From contig NC_092621.1 of assembly GCF_047663525.1 (NCBI RefSeq), positions 76,684,501-76,748,500 on the forward strand: 64,000 bases of DNA, in the 5' to 3' direction. This document shows positions 1 through 64,000 of the stretch, piece by piece; position 1 is the stretch's first letter; each line of letters starts with the position of its first letter. The stretch comes from Anas platyrhynchos (lineage: Eukaryota > Chordata > Aves > Anseriformes > Anatidae). The notes under the pieces are model-generated. The model saw nothing but the letters and a program-made list of their open reading frames with translations, was not told where the DNA came from and searched no databases. The translations under genes were made by a program, and so were the position numbers.

Positions 1-36
1 GTGTAAGGCTTCTGTAAGGCTAGGGTAAAGATGAGG
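1..36 (+). pseudogene. Truncated exon 1 copy at window start
   Basis: Positions 8-36 are identical to 2985-3013, the end of the 5' UTR plus ATG AGG of gene L. The following base differs and the sequence continues into unrelated DNA. It marks a duplication breakpoint inside exon 1. Copies lie at 42980-43008 and 57294-57322. Confidence 0.75.
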
Positions 37-209
37 TACCCTAGCAGGTCCATGAGTTGAAATAAAACTAGGAAACGAAGAGAGAGGCTTGAATTTTTTT
101 GTTGGTTCTGGGAGCTTCTTCCTCTGTGTTAATTAGTCTGTAAATGTAATAGGAGCAACTGGCCAACAGGAAAAGGTGGTTTTTTTTTGCAATACCAGAA
201 ATTTAAATT

Positions 210-735
210 GGGAAAATTGGGGAAGAAAAGGGACTCATAGGCACTCAAGGAAAAGGGCTAATTCACCAAACTGTAGTTACTCAAATATTGCACGCATTGA
301 GAGGACCTAGGGAAATTGCCGTAGTACATGTCAGAGGACATCAAAAGGGGAACTGGTTTCCACATAAGAGGGAATAACCTAGCAGGTAAAGAAGCTAGGA
401 AAGCAGCTCTTAGGAAGCATGACGTAGTTCTAACCCTACAGGAATAGGATAATGAAAAAGGGGCACGAGAAAAAGCATACAGAAGCACAAATAAAAACTA
501 TAAAGACAAGAGGGGCAGAACTGAAAGAAGGAAAATGGATTCTGCCTGATGGAAGAGAAATACTGCCAAAGGAACAAGCTAGGCGTGCACTTCTACAGTT
601 ATTACTACAAACGCATTAGGGAACAACAGCATTGAGTGATCAATTTCTAAAATTTTATGGGTGTGTAGGAATACATGAGATAGCCAAACAAACTGTCCAG
701 GAGCAAAAAACAGGCAGTAGCAGGGAAAATTCTGA
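210..735 (+). mobile_element. ERV RNase H/integrase remnant upstream of gene L
   Basis: Reads EIAVVHVRGHQKG at about 318-356 and then, in shifted frames, NNLAGKEA-like and LPDGREI-like pieces. It is homologous to the start of the intact pol at 15101 but clearly more decayed, with stops in all frames. It represents a separate, older insertion near the gene promoter. Confidence 0.78.
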
Positions 736-2069
736 TTAGCAAAAGAAAACAGTGTTAGCCATGAGGTGCTTTCACAGTGATGGCTAGCTCAGCTTTACCA
801 CACCGGTCTCTCACCCTACCCCTACTCAAAGGAAAGTGAGGAGAAAATGTGACAAAAAAGGGTTTAGATCAGGACAGTTTACAAAGGAATAAAGAAAGGG
901 AAAAAATCAGAAAACAATAACACAAATAAAAGAAGCAGGTGATGCACAATGCAGCTGGTCACCACAAGCCAACTGATGCCCACCTGGTCCCTGAGCAACA
1001 GTGACCTCTCCTGCCAACCCCCCCAGCGTTATTGTCCCACATGACACCACATGCTATGGGACATCCCTTTGGCCAGTTGGGGTCAGCTGTCCTGGCCGTG
1101 TCCCCTCCCACCTCCCTGTGCACCCCCAGCCTTCTCAGGTTCACCAGGAGGAAATCATGCTTGATAAACTGCTTAAAATTATCTAATGAAAGGACTGGCT
1201 TGGAAGACAAGAAGAGGGTATTGCATATAGACAGGGGGACTGATGGCTGAAGTGCAGCCCTGCAGAAAGAGAGTTGAGTACTGAGCTGCACAAATGCTCT
1301 GCTGCTACCACACTGCTAGTAATATTCAACAAGTGTGTAATTCAGAGCTTAACCCAGCCTCACGGAAGGAAGCGAAGTCCCAAATGTGTCCTCCTGAAAA
1401 CTAACAGCCTAAACACAAGTGCAACGTCAGGGGAAATTCAGAGAAGATGGGACCGGTGTTGTGAAGGACAGGGCAAACTAGAACAAACACAGCATACGGT
1501 AGGATCAAAGAAGGAAAAGGTTGTTCATCCCTTGAGACATAAAAGTAAGATTTCAATGGGAAGAGAAAGTAAAACAGCACAGCACAAAATAAAAAACAGC
1601 GTTATTTATTATATACCCTGCATCTTCCCTTGGAACAGTCACAGCGAGGTCCCGACTCCCCTCCCATCTCATTTTCCCTCTAACCCTTGCTGATAAGATC
1701 AGCAGATTAAGGAGATGAACAACTCTTGTCATCTTTGCTTGCTGTCTCCCAAGTAAGAAACCTGCACGCAGGCAGAGAGAGGTCAGTGTCTCTCTCAGAA
1801 AAATAAATAAAGAAATAAATAAACAAATAGAATAAAAATAATTAAAAGAAAAAAAAAAAAAAGAAACAACAACAGAGCAAACAAACAAACGAACAATAAA
1901 GCAGCCACACTCAGTGGTATTCTACTGCAACAACATCATCTTTGTTTCTCACACTCCCCAGTCAGAAACCTGCACACAGGCAGAGACAGTCAAGTGTTTC
2001 TCTCAGAAATTAATAAATAAATTAATAAACAAAATAAAACATCCACACTCGGGCGTAAGGGACACCTGT
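736..2069 (+). other. Non-coding upstream region of gene L
   Basis: No gene recognised. It contains A/T-rich (AAATAAAT)n-like tracts at 1800-1895 and 2010-2040. Two diverged copies of a short block (cctgcacgcaggcagaga... at about 1762-1803 and 1969-2010) each precede such a tract. Another diverged pair is 1270-1415 versus 2420-2540 (sharing tgtgtcctcct). This suggests an old local duplication. The mirrors are 40945-42280 and 55259-56594. Confidence 0.55.
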
Positions 2070-2232
2070 GACAGAGAACTGGCACAGGGTGCCCAGAGAG
2101 GCTGTGGAGTCTCCCCCAACAGAGATCCTCAACAGCAGCCTGTGCATGCTCCTCGGCAACCTGCTGTAGGTGGCCCTGCTTGAGAGGATCCATGATTCCT
2201 CTCTGATCTATGGTTCCGTGATTCTCTTGATT
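2070..2232 (+). mobile_element. Old CR1 3' end fragment upstream of gene L
   Basis: Contains cacagggtgcccagagaggc, tgtggagtctcc and a degenerate tail atggttccgtgattctct. It is a diverged CR1 3' region, older than the copy at 12877-13267. Confidence 0.7.
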
Positions 2233-2768
2233 TTGAAAGCAAAGAATTCACCTGAACATCAAAAGCAGCCTGAAGAAAACAGCCATGCTCTGGAAGAACA
2301 CTTTGAAGGAGCATATGCAACTAAGCTGGGCCTGACTGGCAAGGAGCCTTACTGCAGCCTCCAGCTTGTTAGGACACGGTTTGCGCAGAGACTGGCAAAA
2401 CCAGGCTGGGGTCTTGTTTTGAGCAGTGAGCTGAACAAATTCTCTACAGGTACTGCAGTGATACCTATATTCAGCCTGAGCTCAAACCAGCCTCACTCAC
2501 ACAAGGGAGTGAAGTCCAAAATGTGTCCTCCTCACACCTGTAATTGCAATGGACGTGGGGGTGCTGGAAAGGTGGAGGCAGTATATCAAAGAAAACGGAG
2601 TAACAGGAGCATATGGTAACAAGCTGAGGTGAGAGATGGAGGCAGAGGTGTCTGCACCGCCCCGTCAGGGGCCTCACTCTGCACCCCTGCCCATGCTGAG
2701 GCAAGATGTGGGTGGCCTGTGAGGTGCCGACCCTTTGTGACACGTTCGATGATGTCGTGGGGCTCGGC

Positions 2769-2776
2769 TATAAATA
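2769..2776 (+). promoter_or_regulatory. TATA box of gene L
   Basis: TATAAATA stands in a GC-rich context (CGGCTATAAATACCGGCCC), 239 bp upstream of the ATG. A start about 25-30 bp downstream would give a 5' UTR of roughly 200 nt with no intron needed. The element is unchanged in R1 and R2. Assignment is from motif and position only. Confidence 0.65.
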
Positions 2777-3007
2777 CCGGCCCTGCCGTGCCTGGCCACA
2801 CTCCCCAGCAAGGCCTGGGAAGTGTTGGAGCTGCTCTCGCCAGCGCTACTCTGCTCCACAGGAGCTGCTCTGCCAGCAGCAGAAGGCGAGGGGAGCCTGT
2901 GGTAGAGAACGCTGGTTGGGAAGTGTTGAGGAAAAGGAGGAGGAGCCAAGGGAGTTTTGTAGCACGAAAAGCACGTCTTTACCAGCTTCTGTAAGGCTAG
3001 GGTAAAG

Positions 3008-6000
3008 ATGAGGCACTACGTGCTGTTCAACCCCTTGAAGCCTGAGGACCTTTCATTAATTAAGGAGCTCACCAGGAAAGGTAAGGCCCTGGGGGGCCCT
3101 TGTGGGAGCGCTGTTGTCGCAAAGACGGACGTGAGCTGTGGAAGGCTTGGGGCTGGGGCTGCCGGGGGAAGGTCTTCTGAAGGGTCCTGGCGTCTGCAAG
3201 GAGAGCCCTGAGTGCATCCAATGTGCTTCCCAAAGTGCATCTAACGCCTCCCCTCCCTCCCCAGGCCTGTCCTGGGCACAGTGTGGGCTTCTTGCAAGCT
3301 GGGCAAGGTTCAGGAGCTGTGCAGCAGCTTGCCCCAGCAGTGCGAGTGCTGGTTGAGGGCAAGGCAGAGCTTGATCGCACACCACTGTCACCTCTGTGGC
3401 GATGGGGGTTCAGACTTCATGGGCATTGCCAACTCACAGCATCTTGGCATCTGTCTTTCGCTTTCCAGAAATCGCCCAAGTGTGGAATAGTACGTGCAGA
3501 TACATCAGAAGGCAGCTGTTGCAGAAGAAGGTGAGCCTTACATCCTGCCCCTGGCCCATCTTGCCCCTTTGGACCTGGGCCACACAGCACCATCTTCAGG
3601 GCCAGCAAGTCACCCAGCACCCTTCCAGCTCTGCCCAGCACTGCCATTGGTCCCTCTTCTTGCTTGCGTTTTCAGGCGGTGAATATTGGAATCGGGACAT
3701 TTGCCGTTGTGTCAGCGAAGACCACTGGTGCGGATGGCAAGGCTATGGTTGTCCGGAAACCCATATTCAAGCCCTGCAGGTTCATGAAGATATTTTACAA
3801 GCTCAAGTGTGCTGAGAGCAGAATTCCTAGTAAGAAGATTTTTGCTTTGCTTTCCCTCTGCAGCCCTTGCCTTTTGCTCCATGCAGTCGTGCCTGTGCCA
3901 CGGCAGAGCAAAGTCTCTTGCACCATGGAGAGGCTGAGTGTGGGTGCACATACAGCATCCCAGAACATGCCCCTGCCCTGGGAGTCAGCCCCGTCTCTGC
4001 AGCTCATCCCACCCTCTAGCAGGATGCTCGTAGCACGTGGCAAAGCTTCCCTTGGCCTTCTGTTCCCCATCTGCTCTGCTCTGGAGATGTGGCCAAAGCT
4101 GGCAAGGACCTTCCCCGTGGCACAGCATTGCGCGAGGGCTGGGCGCTGCACACACTTCGTCTGTGAGTTTGCTGAACTGAGTGAGGACTGACATTGTTCC
4201 TTCATGGTTGTTTTCTAGTCGAGACATTCATTGATCCGCTGGACATTGAGAAAATTGCCGCACACATCTACTTCCGACCACAAATAGTAGAGCAGTGCAT
4301 CCACGAGACCCTGCTTCTCTACGCTGGTGGCCTCTTGGACAACCAGGATGTGGAATTCTTCTTCAAGGGCATTGGCATTCTTACTGTGCGAAGAAGAGTG
4401 GTCACCATGAACTATTACACTGATTTCCTGCTGGACGTGGATGACACACGCAATATGCGTGAAGCTCTTCTCACGGTGAGCGGATCATGTCTCCAGGGCA
4501 GCTTGCAGCTCTGGCAATGCTGTCAAAGCTCTCTCAAACTGCTTTCTCCTTGCCTGCCTCACCATTGCGTGAGACAGGCTGGAGGAGCTACACAAACTGT
4601 TGGTAGCACCTTGGCCTGTTTGTGTGAGGGGCTAATGACACCAAAGGACAAAGTGGGGCGAGGATTTTGGAGAGGTAGCCGTGTTCCTGAGCAGTGGGAA
4701 CGTTTGCTACCTTTGGGAGCAAGGAGCACATATCCTTGGCTTCTGCTGACGTGTGTCTGTCCTATTGCAGAACTCCAAGATGATGGATATGCTTGCCTTC
4801 AACGGCAAAAACAGATATACTCGCATCAGTGGAAATACGTTCCTCACACTACCAACGTGAGTGCCATCTCTTCTGCAACATCTGGCTGGCCAGGGGAGCG
4901 GGTGCCCAGCTCGTGCTTTGGGTGCAGCGTCTTCTTGATGCTTCTCTCCTGCCAGAGCGAGGCAGGACCAGCTCGTTCCTGGGAGGCCTTCCAGGTTGAC
5001 CCCCTGCTCAGTCAGCACTTCTGGGCAGTGCAGATGAAGCGGCCAGTCTGCAGTTGAGGGTCCCTGAGAGCGGTGGGAGGGTGTGAGGGGACAGCGAGGA
5101 GGACTTGTGTTGGCTCTGGCAGTAAGGCATAAGAAGCATGGGAAGAAGCTGCTGGAGGCTGTGGGGCCCCTCAGCTCGCACAGGCCATTGTGTCCTCCAG
5201 AGGCTCGGCAGTAGCTCCCAAAGAGCCCTGCCAGCAGCTTCTTAGTGTGGGGCACCAAGGGAACATAGTGCCTTATTTGACAACTGCTGTCTTCCTGTTT
5301 CCAGGCTTATACTTCGGGACCCACGACGCAAAGCAGTTTGCATCAAGCCCAGAAGGGATCCGCAGCCTTGGGGCATGGGTGGCCGAAAATGTAATGTCCC
5401 AGTGGGCTCCTGGCAGGGGGTTGCGTGTTCTCCTTTTGTCCTCGCAGGGCAGGAGAGCCAATGTTGATGTGTGGGGGATGCGAGAGAAGGCAGCTGTGTG
5501 GGATAAAATGCCCCAGGAGTGGTGGCTCCCAGCGGTGGCAATGAGTGTGGGTGGACATGGCTGAGCAGCTCTGCTGCTGCTGCCGCTCCCCTGCACAGAC
5601 ACAGAGGTGACATCGTGCTGTTCTCTTGCAGTGAGTGTGCTGGACCCGGTGGTGATGGCTCGGAGGAGGGTTTCTCAAGCCAAGAGGGCAGAGAAGAAAA
5701 GAAAGGAGGAGGCAGACAAGCAGCGTGAACAAGCCAGGTGAGCCTGCTGGAGAAGTGTTGTGGCGGAGTTAGGGGACTCGCTGTGCTCTTGCTGCTGGAG
5801 CTAAGATGTGAGCTGCGAGCCCGCCCTTTAGAAACTGCCTCCCATAAGCTAAACTTGCTGTGTCTTACTAGATTCCTGCCACCAATTCATGAGAGGTCTG
5901 AGGAGGAGCTGAAGAAACCAACACCTTCAGCTTATCAACGGTCATCCATAATCCCGGCTTGTTATAAGGACACTCCACCAATGGTACGCCATAGGCATTT

Positions 6001-9000
6001 GTCAGTCCCGTTTCACTTTGGGGGTTCCAGAGCAAGGCAGAAGCAGCAGCTGTTGCTGCCCACTGTCCCCATGCTCCTGCCTGTGCCCAGCCCCAGGAGA
6101 CTAACGCTGCGTGCGGATGTGTTTCCCTTGCCTGCAGGGAGTGCGCTCTGTGCGCGCTCAGATAGAAGACGGGCATGAATACTGATGGTCCACAGGCTCA
6201 GAAAGATTGAAGCTGAAATGTGGGACCTATGCTGTGTATGCATATGGAGTAGGAGCAAGGAGCATGGCATGTTTTCAGAGAGCCTAGGAAAAAATGCCCC
6301 CAGCAGGCTTTTGCCCTGCTCCTTGGGAGGGAGGGGAGCAGTGCAGGTCTCCGGCACGGCAGCGTTGCAGTCCCCACCTGGCCAGGCAGGTGCCTGCTGT
6401 CTGCGCGCTCCCCTGCACGTTGCCATGCGGGAGGAGCTGTTGCAGTTAGCAAAGGGCAGAGCCAGCAGAGAGCTGGGCATGGGCACGAATCTGCCAAGGG
6501 TCTGTACCTCCCTGCGAGGGATGTGTGCCCGCTGTACCTGCACCCTGAAGACTAAAGTGAGCCTGTGCGAGGCACCTGCCTTCACAGAAGCACACATGCA
6601 AGCAGAAAAGGCAGGCCCTGCCCTGGGCTCAGGGAGCAAGGGCTGCAGCCTTGAAAGCACCGTCTGTTGGAAGGAGACCCCTTTGGAGAGGGTGGCCTGC
6701 TGCTGCTCAGAGCCATTTCCTGCAGGAGCGCACTGGGAGTAGCAGCCTCAGCTGCTTGCAGCAGTTCTCTAGGAGACTGTCTTCTGGTTTTGCAGAAATA
6801 TTTCTGCCAAATACTCAAGTGCACACGAGTTCCTACCCACATCGTGAGAAACGAGTATGATCAGATGCTGAAGCGGAGAATAAAGGACAAGTTGAAAGGC
6901 CAAATGCCTACGAGCCTGAAGGCACCAAAGGGGTGGCAGCAAGTGCCACAGCAACCGAGGACAGCACAGAAAAAGTAAGTGTGCACCGGTCCAGCTGAGA
7001 CCCGGAAACAGCCCTGGAGGCCATGACCCGTGTTCTGGGGTTCCACGGCTTGTCGTCTTCCCCTTCCTCGTGACATGGGAAGGAGCTGGGTGCGATGGCA
7101 ACCCAGGGATCTCTCTGAACCCCACAACCGAGGCATGACACAGGTCCCAAGGGGAAGGCTGTGGGTGCAAAGGGCCAAGGCAGCTGTGTCTGATGGTGTG
7201 CGTCTGCTTGGGTTGTAACAACACACCCCACAGCTAGGGGCCTGAGTGAGGCCTTGGGACATTTCTGTCCCTTCTTCCCCACACAAGTGGAGGAAGTCAG
7301 ATGCTTTTGTGCCAGTGAGATGTTTCCCTGGGCTGCACTGAACGTGCTCATGCCAAAAGGCACTGGAAACACCAAAGGGACAGCTGTTGTCCTGGTGTGG
7401 TCGTGGTCTTCCTCCTGCAGAAGCACCTTGTGGTGCTGGAGATAAGGTGTGAGCTGCGAGCCCAGCTCTGAGTAAGTGCCTCCAAGTGTAGTCCCATATG
7501 CTAAGCCTGCTGTGTCTTTCTAGATTCCTGCCACCAATTTATGAGGAATCTGAGGAGGAGCTGAAGAAGCCAACACCTCCAGCTCATGCAAAGCCTAGGA
7601 CACCTGAGCACGGGGCTTTTGCTCAGGACACTTCAACACCGGTACGCCATAGGCATTTCCCAGCCCCGCTTCCCCTTGGAGATTCCAGAGCAGGACAGAA
7701 GCAGCAGATGTGGCTGCCCACCGTCCCTGTGCTCCTGCCTGTGCCCAGCCCCAGGAAACTAACGCTGCGTGCGGATGTGTTTCCCTTGCCTGCAGGGAGC
7801 GCGCTCTGTACGCGCTAAGATAGAAGAAAGAAGGCTCCGCATACTGAAGGCCCATAAGATGAAAAATCTTGAGGCTGAAACATGGAACCAATATGATTCC
7901 ACGCTTCAAAAGCTGATGATGGAGCACAAGCAGGTATGACATGCGTTCAGAGCCCCCAGGAAGAAAATGTCCCAGCAGGCATTTCCCCTGCTCCTTGGGA
8001 GGCAGGGGAGCAGTGCACGTCTCCGGCACGGCAGCATTGCAGTCCCCACCTGGCCAGGCAGCTGCCTGCTGTCTGCGTGCTCCCCTGCACGTTGCCATGC
8101 GGGAGGAGCTGTTGCAAGAAGCAAAGGGCAGAGCCAGCAGAGAGCTGGGCGTGGGCACGGGTCTGCCAAGGGTCTGTACCTCCCTGCGAGGGATGTGTGC
8201 CCGCTGTACCTGCACCCTGAAGGCTAAAGTGAGCCTGTGCGAGGCACCTGCCTCAGCAGAAGCACACACGCAAGCAGAAAAAGCAGGCCCTGCCCTGGGC
8301 TCAGGGAGCAAGGGCTGCAGCCTTGAAAGTGCTGGCTGTTGGAAAGAGACCCCATTGGAGAGGGTAGCCCGCAGCTGCTCACAGCCAGTTCCTGCAGCAG
8401 TGCACTGGGAGAGGCAGCCTCGGCTGCTTCCTGCAGTTCTCTAGGAGACTCTCTTCTGGTTTTGCAGAAAAACTTTCACCAGCCGATGGAGCATGACCAA
8501 CGTCCTTCATTCCAACTGAGAATGGAGTACAATGAGAAGCTGAAGGAGAGGATGAATCAGAATGACAAAGGCCAGAGCGGTGCGAGCCTGAAGGCACCAG
8601 AGGGGAGGCAGGAAGAGCCACAGCCCCTGAGGAGAGCACAGTCAGAGTAAGTGTGCACCGGTCCAGCTGAGGCTTGGGAACAGCCCTGGAGGCCCTGAGC
8701 CCCTGCACCATGTTCTGAGGTTTCCTGGGCTTGAAGTCCTCCCCTTCCTCTTGACACTGGAAGGAGATGGGTGCGATGCCACGCCCAGGGGCCTCTGGGC
8801 ATCCCCAGGCCTTTCCACGACCCAGGTCCTGAGGGGAAGGCTGTGGCTGCAAAGGGCCAAGGGGGCCGTGTCTGATGGTGTGCGTCTGCGTGGGACATAG
8901 CAACACATCCCACAGCTAGGGGCCTGAGTGAGGCCTTGGGACATTTCTGTCCCTTCTTCCCCACACAAGTGGAGGAAGTCAGATGGTTTTGTGCCAGTGA

Positions 9001-11976
9001 GATGTTTCCCTTGGCTGCACTGAATGTGCTCATGCCAAAAGGCACTGGAAACACCAAAGGGACAGCTGTTGTCCTGGTGTGGTCGTGGTCTTCCTCCTGC
9101 AGAAGCACCTTGTGGTGCTGGAGCTAAGTTGTGAGCTGCGAGCCCAGCTCTGAGTAAGTGCCTCCAAGTGTAGTCCCATAAGCTAAGCCTGCTGTGTCTT
9201 TTCAGATTCCTGCCACCAATTCCTGGGAGGTCTGAGGAGGAGCTGAAGAAACCAACCCCTCCAGCTCATCCAAAGCCTAAGACCCCTGAGTGCCAGGATA
9301 ATCCTCAGGACCCTCCAACATCGGTACGCCATAGGCATTTCCAAACCAGGTTTCCCCTTGGAGACTCCAGAGCAGGGCAGAAGCAGCAGATGTGGCGGCC
9401 CACCGTCCCTGTGCTCCTGCCTGTGCCCAGCCCCGGGAGACTAATGCTTCATGCGGTTGTGTTTCCCTTGCCTGCAGAGGTGGCGCTCTGTGCGTGCTCA
9501 GATGGAAGAAAGACGGTACAGAATACTCATGGCCCACAAGCGCACAGAGCTTGAAGATGAAATCGGTGGGGAATATGATGCAATCCTACGGAGTAGGAGC
9601 AGAGAGCGAAAACAGGTATGTCACGCATTCAGAGCCCCCAGGAAAGAAAAGCCCCAAGAAGGCAATTCCCCCACTCCTTGGGAGGGAGGGGAGCAGTGCA
9701 GGTCTCTGGCACGGCAGCGTTGCAGTCCCCACCTGGCCAGGCAGGTGCCTGCTGTCTGCGCGCTCCCCTGCACGTTGCCGTGCGGGAGGAGCTGTTGCAA
9801 GAAGCAAAGGGCAAAGCCAGCAGCGAGCGGGGCATGGGCACCGGTCTGCTGAGGGACCGTACCTCCCTGCAAGGGAGCAGTGTCCGTAGTATTTGTGCCC
9901 TGAAGACTAAAGTGAGCCTGTGCAAGGCACCTGCCTCAGCAGAAGCACACACGCAAGAAGAAAGAACAGGCCCTGCCCTGGGCTTAGGGAGCAAGGGCTG
10001 CAGCCTTGAAAGCACTGTCTGTTGGAAAGAGACCCCATTGGAGAGGGTAGCCCGCAGCTGCTCAGAGCCATTTCCTGCAGGACTACACTGGGAGGGTCAG
10101 CCTCAGCTCCTTGCAGCAGGTCTTTAGGAGACTCTCTTCTGGTTTTGCAGAACCCTGTCTACCACCTCCTGGAGGGTGACCAACGTCCTTCGAGCATTGT
10201 AAGAAGGGAGTATGACAAGAAGGTGAAGGACAGGATGAAAGAGAATGTCAAAGGCCAAAGCCCTGCAAGTAAGAAGGCACCAGATGCCTCGAAGGAAGAG
10301 ACAAAGCCAACGAAGGCAACACAGACAGAGTAAGTGTGCACTGGTCCAGCTGAGACCTGGAAACAGCCCTGGAGGCCCTGAGCCCCTGAGCCGTGTTCTG
10401 GGGTTCCACGGCTTGTCGTCTTCCCCTTCCTCATGACACGGGAAGGAGCTGGGTGTGATGCCAACCCAGGGACCTCTCTGCACCCCATCACTGAGGCATG
10501 ACACAGGTCCCGAGGGGAAGGCTGTGGGTGCAAAGGGCCAAGGGGGCCGTGTCTGATGGTGTGCGTCTGCACGGGTTGTAACAACACATCCCACAGCTAG
10601 GGGCCCGAGTGAGGCCTTGGGGCAATTCTGTCCCTTCTTCCCCACACAAGTGGAGGAAGTCAGATGCTTTTGTGCCAGTGAGATGTTTCCCTGGGCTGCA
10701 CTGAACGTGCTCATGCCAAAAGGCACTGGAAACACCAAAGGGACAGCTGTTGTCCTGGTGTGGTCGTGGTCTTCCTCCTGCAGAAGCACCTCGTGGTGCT
10801 GGAGCTAAGTTGTGAGCTGCGAGCCCAGCTCTGAGTAAGTGCCTCCAAGTGTACTCCCATAAACTAAGCCTGCTGTGTCTTTCTAGATTCCTGCCACCAA
10901 TTCCTGGGAGGTCTGAGGAGGAGCTGAAGAAGCCAAAACCTCCAGCTTACCCACAGACTAAACCCCGTGAGCACCTGTCTTTTGCTGCTCAGAAAACAGC
11001 AACATCGGTACGCCATAGGAATTTCCCAGCCCCGTTTCCCCTTGGAGATTCCAGAGCAGGGCAGAAGCAGCAGCTCTGGCTGCCCACCTGTCGCTGTGCT
11101 CCTGCCTGTGCCCAAGCTCCGGAGACTCATGCTGCATGCGATTGTGTTTTCCTTACCTGCAGGGAGTGCACTATATGCGTGTTCTAACAGAGGAAAAACG
11201 GGAACAAGCGCTGATGGCCCACAGGCTCAAAACACGACAAGCTGAAGCGTGGAAAGAATATGATTCCAAGACGCAGAAGCTGCTCTTTGAACGAAGAAAG
11301 GTATGACATGGATTCCGAGCCCCGAGGAAAAAAAAAACGCAAGCAGGCACTTCGCTCTCTCCTTGGGAGGGAGGGGAGCAGTGCAGGTCTCCGGCACGGC
11401 AGCACTGCAGTCCCCACCTGGCCAGGCAGCTGCCTGCTGTCTGCCCGCTCCCCTGCACGTTACCATGCAGGAGGAGCTGTTGCAGTGAGCAAAGGGCAAA
11501 GCCAGCAGCGAGCTGGGCATGGGCACGGGTCTGCCGAGGGACTGTACCTCCCTGCGAGGGATGAGTGCCCGCTGGACCTGCACTCTGAAGACTAAAGTGA
11601 GGCTGTGCGAGGCACCTGCCTTCACAGAAGCACACATGCAAGCAGAAAAGGCAGGCCCTGCCCTGGGCTCAGGGAGCAAGGGCTGCAGCCTTGAAAGTGC
11701 TGGCTGTTGGAAAGAGACCCCATTGGAGAGGGTAGCCCACAGCTGCTCAGAGGGAGTTCCTGCAGCAGTGCACTGGGAGGGGCAGCCTCAGCTCCTTGCA
11801 GCAGTTCTTTAGGAGACTCTCTTCTGGTTTTGCAGAACCCCATCAACTCCTTGCAGATGTGTGACCGACGTCCTTCCTTCCACATGAGAAAAGAATACGA
11901 TGAGAAGCTGAAGGAGAGGATGATGCCTGTCAGTGGCCAAATAAAGAGTGCTGGTGCGGGCTGCCAGCTGGACTGA
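3008..11976 (+). CDS. CCDC81-like: CCDC81-like protein, gene copy L (18 coding exons, 794 aa predicted)
   Basis: Predicted exons: 3008-3080, 3469-3530, 3676-3829, 4219-4475, 4771-4856, 5305-5390, 5632-5737, A1 5872-5983, C1 6796-6974, A2 7524-7641, B2 7796-7933, C2 8468-8646, A3 9206-9323, B3 9478-9615, C3 10151-10329, A4 10887-11007, B4 11163-11300, C4 11836-11976. All junctions are GT-AG and in phase; the sum is 2,385 nt. Residues about 10-100 form a first HU-like domain (EIAQVWNSTCRYIRRQL, then NIGIGTFAVV). Residues about 100-210 form a second (IVEQCIHETLLLYAG, then FFFKGIGILTVR). A basic coiled coil follows at about 245-275, then four charged modules. CCDC81 proteins are known as HU-superfamily members linked to centrosome and protein-protein roles rather than DNA packaging. 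This copy is longer than the roughly 650-residue mammalian protein because of the modules. The start is chosen for the in-frame exon 1 and a favourable context (A at -3). Expression is not shown. Confidence 0.85.
5872..7523 (+). repeat. Internal exon-triplet module 1 of gene L
   Basis: First of four tandem modules, 1,652 bp from the start of exon A1 to the start of A2. It has exon A (FLPPI, then SEEELKKP), a damaged exon B (see 6138-6268) and exon C1 (VRNEYDQMLKRRI). The introns are also homologous to those of the other modules, so the duplicated unit was genomic DNA and not only exons. It is the most diverged of the four. Confidence 0.9.
6138..6268 (+). pseudogene. Broken exon B of module 1 (gene L)
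   Basis: The acceptor (cctgcag) and first codons (GVRSVRAQIE) match the other B exons. A 4-nt deletion after gaag then shifts the frame and gives TGA at 6183-6185. The donor is also changed: where B2-B4 end in CAG or AAG followed by gtatg, this copy reads catggcatgttt. Because B exons are phase 0->0, skipping B1 joins A1 to C1 in frame. The transcript is inferred to do so. Confidence 0.8.
7524..9205 (+). repeat. Internal exon-triplet module 2 of gene L
   Basis: 1,682 bp, with three intact exons: A2 7524-7641 (118 nt, phase 2->0), B2 7796-7933 (138 nt, phase 0->0) and C2 8468-8646 (179 nt, phase 0->2). Exon B carries RSVRAKIEERR and exon C carries HDQRPSFQLRMEYNEKLKER. Both resemble heptad-rich segments of CCDC81 proteins. 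Confidence 0.92.
9206..10886 (+). repeat. Internal exon-triplet module 3 of gene L
   Basis: 1,681 bp; A3, B3 and C3 have exactly the same lengths and phases as module 2. Exon B3 starts RWRSVRAQMEERR instead of GARSVRA, and exon C3 has GDQRPSSIVRREYDKKVKDR. Intron sequence between B and C is strongly conserved with modules 2 and 4. Confidence 0.92.
10887..11976 (+). repeat. Internal exon-triplet module 4 of gene L (terminal)
   Basis: A4 is one codon longer (121 nt), B4 is 138 nt, and C4 is the last exon. C4 keeps the core CDRRPSFHMRKEYDEKLKERM and then diverges (MPVSGQIKSAG...) to a TGA at 11974-11976 instead of splicing on. A C-type exon has thus become the terminal exon. Confidence 0.9.
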
Positions 11977-12375
11977 CCACACTGCTCCCTGCATGGCCTT
12001 TTTTTTTGCACAAAGGAGGAGAGGAGAAGCCCTGCAACTCCCGGTACTGCTCCCATGGTTGCGAGCCACCTCTCCCGGTGGAGGGCAGCTCGTGCAGGGG
12101 GGCCTCAGGCCCTGCGGCAGAGGGCTTCTCGCAGTGTTGACGAGGACTATCTGCCACCAGGGACTTGCTGCTTTGCAACAATGGCCGGGAATGACAAGCA
12201 GGCTTCTGTCTCTGGGACACCTTCCTTGCCATCCGTTCTACCATTTGTGGGCCCACAGACCCATTCTCCTGCTTTGGGGATTCCTTTGGGGTTTTCTCCA
12301 CATGCCCTCTCAGCACTTTAGACCTTCACTAGAAGTACTCTGCTTTTCCAGGTTCAATGTGCAAAAAAAGAAAAG
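11977..12375 (+). other. Downstream block of gene L, unassigned
   Basis: Unique-looking sequence after the stop codon, present behind all four gene copies (R1 30639-31037, R2 44953-45351, R3 59267-59665). It is open in both directions for short stretches (12055-12321 plus; 11930-12316 minus), but I recognise no family. No AATAAA was seen in it. It could be 3' UTR or a remnant of another exon, since it runs directly into a decayed HU-type exon. Confidence 0.4.
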
Positions 12376-12456
12376 GTGGTTTTTTAGCCGAGGCACTATT
12401 TGCTCCGCTGGACTTTGAGCAGATTGCCTCAGACATCCACTTCAATATTGATCGAA
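12376..12456 (+). pseudogene. Decayed second-HU-domain exon (exon 4 homologue), left
   Basis: The stretch gtggttttttag then ccgaggcactatttgctccg parallels the acceptor and first codons of exon 4 (4206-4290). The readable peptide LFAPLDFEQIASDIHF aligns with FIDPLDIEKIAAHIYF. It stops abruptly at retroviral reverse-transcriptase sequence at about 12456. It is far more diverged from exon 4 than the gene copies are from each other, so it comes from an older paralogue. Confidence 0.75.
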
Positions 12457-12876
12457 TTGGGCCTTTTCTTGAGATACGCTGTCCCCACTTAATCCCCCCA
12501 AAAATCAACAAGTTTATAGTCCACTGAATATATATATTCCTCTTGCATAGTTGTGGCTATTAGGTCATCTACATACTGTGCCTTTGCCTGGGAGTGAGCT
12601 CCAAGCCTCAAGCTCCTTTGCTAGCTGATTACCAAACATCGTCAGGCTATTTTAAGCCCTTGAGGTAACCCTGTCCAAGACAACTGAATCTTTCTGCCAT
12701 TTTATGGATTTTCTCACACAAAGGCAAATACTTTTTGACAAAAGAAGGCATCTTTCAAGTCCAACATGGTAAATCACACATGGTCAGTTTTGAATTTGGG
12801 GTAGATGTGCTCCAGGATTTCACTAGGCACCAGAGTACTTTTGGTACCTGTATTAACTTAAAAATTGGATTAGCTG
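12456..12876 (-). mobile_element. ERV reverse-transcriptase remnant, left (minus strand)
   Basis: Read on the minus strand it shows LDLKDAFF, then an LPQG-type motif and, in another frame, AQYVDDLIA. These are the usual order of reverse-transcriptase palm motifs. Several frameshifts and stops make it non-coding. It is separated from a protease remnant by an inserted CR1. Confidence 0.8.
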
Positions 12877-13267
12877 AGTCACAGAATCACAGAACTGGAG
12901 GGGTTGGAAGGGACCTCGAAAGATCATCGGGTCCAACCCTTCCACCAAAGCAGGCTGCCCAGGTAGGCGTCCAGACGGGCCTTGAATATCTCCAGAGAAG
13001 GAGACTCCACAACCTCCCTGGGCAGCCTGTCCCAGTGCTCCGTCACCCTCCCCGTGAAGAGGTTCTTTGGCATGTTGGTGCGGAACTTCCTGTGCTCTAT
13101 CTTGTGGCCATTACTCCTTGTCCTGTCTCCACAAACCACTGAAAAGAGGTTGGCCAAATCCCTCTGTCTCCCACACCTCAGCTATTTCTACGCATTGATG
13201 AGATCCCCTCTCAGTCTTCTTTTCTCCAGGCTGAACAGACCTAGGTCTCTCTGCCTTTCCTCATAGG
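12877..13267 (-). mobile_element. CR1 LINE 3' end, left
   Basis: A 5'-truncated CR1 element of about 390 bp. On the minus strand it encodes the CR1 ORF2 C-terminus (TGRVTEHWDRLPREVVESPS) and ends in the CR1-type terminal repeat ttctgtgattctgtgac. It sits inside the retroviral protease/reverse-transcriptase remnant, so it inserted after that element. Confidence 0.93.
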
Positions 13268-13395
13268 GAAGATAAGATAAGCTGCGTCTCTTTTACTTGG
13301 AGCTCCTTGGGCAAAACTTTATGCATGCTCCTGATTGTTTTGACAAATCTCTTCCCAACAAGGATTTAGCTGATCCTGGCAAATACAAAAATTGA
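13268..13395 (-). mobile_element. ERV protease remnant, left (minus strand)
   Basis: On the minus strand it reads AGSAKSLLGRDLSKQ, the end of a retroviral protease, interrupted by the CR1. Its outer edge (13395) mirrors the boundary of the tandem unit at 29619. Confidence 0.65.
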
Positions 13396-13433
13396 TGCGT
13401 GTAATACACAATAAATGTTTTTTTATTGTCTTT

Positions 13434-14018
13434 TGTATTATAAAAACAAGGAGTTTTGTTTGAGGACCGGGAGTTGCGAAAACTCCCTGCTGAAGTAAGG
13501 AGCTGTATAATGCTTGGCTAGACACTATGAAAATTCTTTTGCTTAATGTAACAAAAAAGAGAACCCCCTCCCCTTCTCTCCTTCTACATCTCAGTTGCCT
13601 CTTTTGTTCAAAGACCCTGCTGCAAAGCTCACATAACGATCTCCTGATAAGTTGCTAAACTAGTGTATCAACATCCTGCCTTCCTGTCTCACGCTGGGCC
13701 AACATGACCAAATAAAAAAAGAAGTTGAACAACGCTGAGGAAGACTGCAGCCTTCATCTCCACGACCACCAGAGGGACAGAAACGACCCCCTAGCAACAG
13801 TGCGCGCAGTCGCAGAATATACCAGGATGTGCTGCGTAATCCTGGAATTACCAAGATATAAAAAGGGACCCTGGTGGGGGTGAGGTGCGCGCCGTTGGTG
13901 GAGCCGAGACTCCCCGGCCGCCCAGCGCTGTTTTGCTTGCTGTTGCTTACTCAATAAATTCCTTTCTATTATTAATGCAATGCTCTCTGAAAATTAATTA
14001 AGGGGGCAACTTATAACA
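13434..14018 (+). mobile_element. ERV LTR, plus orientation, left (5' limit uncertain)
   Basis: It has a TATA box (gatataaaaaggg, about 13855-13865), AATAAA at 13953-13958, and a 3' end gggggcaacttataaca at 14018. That end is shared with the other LTRs here. The 5' end is either about 13434 (TGTATTATAA) or 13547 (TGTAAC). No primer binding site follows; instead a second LTR faces it. Confidence 0.7.
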
Positions 14019-14035
14019 GTAAGGGCTGCAGCCTT

Positions 14036-14205
14036 TGTTATAAGTCAGACCACACAATTTTCTGGTCTATTGAAATTCTTTTATTAACCAAGTAAGCAGA
14101 CACAAGCTAAATAGCGGTGGGCGGCTGGGGAGTCTCCGCTCCGCAACAGCATGCAACTTCCCTTTCCAGGGTTGCTGTTTTATAGCAGTCGAGTTCCAGC
14201 TTATG
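14036..14205 (-). mobile_element. ERV 3' LTR fragment, minus orientation, left
   Basis: It starts on the plus strand with TGTTATAAG (the LTR 3' end), contains aataaa (reverse: tttatt, about 14080) and a TATA-like ttttatagc (about 14169-14178), then runs into the end of an antisense integrase remnant. Most of U3 and env are missing, so this provirus carries a large internal deletion. Confidence 0.65.
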
Positions 14206-14990
14206 TTCGTCACAATGTGAGCTTCAGGTCTTTGTTTCCTGGAGCGATCTCCCACTTCTCGTCACATATGGGTCCTTTAACACAGCTGGCATGTGTCCAT
14301 CCTTTCTCCGCAGTCCGGACGACTGTTTCTGTGGTAAGCAAAACAACATAGGGGCCTTCCCCATCGTGGTGTTAAAGCAGTCTCTTTCCAAGTCTTAATT
14401 AGAATTGAGGGTGATCAAGTGGCAATTCCAAGTCATAGGGCACACCATATAGCATTTCAAAAGGAGAAATTCCTACATCAGTTCTGGTCTGTGTCCATAT
14501 GTTTAACAGTGCAAGGGGTAAGCATTTTACCCAAGAAGTCTTAGTTTCCAGCACAAGTTTTGTTAGTTGTTTCTTAATTTCACCATTCATTCGCTCTACC
14601 TTTCCAGAAGAGGAGGGGTGCCAGGGGCTGTGAAAATCCCACTCAATCTCTAAGGCCTGCTTTAATCCTTGCAGTAAAGCTTTACACCCATTCAGTCACG
14701 TGGTCAATTAGGACAGACAAGTAACTCAGTAAAGTCTACCTGTATACTTTGGAAAGGTCAAAGCCCTGGCTCCCGTCCCCCTCTAGATAGGTTACAGAAG
14801 ACCTTTTTATTTACCCTTTGACATCTAGTAGTACATCCTCTACATGTGTGCTTCCCTAAAGTATATATTCCTACATAGACATGCTTTCTTAGAACAACAT
14901 CACACATTGCTTGCACCTCCCAATGACTCTTCTGATGTAAAACAGTTAATATTTGCCTCATTATCACTTTATTCAGTATTTCTCTCCCAT
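14206..14990 (-). pseudogene. ERV integrase remnant, left (minus strand)
   Basis: On the minus strand: an H-H-C-C zinc-binding segment (LHQKSHWEV, then CRGCTT, 14758-14967), VDFTELL, then a C-terminal core (MNGEIKKQLTKL, 14399-14590) and the last segment (TTETVVRTAEKGWTHA). Stops and frameshifts break it, and the catalytic-core middle is largely lost. It is a relative of the intact integrase at 15101-16639, on the opposite strand. Confidence 0.8.
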
Positions 14991-15100
14991 CAGGGAGTAC
15001 CGATTTTCCTTAAAATGATTCACATATTTGTAACATTAATACCTCCTTGGGAGGTTGTAATTGCTCCAAAATCTTTTTTAGAATTTACCCAAATAGATAG

Positions 15101-16639
15101 GTGTGTGAGGAATGTTTTAACAAATATGCATATGGAGTGGTTCACACCTTTGGAAAGATTTGGGAGGAAAGAGGTTTAATTAATACGCAAGGGAAAAATC
15201 TTATACATCAAGAATTAATAAGGAAAATTTTAAAAGCATTAAGGGAACCTAAAGAAATAGCAGTAGTACATGTAAGAGGGCACCAGAAAGGATTGGAATA
15301 TCACACTAGGGGAAATAATCTAGCAGATAAAGAAGCTCAAGAAGCAGCTTTAAGAATTCAGGCTGCTAAAATCAATATAGTACAGGAAGAAGAAAGACAG
15401 GAAGAAGAAAAAGAAGAAGAAGAAAAGAGGTTCACTCCTGAAGAACGAACAAAACTGGAGAAAATAGGTGCTAAATTAGAACGAGGAAAATGGACATTGC
15501 CAGACGGACGAGAGATGTTACCGAAGGCTTATGCAAGACAAATATTGGAACGTTTGCATACACAAACACACTGGGGTACAAGAGCACTAAGTAATCATTT
15601 ACTTAAACAATTTGGTTGTATAGGGGTTTTTGAAATAGCAAAGCAAGTCACACAAGGTTGTTTAACTTGTCAGAAAATAAATAAGAAAATATTCCGACAG
15701 GCGGCAGCGGGAGGAAGAAAAACAGCATATCGGCCTTTTGAGAGAGTACAAGTTGATTTTACCGAACTACCTAAAGTAGGGAGGATCAAGTATTTGTTGG
15801 TAATTGTGGATCATTTAACACAATGGGTAGAAGCTTATCCTGTGGCACGAGCTACAGCACAAGTGGTGACAAAAATTTTATTGGAACACCTGATACCTAG
15901 ATATGGGATAATCCAGTACATTGATTCTGACCAAGGCACACACTTTACTTCTAAAATAATAAAATTATTATGTCAATCATTAGGTATTCAGTGGGAATAT
16001 CATACTCCGTGGCACCCACAAAGCTCAGGGAAAGTAGAGAGAATGAATCAAACAATAAAACAGCAATTGGCTAAATTAATGGTTGAGACACAAATGCCTT
16101 GGACTCGATGTTTACCATTGGCACTTTTAAACATAAGAACTAAATCACATAGTGAGACTGGATTATCACCATATGAAATGTTATATGGTATGCCTTATTC
16201 ACAGGGAATGCCTCTGGGAGACAATGTAGTTGAAGATCGTAGTATCCAGAAATATATAATTACTATTGGGAAAAGGTTGCAAGAACTAAGAGAAATTGGA
16301 ATACTGGTTCAAACACCACCTTTAGGATTTGCTATCCATAAAATACAACCAGGGGACGAGGTTTTAATAAAAACTTGGAAAGAAGAATCTTTACAGCCCC
16401 GGTGGGAGGGACCGTACCTTGTTTTACTTACCACCGAAACAGCTGTGAGAACAGCAGAAAGGGGTTGGACCCATGCATCCAGAGTAAAAGGACCAATAAA
16501 TACCAAAACTTGGAGGGTTGAGTCCGCTCCTGGGGAACTGAAATTAAAACTAAAAAGAACTAATATTCCGGAAATAGGGCATGCTTTACATGAAACACCA
16601 GAAGAAGGGGACAAGCAAGCCCGCAATGAAGAAAGGTGA
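15101..16639 (+). CDS. pol: ERV pol 3' part: RNase H C-terminus and integrase (512 aa open frame), left
   Basis: Open for 512 residues; the first Met is a convenience, since the 5' part of pol is missing. Residues about 8-87 are the end of RNase H (VVHVRGHQKG; last Asp in NNLADKEA, D76). A Glu-rich linker (95-109) follows. Integrase has an H-H-C-C zinc finger (H153, H157, C187, C190) and a complete D,D(35)E core: D219 in QVDFTE, D277 in DSDQGTHF, E313 in GKVERMN. A C-terminal DNA-binding-type segment (WTHASRVKGP) follows. Integrase joins viral DNA to host DNA. No stop or frameshift is seen within it. The class looks gammaretrovirus-like, but that is inference. Confidence 0.9.
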   Translation: MCEECFNKYAYGVVHTFGKIWEERGLINTQGKNLIHQELIRKILKALREPKEIAVVHVRGHQKGLEYHTRGNNLADKEAQEAALRIQAAKINIVQEEERQEEEKEEEEKRFTPEERTKLEKIGAKLERGKWTLPDGREMLPKAYARQILERLHTQTHWGTRALSNHLLKQFGCIGVFEIAKQVTQGCLTCQKINKKIFRQAAAGGRKTAYRPFERVQVDFTELPKVGRIKYLLVIVDHLTQWVEAYPVARATAQVVTKILLEHLIPRYGIIQYIDSDQGTHFTSKIIKLLCQSLGIQWEYHTPWHPQSSGKVERMNQTIKQQLAKLMVETQMPWTRCLPLALLNIRTKSHSETGLSPYEMLYGMPYSQGMPLGDNVVEDRSIQKYIITIGKRLQELREIGILVQTPPLGFAIHKIQPGDEVLIKTWKEESLQPRWEGPYLVLLTTETAVRTAERGWTHASRVKGPINTKTWRVESAPGELKLKLKRTNIPEIGHALHETPEEGDKQARNEER

Positions 16640-16983
16640 GAAGGCAAGACCGGGGCAGGACTCTCCACTGCGGTGTGTATAGTCTACCGAGGGAGGCAAC
16701 CCCTATGGGTATTGACTGCCGAGTGTGAGGGCCTCCACCGACTTCTCCCGCACTGAAATCAAGCTGTCCCAGAGAAAGAAACAAATGAGCAAACGGAAAA
16801 TGTATGTATATAGTAAGAATTTTTTTTTTTTTTTTTTTTTTTAACCTATTGTAATTAGTTTTCCAGGAGCTGAATCACCCTCGAAAGCCGAACAGTGACA
16901 CGAGTTTAAACAGATTCTGGAGGTGGATCCAACCCCAAGGCATTTCTCACACCTTTACGATACTCTCTGGACGACGCAGAAGG
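16640..16983 (+). other. ERV pol-env interval with T-tract, left
   Basis: 344 bp between the integrase stop and the env start, including a run of 23 T at 16820-16842. I see no further gene. An env splice acceptor is expected here, but none is certain. The mirror is 26031-26374. Confidence 0.5.
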
Positions 16984-18564
16984 ATGTTATACTTCCTGGT
17001 ACTATTCTTACAAGGGCAACTGAGCCATGGAAATAATTTTTTCATTTTGGGGGAGGAAGTGGCTAAGGCTTTTAATCTTAGCAATTGCTGGGTTTGTGGA
17101 GGACCAGGAGAAGCTGAAAGTTGGCCTTGGGTAGCTGGCCCAGTCGAACCTAAGTGGTGGGTTAGTAATTTGAGTGAGGTTCATGATGGAACACAGTTCT
17201 GGAAAGAGGAGGAGGACCCGTGGCAATTGCATTCATCAAGAAAAGGTATATATTGTTTAAACCGAACAGGAACAGTAAAAGTAGGAGAAAGCATTTGTAA
17301 ATGGACTCTGTCCCCTGGATATGAATGTACTGATCCTGAATGTGGACCTATAAACTGTACAGCAAGTAAAGGGAAATGGAATACCACACATGTCCAGCTA
17401 AAAAATGGGACTTGGCTGAGATGCTCATCTAAGGAATTTTTTGGGCCTGGGTGTAAAGCCATGGCAAGAGCACAATCAAAAGGACAATTTGACGTTCAAA
17501 TTTTGAGTTGTCAGCGTGATAACACCACCAGTGAACAGCATGTGGTAAAAGTCTACCGCTGGAGGTGGCAAAATGAGAATGGGACACAAGTTTCTTTTAA
17601 ACATTTCTGGTCAGCTCGTAATATGACAAATCGTGAAGGAGAAATTAGTTGTAATTGTGAGTGGGAATCTAGTGCGGGGGCTTGGAAGTGTATGTATACA
17701 AGCATTAATGAGGCAAACATTGTAACGGGGCCTCTTGGTAATGAGAACACCTTGTATTTTCATGCCCCAAGGAATAAAAAGGAGTGGGACGGTCCTTTTC
17801 CAAATGGGGTGTGGGCTTTAAGAGGACATTATTGGATATGTGGCAAACGGGCCTACAAAAGGCTACCAAAAGATTTGTCAGGAGTATGCTACGTGGGATA
17901 CATAAGACCTTTATTCTTTTTATTATCTCAAATACAAGGGAATCACTTGGGAATAAAATTATATGATGATATTGATATTGATAGGGAGAAACGATACATT
18001 GATACCTCTTTAGCCGGAGGTAGTGCTCAAAAATGGAGAGAAAACGAATGGCCTCCTGAAAGAATCATACAGTATTATGGACCAGCTACATGGAATCCAA
18101 ATGAGGTAATATCTGGAGCTCGAGAACCTATTTATAATTTGAATCGCATAATTAGGTTACAAGCAGTTCTCGAATTAATAACTAATCAAACAGCAACAGC
18201 TCTGGATCTCTTAGCTGACCAATCTACCCAGATGAGGAATGCTATTTTCCAACATAGAATGGTCTTAGACTATTTACTAGCAGAAGAAGGGGGTGTGTGT
18301 GGTAAACTAAATTATTCTAATTGTTGCTTACGAATTGACGATAATGGGAAAGTAGTTAAAAAGATAACCAAGGAAATTAGAAAATTAGCCCACGTCCCAA
18401 CACAAACCTGGAAGGATATGGAATGGGATTTATTTTCATGGCTGCCTGGTGGACCATGGGTTAGAAGAATGTTATTTTTTTTTGTTATGTGGTGTAATGA
18501 CGTTATTATTTGTACCTTGTATGATACCTTGTTTTACATTATTAATACGCCGGGTGATAAATAG
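16984..18564 (+). CDS. env: ERV envelope glycoprotein, long open frame with altered 3' end, left
   Basis: 526 residues open. Residues 1-16 are a likely signal peptide, and CWVC (35-38) is a CXXC motif of the surface subunit. Many N-x-S/T sites follow. REKR near residue 335 could be a proprotein-convertase site, but the sequence after it is not hydrophobic, so the cleavage position is uncertain. A C-x7-CC motif lies at about 439-448, in the transmembrane subunit. The break: in the T-run at about 18473-18483 the frame changes. The hydrophobic anchor and tail continue in a different frame (within 18449-18751), while this frame ends early at 18564. The product as it stands probably lacks its normal anchor. 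This is an old viral gene with no evidence of expression. Confidence 0.85.
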
Positions 18565-18751
18565 TACATTGGTAATAACTTCAGTAAGAAAGGAAGGGAA
18601 TATGTCAATTATGATGCTTAAGGATTGGACCCTCCAAGAACAAACTGATGAAATCCAATTATTAATAACAGAAGAGACACGAATTGGGGATATTAAAAAG
18701 AAGATAAGGGATTGTGAGGAATGTTTTAACAATTCCAATTCGTGTCCATAA

Positions 18752-19006
18752 ATTCGTGTCCATAAAAAAATAAGTCTGTAATAATGTAATAATTCTGTTT
18801 GAATCCTGTCTGCCTCTGGGCCCTGCACTGGCGGTTTAATTCTTGAACCACAGATGCAGTGTGCCCCAGTCTCCCCCTCATTCCAGTCAGTTTATCACGT
18901 CTTCAGAAAACACTCCTTAAATTTATGAACCTGTTTGCTTTTGTTATTCCTGACTTCTAGTTCTAACAGTTACAGTTTTTCTTTTCTAAGGGGGCAATTT
19001 ATAACA
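18752..19006 (+). mobile_element. ERV LTR-end segment between env and primer binding site, left
   Basis: About 255 bp between the end of the env tail and the LTR terminus gggggcaatttataaca (19006). The terminus matches the other LTR ends in the window. I see no clear TATA box or AATAAA inside it, so it looks like a shortened LTR. It includes a stretch (gacttctagttctaacagtt, about 18952-18971) that recurs at the spacer edge (22318-22337, minus). Confidence 0.6.
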
Positions 19007-19010
19007 AATT

Positions 19011-19028
19011 TGGTGCTGTGACTCGGAT
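19011..19028 (+). other. Retroviral primer binding site (tRNA-His type), left
   Basis: TGGTGCTGTGACTCGGAT, 4 nt after the LTR end. It is complementary to the 3' end of animal tRNA-His apart from one position (T for C). Reverse transcription of such elements starts from the annealed tRNA. A splice-donor-like gagtaagtat follows at about 19206. Confidence 0.75.
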
Positions 19029-19360
19029 GAAGGCAATCTGATTGAAAGACCTTCGGAGGGGGCGCCCCGCTGATTTCAGCGGCCTTCGCTAGGACTACTT
19101 TCATTCAAATCCTTCACCCACGAACCCTAAATTCGGCAGCAAGCAAATAAAGCCGGCAACCCCTAGTAATCTTTGTGCACGAAGACCGAACGAAGACTCA
19201 GGAATGAGTAAGTATAGGCCGGTGATCCGTTCGGTTGGGGTTGGGTATCCTGGAGCGTAGCGTTGTGAGACGTCCAATTGCAGACGAAGCAAGTGCGGAC
19301 CCCTCGGTAGTGCAGTTCCCACATCCCGCGAGGGACTGGGCCACGAAAAGGGGGAAGCGA

Positions 19361-19382
19361 TTTGTGTGTGTGTGTGTGTGTG
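19361..19382. repeat. (TG)n microsatellite in ERV leader, left
   Basis: About ten TG units just upstream of the gag start. The mirror (CA)n is at 23632-23653. Confidence 0.85.
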
Positions 19383-19397
19383 AAGGCGCTCCAGAAG

Positions 19398-20677
19398 ATG
19401 GGACAGAAGAAGAGTAAGCCTTCTGGTCCCATGGGCGGGGTAACGTCTGATGTTAGGTTACCCCAGGATTAATGATTAATAATTGGGAGGATTCCCCTTT
19501 TAGGCGGGGAAGGAATAAAGTAAAAATGATACATTATTGTGTTGAAGTTTGGGGTGGTAAACAGATTTGAGGAGACCACCTTTACTGGCCCATATTTGGG
19601 TCCTTTGAAGATTGGGTTTGCCAGGCCCTAAATATTTATGTAAACTCAAAGGCACCTTTTAATTTGGAAGAAAGTGAATATACACATTTGTGGATCAGCT
19701 CGAAAACTCGAGCCAATTTATATCCTCTAAAAGAGAAAGGAGGGGATGGGAGGCATGAGAAAAACTGAGAATTAGAGATCCCAGCCCCACTGCCTCCCTA
19801 TATTTCACCACCACCATCTGCAGCCCCTCTGACTCCCGGGCTTCCTAATCCGCAACCCCAGGGAGACTCTGATAGCGACTCTGACTCTAGTGCTCGGGGA
19901 CCAGTGACTAGGAATATGTGGCTGTCCACATTAACTCCGGGGACGTCCAAGATTTTAAGAAAGACAGGAGGAGGGTAAGCGAGCTTTAATGGCAACTGGC
20001 ATAATGTTTCCAACTGCTGAGGAATAATTCTAACTGGAATAATAACTGTACATTGCATATTGTATATATAAAAGCCCGGGCATTTTTGTTAAAGTGTTCT
20101 TTTATACATATGTTAATATGTGAATATGTAAATATAAGAACTGCCATTGAGGTGTATGTCTAAGGGAACAAAATTTGCCCAGGCATATTATCGGCTCATC
20201 AGGTTTAAGTGTCCTCAGTGTAATTGTCTACAGGCGGTTAATTTACAGTGGTCTGATTTTACTTGTGTATCTATATATTGTGGATTTTGGAGGGATTGGG
20301 ATTGACTAGTAAAGAGCTTCTAGGAAAACGGTGGAATATTAACCACTGTAGATTACAATAGGAAAAGTTTAAAGCCAAGAAATCCCAAGGAAAAGCCCCC
20401 TAGGATGTATACTAACACATTGGAGGGATATAGTGGGGTGAGTGGGTACAGAGAGTAAAAGAACCCTTATCAAATATTGTAATCAGTGGTGGCCACTTTA
20501 TAAACTAGAGGATGGAGCGGAGTGGCCCCTAAATGGAAGTATTAATTATAACACCATATTACAGTCAATGTTGTTTTTGTGGAAAGAAGGAAAACAGGAT
20601 GAAATGTTGTATATTGATGTTGTTTCAGCATCTTGGAGGGAAAAGGTACGGAATTAAGTTGGCCCCTGACTGAGCCT
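19398..20677 (+). pseudogene. gag: ERV gag remnant, left arm
   Basis: It starts ATG-GGA (MGQKKSKP, Gly2 suited to myristoylation) about 370 nt after the primer site, but stops after 24 codons at 19470. Further gag-like pieces follow in other frames: GSFEDWVCQALNIYVNSKAP (about 19600-19660), a Pro/Ser-rich acidic stretch (PAPLPPYISPPPSAAP, then repeated DS), and near 20442-20600 a second matrix-like piece (KYCNQWWPLYKLEDG). Many stops make it non-functional. The left copy continues into the spacer. Confidence 0.75.
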
Positions 20678-20984
20678 TTGATGTCGGCATTAGAAAAGTA
20701 AAGGCTAGAGAAAGATAAAGGAAGTGTTAAAAGGTTTGCTGAAAGTGTTAAAGGTATTCGAAGTTGAATGAGCAGGGAAAGGTGATGTAGGCATTATCTA
20801 AGTAACAGTCTAGAAGTTTTGGTATATTTGCATATTTGCTGTGGTGTTTGTTCAGTTTCCCAAGCAACGGGGAGGGGGGAACAGCTTGCTCCACCAGGGG
20901 CCTCTCCAGCGGCCGCAGGGGGGCTTCGGCTCCAGAGCCTGGAGCGCCTCCTCCCCCTCCTTCTGCACTGACTTTGGTGTCTGC

Positions 20985-21012
20985 GGGGGGGAGGGGAGGA
21001 GGGGGGTGGGGG
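20985..21012 (+). other. G-quadruplex-forming motif in the palindrome spacer
   Basis: Successive G runs of 7, 4, 2, 6 and 5 separated by one or two bases. This fits a four-tract quadruplex pattern. It lies in the single-copy centre between the two 20.7 kb arms. Confidence 0.6.
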
Positions 21013-21195
21013 TTCTCACTCTCCCAACTGCTGTTGAGCAGCAGGTTTTTGTTTGTTTCTTTGTTTGTTTGTTTTTGTGGATGTGCTCTCACAGAGGCAT
21101 GGACTGTGTTGCTATGGCTTGGCTCTGGGCAGCAGTGGGCCCCTTTAGGGCCAGATGAAATTGTCCCTTATCTACCACGGGGAGGTTTCTGTTTT

Positions 21196-21229
21196 GTTTT
21201 GTTTTTTTTGTTTTTTTTTTTTTTTTTCA
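21196..21229. repeat. T-rich simple tract
   Basis: T runs broken by single G, next to (GTTT)n-like sequence at 21050-21077. Confidence 0.7.
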
Positions 21230-21692
21230 TGGGGGCTGCCACTGCAGTTTCCCACCCCCACACCTGTCACACCCCCCCCAAACCTTGCCATCAAACCCAA
21301 TACACTGGGGCAGCTAAGTCATTACTGACTTGTAAAGTATCAGGAATTAAATTAAGTAATGAAACCCTAAATGTGATGGGGGTAGAAGGGACTGGGATAA
21401 CAGTGCCACTTTTGGGGGATACCAAGCTGAGACTAGGGGATAAAATGATCACTGGGCAATTATTGTATGTATCCAAGGCAGGGACTAACTTGTTGGGAAG
21501 GGATTTGGTGATTAAATTGAGCATTCAACTAGTAAATTGTTAGACTGGAATAACAGTGTTATTAACGGAGTGCTCTCTGGCCCTGAGAACAAACATACAT
21601 GTATATTCACCTCTGACTGGAAAGACCCTGAAATGGGGGCGGAAGCAACAATATAGGTGGACAATTTTACCTCGGGGGTTTACAGGGCCACC

Positions 21693-22336
21693 TGTTATAA
21701 ATGGCTCAGGATTCAATTTAGGATTAAATGAAAAATAGGATTTATTAAAGTAATATAAAGGAATAGAGGTAAGCAAACAGCGCTGGGTGCACCGGGAGTC
21801 TCCGCTCCACCAGGACGCACACCAGTTACATCAAGCAGCTGATTTTTATGCACCTAGACTAATACATATTCATTACTACTTCTAAAAAAAGAGATTATTA
21901 AAATTAGCTTCCGGGGTCCGGTTCCTCCTACTGGAGCATGCGCATCAGTCTCCTCTGGGGGTCTCTAGGGGTCTTTCATGCTGAAGGCTCATAGTCTTCC
22001 TCTCACCCTTTGTACTTACTTGGCACTATCCCAAGTTTATGGAACACTCTCTGTACACTCTCCGCAGGTCTTGTCTCCCAACCGTCCTTCAGCTTCTTTT
22101 CTCTTCCTCTTAATCTCTTGGCCCCCCTGGCCAGATACCAAGGATCCCATAACAGTCACCAGCAGTCACCGGTTATTATCAGTTGTTCTGAAACTCCCAA
22201 ACAGGTTGGCGACTCACGAGCAATTAAAACATTCTTTCCCAGCTATTCACAGTCATCTACATAACATCTATAGCAGTGTTAAATCAATCTCGAAGAAGAC
22301 AGAAAAGAAAAACTGTAACTGTTAGAACTAGAAGTC
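21693..22336 (-). mobile_element. ERV LTR, minus orientation (spacer)
   Basis: Starts TGTTATAA on the plus strand (the LTR 3' end), with a reverse AATAAA at 21741-21746 and a reverse TATA-like tttttatgc near 21843. It shares the cggagactcccggtgcaccc-type R/U5 area with the other LTRs. The other end is not clear; sequence up to the arm boundary at 22336 is retroviral (the same stretch as about 18952-18971). Confidence 0.68.
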
Positions 22337-23616
22337 AGGCTCAGTCAGGGGCCAACTTAATTCCGTACCTTTTCCCTCCAAGATGCTGAAACAACATCAA
22401 TATACAACATTTCATCCTGTTTTCCTTCTTTCCACAAAAACAACATTGACTGTAATATGGTGTTATAATTAATACTTCCATTTAGGGGCCACTCCGCTCC
22501 ATCCTCTAGTTTATAAAGTGGCCACCACTGATTACAATATTTGATAAGGGTTCTTTTACTCTCTGTACCCACTCACCCCACTATATCCCTCCAATGTGTT
22601 AGTATACATCCTAGGGGGCTTTTCCTTGGGATTTCTTGGCTTTAAACTTTTCCTATTGTAATCTACAGTGGTTAATATTCCACCGTTTTCCTAGAAGCTC
22701 TTTACTAGTCAATCCCAATCCCTCCAAAATCCACAATATATAGATACACAAGTAAAATCAGACCACTGTAAATTAACCGCCTGTAGACAATTACACTGAG
22801 GACACTTAAACCTGATGAGCCGATAATATGCCTGGGCAAATTTTGTTCCCTTAGACATACACCTCAATGGCAGTTCTTATATTTACATATTCACATATTA
22901 ACATATGTATAAAAGAACACTTTAACAAAAATGCCCGGGCTTTTATATATACAATATGCAATGTACAGTTATTATTCCAGTTAGAATTATTCCTCAGCAG
23001 TTGGAAACATTATGCCAGTTGCCATTAAAGCTCGCTTACCCTCCTCCTGTCTTTCTTAAAATCTTGGACGTCCCCGGAGTTAATGTGGACAGCCACATAT
23101 TCCTAGTCACTGGTCCCCGAGCACTAGAGTCAGAGTCGCTATCAGAGTCTCCCTGGGGTTGCGGATTAGGAAGCCCGGGAGTCAGAGGGGCTGCAGATGG
23201 TGGTGGTGAAATATAGGGAGGCAGTGGGGCTGGGATCTCTAATTCTCAGTTTTTCTCATGCCTCCCATCCCCTCCTTTCTCTTTTAGAGGATATAAATTG
23301 GCTCGAGTTTTCGAGCTGATCCACAAATGTGTATATTCACTTTCTTCCAAATTAAAAGGTGCCTTTGAGTTTACATAAATATTTAGGGCCTGGCAAACCC
23401 AATCTTCAAAGGACCCAAATATGGGCCAGTAAAGGTGGTCTCCTCAAATCTGTTTACCACCCCAAACTTCAACACAATAATGTATCATTTTTACTTTATT
23501 CCTTCCCCGCCTAAAAGGGGAATCCTCCCAATTATTAATCATTAATCCTGGGGTAACCTAACATCAGACGTTACCCCGCCCATGGGACCAGAAGGCTTAC
23601 TCTTCTTCTGTCCCAT
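22337..23616 (-). pseudogene. gag: ERV gag remnant, right arm
   Basis: Mirror of 19398-20677. Here gag ends at the palindrome breakpoint and is joined to a minus-strand LTR rather than to pro-pol. Confidence 0.75.
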
Positions 23617-23985
23617 CTTCTGGAGCGCCTTCACACACACACACACACACAAATCGCTTCCCCCTTTTCGTGGCCCAGTCCCTCGCGGGATGTGGGAACT
23701 GCACTACCGAGGGGTCCGCACTTGCTTCGTCTGCAATTGGACGTCTCACAACGCTACGCTCCAGGATACCCAACCCCAACCGAACGGATCACCGGCCTAT
23801 ACTTACTCATTCCTGAGTCTTCGTTCGGTCTTCGTGCACAAAGATTACTAGGGGTTGCCGGCTTTATTTGCTTGCTGCCGAATTTAGGGTTCGTGGGTGA
23901 AGGATTTGAATGAAAGTAGTCCTAGCGAAGGCCGCTGAAATCAGCGGGGCGCCCCCTCCGAAGGTCTTTCAATCAGATTGCCTTC

Positions 23986-24003
23986 ATCCGAGTCACAGCA
24001 CCA
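23986..24003 (-). other. Retroviral primer binding site (tRNA-His type), right
   Basis: Mirror of 19011-19028, identical sequence. Confidence 0.75.
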
Positions 24004-24007
24004 AATT

Positions 24008-24262
24008 TGTTATAAATTGCCCCCTTAGAAAAGAAAAACTGTAACTGTTAGAACTAGAAGTCAGGAATAACAAAAGCAAACAGGTTCATAAATTTAAGGA
24101 GTGTTTTCTGAAGACGTGATAAACTGACTGGAATGAGGGGGAGACTGGGGCACACTGCATCTGTGGTTCAAGAATTAAACCGCCAGTGCAGGGCCCAGAG
24201 GCAGACAGGATTCAAACAGAATTATTACATTATTACAGACTTATTTTTTTATGGACACGAAT
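24008..24262 (-). mobile_element. ERV LTR-end segment, right
   Basis: Mirror of 18752-19006. Confidence 0.6.
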
Positions 24263-24449
24263 TTATGGACACGAATTGGAATTGTTAAAACATTCCTCAC
24301 AATCCCTTATCTTCTTTTTAATATCCCCAATTCGTGTCTCTTCTGTTATTAATAATTGGATTTCATCAGTTTGTTCTTGGAGGGTCCAATCCTTAAGCAT
24401 CATAATTGACATATTCCCTTCCTTTCTTACTGAAGTTATTACCAATGTA

Positions 24450-26030
24450 CTATTTATCACCCGGCGTATTAATAATGTAAAACAAGGTATCATACAAGGT
24501 ACAAATAATAACGTCATTACACCACATAACAAAAAAAAATAACATTCTTCTAACCCATGGTCCACCAGGCAGCCATGAAAATAAATCCCATTCCATATCC
24601 TTCCAGGTTTGTGTTGGGACGTGGGCTAATTTTCTAATTTCCTTGGTTATCTTTTTAACTACTTTCCCATTATCGTCAATTCGTAAGCAACAATTAGAAT
24701 AATTTAGTTTACCACACACACCCCCTTCTTCTGCTAGTAAATAGTCTAAGACCATTCTATGTTGGAAAATAGCATTCCTCATCTGGGTAGATTGGTCAGC
24801 TAAGAGATCCAGAGCTGTTGCTGTTTGATTAGTTATTAATTCGAGAACTGCTTGTAACCTAATTATGCGATTCAAATTATAAATAGGTTCTCGAGCTCCA
24901 GATATTACCTCATTTGGATTCCATGTAGCTGGTCCATAATACTGTATGATTCTTTCAGGAGGCCATTCGTTTTCTCTCCATTTTTGAGCACTACCTCCGG
25001 CTAAAGAGGTATCAATGTATCGTTTCTCCCTATCAATATCAATATCATCATATAATTTTATTCCCAAGTGATTCCCTTGTATTTGAGATAATAAAAAGAA
25101 TAAAGGTCTTATGTATCCCACGTAGCATACTCCTGACAAATCTTTTGGTAGCCTTTTGTAGGCCCGTTTGCCACATATCCAATAATGTCCTCTTAAAGCC
25201 CACACCCCATTTGGAAAAGGACCGTCCCACTCCTTTTTATTCCTTGGGGCATGAAAATACAAGGTGTTCTCATTACCAAGAGGCCCCGTTACAATGTTTG
25301 CCTCATTAATGCTTGTATACATACACTTCCAAGCCCCCGCACTAGATTCCCACTCACAATTACAACTAATTTCTCCTTCACGATTTGTCATATTACGAGC
25401 TGACCAGAAATGTTTAAAAGAAACTTGTGTCCCATTCTCATTTTGCCACCTCCAGCGGTAGACTTTTACCACATGCTGTTCACTGGTGGTGTTATCACGC
25501 TGACAACTCAAAATTTGAACGTCAAATTGTCCTTTTGATTGTGCTCTTGCCATGGCTTTACACCCAGGCCCAAAAAATTCCTTAGATGAGCATCTCAGCC
25601 AAGTCCCATTTTTTAGCTGGACATGTGTGGTATTCCATTTCCCTTTACTTGCTGTACAGTTTATAGGTCCACATTCAGGATCAGTACATTCATATCCAGG
25701 GGACAGAGTCCATTTACAAATGCTTTCTCCTACTTTTACTGTTCCTGTTCGGTTTAAACAATATATACCTTTTCTTGATGAATGCAATTGCCACGGGTCC
25801 TCCTCCTCTTTCCAGAACTGTGTTCCATCATGAACCTCACTCAAATTACTAACCCACCACTTAGGTTCGACTGGGCCAGCTACCCAAGGCCAACTTTCAG
25901 CTTCTCCTGGTCCTCCACAAACCCAGCAATTGCTAAGATTAAAAGCCTTAGCCACTTCCTCCCCCAAAATGAAAAAATTATTTCCATGGCTCAGTTGCCC
26001 TTGTAAGAATAGTACCAGGAAGTATAACAT
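24450..26030 (-). CDS. env: ERV envelope glycoprotein, long open frame with altered 3' end, right
   Basis: Mirror of the left env with the same T-run frame change and the same 526-residue reading. Because palindrome arms exchange sequence, its openness is not independent evidence of selection. Confidence 0.85.
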
Positions 26031-26374
26031 CCTTCTGCGTCGTCCAGAGAGTATCGTAAAGGTGTGAGAAATGCCTTGGGGTTGGATCCACCTCCAGAAT
26101 CTGTTTAAACTCGTGTCACTGTTCGGCTTTCGAGGGTGATTCAGCTCCTGGAAAACTAATTACAATAGGTTAAAAAAAAAAAAAAAAAAAAAAATTCTTA
26201 CTATATACATACATTTTCCGTTTGCTCATTTGTTTCTTTCTCTGGGACAGCTTGATTTCAGTGCGGGAGAAGTCGGTGGAGGCCCTCACACTCGGCAGTC
26301 AATACCCATAGGGGTTGCCTCCCTCGGTAGACTATACACACCGCAGTGGAGAGTCCTGCCCCGGTCTTGCCTTC

Positions 26375-27913
26375 TCACCTTTCTTCATTGCGGGCTTGCT
26401 TGTCCCCTTCTTCTGGTGTTTCATGTAAAGCATGCCCTATTTCCGGAATATTAGTTCTTTTTAGTTTTAATTTCAGTTCCCCAGGAGCGGACTCAACCCT
26501 CCAAGTTTTGGTATTTATTGGTCCTTTTACTCTGGATGCATGGGTCCAACCCCTTTCTGCTGTTCTCACAGCTGTTTCGGTGGTAAGTAAAACAAGGTAC
26601 GGTCCCTCCCACCGGGGCTGTAAAGATTCTTCTTTCCAAGTTTTTATTAAAACCTCGTCCCCTGGTTGTATTTTATGGATAGCAAATCCTAAAGGTGGTG
26701 TTTGAACCAGTATTCCAATTTCTCTTAGTTCTTGCAACCTTTTCCCAATAGTAATTATATATTTCTGGATACTACGATCTTCAACTACATTGTCTCCCAG
26801 AGGCATTCCCTGTGAATAAGGCATACCATATAACATTTCATATGGTGATAATCCAGTCTCACTATGTGATTTAGTTCTTATGTTTAAAAGTGCCAATGGT
26901 AAACATCGAGTCCAAGGCATTTGTGTCTCAACCATTAATTTAGCCAATTGCTGTTTTATTGTTTGATTCATTCTCTCTACTTTCCCTGAGCTTTGTGGGT
27001 GCCACGGAGTATGATATTCCCACTGAATACCTAATGATTGACATAATAATTTTATTATTTTAGAAGTAAAGTGTGTGCCTTGGTCAGAATCAATGTACTG
27101 GATTATCCCATATCTAGGTATCAGGTGTTCCAATAAAATTTTTGTCACCACTTGTGCTGTAGCTCGTGCCACAGGATAAGCTTCTACCCATTGTGTTAAA
27201 TGATCCACAATTACCAACAAATACTTGATCCTCCCTACTTTAGGTAGTTCGGTAAAATCAACTTGTACTCTCTCAAAAGGCCGATATGCTGTTTTTCTTC
27301 CTCCCGCTGCCGCCTGTCGGAATATTTTCTTATTTATTTTCTGACAAGTTAAACAACCTTGTGTGACTTGCTTTGCTATTTCAAAAACCCCTATACAACC
27401 AAATTGTTTAAGTAAATGATTACTTAGTGCTCTTGTACCCCAGTGTGTTTGTGTATGCAAACGTTCCAATATTTGTCTTGCATAAGCCTTCGGTAACATC
27501 TCTCGTCCGTCTGGCAATGTCCATTTTCCTCGTTCTAATTTAGCACCTATTTTCTCCAGTTTTGTTCGTTCTTCAGGAGTGAACCTCTTTTCTTCTTCTT
27601 CTTTTTCTTCTTCCTGTCTTTCTTCTTCCTGTACTATATTGATTTTAGCAGCCTGAATTCTTAAAGCTGCTTCTTGAGCTTCTTTATCTGCTAGATTATT
27701 TCCCCTAGTGTGATATTCCAATCCTTTCTGGTGCCCTCTTACATGTACTACTGCTATTTCTTTAGGTTCCCTTAATGCTTTTAAAATTTTCCTTATTAAT
27801 TCTTGATGTATAAGATTTTTCCCTTGCGTATTAATTAAACCTCTTTCCTCCCAAATCTTTCCAAAGGTGTGAACCACTCCATATGCATATTTGTTAAAAC
27901 ATTCCTCACACAC
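26375..27913 (-). CDS. pol: ERV pol 3' part: RNase H C-terminus and integrase, right
   Basis: Mirror copy with the same 512-residue reading and the same catalytic residues. No amino-acid difference from the left copy was noticed. Confidence 0.9.
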   Translation of the reverse strand: MCEECFNKYAYGVVHTFGKIWEERGLINTQGKNLIHQELIRKILKALREPKEIAVVHVRGHQKGLEYHTRGNNLADKEAQEAALRIQAAKINIVQEEERQEEEKEEEEKRFTPEERTKLEKIGAKLERGKWTLPDGREMLPKAYARQILERLHTQTHWGTRALSNHLLKQFGCIGVFEIAKQVTQGCLTCQKINKKIFRQAAAGGRKTAYRPFERVQVDFTELPKVGRIKYLLVIVDHLTQWVEAYPVARATAQVVTKILLEHLIPRYGIIQYIDSDQGTHFTSKIIKLLCQSLGIQWEYHTPWHPQSSGKVERMNQTIKQQLAKLMVETQMPWTRCLPLALLNIRTKSHSETGLSPYEMLYGMPYSQGMPLGDNVVEDRSIQKYIITIGKRLQELREIGILVQTPPLGFAIHKIQPGDEVLIKTWKEESLQPRWEGPYLVLLTTETAVRTAERGWTHASRVKGPINTKTWRVESAPGELKLKLKRTNIPEIGHALHETPEEGDKQARNEER

Positions 27914-28023
27914 CTATCTATTTGGGTAAATTCTAAAAAAGATTTTGGAGCAATTACAACCTCCCAAGGAGGTATTAATGTTACAAATATGTGAATCATT
28001 TTAAGGAAAATCGGTACTCCCTG

Positions 28024-28808
28024 ATGGGAGAGAAATACTGAATAAAGTGATAATGAGGCAAATATTAACTGTTTTACATCAGAAGAGTCATTGGGAGGTG
28101 CAAGCAATGTGTGATGTTGTTCTAAGAAAGCATGTCTATGTAGGAATATATACTTTAGGGAAGCACACATGTAGAGGATGTACTACTAGATGTCAAAGGG
28201 TAAATAAAAAGGTCTTCTGTAACCTATCTAGAGGGGGACGGGAGCCAGGGCTTTGACCTTTCCAAAGTATACAGGTAGACTTTACTGAGTTACTTGTCTG
28301 TCCTAATTGACCACGTGACTGAATGGGTGTAAAGCTTTACTGCAAGGATTAAAGCAGGCCTTAGAGATTGAGTGGGATTTTCACAGCCCCTGGCACCCCT
28401 CCTCTTCTGGAAAGGTAGAGCGAATGAATGGTGAAATTAAGAAACAACTAACAAAACTTGTGCTGGAAACTAAGACTTCTTGGGTAAAATGCTTACCCCT
28501 TGCACTGTTAAACATATGGACACAGACCAGAACTGATGTAGGAATTTCTCCTTTTGAAATGCTATATGGTGTGCCCTATGACTTGGAATTGCCACTTGAT
28601 CACCCTCAATTCTAATTAAGACTTGGAAAGAGACTGCTTTAACACCACGATGGGGAAGGCCCCTATGTTGTTTTGCTTACCACAGAAACAGTCGTCCGGA
28701 CTGCGGAGAAAGGATGGACACATGCCAGCTGTGTTAAAGGACCCATATGTGACGAGAAGTGGGAGATCGCTCCAGGAAACAAAGACCTGAAGCTCACATT
28801 GTGACGAA
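28024..28808 (+). pseudogene. ERV integrase remnant, right
   Basis: Mirror of 14206-14990 with the same breaks. Confidence 0.8.
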
Positions 28809-28978
28809 CATAAGCTGGAACTCGACTGCTATAAAACAGCAACCCTGGAAAGGGAAGTTGCATGCTGTTGCGGAGCGGAGACTCCCCAGCCGCCCAGCGC
28901 TATTTAGCTTGTGTCTGCTTACTTGGTTAATAAAAGAATTTCAATAGACCAGAAAATTGTGTGGTCTAACTTATAACA
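28809..28978 (+). mobile_element. ERV 3' LTR fragment, right
   Basis: Mirror of 14036-14205, downstream of the plus-strand integrase remnant 28024-28808. Confidence 0.65.
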
Positions 28979-28995
28979 AAGGCTGCAGCCCTTAC

Positions 28996-29580
28996 TGTTA
29001 TAAGTTGCCCCCTTAATTAATTTTCAGAGAGCATTGCATTAATAATAGAAAGGAATTTATTGAGTAAGCAACAGCAAGCAAAACAGCGCTGGGCGGCCGG
29101 GGAGTCTCGGCTCCACCAACGGCGCGCACCTCACCCCCACCAGGGTCCCTTTTTATATCTTGGTAATTCCAGGATTACGCAGCACATCCTGGTATATTCT
29201 GCGACTGCGCGCACTGTTGCTAGGGGGTCGTTTCTGTCCCTCTGGTGGTCGTGGAGATGAAGGCTGCAGTCTTCCTCAGCGTTGTTCAACTTCTTTTTTT
29301 ATTTGGTCATGTTGGCCCAGCGTGAGACAGGAAGGCAGGATGTTGATACACTAGTTTAGCAACTTATCAGGAGATCGTTATGTGAGCTTTGCAGCAGGGT
29401 CTTTGAACAAAAGAGGCAACTGAGATGTAGAAGGAGAGAAGGGGAGGGGGTTCTCTTTTTTGTTACATTAAGCAAAAGAATTTTCATAGTGTCTAGCCAA
29501 GCATTATACAGCTCCTTACTTCAGCAGGGAGTTTTCGCAACTCCCGGTCCTCAAACAAAACTCCTTGTTTTTATAATACA
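28996..29580 (-). mobile_element. ERV LTR, right (mirror of 13434-14018)
   Basis: Same element on the minus strand, ending at 28996. Confidence 0.7.
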
Positions 29581-29618
29581 AAAGACAATAAAAAAACATT
29601 TATTGTGTATTACACGCA

Positions 29619-29746
29619 TCAATTTTTGTATTTGCCAGGATCAGCTAAATCCTTGTTGGGAAGAGATTTGTCAAAACAATCAGGAGCATGCATAAAGTTT
29701 TGCCCAAGGAGCTCCAAGTAAAAGAGACGCAGCTTATCTTATCTTC
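29619..29746 (+). mobile_element. ERV protease remnant at start of unit 1
   Basis: Mirror of 13268-13395. Its first base is the left boundary of the 14,314 bp tandem array. Confidence 0.65.
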
Positions 29747-30137
29747 CCTATGAGGAAAGGCAGAGAGACCTAGGTCTGTTCAGCCTGGAGAAAAGAAGAC
29801 TGAGAGGGGATCTCATCAATGCGTAGAAATAGCTGAGGTGTGGGAGACAGAGGGATTTGGCCAACCTCTTTTCAGTGGTTTGTGGAGACAGGACAAGGAG
29901 TAATGGCCACAAGATAGAGCACAGGAAGTTCCGCACCAACATGCCAAAGAACCTCTTCACGGGGAGGGTGACGGAGCACTGGGACAGGCTGCCCAGGGAG
30001 GTTGTGGAGTCTCCTTCTCTGGAGATATTCGAGGCCCGTCTGGACGCCTACCTGGGCAGCCTGCTTTGGTGGAAGGGTTGGACCCGATGATCTTTCGAGG
30101 TCCCTTCCAACCCCTCCAGTTCTGTGATTCTGTGACT
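29747..30137 (+). mobile_element. CR1 LINE 3' end, unit 1
   Basis: Mirror of the left CR1, with the diagnostic 3' tail at about 30119-30137. Confidence 0.93.
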
Positions 30138-30558
30138 CAGCTAATCCAATTTTTAAGTTAATACAGGTACCAAAAGTACTCTGGTGCCTAGTGAAATCCT
30201 GGAGCACATCTACCCCAAATTCAAAACTGACCATGTGTGATTTACCATGTTGGACTTGAAAGATGCCTTCTTTTGTCAAAAAGTATTTGCCTTTGTGTGA
30301 GAAAATCCATAAAATGGCAGAAAGATTCAGTTGTCTTGGACAGGGTTACCTCAAGGGCTTAAAATAGCCTGACGATGTTTGGTAATCAGCTAGCAAAGGA
30401 GCTTGAGGCTTGGAGCTCACTCCCAGGCAAAGGCACAGTATGTAGATGACCTAATAGCCACAACTATGCAAGAGGAATATATATATTCAGTGGACTATAA
30501 ACTTGTTGATTTTTGGGGGGATTAAGTGGGGACAGCGTATCTCAAGAAAAGGCCCAAT
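30138..30558 (+). mobile_element. ERV reverse-transcriptase remnant, unit 1
   Basis: Mirror copy of 12456-12876, broken in the same way. The YVDD-coding stretch lies near 30436-30450. Confidence 0.8.
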
Positions 30559-30638
30559 TCGATCAATATTGAAGTGGATGTCTGAGGCAATCTGCTCAAA
30601 GTCCAGCGGAGCAAATAGTGCCTCGGCTAAAAAACCAC
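30558..30638 (-). pseudogene. Decayed HU-domain exon, unit 1
   Basis: Mirror of 12376-12456, with the same junction to the reverse-transcriptase remnant. Confidence 0.73.
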
Positions 30639-31037
30639 CTTTTCTTTTTTTGCACATTGAACCTGGAAAAGCAGAGTACTTCTAGTGAAGGTCTAAAGTG
30701 CTGAGAGGGCATGTGGAGAAAACCCCAAAGGAATCCCCAAAGCAGGAGAATGGGTCTGTGGGCCCACAAATGGTAGAACGGATGGCAAGGAAGGTGTCCC
30801 AGAGACAGAAGCCTGCTTGTCATTCCCGGCCATTGTTGCAAAGCAGCAAGTCCCTGGTGGCAGATAGTCCTCGTCAACACTGTGAGAAGCCCTCTGCCGC
30901 AGGGCCTGAGGCCCCCCTGCACGGGCTGCCCTCCACCGGGAGAGGTGGCTCGCAACCATGGGAGCAGTACCGGGAGTTGCAGGGCTTCTCCTCTCCTCCT
31001 TTGTGCAAAAAAAAAGGCCATGCAGGGAGCAGTGTGG

Positions 31038-34000
31038 TCAGTCCAGCTGGCAGCCCGCACCAGCACTCTTTATTTGGCCACTGACAGGCATCATCCTCTC
31101 CTTCAGCTTCTCATCGTATTCTTTTCTCATGTGGAAGGAAGGACGTCGGTCACACATCTGCAAGGAGTTGATGGGGTTCTGCAAAACCAGAAGAGAGTCT
31201 CCTAAAGAACTGCTGCAAGGAGCTGAGGCTGCCCCTCCCAGTGCACTGCTGCAGGAACTCCCTCTGAGCAGCTGTGGGCTACCCTCTCCAATGGGGTCTC
31301 TTTCCAACAGCCAGCACTTTCAAGGCTGCAGCCCTTGCTCCCTGAGCCCAGGGCAGGGCCTGCCTTTTCTGCTTGCATGTGTGCTTCTGTGAAGGCAGGT
31401 GCCTCGCACAGCCTCACTTTAGTCTTCAGAGTGCAGGTCCAGCGGGCACTCATCCCTCGCAGGGAGGTACAGTCCCTCGGCAGACCCGTGCCCATGCCCA
31501 GCTCGCTGCTGGCTTTGCCCTTTGCTCACTGCAACAGCTCCTCCTGCATGGTAACGTGCAGGGGAGCGGGCAGACAGCAGGCAGCTGCCTGGCCAGGTGG
31601 GGACTGCAGTGCTGCCGTGCCGGAGACCTGCACTGCTCCCCTCCCTCCCAAGGAGAGAGCGAAGTGCCTGCTTGCGTTTTTTTTTTCCTCGGGGCTCGGA
31701 ATCCATGTCATACCTTTCTTCGTTCAAAGAGCAGCTTCTGCGTCTTGGAATCATATTCTTTCCACGCTTCAGCTTGTCGTGTTTTGAGCCTGTGGGCCAT
31801 CAGCGCTTGTTCCCGTTTTTCCTCTGTTAGAACACGCATATAGTGCACTCCCTGCAGGTAAGGAAAACACAATCGCATGCAGCATTAGTCTCCGGAGCTT
31901 GGGCACAGGCAGGAGCACAGCGACAGGTGGGCAGCCAGAGCTGCTGCTTCTGCCCTGCTCTGGAATCTCCAAGGGGAAACGGGGCTGGGAAATGCCTATG
32001 GCGTACCGATGTTGCTGTTTTCTGAGCAGCAAAAGACAGGTGCTCACGGGGTTTAGTCTGTGGGTAAGCTGGAGGTTTTGGCTTCTTCAGCTCCTCCTCA
32101 GACCTCCCAGGAATTGGTGGCAGGAATCTAGAAAGACACAGCAGGCTTAGTTTATGGGAGTACACTTGGAGGCACTTACTCAGAGCTGGGCTCGCAGCTC
32201 ACAACTTAGCTCCAGCACCACGAGGTGTTTCTGCAGGAGGAAGACCACGACCACACCAGGACAACAGCTGTCCCTTTGGTGTTTCCAGTGCCTTTTGGCA
32301 TGAGCACGTTCAGTGCAGCCCAGGGAAACATCTCACTGGCACAAAAGCATCTGACTTCCTCCACTTGTGTGGGGAAGAAGGGACAGAATTGCCCCAAGGC
32401 CTCACTCGGGCCCCTAGCTGTGGGATGTGTTGTTACAACCCGTGCAGACGCACACCATCAGACACGGCCCCCTTGGCCCTTTGCACCCACAGCCTTCCCC
32501 TCGGGACCTGTGTCATGCCTCAGTGATGGGGTGCAGAGAGGTCCCTGGGTTGGCATCACACCCAGCTCCTTCCCGTGTCATGAGGAAGGGGAAGACGACA
32601 AGCCGTGGAACCCCAGAACACGGCTCAGGGGCTCAGGGCCTCCAGGGCTGTTTCCAGGTCTCAGCTGGACCAGTGCACACTTACTCTGTCTGTGTTGCCT
32701 TCGTTGGCTTTGTCTCTTCCTTCGAGGCATCTGGTGCCTTCTTACTTGCAGGGCTTTGGCCTTTGACATTCTCTTTCATCCTGTCCTTCACCTTCTTGTC
32801 ATACTCCCTTCTTACAATGCTCGAAGGACGTTGGTCACCCTCCAGGAGGTGGTAGACAGGGTTCTGCAAAACCAGAAGAGAGTCTCCTAAAGACCTGCTG
32901 CAAGGAGCTGAGGCTGACCCTCCCAGTGTAGTCCTGCAGGAAATGGCTCTGAGCAGCTGCGGGCTACCCTCTCCAATGGGGTCTCTTTCCAACAGACAGT
33001 GCTTTCAAGGCTGCAGCCCTTGCTCCCTAAGCCCAGGGCAGGGCCTGTTCTTTCTTCTTGCGTGTGTGCTTCTGCTGAGGCAGGTGCCTTGCACAGGCTC
33101 ACTTTAGTCTTCAGGGCACAAATACTACGGACACTGCTCCCTTGCAGGGAGGTACGGTCCCTCAGCAGACCGGTGCCCATGCCCCGCTCGCTGCTGGCTT
33201 TGCCCTTTGCTTCTTGCAACAGCTCCTCCCGCACGGCAACGTGCAGGGGAGCGCGCAGACAGCAGGCACCTGCCTGGCCAGGTGGGGACTGCAACGCTGC
33301 CGTGCCAGAGACCTGCACTGCTCCCCTCCCTCCCAAGGAGTGGGGGAATTGCCTTCTTGGGGCTTTTCTTTCCTGGGGGCTCTGAATGCGTGACATACCT
33401 GTTTTCGCTCTCTGCTCCTACTCCGTAGGATTGCATCATATTCCCCACCGATTTCATCTTCAAGCTCTGTGCGCTTGTGGGCCATGAGTATTCTGTACCG
33501 TCTTTCTTCCATCTGAGCACGCACAGAGCGCCACCTCTGCAGGCAAGGGAAACACAACCGCATGAAGCATTAGTCTCCCGGGGCTGGGCACAGGCAGGAG
33601 CACAGGGACGGTGGGCCGCCACATCTGCTGCTTCTGCCCTGCTCTGGAGTCTCCAAGGGGAAACCTGGTTTGGAAATGCCTATGGCGTACCGATGTTGGA
33701 GGGTCCTGAGGATTATCCTGGCACTCAGGGGTCTTAGGCTTTGGATGAGCTGGAGGGGTTGGTTTCTTCAGCTCCTCCTCAGACCTCCCAGGAATTGGTG
33801 GCAGGAATCTGAAAAGACACAGCAGGCTTAGCTTATGGGACTACACTTGGAGGCACTTACTCAGAGCTGGGCTCGCAGCTCACAACTTAGCTCCAGCACC
33901 ACAAGGTGCTTCTGCAGGAGGAAGACCACGACCACACCAGGACAACAGCTGTCCCTTTGGTGTTTCCAGTGCCTTTTGGCATGAGCACATTCAGTGCAGC

Positions 34001-37000
34001 CAAGGGAAACATCTCACTGGCACAAAACCATCTGACTTCCTCCACTTGTGTGGGGAAGAAGGGACAGAAATGTCCCAAGGCCTCACTCAGGCCCCTAGCT
34101 GTGGGATGTGTTGCTATGTCCCACGCAGACGCACACCATCAGACACGGCCCCCTTGGCCCTTTGCAGCCACAGCCTTCCCCTCAGGACCTGGGTCGTGGA
34201 AAGGCCTGGGGATGCCCAGAGGCCCCTGGGCGTGGCATCGCACCCATCTCCTTCCAGTGTCAAGAGGAAGGGGAGGACTTCAAGCCCAGGAAACCTCAGA
34301 ACATGGTGCAGGGGCTCAGGGCCTCCAGGGCTGTTCCCAAGCCTCAGCTGGACCGGTGCACACTTACTCTGACTGTGCTCTCCTCAGGGGCTGTGGCTCT
34401 TCCTGCCTCCCCTCTGGTGCCTTCAGGCTCGCACCGCTCTGGCCTTTGTCATTCTGATTCATCCTCTCCTTCAGCTTCTCATTGTACTCCATTCTCAGTT
34501 GGAATGAAGGACGTTGGTCATGCTCCATCGGCTGGTGAAAGTTTTTCTGCAAAACCAGAAGAGAGTCTCCTAGAGAACTGCAGGAAGCAGCCGAGGCTGC
34601 CTCTCCCAGTGCACTGCTGCAGGAACTGGCTGTGAGCAGCTGCGGGCTACCCTCTCCAATGGGGTCTCTTTCCAACAGCCAGCACTTTCAAGGCTGCAGC
34701 CCTTGCTCCCTGAGCCCAGGGCAGGGCCTGCTTTTTCTGCTTGCGTGTGTGCTTCTGCTGAGGCAGGTGCCTCGCACAGGCTCACTTTAGCCTTCAGGGT
34801 GCAGGTCCAGCAGGCACTCATCCCTCGCAGGGAGGTACAGACCCTTGGCAGACCCGTGCCCACGCCCAGCTCTCTGCTGGCTCTGCCCTTTGCTTCTTGC
34901 AACAGCTCCTCCCGCATGGCAACGTGCAGGGGAGCACGCAGACAGCAGGCAGCTGCCTGGCCAGGTGGGGACTGCAACGCTGCCGTGCCGGTGACCTGCA
35001 CTGCTCCCCTGCCTCCCAAGGAGCAGGGGAAATGCCTGCTGGGACATTTTCTTCCTGGGGGCTCTGAACGCATGTCATACCTGCTTGTGCTCCATCATCA
35101 GCTTTTGAAGCGTGGAATCATATTGGTTCCATGTTTCAGCCTCAAGATTTTTCATCTTATGGGCCTTCAGTATGCGGAGCCTTCTTTCTTCTATCTTAGC
35201 GCGTACAGAGCGCGCTCCCTGCAGGCAAGGGAAACACATCCGCACGCAGCGTTAGTTTCCTGGGGCTGGGCACAGGCAGGAGCACAGGGACGGTGGGCAG
35301 CCACATCTGCTGCTTCTGTCCTGCTCTGGAATCTCCAAGGGGAAGCGGGGCTGGGAAATGCCTATGGCGTACCGGTGTTGAAGTGTCCTGAGCAAAAGCC
35401 CCGTGCTCAGGTGTCCTAGGCTTTGCATGAGCTGGAGGTGTTGGCTTCTTCAGCTCCTCCTCAGATTCCTCATAAATTGGTGGCAGGAATCTAGAAAGAC
35501 ACAGCAGGCTTAGCATATGGGACTACACTTGGAGGCACTTACTCAGAGCTGGGCTCGCAGCTCACACCTTATCTCCAGCACCACAAGGTGCTTCTGGAGG
35601 AGGAAGACCACGACCACACCAGGACAACAGCTGTCCCTTTGGTGTTTCCAGTGCCTTTTGGCATGAGCACGTTCAGTGCAGCCCAGGGAAACATCTCACT
35701 GGCACAAAAGCATCTGACTTCCTCCACTTGTGTGGGGAAGAAGGGACAGAAATGTCCCAAGGCCTCACTCAGGCCCCTAGCTGTGGGGTGTGTTGTTACA
35801 ACCCAAGCAGACGCACACCATCAGACACAGCTGCCTTGGCCCTTTGCACCCACAGCCTTCCCCTTGGGACCTGTGTCATGCCTCGGTTGTGGGGTTCAGA
35901 GAGATCCCTGGGTTGCCATCGCACCCAGCTCCTTCCCATGTCACGAGGAAGGGGAAGACGACAAGCCGTGGAACCCCAGAACACGGGTCATGGCCTCCAG
36001 GGCTGTTTCCGGGTCTCAGCTGGACCGGTGCACACTTACTTTTTCTGTGCTGTCCTCGGTTGCTGTGGCACTTGCTGCCACCCCTTTGGTGCCTTCAGGC
36101 TCGTAGGCATTTGGCCTTTCAACTTGTCCTTTATTCTCCGCTTCAGCATCTGATCATACTCCTTTCTCACGATGTGGGTAGGAACTCGTGTGCACTTGAG
36201 TATTTGGCAGAAATATTTCTGCAAAACCAGAAGAGAGTCTCCTAGAGAACTGCTGCAAGCAGCTGAGGCTGCTACTCCCAGTGCGCTCCTGCAGGAAATG
36301 GCTCTGAGCAGCAGCAGGCCACCCTCTCCAAAGGGGTCTCCTTCCAACAGACGGTGCTTTCAAGGCTGCAGCCCTTGCTCCCTGAGCCCAGGGCAGGGCC
36401 TGCCTTTTCTGCTTGCATGTGTGCTTCTGTGAAGGCAGGTGCCTCGCACAGGCTCACTTTAGTCTTCAGGGTGCAGGTACAGCGGGCACACATCCCTCGC
36501 AGGGAGGTACAGACCCTTGGCAGATTCGTGCCCATGCCCAGCTCTCTGCTGGCTCTGCCCTTTGCTAACTGCAACAGCTCCTCCCGCATGGCAACGTGCA
36601 GGGGAGCGCGCAGACAGCAGGCACCTGCCTGGCCAGGTGGGGACTGCAACGCTGCCGTGCCGGAGACCTGCACTGCTCCCCTCCCTCCCAAGGAGCAGGG
36701 CAAAAGCCTGCTGGGGGCATTTTTTCCTAGGCTCTCTGAAAACATGCCATGCTCCTTGCTCCTACTCCATATGCATACACAGCATAGGTCCCACATTTCA
36801 GCTTCAATCTTTCTGAGCCTGTGGACCATCAGTATTCATGCCCGTCTTCTATCTGAGCGCGCACAGAGCGCACTCCCTGCAGGCAAGGGAAACACATCCG
36901 CACGCAGCGTTAGTCTCCTGGGGCTGGGCACAGGCAGGAGCATGGGGACAGTGGGCAGCAACAGCTGCTGCTTCTGCCTTGCTCTGGAACCCCCAAAGTG

Positions 37001-37142
37001 AAACGGGACTGACAAATGCCTATGGCGTACCATTGGTGGAGTGTCCTTATAACAAGCCGGGATTATGGATGACCGTTGATAAGCTGAAGGTGTTGGTTTC
37101 TTCAGCTCCTCCTCAGACCTCTCATGAATTGGTGGCAGGAAT
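31038..37142 (-). repeat. Four exon-triplet modules of gene R1
   Basis: Module 1 is 35491-37142, module 2 is 33809-35490, module 3 is 32128-33808 and module 4 is 31038-32127, on the minus strand. Boundaries mirror those in L, with the same module number and order. Confidence 0.9.
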
Positions 37143-40006
37143 CTAGTAAGACACAGCAAGTTTAGCTTATGGGAGGCAGTTTCTAAAGGGCGGGCTCGCA
37201 GCTCACATCTTAGCTCCAGCAGCAAGAGCACAGCGAGTCCCCTAACTCCGCCACAACACTTCTCCAGCAGGCTCACCTGGCTTGTTCACGCTGCTTGTCT
37301 GCCTCCTCCTTTCTTTTCTTCTCTGCCCTCTTGGCTTGAGAAACCCTCCTCCGAGCCATCACCACCGGGTCCAGCACACTCACTGCAAGAGAACAGCACG
37401 ATGTCACCTCTGTGTCTGTGCAGGGGAGCGGCAGCAGCAGCAGAGCTGCTCAGCCATGTCCACCCACACTCATTGCCACCGCTGGGAGCCACCACTCCTG
37501 GGGCATTTTATCCCACACAGCTGCCTTCTCTCGCATCCCCCACACATCAACATTGGCTCTCCTGCCCTGCGAGGACAAAAGGAGAACATGCAACCCCCTG
37601 CCAGGAGCCCACTGGGACATTACATTTTCGGCCACCCATGCCCCAAGGCTGCGGATCCCTTCTGGGCTTGATGCAAACTGCTTTGCGTCGTGGGTCCCGA
37701 AGTATAAGCCTGGAAACAGGAAGACAGCAGTTGTCAAATAAGGCACTATGTTCCCTTGGTGCCCCACACTAAGAAGCTGCTGGCAGGGCTCTTTGGGAGC
37801 TACTGCCGAGCCTCTGGAGGACACAATGGCCTGTGCGAGCTGAGGGGCCCCACAGCCTCCAGCAGCTTCTTCCCATGCTTCTTATGCCTTACTGCCAGAG
37901 CCAACACAAGTCCTCCTCGCTGTCCCCTCACACCCTCCCACCGCTCTCAGGGACCCTCAACTGCAGACTGGCCGCTTCATCTGCACTGCCCAGAAGTGCT
38001 GACTGAGCAGGGGGTCAACCTGGAAGGCCTCCCAGGAACGAGCTGGTCCTGCCTCGCTCTGGCAGGAGAGAAGCATCAAGAAGACGCTGCACCCAAAGCA
38101 CGAGCTGGGCACCCGCTCCCCTGGCCAGCCAGATGTTGCAGAAGAGATGGCACTCACGTTGGTAGTGTGAGGAACGTATTTCCACTGATGCGAGTATATC
38201 TGTTTTTGCCGTTGAAGGCAAGCATATCCATCATCTTGGAGTTCTGCAATAGGACAGACACACGTCAGCAGAAGCCAAGGATATGTGCTCCTTGCTCCCA
38301 AAGGTAGCAAATGTTCCCACTGCTCAGGAACACGGCTACCTCTCCAAAATCCTCGCCCCACTTTGTCCTTTGGTGTCATTAGCCCCTCACACAAACAGGC
38401 CAAGGTGCTACCAACAGTTTGTGTAGCTCCTCCAGCCTGTCTCACGCAATGGTGAGGCAGGCAAGGAGAAAGCAGTTTGAGAGAGCTTTGACAGCATTGC
38501 CAGAGCTGCAAGCTGCCCTGGAGACATGATCCGCTCACCGTGAGAAGAGCTTCACGCATATTGCGTGTGTCATCCACGTCCAGCAGGAAATCAGTGTAAT
38601 AGTTCATGGTGACCACTCTTCTTCGCACAGTAAGAATGCCAATGCCCTTGAAGAAGAATTCCACATCCTGGTTGTCCAAGAGGCCACCAGCGTAGAGAAG
38701 CAGGGTCTCGTGGATGCACTGCTCTACTATTTGTGGTCGGAAGTAGATGTGTGCGGCAATTTTCTCAATGTCCAGCGGATCAATGAATGTCTCGACTAGA
38801 AAACAACCATGAAGGAACAATGTCAGTCCTCACTCAGTTCAGCAAACTCACAGACGAAGTGTGTGCAGCGCCCAGCCCTCGCGCAATGCTGTGCCACGGG
38901 GAAGGTCCTTGCCAGCTTTGGCCACATCTCCAGAGCAGAGCAGATGGGGAACAGAAGGCCAAGGGAAGCTTTGCCACGTGCTACGAGCATCCTGCTAGAG
39001 GGTGGGATGAGCTGCAGAGACGGGGCTGACTCCCAGGGCAGGGGCATGTTCTGGGATGCTGTATGTGCACCCACACTCAGCCTCTCCATGGTGCAAGAGA
39101 CTTTGCTCTGCCGTGGCACAGGCACGACTGCATGGAGCAAAAGGCAAGGGCTGCAGAGGGAAAGCAAAGCAAAAATCTTCTTACTAGGAATTCTGCTCTC
39201 AGCACACTTGAGCTTGTAAAATATCTTCATGAACCTGCAGGGCTTGAATATGGGTTTCCGGACAACCATAGCCTTGCCATCCGCACCAGTGGTCTTCGCT
39301 GACACAACGGCAAATGTCCCGATTCCAATATTCACCGCCTGAAAACGCAAGCAAGAAGAGGGACCAATGGCAGTGCTGGGCAGAGCTGGAAGGGTGCTGG
39401 GTGACTTGCTGGCCCTGAAGATGGTGCTGTGTGGCCCAGGTCCAAAGGGGCAAGATGGGCCAGGGGCAGGATGTAAGGCTCACCTTCTTCTGCAACAGCT
39501 GCCTTCTGATATATCTGCACGTACTATTCCACACTTGGGCGATTTCTGGAAAGCGAAAGACAGATGCCAAGATGCTGTGAGTTGGCAATGCCCATGAAGT
39601 CTGAACCCCCATCGCCACAGAGGTGACAGTGGTGTGCGATCAAGCTCTGCCTTGCCCTCAACCAGCACTCGCACTGCTGGGGCAAGCTGCTGCACAGCTC
39701 CTGAACCTTGCCCAGCTTGCAAGAAGCCCACACTGTGCCCAGGACAGGCCTGGGGAGGGAGGGGAGGCGTTAGATGCACTTTGGGAAGCACATTGGATGC
39801 ACTCAGGGCTCTCCTTGCAGATGCCAGGACCCTTCAGAAGACCTTCCCCCGGCAGCCCCAGCCCCAAGCTTTCCACAGCTCACGTCCGTCTTTGCGACAA
39901 CAGCGCTCCCACAAGGGCCCCCCAGGGCCTTACCTTTCCTGGTGAGCTCCTTAATTAATGAAAGGTCCTCAGGCTTCAAGGGGTTGAACAGCACGTAGTG
40001 CCTCAT
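31038..40006 (-). CDS. CCDC81-like: CCDC81-like protein, gene copy R1
   Basis: Mirror copy of L on the minus strand. Exons in transcript order: 39934-40006, 39484-39545, 39185-39338, 38539-38795, 38158-38243, 37624-37709, 37277-37382, A1 37031-37142, C1 36040-36218, A2 35373-35490, B2 35081-35218, C2 34368-34546, A3 33691-33808, B3 33399-33536, C3 32685-32863, A4 32007-32127, B4 31714-31851, C4 31038-31178. All exons remain open and the splice sites checked are kept. Visible changes from L are mild: N->K in C1, a synonymous Tyr in exon 2, and several intronic substitutions. The intron between B2 and C2 carries a short patch near 34809-34822 that resembles module 4. With L it forms a convergent pair whose 3' ends face the ERV centre. 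Confidence 0.85.
36746..36876 (-). pseudogene. Broken exon B of module 1 (gene R1)
   Basis: Same 4-nt deletion, same TGA and same altered donor as in L. Confidence 0.78.
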
Positions 40007-40237
40007 CTTTACCCTAGCCTTACAGAAGCTGGTAAAGACGTGCTTTTCGTGCTACAAAACTCCCTTGGCTCCTCCTCCTTTTCCTCAACACTTCCCAACC
40101 AGCGTTCTCTACCACAGGCTCCCCTCGCCTTCTGCTGCTGGCAGAGCAGCTCCTGTGGAGCAGAATAGCGCTGGCGAGAGCAGCTCCAACACTTCCCAGG
40201 CCTTGCTGGGGAGTGTGGCCAGGCACGGCAGGGCCGG

Positions 40238-40245
40238 TATTTATA
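40238..40245 (-). promoter_or_regulatory. TATA box of gene R1
   Basis: The mirror of the L element (reads tatttata on the plus strand), the same distance upstream of the R1 start codon. The flanking promoter sequence is almost identical in the three copies, so cis-regulation is expected to be shared. Confidence 0.63.
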
Positions 40246-40781
40246 GCCGAGCCCCACGACATCATCGAACGTGTCACAAAGGGTCGGCACCTCACAGGCC
40301 ACCCACATCTTGCCTCAGCATGGGCAGGGGTGCAGAGTGAGGCCCCTGACGGGGCGGTGCAGACACCTCTGCCTCCATCTCTCACCTCAGCTTGTTACCA
40401 TATGCTCCTGTTACTCCGTTTTCTTTGATATACTGCCTCCACCTTTCCAGCACCCCCACGTCCATTGCAATTACAGGTGTGAGGAGGACACATTTTGGAC
40501 TTCACTCCCTTGTGTGAGTGAGGCTGGTTTGAGCTCAGGCTGAATATAGGTATCACTGCAGTACCTGTAGAGAATTTGTTCAGCTCACTGCTCAAAACAA
40601 GACCCCAGCCTGGTTTTGCCAGGCTCTGCGCAAACCGTGTCCTAACAAGCTGGAGGCTGCAGTAAGGCTCCTTGCCAGTCAGGCCCAGCTTAGTTGCATA
40701 TGCTCCTTCAAAGTGTTCTTCCAGAGCATGGCTGTTTTCTTCAGGCTGCTTTTGATGTTCAGGTGAATTCTTTGCTTTCAA

Positions 40782-40944
40782 AATCAAGAGAATCACGGAA
40801 CCATAGATCAGAGAGGAATCATGGATCCTCTCAAGCAGGGCCACCTACAGCAGGTTGCCGAGGAGCATGCACAGGCTGCTGTTGAGGATCTCTGTTGGGG
40901 GAGACTCCACAGCCTCTCTGGGCACCCTGTGCCAGTTCTCTGTC
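40782..40944 (-). mobile_element. Old CR1 3' end fragment, unit 1
   Basis: Mirror of 2070-2232. Confidence 0.7.
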
Positions 40945-42280
40945 ACAGGTGTCCCTTACGCCCGAGTGTGGATGTTTTATTTTGTTTATTAATTTATTTA
41001 TTAATTTCTGAGAGAAACACTTGACTGTCTCTGCCTGTGTGCAGGTTTCTGACTGGGGAGTGTGAGAAACAAAGATGATGTTGTTGCAGTAGAATACCAC
41101 TGAGTGTGGCTGCTTTATTGTTCGTTTGTTTGTTTGCTCTGTTGTTGTTTCTTTTTTTTTTTTTTTTCTTTTAATTATTTTTATTCTATTTGTTTATTTA
41201 TTTCTTTATTTATTTTTCTGAGAGAGACACTGACCTCTCTCTGCCTGCGTGCAGGTTTCTTACTTGGGAGACAGCAAGCAAAGATGACAAGAGTTGTTCA
41301 TCTCCTTAATCTGCTGATCTTATCAGCAAGGGTTAGAGGGAAAATGAGATGGGAGGGGAGTCGGGACCTCGCTGTGACTGTTCCAAGGGAAGATGCAGGG
41401 TATATAATAAATAACGCTGTTTTTTATTTTGTGCTGTGCTGTTTTACTTTCTCTTCCCATTGAAATCTTACTTTTATGTCTCAAGGGATGAACAACCTTT
41501 TCCTTCTTTGATCCTACCGTATGCTGTGTTTGTTCTAGTTTGCCCTGTCCTTCACAACACCGGTCCCATCTTCTCTGAATTTCCCCTGACGTTGCACTTG
41601 TGTTTAGGCTGTTAGTTTTCAGGAGGACACATTTGGGACTTCGCTTCCTTCCGTGAGGCTGGGTTAAGCTCTGAATTACACACTTGTTGAATACTACTAG
41701 CAGTGTGGTAGCAGCAGAGCATTTGTGCAGCTCAGTACTCAACTCTCTTTCTGCAGGGCTGCACTTCAGCCATCAGTCCCCCTGTCTATATGCAATACCC
41801 TCTTCTTGTCTTCCAAGCCAGTCCTTTCATTAGATAATTTTAAGCAGTTTATCAAGCATGATTTCCTCCTGGTGAACCTGAGAAGGCTGGGGGTGCACAG
41901 GGAGGTGGGAGGGGACACGGCCAGGACAGCTGACCCCAACTGGCCAAAGGGATGTCCCATAGCATGTGGTGTCATGTGGGACAATAACGCTGGGGGGGTT
42001 GGCAGGAGAGGTCACTGTTGCTCAGGGACCAGGTGGGCATCAGTTGGCTTGTGGTGACCAGCTGCATTGTGCATCACCTGCTTCTTTTATTTGTGTTATT
42101 GTTTTCTGATTTTTTCCCTTTCTTTATTCCTTTGTAAACTGTCCTGATCTAAACCCTTTTTTGTCACATTTTCTCCTCACTTTCCTTTGAGTAGGGGTAG
42201 GGTGAGAGACCGGTGTGGTAAAGCTGAGCTAGCCATCACTGTGAAAGCACCTCATGGCTAACACTGTTTTCTTTTGCTAA

Positions 42281-42806
42281 TCAGAATTTTCCCTGCTACT
42301 GCCTGTTTTTTGCTCCTGGACAGTTTGTTTGGCTATCTCATGTATTCCTACACACCCATAAAATTTTAGAAATTGATCACTCAATGCTGTTGTTCCCTAA
42401 TGCGTTTGTAGTAATAACTGTAGAAGTGCACGCCTAGCTTGTTCCTTTGGCAGTATTTCTCTTCCATCAGGCAGAATCCATTTTCCTTCTTTCAGTTCTG
42501 CCCCTCTTGTCTTTATAGTTTTTATTTGTGCTTCTGTATGCTTTTTCTCGTGCCCCTTTTTCATTATCCTATTCCTGTAGGGTTAGAACTACGTCATGCT
42601 TCCTAAGAGCTGCTTTCCTAGCTTCTTTACCTGCTAGGTTATTCCCTCTTATGTGGAAACCAGTTCCCCTTTTGATGTCCTCTGACATGTACTACGGCAA
42701 TTTCCCTAGGTCCTCTCAATGCGTGCAATATTTGAGTAACTACAGTTTGGTGAATTAGCCCTTTTCCTTGAGTGCCTATGAGTCCCTTTTCTTCCCCAAT
42801 TTTCCC
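42281..42806 (-). mobile_element. ERV RNase H/integrase remnant upstream of gene R1
   Basis: Mirror of 210-735. Confidence 0.78.
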
Positions 42807-42979
42807 AATTTAAATTTCTGGTATTGCAAAAAAAAACCACCTTTTCCTGTTGGCCAGTTGCTCCTATTACATTTACAGACTAATTAACACAGAGGAAGAA
42901 GCTCCCAGAACCAACAAAAAAATTCAAGCCTCTCTCTTCGTTTCCTAGTTTTATTTCAACTCATGGACCTGCTAGGGTA

Positions 42980-43015
42980 CCTCATCTTTACCCTAGCCTT
43001 ACAGAAGCCTTACAC
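42980..43015 (-). pseudogene. Truncated exon 1 copy, unit 1
   Basis: Mirror of 1-36, abutting the exon 6-like fragment at 43014. Confidence 0.73.
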
Positions 43016-43932
43016 CCATGCCCCAAGGCTGCGGATCTCTTCTGGGCTTGATGCAAATCGGTTTGTGTTGTGGGTCCTGAAGTATAAGCTGGCAGCAGGC
43101 ACCCGCCCTCTTTATTTGGCAGGTCACCCTTTGGAAGGCGCTCTTCACACCCCTTGCTGACAGCTCTCACACTGCAAAGGGGGCAGCGCCAAGAGGAGAG
43201 GTGGGAGCTTCTTCTCGAGTGTCCCTGGTACTGGTGCCGGCGCCTGCTCCAGCTTTTGGTATTGGTGCTGATGGCTACGGCCTCTGCAGCTGGAAGCTGC
43301 AGGGCCGCTTGCGGTTTCCTGGTGTGGACGGCACGCCCTGGGCCTTGTCACAGTTGTCCAAGAGCCTCGTCTTCTCCCCTTTCCTGCAGGATCCAAAGGA
43401 AAGGCCATCAGTTTGGGTGGGGAAGAAGGGACAGAATTGTCCCAAGGCGTCAGTCAGTCCCCTAGCTGTGGGGTGTGTTGAAGTGAGGCTGTTCCCAGGC
43501 TTCAGCTGGACCGGTGCACACTTACTCTGTCTGTGCTCTCCTCAGGGGCTGTGGCTCTTCCTGCCTGCCCTCTGGTGCCTTCAGGCTCGCACCGCTCTGG
43601 CCTTTGTCATTCTGATTCATCCTCTCCTTCAGCTTCTCATTGTACTCCATTCTCAGTTGGAATGAAGGACGTTGGTCATGCTCCATCGGCTGGTGAAAGT
43701 TTTTCTGCAAAACCAGAAGAGAGTCTCCTAGAGAACTGCCTCCGAGGCTGCCTCTCCCAGTGTACTGCTGCAGGAACTGGCTGTGAGCAGCTGCGGGCTA
43801 CCCTCTCCAATGGGGTCTCTTTCCAACAGCCAGCACTTTCAAGGTGTGATAAATTAGTGGGGGTTTGTTCATTGTCTTTGAGGAATTTGGAGAATCTGCT
43901 GAGGAGATAAGGTTGTACAATTTAACGGCCTT
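43016..43932 (-). pseudogene. Scrambled CCDC81-like fragment between units 1 and 2
   Basis: On the minus strand it holds, out of normal order: an exon C2 copy with its upstream intron (43526-43850), intron pieces (about 43400-43520), a piece like the end of exon C4 (about 43087-43127, keeping AATAAA), and an exon 6-like piece (43014-43089). The stretch 43128-43380 is not recognised. The C4 and exon 6 pieces are diverged from the live copies, while the C2 piece is nearly identical. Confidence 0.7.
43526..43704 (-). pseudogene. Orphan exon C2 with intact splice signals
   Basis: 179 nt, the full length of exon C2, with acceptor (ttttgcag) and donor (gtaagt) kept and the frame open. It codes AQTE at its end where gene copies have AQSE. 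It lies about 1.65 kb downstream of the R2 stop codon on the same strand, so it could be spliced into read-through transcripts; that is speculation. Confidence 0.7.
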
Positions 43933-44060
43933 TCAATTTTTGTATTTGCCAGGATCAGCTAAATCCTTGTTGGGAAGAGATTTGTTAAAACAATCAGGAG
44001 CATGCATAAAGTTTTGCCCAAGGAGCTCCAAGTAAAAGAGACGCAGCTTATCTTATCTTC
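43933..44060 (+). mobile_element. ERV protease remnant at start of unit 2
   Basis: Tandem copy. Here it is joined on its left to the scrambled gene fragment ending at 43932. Confidence 0.65.
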
Positions 44061-44451
44061 CCTATGAGGAAAGGCAGAGAGACCTAGGTCTGTTCAGCCT
44101 GGAGAAAAGAAGACTGAGAGGGGATCTCATCAATGCGTAGAAATAGCTGAGGTGTGGGAGACAGAGGGATTTGGCCAACCTCTTTTCAGTGGTTTGTGGA
44201 GACAGGACAAGGAGTAATGGCCACAAGATAGAGCACAGGAAGTTCCGCACCAACATGCCAAAGAACCTCTTCACGGGGAGGGTGACGGAGCACTGGGACA
44301 GGCTGCCCAGGGAGGTTGTGGAGTCTCCTTCTCTGGAGATATTCAAGGCCCGTCTGGACGCCTACCTGGGCAGCCTGCTTTGGTGGAAGGGTTGGACCCG
44401 ATGATCTTTCGAGGTCCCTTCCAACCCCTCCAGTTCTGTGATTCTGTGACT
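44061..44451 (+). mobile_element. CR1 LINE 3' end, unit 2
   Basis: Tandem copy of the unit 1 CR1. It codes IFKAR like the left copy, whereas units 1 and 3 code IFEAR. Confidence 0.92.
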
Positions 44452-44872
44452 CAGCTAATCCAATTTTTAAGTTAATACAGGTACCAAAAGTACTCTGGTG
44501 CCTAGTGAAATCCTGGAGCACATCTACCCCAAATTCAAAACTGACCATGTGTGATTTACCATGTTGGACTTGAAAGATGCCTTCTTTTGTCAAAAAGCAT
44601 TTGCCTTTGTGTGAGAAAATCCATAAAATGGCAGAAAGATTCAGTTGTCTTGGACAGGGTTACCTCAAGGGCTTAAAATAGCCTGACGATGTTTGGTAAT
44701 CAGCTAGCAAAGGAGCTTGAGGCTTGGAGCTCACTCCCAGGCAAAGGCACAGTATGTAGATGACCTAATAGCCACAACTATGCAAGAGGAATATATATAT
44801 TCAGTGGACTATAAACTTGTTGATTTTTGGGGGGATTAAGTGGGGACAGCGTATCTCAAGAAAAGGCCCAAT
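44452..44872 (+). mobile_element. ERV reverse-transcriptase remnant, unit 2
   Basis: Tandem copy of 30138-30558. Confidence 0.78.
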
Positions 44873-44952
44873 TCGATCAATATTGAAGTGGATGTCTGAG
44901 GCAATCTGCTCAAAGTCCAGCGGAGCAAATAGTGCCTCGGCTAAAAAACCAC
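44872..44952 (-). pseudogene. Decayed HU-domain exon, unit 2
   Basis: Copy of 30558-30638 offset by 14,314 bp. Confidence 0.73.
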
Positions 44953-45351
44953 CTTTTCTTTTTTTGCACATTGAACCTGGAAAAGCAGAGTACTTCTAGT
45001 GAAGGTCTAAAGTGCTGAGAGGGCATGTGGAGAAAACCCCAAAGGAATCCCCAAAGCAGGAGAATGGGTCTGTGGGCCCACAAATGGTAGAACGGATGGC
45101 AAGGAAGGTGTCCCAGAGACAGAAGCCTGCTTGTCATTCCCGGCCATTGTTGCAAAGCAGCAAGTCCCTGGTGGCAGATAGTCCTCGTCAACACTGCGAG
45201 AAGCCCTCTGCCGCAGGGCCTGAGGCCCCCCTGCACGAGCTGCCCTCCACCGGGAGAGGTGGCTCGCAACCATGGGAGCAGTACCGGGAGTTGCAGGGCT
45301 TCTCCTCTCCTCCTTTGTGCAAAAAAAAAGGCCATGCAGGGAGCAGTGTGG

Positions 45352-48300
45352 TCAGTCCAGCTGGCAGCCCGCACCAGCACTCTTTATTCGGCCACTGACA
45401 GGCATCATCCTCTCCTTCAGCTTCTCATCGTATTCTTTTCTCATGTGGAAGGAAGGACGTCGGTCACACATCTGCAAGGAGTTGATGGGGTTCTGCAAAA
45501 CCAGAAGAGAGTCTCCTAAAGAACTGCTGCAAGGAGCTGAGGCTGCCCCTCCCAGTGCACTGCTGCAGGAACTCCCTCTGAGCAGCTGTGGGCTACCCTC
45601 TCCAATGGGGTCTCTTTCCAACAGCCAGCACTTTCAAGGCTGCAGCCCTTGCTCCCTGAGCCCAGGGCAGGGCCTGCCTTTTCTGCTTGCATGTGTGCTT
45701 CTGTGAAGGCAGGTGCCTCGCACAGCCTCACTTTAGTCTTCAGAGTGCAGGTCCAGCGGGCACTCATCCCTCGCAGGGAGGTACAGTCCCTCGGCAGACC
45801 CGTGCCCATGCCCAGCTCGCTGCTGGCTTTGCCCTTTGCTCACTGCAACAGCTCCTCCTGCATGGTAACGTGCAAGGGAGCGGGCAGACAGCAGGCAGCT
45901 GCCTGGCCAGGTGGGGACTGCAGTGCTGCCGTGCCGGAGACCTGCACTGCTCCCCTCCCTCCCAAGGAGAGAGCGAAGTGCCTGCTTGCGTTTTTTTTTT
46001 CCTCGGGGCTCGGAATCCATGTCATACCTTTCTTCGTTCAAAGAGCAGCTTCTGCGTCTTGGAATCATATTCTTTCCACGCTTCAGCTTGTCGTGTTTTG
46101 AGCCTGTGGGCCATCAGCGCTTGTTCCCGTTTTTCCTCTGTTAGAACACGCATATAGTGCACTCCCTGCAGGTAAGGAAAACACAATCGCATGCAGCATT
46201 AGTCTCCGGAACTTGGGCACAGGCAGGAGCACAGCGACAGGTGGGCAGCCAGAGCTGCTGCTTCTGCCCTGCTCTGGAATCTCCAAGGGGAAACGGGGCT
46301 GGGAAATGCCTATGGCGTACCGATGTTGCTGTTTTCTGAGCAGCAAAAGACAGGTGCTCACGGGGTTTAGTCTGTGGGTAAGCTGGAGGTTTTGGCTTCT
46401 TCAGCTCCTCCTCAGACCTCCCAGGAATTGGTGGCAGGAATCTAGAAAGACACAGCAGGCTTAGTTTATGGGAGTACACTTGGAGGCACTTACTCAGAGC
46501 TGGGCTCGCAGCTCACAACTTAGCTCCAGCACCACAAGGTGCTTCTGCAGGAGGAAGACCACGACCACACCAGGACAACAGCTGTCCCTTTGGTGTTTCC
46601 AGTGCCTTTTGGCATGAGCACGTTCAGTGCAGCCCAGGGAAACATCTCACTGGCACAAAAGCATCTGACTTCCTCCACTTGTGTGGGGAAGAAGGGACAG
46701 AATTGCCCCAAGGCCTCACTCGGGCCCCTAGCTGCGGGATGTGTTGTTACAACCCGTGCAGACGCACACCATCAGACACGGCCCCCTTGGCCCTTTGCAC
46801 CCACAGCCTTCCCCTCGGGACCTGTGTCATGCCTCAGTGATGGGGTGCAGAGAGGTCCCTGGGTTGGCATCACACCCAGCTCCTTCCCGTGTCATGAGGA
46901 AGGGGAAGACGACAAGCCGTGGAACCCCAGAACACGGCTCAGGGGCTCAGGGCCTCCAGGGCTGTTTCCAGGTCTCAGCTGGACCAGTGCACACTTACTC
47001 TGTCTGTGTTGCCTTCGTTGGCTTTGTCTCTTCCTTCGAGGCATCTGGTGCCTTCTTACTTGCAGGGCTTTGGCCTTTGACATTCTCTTTCATCCTGTCC
47101 TTCAGCTTCTTGTCATACTCCCTTCTTACAATGCTCGAAGGACGTTGGTCACCCTCCAGGAGGTGGTAGACAGGGTTCTGCAAAACCAGAAGAGAGTCTC
47201 CTAAAGACCTGCTGCAAGGAGCTGAGGCTGACCCTCCCAGTGTAGTCCTGCAGGAAATGGCTCTGAGCAGCTGCGGGCTACCCTCTCCAATGGGGTCTCT
47301 TTCCAACAGACAGTGCTTTCAAGGCTGCAGCCCTTGCTCCCTAAGCCCAGGGCAGGGCCTGTTCTTTCTTCTTGCGTGTGTGCTTCTGCTGAGGCAGGTG
47401 CCTTGCACAGGCTCACTTTAGTCTTCAGGGCACAAATACTACGGACACTGCTCCCTTGCAGGGAGGTACGGTCCCTCAGCAGACCGGTGCCCATGCCCCG
47501 CTCGCTGCTGGCTTTGCCCTTTGCTTCTTGCAACAGCTCCTCCCGCACGGCAACGTGCAGGGGAGCGCGCAGACAGCAGGCACCTGCCTGGCCAGGTGGG
47601 GACTGCAACGCTGCTGTGCCGGAGACCTGCACTGCTCCCCTCCCTCCCAAGGAGTGGGGGAATTGCCTTCTTGGGGCTTTTCTTTCCTGGGGGCTCTGAA
47701 TGCGTGACATACCTGTTTTCGCTCTCTGCTCCTACTCCGTAGGATTGCATCATATTCCCCACCGATTTCATCTTCAAGCTCTGTGCGCTTGTGGGCCATG
47801 AGTATTCTGTACCGTCTTTCTTCCATCTGAGCACGCACAGAGCGCCACCTCTGCAGGCAAGGGAAACACAACCGCATGAAGCATTAGTCTCCCGGGGCTG
47901 GGCACAGGCAGGAGCACAGGGACGGTGGGCCGCCACATCTGCTGCTTCTGCCCTGCTCTGGAGTCTCCAAGGGGAAACCTGGTTTGGAAATGCCTATGGC
48001 GTACCGATGTTGGAGGGTCCTGAGGATTATCCAGGCACTCAGGGGTCTTAGGCTTTGGATGAGCTGGAGGGGTTGGTTTCTTCAGCTCCTCCTCAGACCT
48101 CCCAGGAATTGGTGGCAGGAATCTGAAAAGACACAGCAGGCTTAGCTTATGGGACTACACTTGGAGGCACTTACTCAGAGCTGGGCTCGCAGCTCACAAC
48201 TTAGCTCCAGCACCACAAGGTGCTTCTGCAGGAGGAAGACCACGACCACACCAGGACAACAGCTGTCCCTTTGGTGTTTCCAGTGCCTTTTGGCATGAGC

Positions 48301-51300
48301 ACATTCAGTGCAGCCAAGGGAAACATCTCACTGGCACAAAACCATCTGACTTCCTCCACTTGTGTGGGGAAGAAGGGACAGAAATGTCCCAAGGCCTCAC
48401 TCAGGCCCCTAGCTGTGGGATGTGTTGCTATGTCCCACGCAGACGCACACCATCAGACACGGCCCCCTTGGCCCTTTGCAGCCACAGCCTTCCCCTCAGG
48501 ACCTGGGTCGTGGAAAGGCCTGGGGATGCCCAGAGGCCCCTGGGCGTGGCATCGCACCCATCTCCTTCCAGTGTCAAGAGGAAGGGGAGGACTTCAAGCC
48601 CAGGAAACCTCAGAACATGGTGCAGGGGCTCAGGGCCTCCAGGGCTGTTCCCAAGCCTCAGCTGGACCGGTGCACACTTACTCTGACTGTGCTCTCCTCA
48701 GGGGCTGTGGCTCTTCCTGCCTCCCCTCTGGTGCCTTCAGGCTCGCACCGCTCTGGCCTTTGTCATTCTGATTCATCCTCTCCTTCAGCTTCTCATTGTA
48801 CTCCATTCTCAGTTGGAATGAAGGACGTTGGTCATGCTCCATCGGCTGGTGAAAGTTTTTCTGCAAAACCAGAAGAGAGTCTCCTAGAGAACTGCAGGAA
48901 GCAGCCGAGGCTGCCTCTCCCAGTGCACTGCTGCAGGAACTGGCTGTGAGCAGCTGCGGGCTACCCTCTCCAATGGGGTCTCTTTCCAACAGCCAGCACT
49001 TTCAAGGCTGCAGCCCTTGCTCCCTGAGCCCAGGGCAGGGCCTGCTTTTTCTGCTTGCGTGTGTGCTTCTGCTGAGGCAGGTGCCTCGCACAGGCTCACT
49101 TTAGCCTTCAGGGTGCAGGTCCAGCGGGCACACATCCCTCGCAGGGAGGTACAGACCCTTGGCAGACCCGTGCCCACGCCCAGCTCTCTGCTGGCTCTGC
49201 CCTTTGCTTCTTGCAACAGCTCCTCCCGCATGGCAACGTGCAGGGGAGCACGCAGACAGCAGGCAGCTGCCTGGCCAGGTGGGGACTGCAACGCTGCCGT
49301 GCCGGTGACCTGCACTGCTCCCCTGCCTCCCAAGGAGCAGGGGAAATGCCTGCTGGGACATTTTCTTCCTGGGGGCTCTGAACGCATGTCATACCTGCTT
49401 GTGCTCCATCATCAGCTTTTGAAGCGTGGAATCATATTGGTTCCATGTTTCAGCCTCAAGATTTTTCATCTTATGGGCCTTCAGTATGCGGAGCCTTCTT
49501 TCTTCTATCTTAGCGCGTACAGAGCGCGCTCCCTGCAGGCAAGGGAAACACATCCGCACGCAGCGTTAGTTTCCTGGGGCTGGGCACAGGCAGGAGCACA
49601 GGGACGGTGGGCAGCCACATCTGCTGCTTCTGTCCTGCTCTGGAATCTCCAAGGGGAAGCGGGGCTGGGAAATGCCTATGGCGTACCGGTGTTGAAGTGT
49701 CCTGAGCAAAAGCCCCGTGCTCAGGTGTCCTAGGCTTTGCATGAGCTGGAGGTGTTGGCTTCTTCAGCTCCTCCTCAGATTCCTCATAAATTGGTGGCAG
49801 GAATCTAGAAAGACACAGCAGGCTTAGCATATGGGACTACACTTGGAGGCACTTACTCAGAGCTGGGCTCGCAGCTCACACCTTATCTCCAGCACCACAA
49901 GGTGCTTCTGCAGGAGGAAGACCACGACCACACCAGGACAACAGCTGTCCCTTTGGTGTTTCCAGTGCCTTTTGGCATGAGCACGTTCAGTGCAGCCCAG
50001 GGAAACATCTCACTGGCACAAAAGCATCTGACTTCCTCCACTTGTGTGGGGAAGAAGGGACAGAAATGTCCCAAGGCCTCACTCAGGCCCCTAGCTGTGG
50101 GGTGTGTTGTTACAACCCAAGCAGACGCACACCATCAGACACAGCTGCCTTGGCCCTTTGCACCCACAGCCTTCCCCTTGGGACCTGTGTCATGCCTCGG
50201 TTGTGGGGTTCAGAGAGATCCCTGGGTTGCCATCGCACCCAGCTCCTTCCCATGTCACGAGGAAGGGGAAGACGACAAGCCGTGGAACCCCAGAACACGG
50301 GTCATGGCCTCCAGGGCTGTTTCCGGGTCTCAGCTGGACCGGTGCACACTTACTTTTTCTGTGCTGTCCTCGGTTGCTGTGGCACTTGCTGCCACCCCTT
50401 TGGTGCCTTCAGGCTCGTAGGCATTTGGCCTTTCAACTTGTCCTTTATTCTCCGCTTCAGCATCTGATCATACTCCTTTCTCACGATGTGGGTAGGAACT
50501 CGTGTGCACTTGAGTATTTGGCAGAAATATTTCTGCAAAACCAGAAGAGAGTCTCCTAGAGAACTGCTGCAAGCAGCTGAGGCTGCTACTCCCAGTGCGC
50601 TCCTGCAGGAAATGGCTCTGAGCAGCAGCAGGCCACCCTCTCCAAAGGGGTCTCCTTCCAACAGACGGTGCTTTCAAGGCTGCAGCCCTTGCTCCCTGAG
50701 CCCAGGGCAGGGCCTGCCTTTTCTGCTTGCATGTGTGCTTCTGTGAAGGCAGGTGCCTCGCACAGGCTCACTTTAGTCTTCAGGGTGCAGGTACAGCGGG
50801 CACACATCCCTCGCAGGGAGGTACAGACCCTTGGCAGATTCGTGCCCATGCCCAGCTCTCTGCTGGCTCTGCCCTTTGCTAACTGCAACAGCTCCTCCCG
50901 CATGGCAACGTGCAGGGGAGCGCGCAGACAGCAGGCACCTGCCTGGCCAGGTGGGGACTGCAACGCTGCCGTGCCGGAGACCTGCACTGCTCCCCTCCCT
51001 CCCAAGGAGCAGGGCAAAAGCCTGCTGGGGGCATTTTTTCCTAGGCTCTCTGAAAACATGCCATGCTCCTTGCTCCTACTCCATATGCATACACAGCATA
51101 GGTCCCACATTTCAGCTTCAATCTTTCTGAGCCTGTGGACCATCAGTATTCATGCCCGTCTTCTATCTGAGCGCGCACAGAGCGCACTCCCTGCAGGCAA
51201 GGGAAACACATCCGCACGCAGCGTTAGTCTCCTGGGGCTGGGCACAGGCAGGAGCATGGGGACAGTGGGCAGCAACAGCTGCTGCTTCTGCCTTGCTCTG

Positions 51301-51456
51301 GAACCCCCAAAGTGAAACGGGACTGACAAATGCCTATGGCGTACCATTGGTGGAGTGTCCTTATAACAAGCCGGGATTATGGATGACCGTTGATAAGCTG
51401 AAGGTGTTGGTTTCTTCAGCTCCTCCTCAGACCTCTCATGAATTGGTGGCAGGAAT
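45352..51456 (-). repeat. Four exon-triplet modules of gene R2
   Basis: Module 1 is 49805-51456, module 2 is 48123-49804, module 3 is 46442-48122 and module 4 is 45352-46441, on the minus strand. Confidence 0.9.
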
Positions 51457-54320
51457 CTAGTAAGACACAGCAAGTTTAGCTTATGGGAGGCAGTTTCTAA
51501 AGGGCGGGCTCGCAGCTCACATCTTAGCTCCAGCAGCAAGAGCACAGCGAGTCCCCTAACTCCGCCACAACACTTCTCCAGCAGGCTCACCTGGCTTGTT
51601 CACGCTGCTTGTCTGCCTCCTCCTTTCTTTTCTTCTCTGCCCTCTTGGCTTGAGAAACCCTCCTCCGAGCCATCACCACCGGGTCCAGCACACTCACTGC
51701 AAGAGAACAGCACGATGTCACCTCTGTGTCTGTGCAGGGGAGCGGCAGCAGCAGCAGAGCTGCTCAGCCATGTCCACCCACACTCATTGCCACCGCTGGG
51801 AGCCACCACTCCTGGGGCATTTTATCCCACACAGCTGCCTTCTCTCGCATCCCCCACACATCAACATTGGCTCTCCTGCCCTGCGAGGACAAAAGGAGAA
51901 CACGCAACCCCCTGCCAGGAGCCCACTGGGACATTACATTTTCGGCCACCCATGCCCCAAGGCTGCGGATCCCTTCTGGGCTTGATGCAAACTGCTTTGC
52001 GTCGTGGGTCCCGAAGTATAAGCCTGGAAACAGGAAGACAGCAGTTGTCAAATAAGGCACTATGTTCCCTTGGTGCCCCACACTAAGAAGCTGCTGGCAG
52101 GGCTCTTTGGGAGCTACTGCCGAGCCTCTGGAGGACACAATGGCCTGTGCGAGCTGAGGGGCCCCACAGCCTCCAGCAGCTTCTTCCCATGCTTCTTATG
52201 CCTTACTGCCAGAGCCAACACAAGTCCTCCTCGCTGTCCCCTCACACCCTCCCACCGCTCTCAGGGACCCTCAACTGCAGACTGGCCGCTTCATCTGCAC
52301 TGCCCAGAAGTGCTGACTGAGCAGGGGGTCAACCTGGAAGGCCTCCCAGGAACGAGCTGGTCCTGCCTCGCTCTGGCAGGAGAGAAGCATCAAGAAGACG
52401 CTGCACCCAAAGCACGAGCTGGGCACCCGCTCCCCTGGCCAGCCAGATGTTGCAGAAGAGATGGCACTCACGTTGGTAGTGTGAGGAACGTATTTCCACT
52501 GATGCGAGTATATCTGTTTTTGCCGTTGAAGGCAAGCATATCCATCATCTTGGAGTTCTGCAATAGGACAGACACACGTCAGCAGAAGCCAAGGATATGT
52601 GCTCCTTGCTCCCAAAGGTAGCAAATGTTCCCACTACTCAGGAACACGGCTACCTCTCCAAAATCCTCGCCCCACTTTGTCCTTTGGTGTCATTAGCCCC
52701 TCACACAAACAGGCCAAGGTGCTACCAACAGTTTGTGTAGCTCCTCCAGCCTGTCTCACGCAATGGTGAGGCAGGCAAGGAGAAAGCAGTTTGAGAGAGC
52801 TTTGACAGCATTGCCAGAGCTGCAAGCTGCCCTGGAGACATGATCCGCTCACCGTGAGAAGAGCTTCACGCATATTGCGTGTGTCATCCACGTCCAGCAG
52901 GAAATCAGTGTAATAGTTCATGGTGACCACTCTTCTTCGCACAGTAAGAATGCCAATGCCCTTGAAGAAGAATTCCACATCCTGGTTGTCCAAGAGGCCA
53001 CCAGCGTAGAGAAGCAGGGTCTCGTGGATGCACTGCTCTACTATTTGTGGTCGGAAGTAGATGTGTGCGGCAATTTTCTCAATGTCCAGCGGATCAATGA
53101 ATGTCTCGACTAGAAAACAACCATGAAGGAACAATGTCAGTCCTCACTCAGTTCAGCAAACTCACAGACGAAGTGTGTGCAGCGCCCAGCCCTCGCGCAA
53201 TGCTGTGCCACGGGGAAGGTCCTTGCCAGCTTTGGCCACATCTCCAGAGCAGAGCAGATGGGGAACAGAAGGCCAAGGGAAGCTTTGCCACGTGCTACGA
53301 GCATCCTGCTAGAGGGTGGGATGAGCTGCAGAGACGGGGCTGACTCCCAGGGCAGGGGCATGTTCTGGGATGCTGTATGTGCACCCACACTCAGCCTCTC
53401 CATGGTGCAAGAGACTTTGCTCTGCCGTGGCACAGGCACGACTGCATGGAGCAAAAGGCAAGGGCTGCAGAGGGAAAGCAAAGCAAAAATCTTCTTACTA
53501 GGAATTCTGCTCTCAGCACACTTGAGCTTGTAAAATATCTTCATGAACCTGCAGGGCTTGAATATGGGTTTCCGGACAACCATAGCCTTGCCATCCGCAC
53601 CAGTGGTCTTCGCTGACACAACGGCAAATGTCCCGATTCCAATATTCACCGCCTGAAAACGCAAGCAAGAAGAGGGACCAATGGCAGTGCTGGGCAGAGC
53701 TGGAAGGGTGCTGGGTGACTTGCTGGCCCTGAAGATGGTGCTGTGTGGCCCAGGTCCAAAGGGGCAAGATGGGCCAGGGGCAGGATGTAAGGCTCACCTT
53801 CTTCTGCAACAGCTGCCTTCTGATGTATCTGCACGTACTATTCCACACTTGGGCGATTTCTGGAAAGCGAAAGACAGATGCCAAGATGCTGTGAGTTGGC
53901 AATGCCCATGAAGTCTGAACCCCCATCGCCACAGAGGTGACAGTGGTGTGCGATCAAGCTCTGCCTTGCCCTCAACCAGCACTCGCACTGCTGGGGCAAG
54001 CTGCTGCACAGCTCCTGAACCTTGCCCAGCTTGCAAGAAGCCCACACTGTGCCCAGGACAGGCCTGGGGAGGGAGGGGAGGCGTTAGATGCACTTTGGGA
54101 AGCACATTGGATGCACTCAGGGCTCTCCTTGCAGATGCCAGGACCCTTCAGAAGACCTTCCCCCGGCAGCCCCAGCCCCAAGCTTTCCACAGCTCACGTC
54201 CGTCTTTGCGACAACAGCGCTCCCACAAGGGCCCCCCAGGGCCTTACCTTTCCTGGTGAGCTCCTTAATTAATGAAAGGTCCTCAGGCTTCAAGGGGTTG
54301 AACAGCACGTAGTGCCTCAT
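45352..54320 (-). CDS. CCDC81-like: CCDC81-like protein, gene copy R2
   Basis: Direct tandem copy of R1, 14,314 bp away. Exons in transcript order: 54248-54320, 53798-53859, 53499-53652, 52853-53109, 52472-52557, 51938-52023, 51591-51696, A1 51345-51456, C1 50354-50532, A2 49687-49804, B2 49395-49532, C2 48682-48860, A3 48005-48122, B3 47713-47850, C3 46999-47177, A4 46321-46441, B4 46028-46165, C4 45352-45492. Amino-acid differences from R1 include C3 V->L (KK-L-KDRM), C4 Q->R (VSG-R-IKS) and A3 Q->L (EC-L-D). A base change near 52637 puts a stop in the read-through of intron 4; this is intronic and does not touch the predicted protein. The promoter TATA box is retained. Confidence 0.84.
51060..51190 (-). 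pseudogene. Broken exon B of module 1 (gene R2)
   Basis: Same lesion as in L and R1, so the damage predates or has spread through the amplification. Confidence 0.78.
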
Positions 54321-54551
54321 CTTTACCCTAGCCTTACAGAAGCTGGTAAAGACGTGCTTTTCGTGCTACAAAACTCCCTTGGCTCCTCCTCCTTTTCCTC
54401 AACACTTCCCAACCAGCGTTCTCTACCACAGGCTCCCCTCGCCTTCTGCTGCTGGCAGAGCAGCTCCTGTGGAGCAGAATAGCGCTGGCGAGAGCAGCTC
54501 CAACACTTCCCAGGCCTTGCTGGGGAGTGTGGCCAGGCACGGCAGGGCCGG

Positions 54552-54559
54552 TATTTATA
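54552..54559 (-). promoter_or_regulatory. TATA box of gene R2
   Basis: Same element and spacing as for R1, offset by 14,314 bp. Confidence 0.63.
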
Positions 54560-55095
54560 GCCGAGCCCCACGACATCATCGAACGTGTCACAAAGGGTCG
54601 GCACCTCACAGGCCACCCACATCTTGCCTCAGCATGGGCAGGGGTGCAGAGTGAGGCCCCTGACGGGGCGGTGCAGACACCTCTGCCTCCATCTCTCACC
54701 TCAGCTTGTTACCATATGCTCCTGTTACTCCGTTTTCTTTGATATACTGCCTCCACCTTTCCAGCACCCCCACGTCCATTGCAATTACAGGTGTGAGGAG
54801 GACACATTTTGGACTTCACTCCCTTGTGTGAGTGAGGCTGGTTTGAGCTCAGGCTGAATATAGGTATCACTGCAGTACCTGTAGAGAATTTGTTCAGCTC
54901 ACTGCTCAAAACAAGACCCCAGCCTGGTTTTGCCAGGCTCTGCGCAAACCGTGTCCTAACAAGCTGGAGGCTGCAGTAAGGCTCCTTGCCAGTCAGGCCC
55001 AGCTTAGTTGCATATGCTCCTTCAAAGTGTTCTTCCAGAGCATGGCTGTTTTCTTCAGGCTGCTTTTGATGTTCAGGTGAATTCTTTGCTTTCAA

Positions 55096-55258
55096 AATCA
55101 AGAGAATCACGGAACCATAGATCAGAGAGGAATCATGGATCCTCTCAAGCAGGGCCACCTACAGCAGGTTGCCGAGGAGCATGCACAGGCTGCTGTTGAG
55201 GATCTCTGTTGGGGGAGACTCCACAGCCTCTCTGGGCACCCTGTGCCAGTTCTCTGTC
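55096..55258 (-). mobile_element. Old CR1 3' end fragment, unit 2
   Basis: Tandem copy of 40782-40944. Confidence 0.7.
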
Positions 55259-56594
55259 ACAGGTGTCCCTTACGCCCGAGTGTGGATGTTTTATTTTGTT
55301 TATTAATTTATTTATTAATTTCTGAGAGAAACACTTGACTGTCTCTGCCTGTGTGCAGGTTTCTGACTGGGGAGTGTGAGAAACAAAGATGATGTTGTTG
55401 CAGTAGAATACCACTGAGTGTGGCTGCTTTATTGTTCGTTTGTTTGTTTGCTCTGTTGTTGTTTCTTTTTTTTTTTTTTTTCTTTTAATTATTTTTATTC
55501 TATTTGTTTATTTATTTCTTTATTTATTTTTCTGAGAGAGACACTGACCTCTCTCTGCCTGCGTGCAGGTTTCTTACTTGGGAGACAGCAAGCAAAGATG
55601 ACAAGAGTTGTTCATCTCCTTAATCTGCTGATCTTATCAGCAAGGGTTAGAGGGAAAATGAGATGGGAGGGGAGTCGGGACCTCGCTGTGACTGTTCCAA
55701 GGGAAGATGCAGGGTATATAATAAATAACGCTGTTTTTTATTTTGTGCTGTGCTGTTTTACTTTCTCTTCCCATTGAAATCTTACTTTTATGTCTCAAGG
55801 GATGAACAACCTTTTCCTTCTTTGATCCTACCGTATGCTGTGTTTGTTCTAGTTTGCCCTGTCCTTCACAACACCGGTCCCATCTTCTCTGAATTTCCCC
55901 TGACGTTGCACTTGTGTTTAGGCTGTTAGTTTTCAGGAGGACACATTTGGGACTTCGCTTCCTTCCGTGAGGCTGGGTTAAGCTCTGAATTACACACTTG
56001 TTGAATACTACTAGCAGTGTGGTAGCAGCAGAGCATTTGTGCAGCTCAGTACTCAACTCTCTTTCTGCAGGGCTGCACTTCAGCCATCAGTCCCCCTGTC
56101 TATATGCAATACCCTCTTCTTGTCTTCCAAGCCAGTCCTTTCATTAGATAATTTTAAGCAGTTTATCAAGCATGATTTCCTCCTGGTGAACCTGAGAAGG
56201 CTGGGGGTGCACAGGGAGGTGGGAGGGGACACGGCCAGGACAGCTGACCCCAACTGGCCAAAGGGATGTCCCATAGCATGTGGTGTCATGTGGGACAATA
56301 ACGCTGGGGGGGTTGGCAGGAGAGGTCACTGTTGCTCAGGGACCAGGTGGGCATCAGTTGGCTTGTGGTGACCAGCTGCATTGTGCATCACCTGCTTCTT
56401 TTATTTGTGTTATTGTTTTCTGATTTTTTCCCTTTCTTTATTCCTTTGTAAACTGTCCTGATCTAAACCCTTTTTTGTCACATTTTCTCCTCACTTTCCT
56501 TTGAGTAGGGGTAGGGTGAGAGACCGGTGTGGTAAAGCTGAGCTAGCCATCACTGTGAAAGCACCTCATGGCTAACACTGTTTTCTTTTGCTAA

Positions 56595-57120
56595 TCAGAA
56601 TTTTCCCTGCTACTGCCTGTTTTTTGCTCCTGGACAGTTTGTTTGGCTATCTCATGTATTCCTACACACCCATAAAATTTTAGAAATTGATCACTCAATG
56701 CTGTTGTTCCCTAATGCGTTTGTAGTAATAACTGTAGAAGTGCACGCCTAGCTTGTTCCTTTGGCAGTATTTCTCTTCCATCAGGCAGAATCCATTTTCC
56801 TTCTTTCAGTTCTGCCCCTCTTGTCTTTATAGTTTTTATTTGTGCTTCTGTATGCTTTTTCTCGTGCCCCTTTTTCATTATCCTATTCCTGTAGGGTTAG
56901 AACTACGTCATGCTTCCTAAGAGCTGCTTCCCTAGCTTCTTTACCTGCTAGGTTATTCCCTCTTATGTGGAAACCAGTTCCCCTTTTGATGTCCTCTGAC
57001 ATGTACTACGGCAATTTCCCTAGGTCCTCTCAATGCGTGCAATATTTGAGTAACTACAGTTTGGTGAATTAGCCCTTTTCCTTGAGTGCCTATGAGTCCC
57101 TTTTCTTCCCCAATTTTCCC
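56595..57120 (-). mobile_element. ERV RNase H/integrase remnant upstream of gene R2
   Basis: Tandem copy of 42281-42806. Confidence 0.78.
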
Positions 57121-57293
57121 AATTTAAATTTCTGGTATTGCAAAAAAAAACCACCTTTTCCTGTTGGCCAGTTGCTCCTATTACATTTACAGACTAATTA
57201 ACACAGAGGAAGAAGCTCCCAGAACCAACAAAAAAATTCAAGCCTCTCTCTTCGTTTCCTAGTTTTATTTCAACTCATGGACCTGCTAGGGTA

Positions 57294-57329
57294 CCTCATC
57301 TTTACCCTAGCCTTACAGAAGCCTTACAC
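57294..57329 (-). pseudogene. Truncated exon 1 copy, unit 2
   Basis: Tandem copy of 42980-43015. Confidence 0.73.
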
Positions 57330-58246
57330 CCATGCCCCAAGGCTGCGGATCTCTTCTGGGCTTGATGCAAATCGGTTTGTGTTGTGGGTCCTGAAGTATA
57401 AGCTGGCAGCAGGCACCCGCCCTCTTTATTTGGCAGGTCACCCTTTGGAAGGCGCTCTTCACACCCCTTGCTGACAGCTCTCACACTGCAAAGGGGGCAG
57501 CGCCATGAGAAGAGGTGGGAGCTTCTTCTCGAGTGTCCCTGGTACTGGTGCCGGCGCCTGCTCCAGCTTTTGGTATTGGTGCTGATGGCTACGGCCTCTG
57601 CAGCTGGAAGCTGCAGGGCCGCTTGCGGTTTCCTGGTGTGGACGGCACGCCCTGGGCCTTGTCACAGTTGTCCAAGAGCCTCGTCTTCTCCCCTTTCCTG
57701 CAGGATCCAAAGGAAAGGCCATCAGTTTGGGTGGGGAAGAAGGGACAGAATTGTCCCAAGGCGTCAGTCAGTCCCCTAGCTGTGGGGTGTGTTGAAGTGA
57801 GGCTGTTCCCAGGCTTCAGCTGGACCGGTGCACACTTACTCTGACTGTGCTCTCCTCAGGGGCTGTGGCTCTTCCTGCCTGCCCTCTGGTGCCTTCAGGC
57901 TCGCACCGCTCTGGCCTTTGTCATTCTGATTCATCCTCTCCTTCAGCTTCTCATTGTACTCCATTCTCAGTTGGAATGAAGGACGTTGGTCATGCTCCAT
58001 CGGCTGGTGAAAGTTTTTCTGCAAAACCAGAAGAGAGTCTCCTAGAGAACTGCCTCCGAGGCTGCCTCTCCCAGTGTACTGCTGCAGGAACTGGCTGTGA
58101 GCAGCTGCGGGCTACCCTCTCCAATGGGGTCTCTTTCCAACAGCCAGCACTTTCAAGGTGTGATAAATTAGTGGGGGTTTGTTCATTGTCTTTGAGGAAT
58201 TTGGAGAATCTGCTGAGGAGATAAGGTTGTACAATTTAACGGCCTT
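57330..58246 (-). pseudogene. Scrambled CCDC81-like fragment between units 2 and 3
   Basis: Tandem copy of 43016-43932 with a few substitutions (for example near 57506). Confidence 0.7.
57840..58018 (-). pseudogene. Orphan exon C2, next unit
   Basis: Tandem copy of 43526-43704, here with the AQSE ending, downstream of gene R3. Confidence 0.7.
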
Positions 58247-58374
58247 TCAATTTTTGTATTTGCCAGGATCAGCTAAATCCTTGTTGGGAAGAGATTTGTT
58301 AAAACAATCAGGAGCATGCATAAAGTTTTGCCCAAGGAGCTCCAAGTAAAAGAGACGCAGCTTATCTTATCTTC
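58247..58374 (+). mobile_element. ERV protease remnant at start of unit 3
   Basis: Tandem copy, with the same left junction as unit 2. Confidence 0.65.
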
Positions 58375-58765
58375 CCTATGAGGAAAGGCAGAGAGACCTA
58401 GGTCTGTTCAGCCTGGAGAAAAGAAGACTGAGAGGGGATCTCATCAATGCGTAGAAATAGCTGAGGTGTGGGAGACAGAGGGATTTGGCCAACCTCTTTT
58501 CAGTGGTTTGTGGAGACAGGACAAGGAGTAATGGCCACAAGATAGAGCACAGGAAGTTCCGCACCAACATGCCAAAGAACCTCTTCACGGGGAGGGTGAC
58601 GGAGCACTGGGACAGGCTGCCCAGGGAGGTTGTGGAGTCTCCTTCTCTGGAGATATTCGAGGCCCGTCTGGACGCCTACCTGGGCAGCCTGCTTTGGTGG
58701 AAGGGTTGGACCCGATGATCTTTCGAGGTCCCTTCCAACCCCTCCAGTTCTGTGATTCTGTGACT
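58375..58765 (+). mobile_element. CR1 LINE 3' end, unit 3
   Basis: Tandem copy; codes IFEAR like unit 1. Confidence 0.92.
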
Positions 58766-59186
58766 CAGCTAATCCAATTTTTAAGTTAATACAGGTACCA
58801 AAAGTACTCTGGTGCCTAGTGAAATCCTGGAGCACATCTACCCCAAATTCAAAACTGACCATGTGTGATTTACCATGTTGGACTTGAAAGATGCCTTCTT
58901 TTGTCAAAAAGCATTTGCCTTTGTGTGAGAAAATCCATAAAATGGCAGAAAGATTCAGTTGTCTTGGACAGGGTTACCTCAAGGGCTTAAAATAGCCTGA
59001 CGATGTTTGGTAATCAGCTAGCAAAGGAGCTTGAGGCTTGGAGCTCACTCCCAGGCAAAGGCACAGTATGTAGATGACCTAATAGCCACAACTATGCAAG
59101 AGGAATATATATATTCAGTGGACTATAAACTTGTTGATTTTTGGGGGGATTAAGTGGGGACAGCGTATCTCAAGAAAAGGCCCAAT
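58766..59186 (+). mobile_element. ERV reverse-transcriptase remnant, unit 3
   Basis: Tandem copy of 30138-30558. Confidence 0.78.
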
Positions 59187-59266
59187 TCGATCAATATTGA
59201 AGTGGATGTCTGAGGCAATCTGCTCAAAGTCCAGCGGAGCAAATAGTGCCTCGGCTAAAAAACCAC
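59186..59266 (-). pseudogene. Decayed HU-domain exon, unit 3
   Basis: Copy of 30558-30638 offset by 28,628 bp. Confidence 0.73.
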
Positions 59267-59665
59267 CTTTTCTTTTTTTGCACATTGAACCTGGAAAAGC
59301 AGAGTACTTCTAGTGAAGGTCTAAAGTGCTGAGAGGGCATGTGGAGAAAACCCCAAAGGAATCCCCAAAGCAGGAGAATGGGTCTGTGGGCCCACAAATG
59401 GTAGAACGGATGGCAAGGAAGGTGTCCCAGAGACAGAAGCCTGCTTGTCATTCCCGGCCATTGTTGCAAAGCAGCAAGTCCCTGGTGGCAGATAGTCCTC
59501 GTCAACACTGCGAGAAGCCCTCTGCCGCAGGGCCTGAGGCCCCCCTGCACGAGCTGCCCTCCACCGGGAGAGGTGGCTCGCAACCATGGGAGCAGTACCG
59601 GGAGTTGCAGGGCTTCTCCTCTCCTCCTTTGTGCAAAAAAAAAGGCCATGCAGGGAGCAGTGTGG

Positions 59666-62600
59666 TCAGTCCAGCTGGCAGCCCGCACCAGCACTCTTTA
59701 TTCGGCCACTGACAGGCATCATCCTCTCCTTCAGCTTCTCATCGTATTCTTTTCTCATGTGGAAGGAAGGACGTCGGTCACACATCTGCAAGGAGTTGAT
59801 GGGGTTCTGCAAAACCAGAAGAGAGTCTCCTAAAGAACTGCTGCAAGGAGCTGAGGCTGCCCCTCCCAGTGCACTGCTGCAGGAACTCCCTCTGAGCAGC
59901 TGTGGGCTACCCTCTCCAATGGGGTCTCTTTCCAACAGCCAGCACTTTCAAGGCTGCAGCCCTTGCTCCCTGAGCCCAGGGCAGGGCCTGCCTTTTCTGC
60001 TTGCATGTGTGCTTCTGTGAAGGCAGGTGCCTCGCACAGCCTCACTTTAGTCTTCAGAGTGCAGGTCCAGCGGGCACTCATCCCTCGCAGGGAGGTACAG
60101 TCCCTCGGCAGACCCGTGCCCATGCCCAGCTCGCTGCTGGCTTTGCCCTTTGCTCACTGCAACAGCTCCTCCCGCATGGTAACGTGCAGGGGAGCGGGCA
60201 GACAGCAGGCAGCTGCCTGGCCAGGTGGGGACTGCAGTGCTGCCGTGCCGGAGACCTGCACTGCTCCCCTCCCTCCCAAGGAGAGAGCGAAGTGCCTGCT
60301 TGCGTTTTTTTTTTCCTCGGGGCTCGGAATCCATGTCATACCTTTCTTCGTTCAAAGAGCAGCTTCTGCGTCTTGGAATCATATTCTTTCCACGCTTCAG
60401 CTTGTCGTGTTTTGAGCCTGTGGGCCATCAGCGCTTGTTCCCGTTTTTCCTCTGTTAGAACACGCATATAGTGCACTCCCTGCAGGTAAGGAAAACACAA
60501 TCGCATGCAGCATTAGTCTCCGGAGCTTGGGCACAGGCAGGAGCACAGCGACAGGTGGGCAGCCAGAGCTGCTGCTTCTGCCCTGCTCTGGAATCTCCAA
60601 GGGGAAACGGGGCTGGGAAATGCCTATGGCGTACCGATGTTGCTGTTTTCTGAGCAGCAAAAGACAGGTGCTCACGGGGTTTAGTCTGTGGGTAAGCTGG
60701 AGGTTTTGGCTTCTTCAGCTCCTCCTCAGACCTCCCAGGAATTGGTGGCAGGAATCTAGAAAGACACAGCAGGCTTAGTTTATGGGAGTACACTTGGAGG
60801 CACTTACTCAGAGCTGGGCTCGCAGCTCACAACTTAGCTCCAGCACCACAAGGTGCTTCTGCAGGAGGAAGACCACGACCACACCAGGACAACAGCTGTC
60901 CCTTTGGTGTTTCCAGTGCCTTTTGGCATGAGCACGTTCAGTGCAGCCCAGGGAAACATCTCACTGGCACAAAAGCATCTGACTTCCTCCACTTGTGTGG
61001 GGAAGAAGGGACAGAATTGCCCCAAGGCCTCACTCGGGCCCCTAGCTGTGGGATGTGTTGTTACAACCCGTGCAGATGCACACCATCAGACACGGCCCCC
61101 TTGGCCCTTTGCACCCACAGCCTTCCCCTCGGGACCTGTGTCATGCCTCAGTGATGGGGTGCAGAGAGGTCCCTGGGTTGGCATCACACCCAGCTCCTTC
61201 CCGTGTCATGAGGAAGGGGAAGACGACAAGCCGTGGAACCCCAGAACACGGCTCAGGGGCTCAGGGCCTCCAGGGCTGTTTCCAGGTCTCAGCTGGACCA
61301 GTGCACACTTACTCTGTCTGTGTTGCCTTCGTTGGCTTTGTCTCTTCCTTCGAGGCATCTGGTGCCTTCTTACTTGCAGGGCTTTGGCCTTTGACATTCT
61401 CTTTCATCCTGTCCTTCAGCTTCTTGTCATACTCCCTTCTTACAATGCTCGAAGGACGTTGGTCACCCTCCAGGAGGTGGTAGACAGGGTTCTGCAAAAC
61501 CAGAAGAGAGTCTCCTAAAGACCTGCTGCAAGGAGCTGAGGCTGACCCTCCCAGTGTAGTCCTGCAGGAAATGGCTCTGAGCAGCTGCGGGCTACCCTCT
61601 CCAATGGGGTCTCTTTCCAACAGACAGTGCTTTCAAGGCTGCAGCCCTTGCTCCCTAAGCCCAGGGCAGGGCCTGTTCTTTCTTCTTGCGTGTGTGCTTC
61701 TGCTGAGGCAGGTGCCTTGCACAGGCTCACTTTAGTCTTCAGGGCACAAATACTACGGACACTGCTCCCTTGCAGGGAGGTACGGTCCCTCAGCAGACCG
61801 GTGCCCATGCCCCGCTCGCTGCTGGCTTTGCCCTTTGCTTCTTGCAACAGCTCCTCCCGCACGGCAACGTGCAGGGGAGCGCGCAGACAGCAGGCACCTG
61901 CCTGGCCAGGTGGGGACTGCAACGCTGCCGTGCCAGAGACCTGCACTGCTCCCCTCCCTCCCAAGGAGTGGGGGAATTGCCTTCTTGGGGCTTTTCTTTC
62001 CTGGGGGCTCTGAATGCGTGACATACCTGTTTTCGCTCTCTGCTCCTACTCCGTAGGATTGCATCATATTCCCCACCGATTTCATCTTCAAGCTCTGTGC
62101 GCTTGTGGGCCATGAGTATTCTGTACCGTCTTTCTTCCATCTGAGCACGCACAGAGCGCCACCTCTGCAGGCAAGGGAAACACAACCGCATGAAGCATTA
62201 GTCTCCCGGGGCTGGGCACAGGCAGGAGCACAGGGACGGTGGGCCGCCACATCTGCTGCTTCTGCCCTGCTCTGGAGTCTCCAAGGGGAAACCTGGTTTG
62301 GAAATGCCTATGGCGTACCGATGTTGGAGGGTCCTGAGGATTATCCTGGCACTCAGGGGTCTTAGGCTTTGGATGAGCAGGAGGGGTTGGTTTCTTCAGC
62401 TCCTCCTCAGACCTCCCATAAATTGGTGGCAGGAATCTGAAAAGACACAGCAGGCTTAGCTTATGGGACTACACTTGGAGGCACTTACTCAGAGCTGGGC
62501 TCGCAGCTCACAACTTAGCTCCAGCACCACAAGGTGCTTCTGCAGGAGGAAGACCACGACCACACCAGGACAACAGCTGTCCCTTTGGTGTTTCCAGTGC

Positions 62601-64000
62601 CTTTTGGCATGAGCACGTTCAGTGCAGCCAAGGGAAACATCTCACTGGCACAAAAGCATCTGACTTCCTCCACTTGTGTGGGGAAGAAGGGACAGAAATG
62701 TCCAAAGGCCTCACTCGGGCCCCTAGCTGTGGGATGTGTTGTTACAACCCGTGCAGACGCACACCATCAGACACGGCCCCCTTGGCCCTTTGCACCCACA
62801 GCCTTCCCCTCAGGACCTGTGTCCTGGAAGGGCCTGGGGATTCCCAGAGGCCCCTGGGCGTGGCATCGCACCCATCTCCTTCGCGTGTCAAGAGGAAGGG
62901 GAGGACTTCAAGCCCAGGAAACCTCAGAACATGGTGCAGGGGCTCAGGGCCTCCAGGGCTGTTCCCAAGCCTCAGCTGGACCGGTGCACACTTACTCTGA
63001 CTGTGCTCTCCTCAGGGGCTGTGGCTCTTCCTGCCTCCCCTCTGGTGCCTTCAGGCTCGCACCGCTCTGGCCTTTGTCATTCTGATTCATCCTCTCCTTC
63101 AGCTTCTCATTGTACTCCATTCTCAGTTGGAATGAAGGACGTTGGTCATGCTCCATCGGCTGGTGAAAGTTTTTCTGCAAAACCAGAAGAGAGTCTCCTA
63201 GAGAACTGCAGGAAGCAGCCGAGGCTGCCTCTCCCAGTGCACTGCTGCAGGAACTCCCTCTGAGCAGCTGTGGGCTACCCTCTCCAATGGGGTCTCTTTC
63301 CAACAGCCAGCACTTTCAAGGCTGCAGCCCTTGCTCCCTGAGCCCAGGGCAGGGCCTGCTTTTTCTGCTTGCGTGTGTGCTTCTGCTGAGGCAGGTGCCT
63401 CGCACAGGCTCACTTTAGCCTTCAGGGTGCAGGTCCAGCGGGCACACATCCCTCGCAGGGAGGTACAGACCCTTGGCAGACCCGTGCCCACGCCCAGCTC
63501 TCTGCTGGCTCTGCCCTTTGCTTCTTGCAACAGCTCCTCCCGCATGGCAACGTGCAGGGGAGCACGCAGACAGCAGGCAGCTGCCTGGCCAGGTGGGGAC
63601 TGCAACGCTGCCGTGCCGGTGACCTGCACTGCTCCCCTGCCTCCCAAGGAGCAGGGGAAATGCCTGCTGGGACATTTTCTTCCTGGGGGCTCTGAACGCA
63701 TGTCATACCTGCTTGTGCTCCATCATCAGCTTTTGAAGCGTGGAATCATATTGGTTCCATGTTTCAGCCTCAAGATTTTTCATCTTATGGGCCTTCAGTA
63801 TGCGGAGCCTTCTTTCTTCTATCTTAGCGCGTACAGAGCGCGCTCCCTGCAGGCAAGGGAAACACATCCGCACGCAGCGTTAGTTTCCTGGGGCTGGGCA
63901 CAGGCAGGAGCACAGGGACGGTGGGCAGCCACATCTGCTGCTTCTGTCCTGCTCTGGAATCTCCAAGGGGAAGCGGGGCTGGGAAATGCCTATGGCGTAC
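59666..64000 (-). CDS. CCDC81-like: CCDC81-like protein, gene copy R3, 3' part only
   Basis: Only the last eight exons of this copy lie in the window: C4 59666-59806, B4 60342-60479, A4 60635-60755, C3 61313-61491, B3 62027-62164, A3 62319-62436, C2 62996-63174 and B2 63709-63846. The window stops on the donor site of exon A2. All eight exons are open and in phase. Exon A3 begins FLPPIYGRSEEE, with a Tyr where R1, R2 and L have Pro (FLPPIPGRSEEE). That resembles A2 and suggests exchange between modules. C3 and C4 carry the R2-type residues (KKLKDRM, VSGR). Confidence 0.82.
59666..64000 (-). repeat. Exon-triplet modules 4, 3 and part of 2 of gene R3
   Basis: Module 4 is 59666-60755, module 3 is 60756-62436, and module 2 runs from 62437 to the window end. 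Spacing is as in R2, but the intron between C2 and A3 carries module 3-type sequence (see findings). Confidence 0.88.

Follow-up and report, generated by a model that had tools for sequence, protein, structure and literature searches.

A duck CCDC81-like gene with tandemly amplified exon triplets, similar introns and diverged coding exons

How a single gene can hold four tandem copies of one exon triplet whose introns are far more alike than its exons is the question raised by a CCDC81-like gene in the window, that is, the whole 64,000-nucleotide stretch of Anas platyrhynchos DNA that was analysed. Copy A of this gene lies on the forward strand at 3008-11976, and in our exon model seven 5′ exons are followed by an A-B-C triplet that occurs four times. 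The 5′ exons (e1 to e7 at 3008-3080, 3469-3530, 3676-3829, 4219-4475, 4771-4856, 5305-5390 and 5632-5737, together spanning 3008-5737) encode two CCDC81 HU domains and a basic linker. A TATA-like sequence, CTATAAATACC, at 2768-2778 on the same strand is a putative promoter element. The triplets, again on the forward strand, consist of A1 (5872-5983), a dead B1 (6138-6272, the end being approximate) and C1 (6796-6974); A2 (7524-7641), B2 (7796-7933) and C2 (8468-8646); A3 (9206-9323), B3 (9478-9615) and C3 (10151-10329); and A4 (10887-11007), B4 (11163-11300) and C4 (11836-11976). All internal exons except B1 have AG/GT borders. The stop codon TGA occupies 11974-11976, and its final base is where the sequence-only reading had ended the feature. 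Beyond the stop codon lies a relic (12375-12443) that is 80% identical to the region of the e4 start (4206-4274).

The A exons start at 5872, 7524, 9206 and 10887, giving spacings of 1652, 1682 and 1681 bp with introns included, and the phases are 2 to 0 for A, 0 to 0 for B and 0 to 2 for C; both the period of about 1.68 kb and the phases had been read correctly from the sequence. Exon A measures 112, 118, 118 and 121 nt in units 1 to 4, exon B 138 nt in units 2-4 and exon C 179 nt in units 1-3, so that a full unit comprises 118+138+179 = 435 nt or 145 residues. Because the unit is entered and left in phase 2, the frame holds for any number of units, as had been proposed. In B1 a 4-bp deletion causes a frameshift into an in-frame stop, and no donor was found at the position where B2-B4 have one. 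Since exon B is of phase 0-0, the loss of B1 is harmless to the frame: the A1-C1 junction is in frame and leaves unit 1 with 97 residues. Unit 4 is shortened to 132 residues by the stop inside C4. The predicted protein thus has 794 residues, 275 before unit 1 and then 97, 145, 145 and 132. Four tandem copies are present, as claimed, but they amount to three working, B-containing triplets and one degenerate A1-C1 unit, and the claimed length of about 145 residues per unit applies to units 2 and 3.

The assignment to the CCDC81 family was borne out by Pfam, in which HU-CCDC81_euk_1 (PF14908; E=1.2e-9, 38.5 bits) and HU-CCDC81_euk_2 (PF18289; E=3.1e-17, 62.8 bits) both exceeded their cut-offs of 26.1. 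A search of solved structures retrieved the CCDC81 chain 8snb_1K (E=2.5e-15 with the single sequence, 2.5e-33 with a profile), the match covering residues 10-191 and reflecting shared N-terminal HU domains; CCDC81B of 8v3l was matched weakly by the profile (E=0.084). We take 8snb to be a sea urchin sperm structure. Neither the CCDC81 chain of 8snb nor those of Tetrahymena gave a significant match to the A-B-C unit. The tail of the 8snb chain bears a visible but weak resemblance to the unit; 27 of 2000 shuffles scored as high in this post hoc comparison, for which the stretch was picked after the fact, and homology serves as no more than a lead. The Tetrahymena relatives IJ34 and CCDC81b are described at the inner junction of doublet microtubules (PMC10105768, PMC11961760), and the table of one review lists CCDC81 as a partner of HOOK1, mostly a haploid male germ cell protein (PMC8471410). 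From these reports we infer that the duck gene may have an axonemal role, in cilia or sperm. A CCDC81-like goose gene, LOC106049719, appears in a list of top differentially expressed genes of the hypothalamus (table P-value 0.088; PMC11450866); as it may be a different locus, it was discounted.

The sequence-only reading had regarded the units as uniformly helical and as candidates for coiled coils. An AlphaFold2 model built from the Anas acuta protein and 15 relatives was weak over its whole length, even in the HU part (mean pLDDT 47.8). In this low-confidence model, the lysine- and arginine-rich B exons of units 2-4 form single long helices of 45, 40 and 55 residues, with ten-residue means that are mostly 63-84; each C contributes a helix 18-21 residues long, and A and the C tail are for the most part unstructured. 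About 61-66 of the 145 residues are helical in units 2 and 3, which does not support a uniform helix. A simple hydrophobic-periodicity test found no heptad periodicity in B2, B3 or B4, and a coiled coil in the B exons is not favoured. On the model, the tail is more likely to consist of linkers and single helices than to be a coiled coil.

Three levels of amplification had been proposed, and all three were recovered: units in the gene, genes in a 14.3-kb tandem array (29619-49686 against 43933-64000, 99.71% identical), and an inverted repeat. The left arm of the latter (1-20677, + strand) and the right arm (22337-43015, − strand) are separated by a spacer of 1659 bp (20678-22336), and their identity of 99.87% over 20.7 kb, in the assembly as given, lies above the 99% that characterizes palindromic amplicons. 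Besides copy A, the window holds three further copies on the reverse strand: copy B (31038-40006, inverted), copy C (45352-54320) and copy D (59666-64000), the last cut by the window end and mapped from exon B2 to the stop. The 794-aa frame is intact in the three complete copies, A, B and C. Relative to copy A, the exons of copy B differ at two positions (one residue-changing) and those of copy C at four (all four residue-changing); among A, B and C, the gene has five exon and 22 intron differences, the B1 relic being counted as intron. A 358-nt piece that matches the C2 exon region (8321-8685) at 96-97% identity lies by itself between gene copies at 43487-43844 and again at 57801-58158. Beside copy A, within the inverted-repeated arm and at the meeting point of the two gene arrays, are the open reading frames of a gammaretrovirus-like endogenous element (15101-16639 and 16984-18564), with an integrase that has an MLV-type C-terminal domain and an envelope-like match just under the Pfam cut-off. 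Scanning viral contigs with a 24-base intron pattern gave no match.

The units differ from one another in a manner that the sequence-only reading had not mentioned. Among units 2-4, the B exons differ by 36-44% and the C exons by 30-39%, as against 9-12% for the three introns (5-17% when unit 1 is included). The dead B1 has diverged from B2-B4 by 33-47%, whereas its flanking introns differ from their counterparts by 8-17%. Exon A is divided in itself: across the four units, its first ~58 nt are intron-like (5-14%) and the remainder resembles B and C (23-48%). The divergence changes steeply near the exon edges; of 1131 circular shifts of the B and C labels, only the unshifted one reached the observed contrast, and among units 2-4 the A-B and B-C introns stayed at or below 15% in every 130-nt stretch. 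Short intron peaks do occur, of 30% at nt 31-60 of the B-C intron (units 2-4) and of 25% at nt 121-180 of the C-A intron (units 1-3), so that divergence is not perfectly limited to exons.

Synonymous divergence (dS) was 0.62-0.97 for B, 0.36-0.82 for the first 30 codons of C, 0.15-0.19 for A and 0.44-0.46 for the joined exons. Among codons of B and of the first 30 of C that encode the same residue, 28 of 95 differ, compared with 225 of 2065 intron sites (P=1.4e-6 with the pairs pooled), a comparison of codons with single sites that is not like-for-like and in which neither pairs nor sites are independent. As synonymous sites are also raised, fast protein change alone is insufficient to explain the contrast. 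The dN/dS between units for A, B and C joined was 0.73-0.92, with bootstrap intervals of dN-dS that include zero; given this ratio near 1 and the raised synonymous sites, the view that positive selection by itself shaped B and C was set aside as unproven. The ratios for exon A alone (1.3-2.5) each rest on just 3-5 synonymous differences.

The introns also carry signals of exchange between units. In the A-B and B-C introns, 28 informative sites fall into eight runs against 18.9 expected, and none of 5000 shuffles gave as few. The longest shared intron run, of 17 sites, joins units 1 and 2 (0 of 2000 shuffles); the longest-run P values of the other five unit pairs, uncorrected, were 0.0065, 0.045, 0.10, 0.26 and 0.63. 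Taken by itself, the C-A intron showed no significant sign of conversion (P 0.14-0.38); the A and C exons gave P values of 0.03-0.24, with one pair at 0.033 uncorrected. For five of the 24 differences that separate gene copies, both alleles also occur in other units, where chance would give 4.2% (P=0.003). Two of these five are neighbouring bases in copy D, for which exon differences only were counted, and the chance level is taken from introns. These two bases lie in exon A3 of copy D (62317-62439), correspond to 9222-9223 of copy A and match exon A2, and they are likely to represent a recent conversion between units; the both-allele differences as a whole suggest that such conversion is recent. 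The 5′ part of exon A is lineage-specific rather than positional, reading FLPPI in all four duck units and FEPPI in units 3-4 of the goose protein P0002. As judged from these sequence patterns, the introns are homogenised across units and most exon sequence is spared.

How old the units are can be read from the relatives. The closest protein, P0001 of Anas acuta, is 96% identical over the whole query and departs from the exon model at the e3-e4 join alone, where it has seven additional residues and the residues at the border are changed; goose and swan proteins show 52-69% identity over 53-99% of the query. Unit numbers were determined by scanning 47 proteins from three protein searches, together with the window, with a B+C profile, unit 1 being counted by its C part. 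The five waterfowl proteins, all gene predictions, hold four units in P0001 and in P0002 of Anser cygnoides and two units in P0003, P0004 and P0005, which are two swan proteins and one further goose protein and may be real loci or alternative models. P0001 and P0002 share the four-unit layout without B1, including A1 and C1, and the close relatives are thus not all single-module. A unit was found in 27 of the other 42 proteins and none in 15. One unit is held by 25 of the 27, although five of these (P0018, P0028, P0045, P0046 and P0047) match the profile partly and several are partial gene models; the two units of P0007 and P0010 are split by HU sequence, so these proteins look like fused neighbouring genes. 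The comparison of module number that had been suggested hence yields one unit in the proteins seen from Galliformes, Neoaves and Rhea, apart from the two fused-looking ones. Among those without a unit, the JGI metagenome protein P0025 matches 11% of the query at 98% and is presumably duck DNA.

The tree was built from 37 B+C stretches, unit 1 being left out because it lacks B, and the waterfowl units form one clade in it with support of 95/86 (85/76 in a smaller earlier tree). Unit 3 of duck, goose and swan groups at 99/96 and unit 4 at 100/100; support is lower for the grouping of unit 2 from the ducks and goose (92/87), which does not take in the unit of goose P0005. Between duck and goose or swan, units at the same position are 56-73% identical and units at different positions 42-60%. 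Duck and goose copies of units 2, 3 and 4 cluster with their positional counterparts, which indicates that the amplification is older than the duck-goose split, and among the birds seen it is, by these protein comparisons, waterfowl-specific. No B1 residues occur in the four waterfowl proteins with unit 1 (P0001, P0002, P0003 and P0005), and the loss of B1 is therefore probably as old as the amplification. A KGEKTRLL-like C-terminus is found in goose and swan (P0002-P0005) and several other birds; it is absent from the duck gene and the pintail protein because C4 ends early.

Taken together, we consider it likely that an anseriform triplet duplication within the gene, conversion of the introns, divergence of B and C and a later amplification of the whole gene jointly account for the locus. 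A single ancestral A-B-C triplet would have been tandemly duplicated in the anseriform lineage, before ducks and geese separated. Unequal exchange between introns could then add or remove whole units in frame, the triplet being phase 2 at both ends. Gene conversion between units would have maintained the similarity of the introns and of the 5′-most ~58 nt of exon A, and the rest of A, together with B and C, would have stayed different between units and specific to their position. The divergence of the exons was most likely begun by selection for distinct units, and mismatch in the diverged exons may now exclude conversion tracts. The whole gene would later have been multiplied into the 14.3-kb tandem array and the inverted repeat. 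Its product, presumably expressed, would most likely be seated on ciliary or sperm axonemal microtubules by the HU domains and have a tail, made up of the units, that consists of proline-rich linkers and single charged helices.

The dead exon bears on what keeps the exons apart. B1 is non-coding and yet diverged, so selection explains it less well than it explains B2-B4 and C, whereas a mismatch barrier would explain both. That B1 has stayed diverged suggests a divergence barrier besides selection, although a restored B1 might also be harmful. A stronger reading, in which the introns convert, the coding islands are shut out and selection is no longer needed, draws on the same diverged B1; we hold it tentatively, as possible but short of probable.

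It might instead be supposed that homogenisation never took place, that the units are young, with intron divergence giving their neutral age, and that B and C evolved fast through positive selection and clustered mutations. Codon position 2 of exon B is indeed about as diverged as position 3 (15-25 against 18-22 of 46), the branch of duck unit 4 is long (0.78), and a moderate age, with no conversion, could be roughly compatible with introns that have diverged by 5-12%. Nevertheless, synonymous sites are raised as well, the intron sites lie in blocky tracts, variation in the 5′ part of exon A follows lineage and not position, and both alleles of the five gene-copy differences recur in other units more often than by chance; we regard this explanation as unlikely. 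Pseudogene decay, with a unit structure devoid of meaning at the protein level, would suit the dead B1 and the ending of C4 without the terminal exon found in goose, swan and several other birds. It is hard to reconcile with a frame intact in three complete copies and a protein of 96% identity predicted in pintail, and we give it little chance. Replacement of B and C by conversion from diverged paralogues, with introns left from a recent duplication, would produce steep changes near exon edges, and stray gene pieces such as that at 43487-43844 (96% to the C2 region) lie nearby; repeated switching would, however, scramble both the duck-goose orthology by position and the single waterfowl clade, which makes this the explanation we can hardly credit.

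Parts of this arrangement are known from other genes. Human Y-linked DAZ has tandem 2.4-kb units within the gene, of 24 residues each, and occurs in four copies (PMC7016774). In-gene units, multiple gene copies and inverted arms are all found in the duck, with no homology being claimed: it is another gene in another lineage, the unit comprises three exons and 145 residues instead of 24 residues, and divergence is far greater in the exons than in the introns. The DAZ copies are placed in palindromes. In spidroin genes, iterated introns between repeat-coding exons are alike within a gene (PMC9779670); the authors tie these introns to homogenised coding repeats, whereas the duck B and C exons are not homogenised. 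Some gene pairs of the snake small serum protein array, with KN of 0.05-0.06 in introns and KA/KS >1, likewise combine little-diverged introns with fast-changing coding sequence (PMC6609765), and positive selection and clustered mutations have been argued for some snake gene arrays. The contrast there lies between genes; in the duck it lies between units within one gene, with conversion tracts and a dN/dS not >1. In our searches of the open-licence literature we found no paper on these CCDC81 units and no precedent for homogenised introns combined with diverged exons in one gene that contains a dead exon as a control.

The contigs of the relatives are in many cases 67-120 Mb long, others being shorter and one crane protein lying on a 168-Mb contig; the chicken contig, of 86,044,486 bp, we take to be chromosome Z. 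A search of the open-licence literature returned nothing that joins CCDC81 to the Z chromosome; where it was combined with the W chromosome and birds, none of the matches listed held CCDC81, and the few papers on CCDC81 and chicken did not, by their listing, concern this family. The locus provides an avian example, perhaps Z-linked, of nested amplification like that on the human Y. Homogenisation is the usual expectation for repeated genes, and the duck gene joins converting introns to mostly non-converting exons. With a dead exon as internal control and relatives that carry one to four units, it can separate selection from mismatch-blocked conversion. If the exons are indeed spared by their own divergence, that divergence would itself lock the identity of the units, and a ciliary or sperm-tail protein could keep distinct segments in a recombining array.
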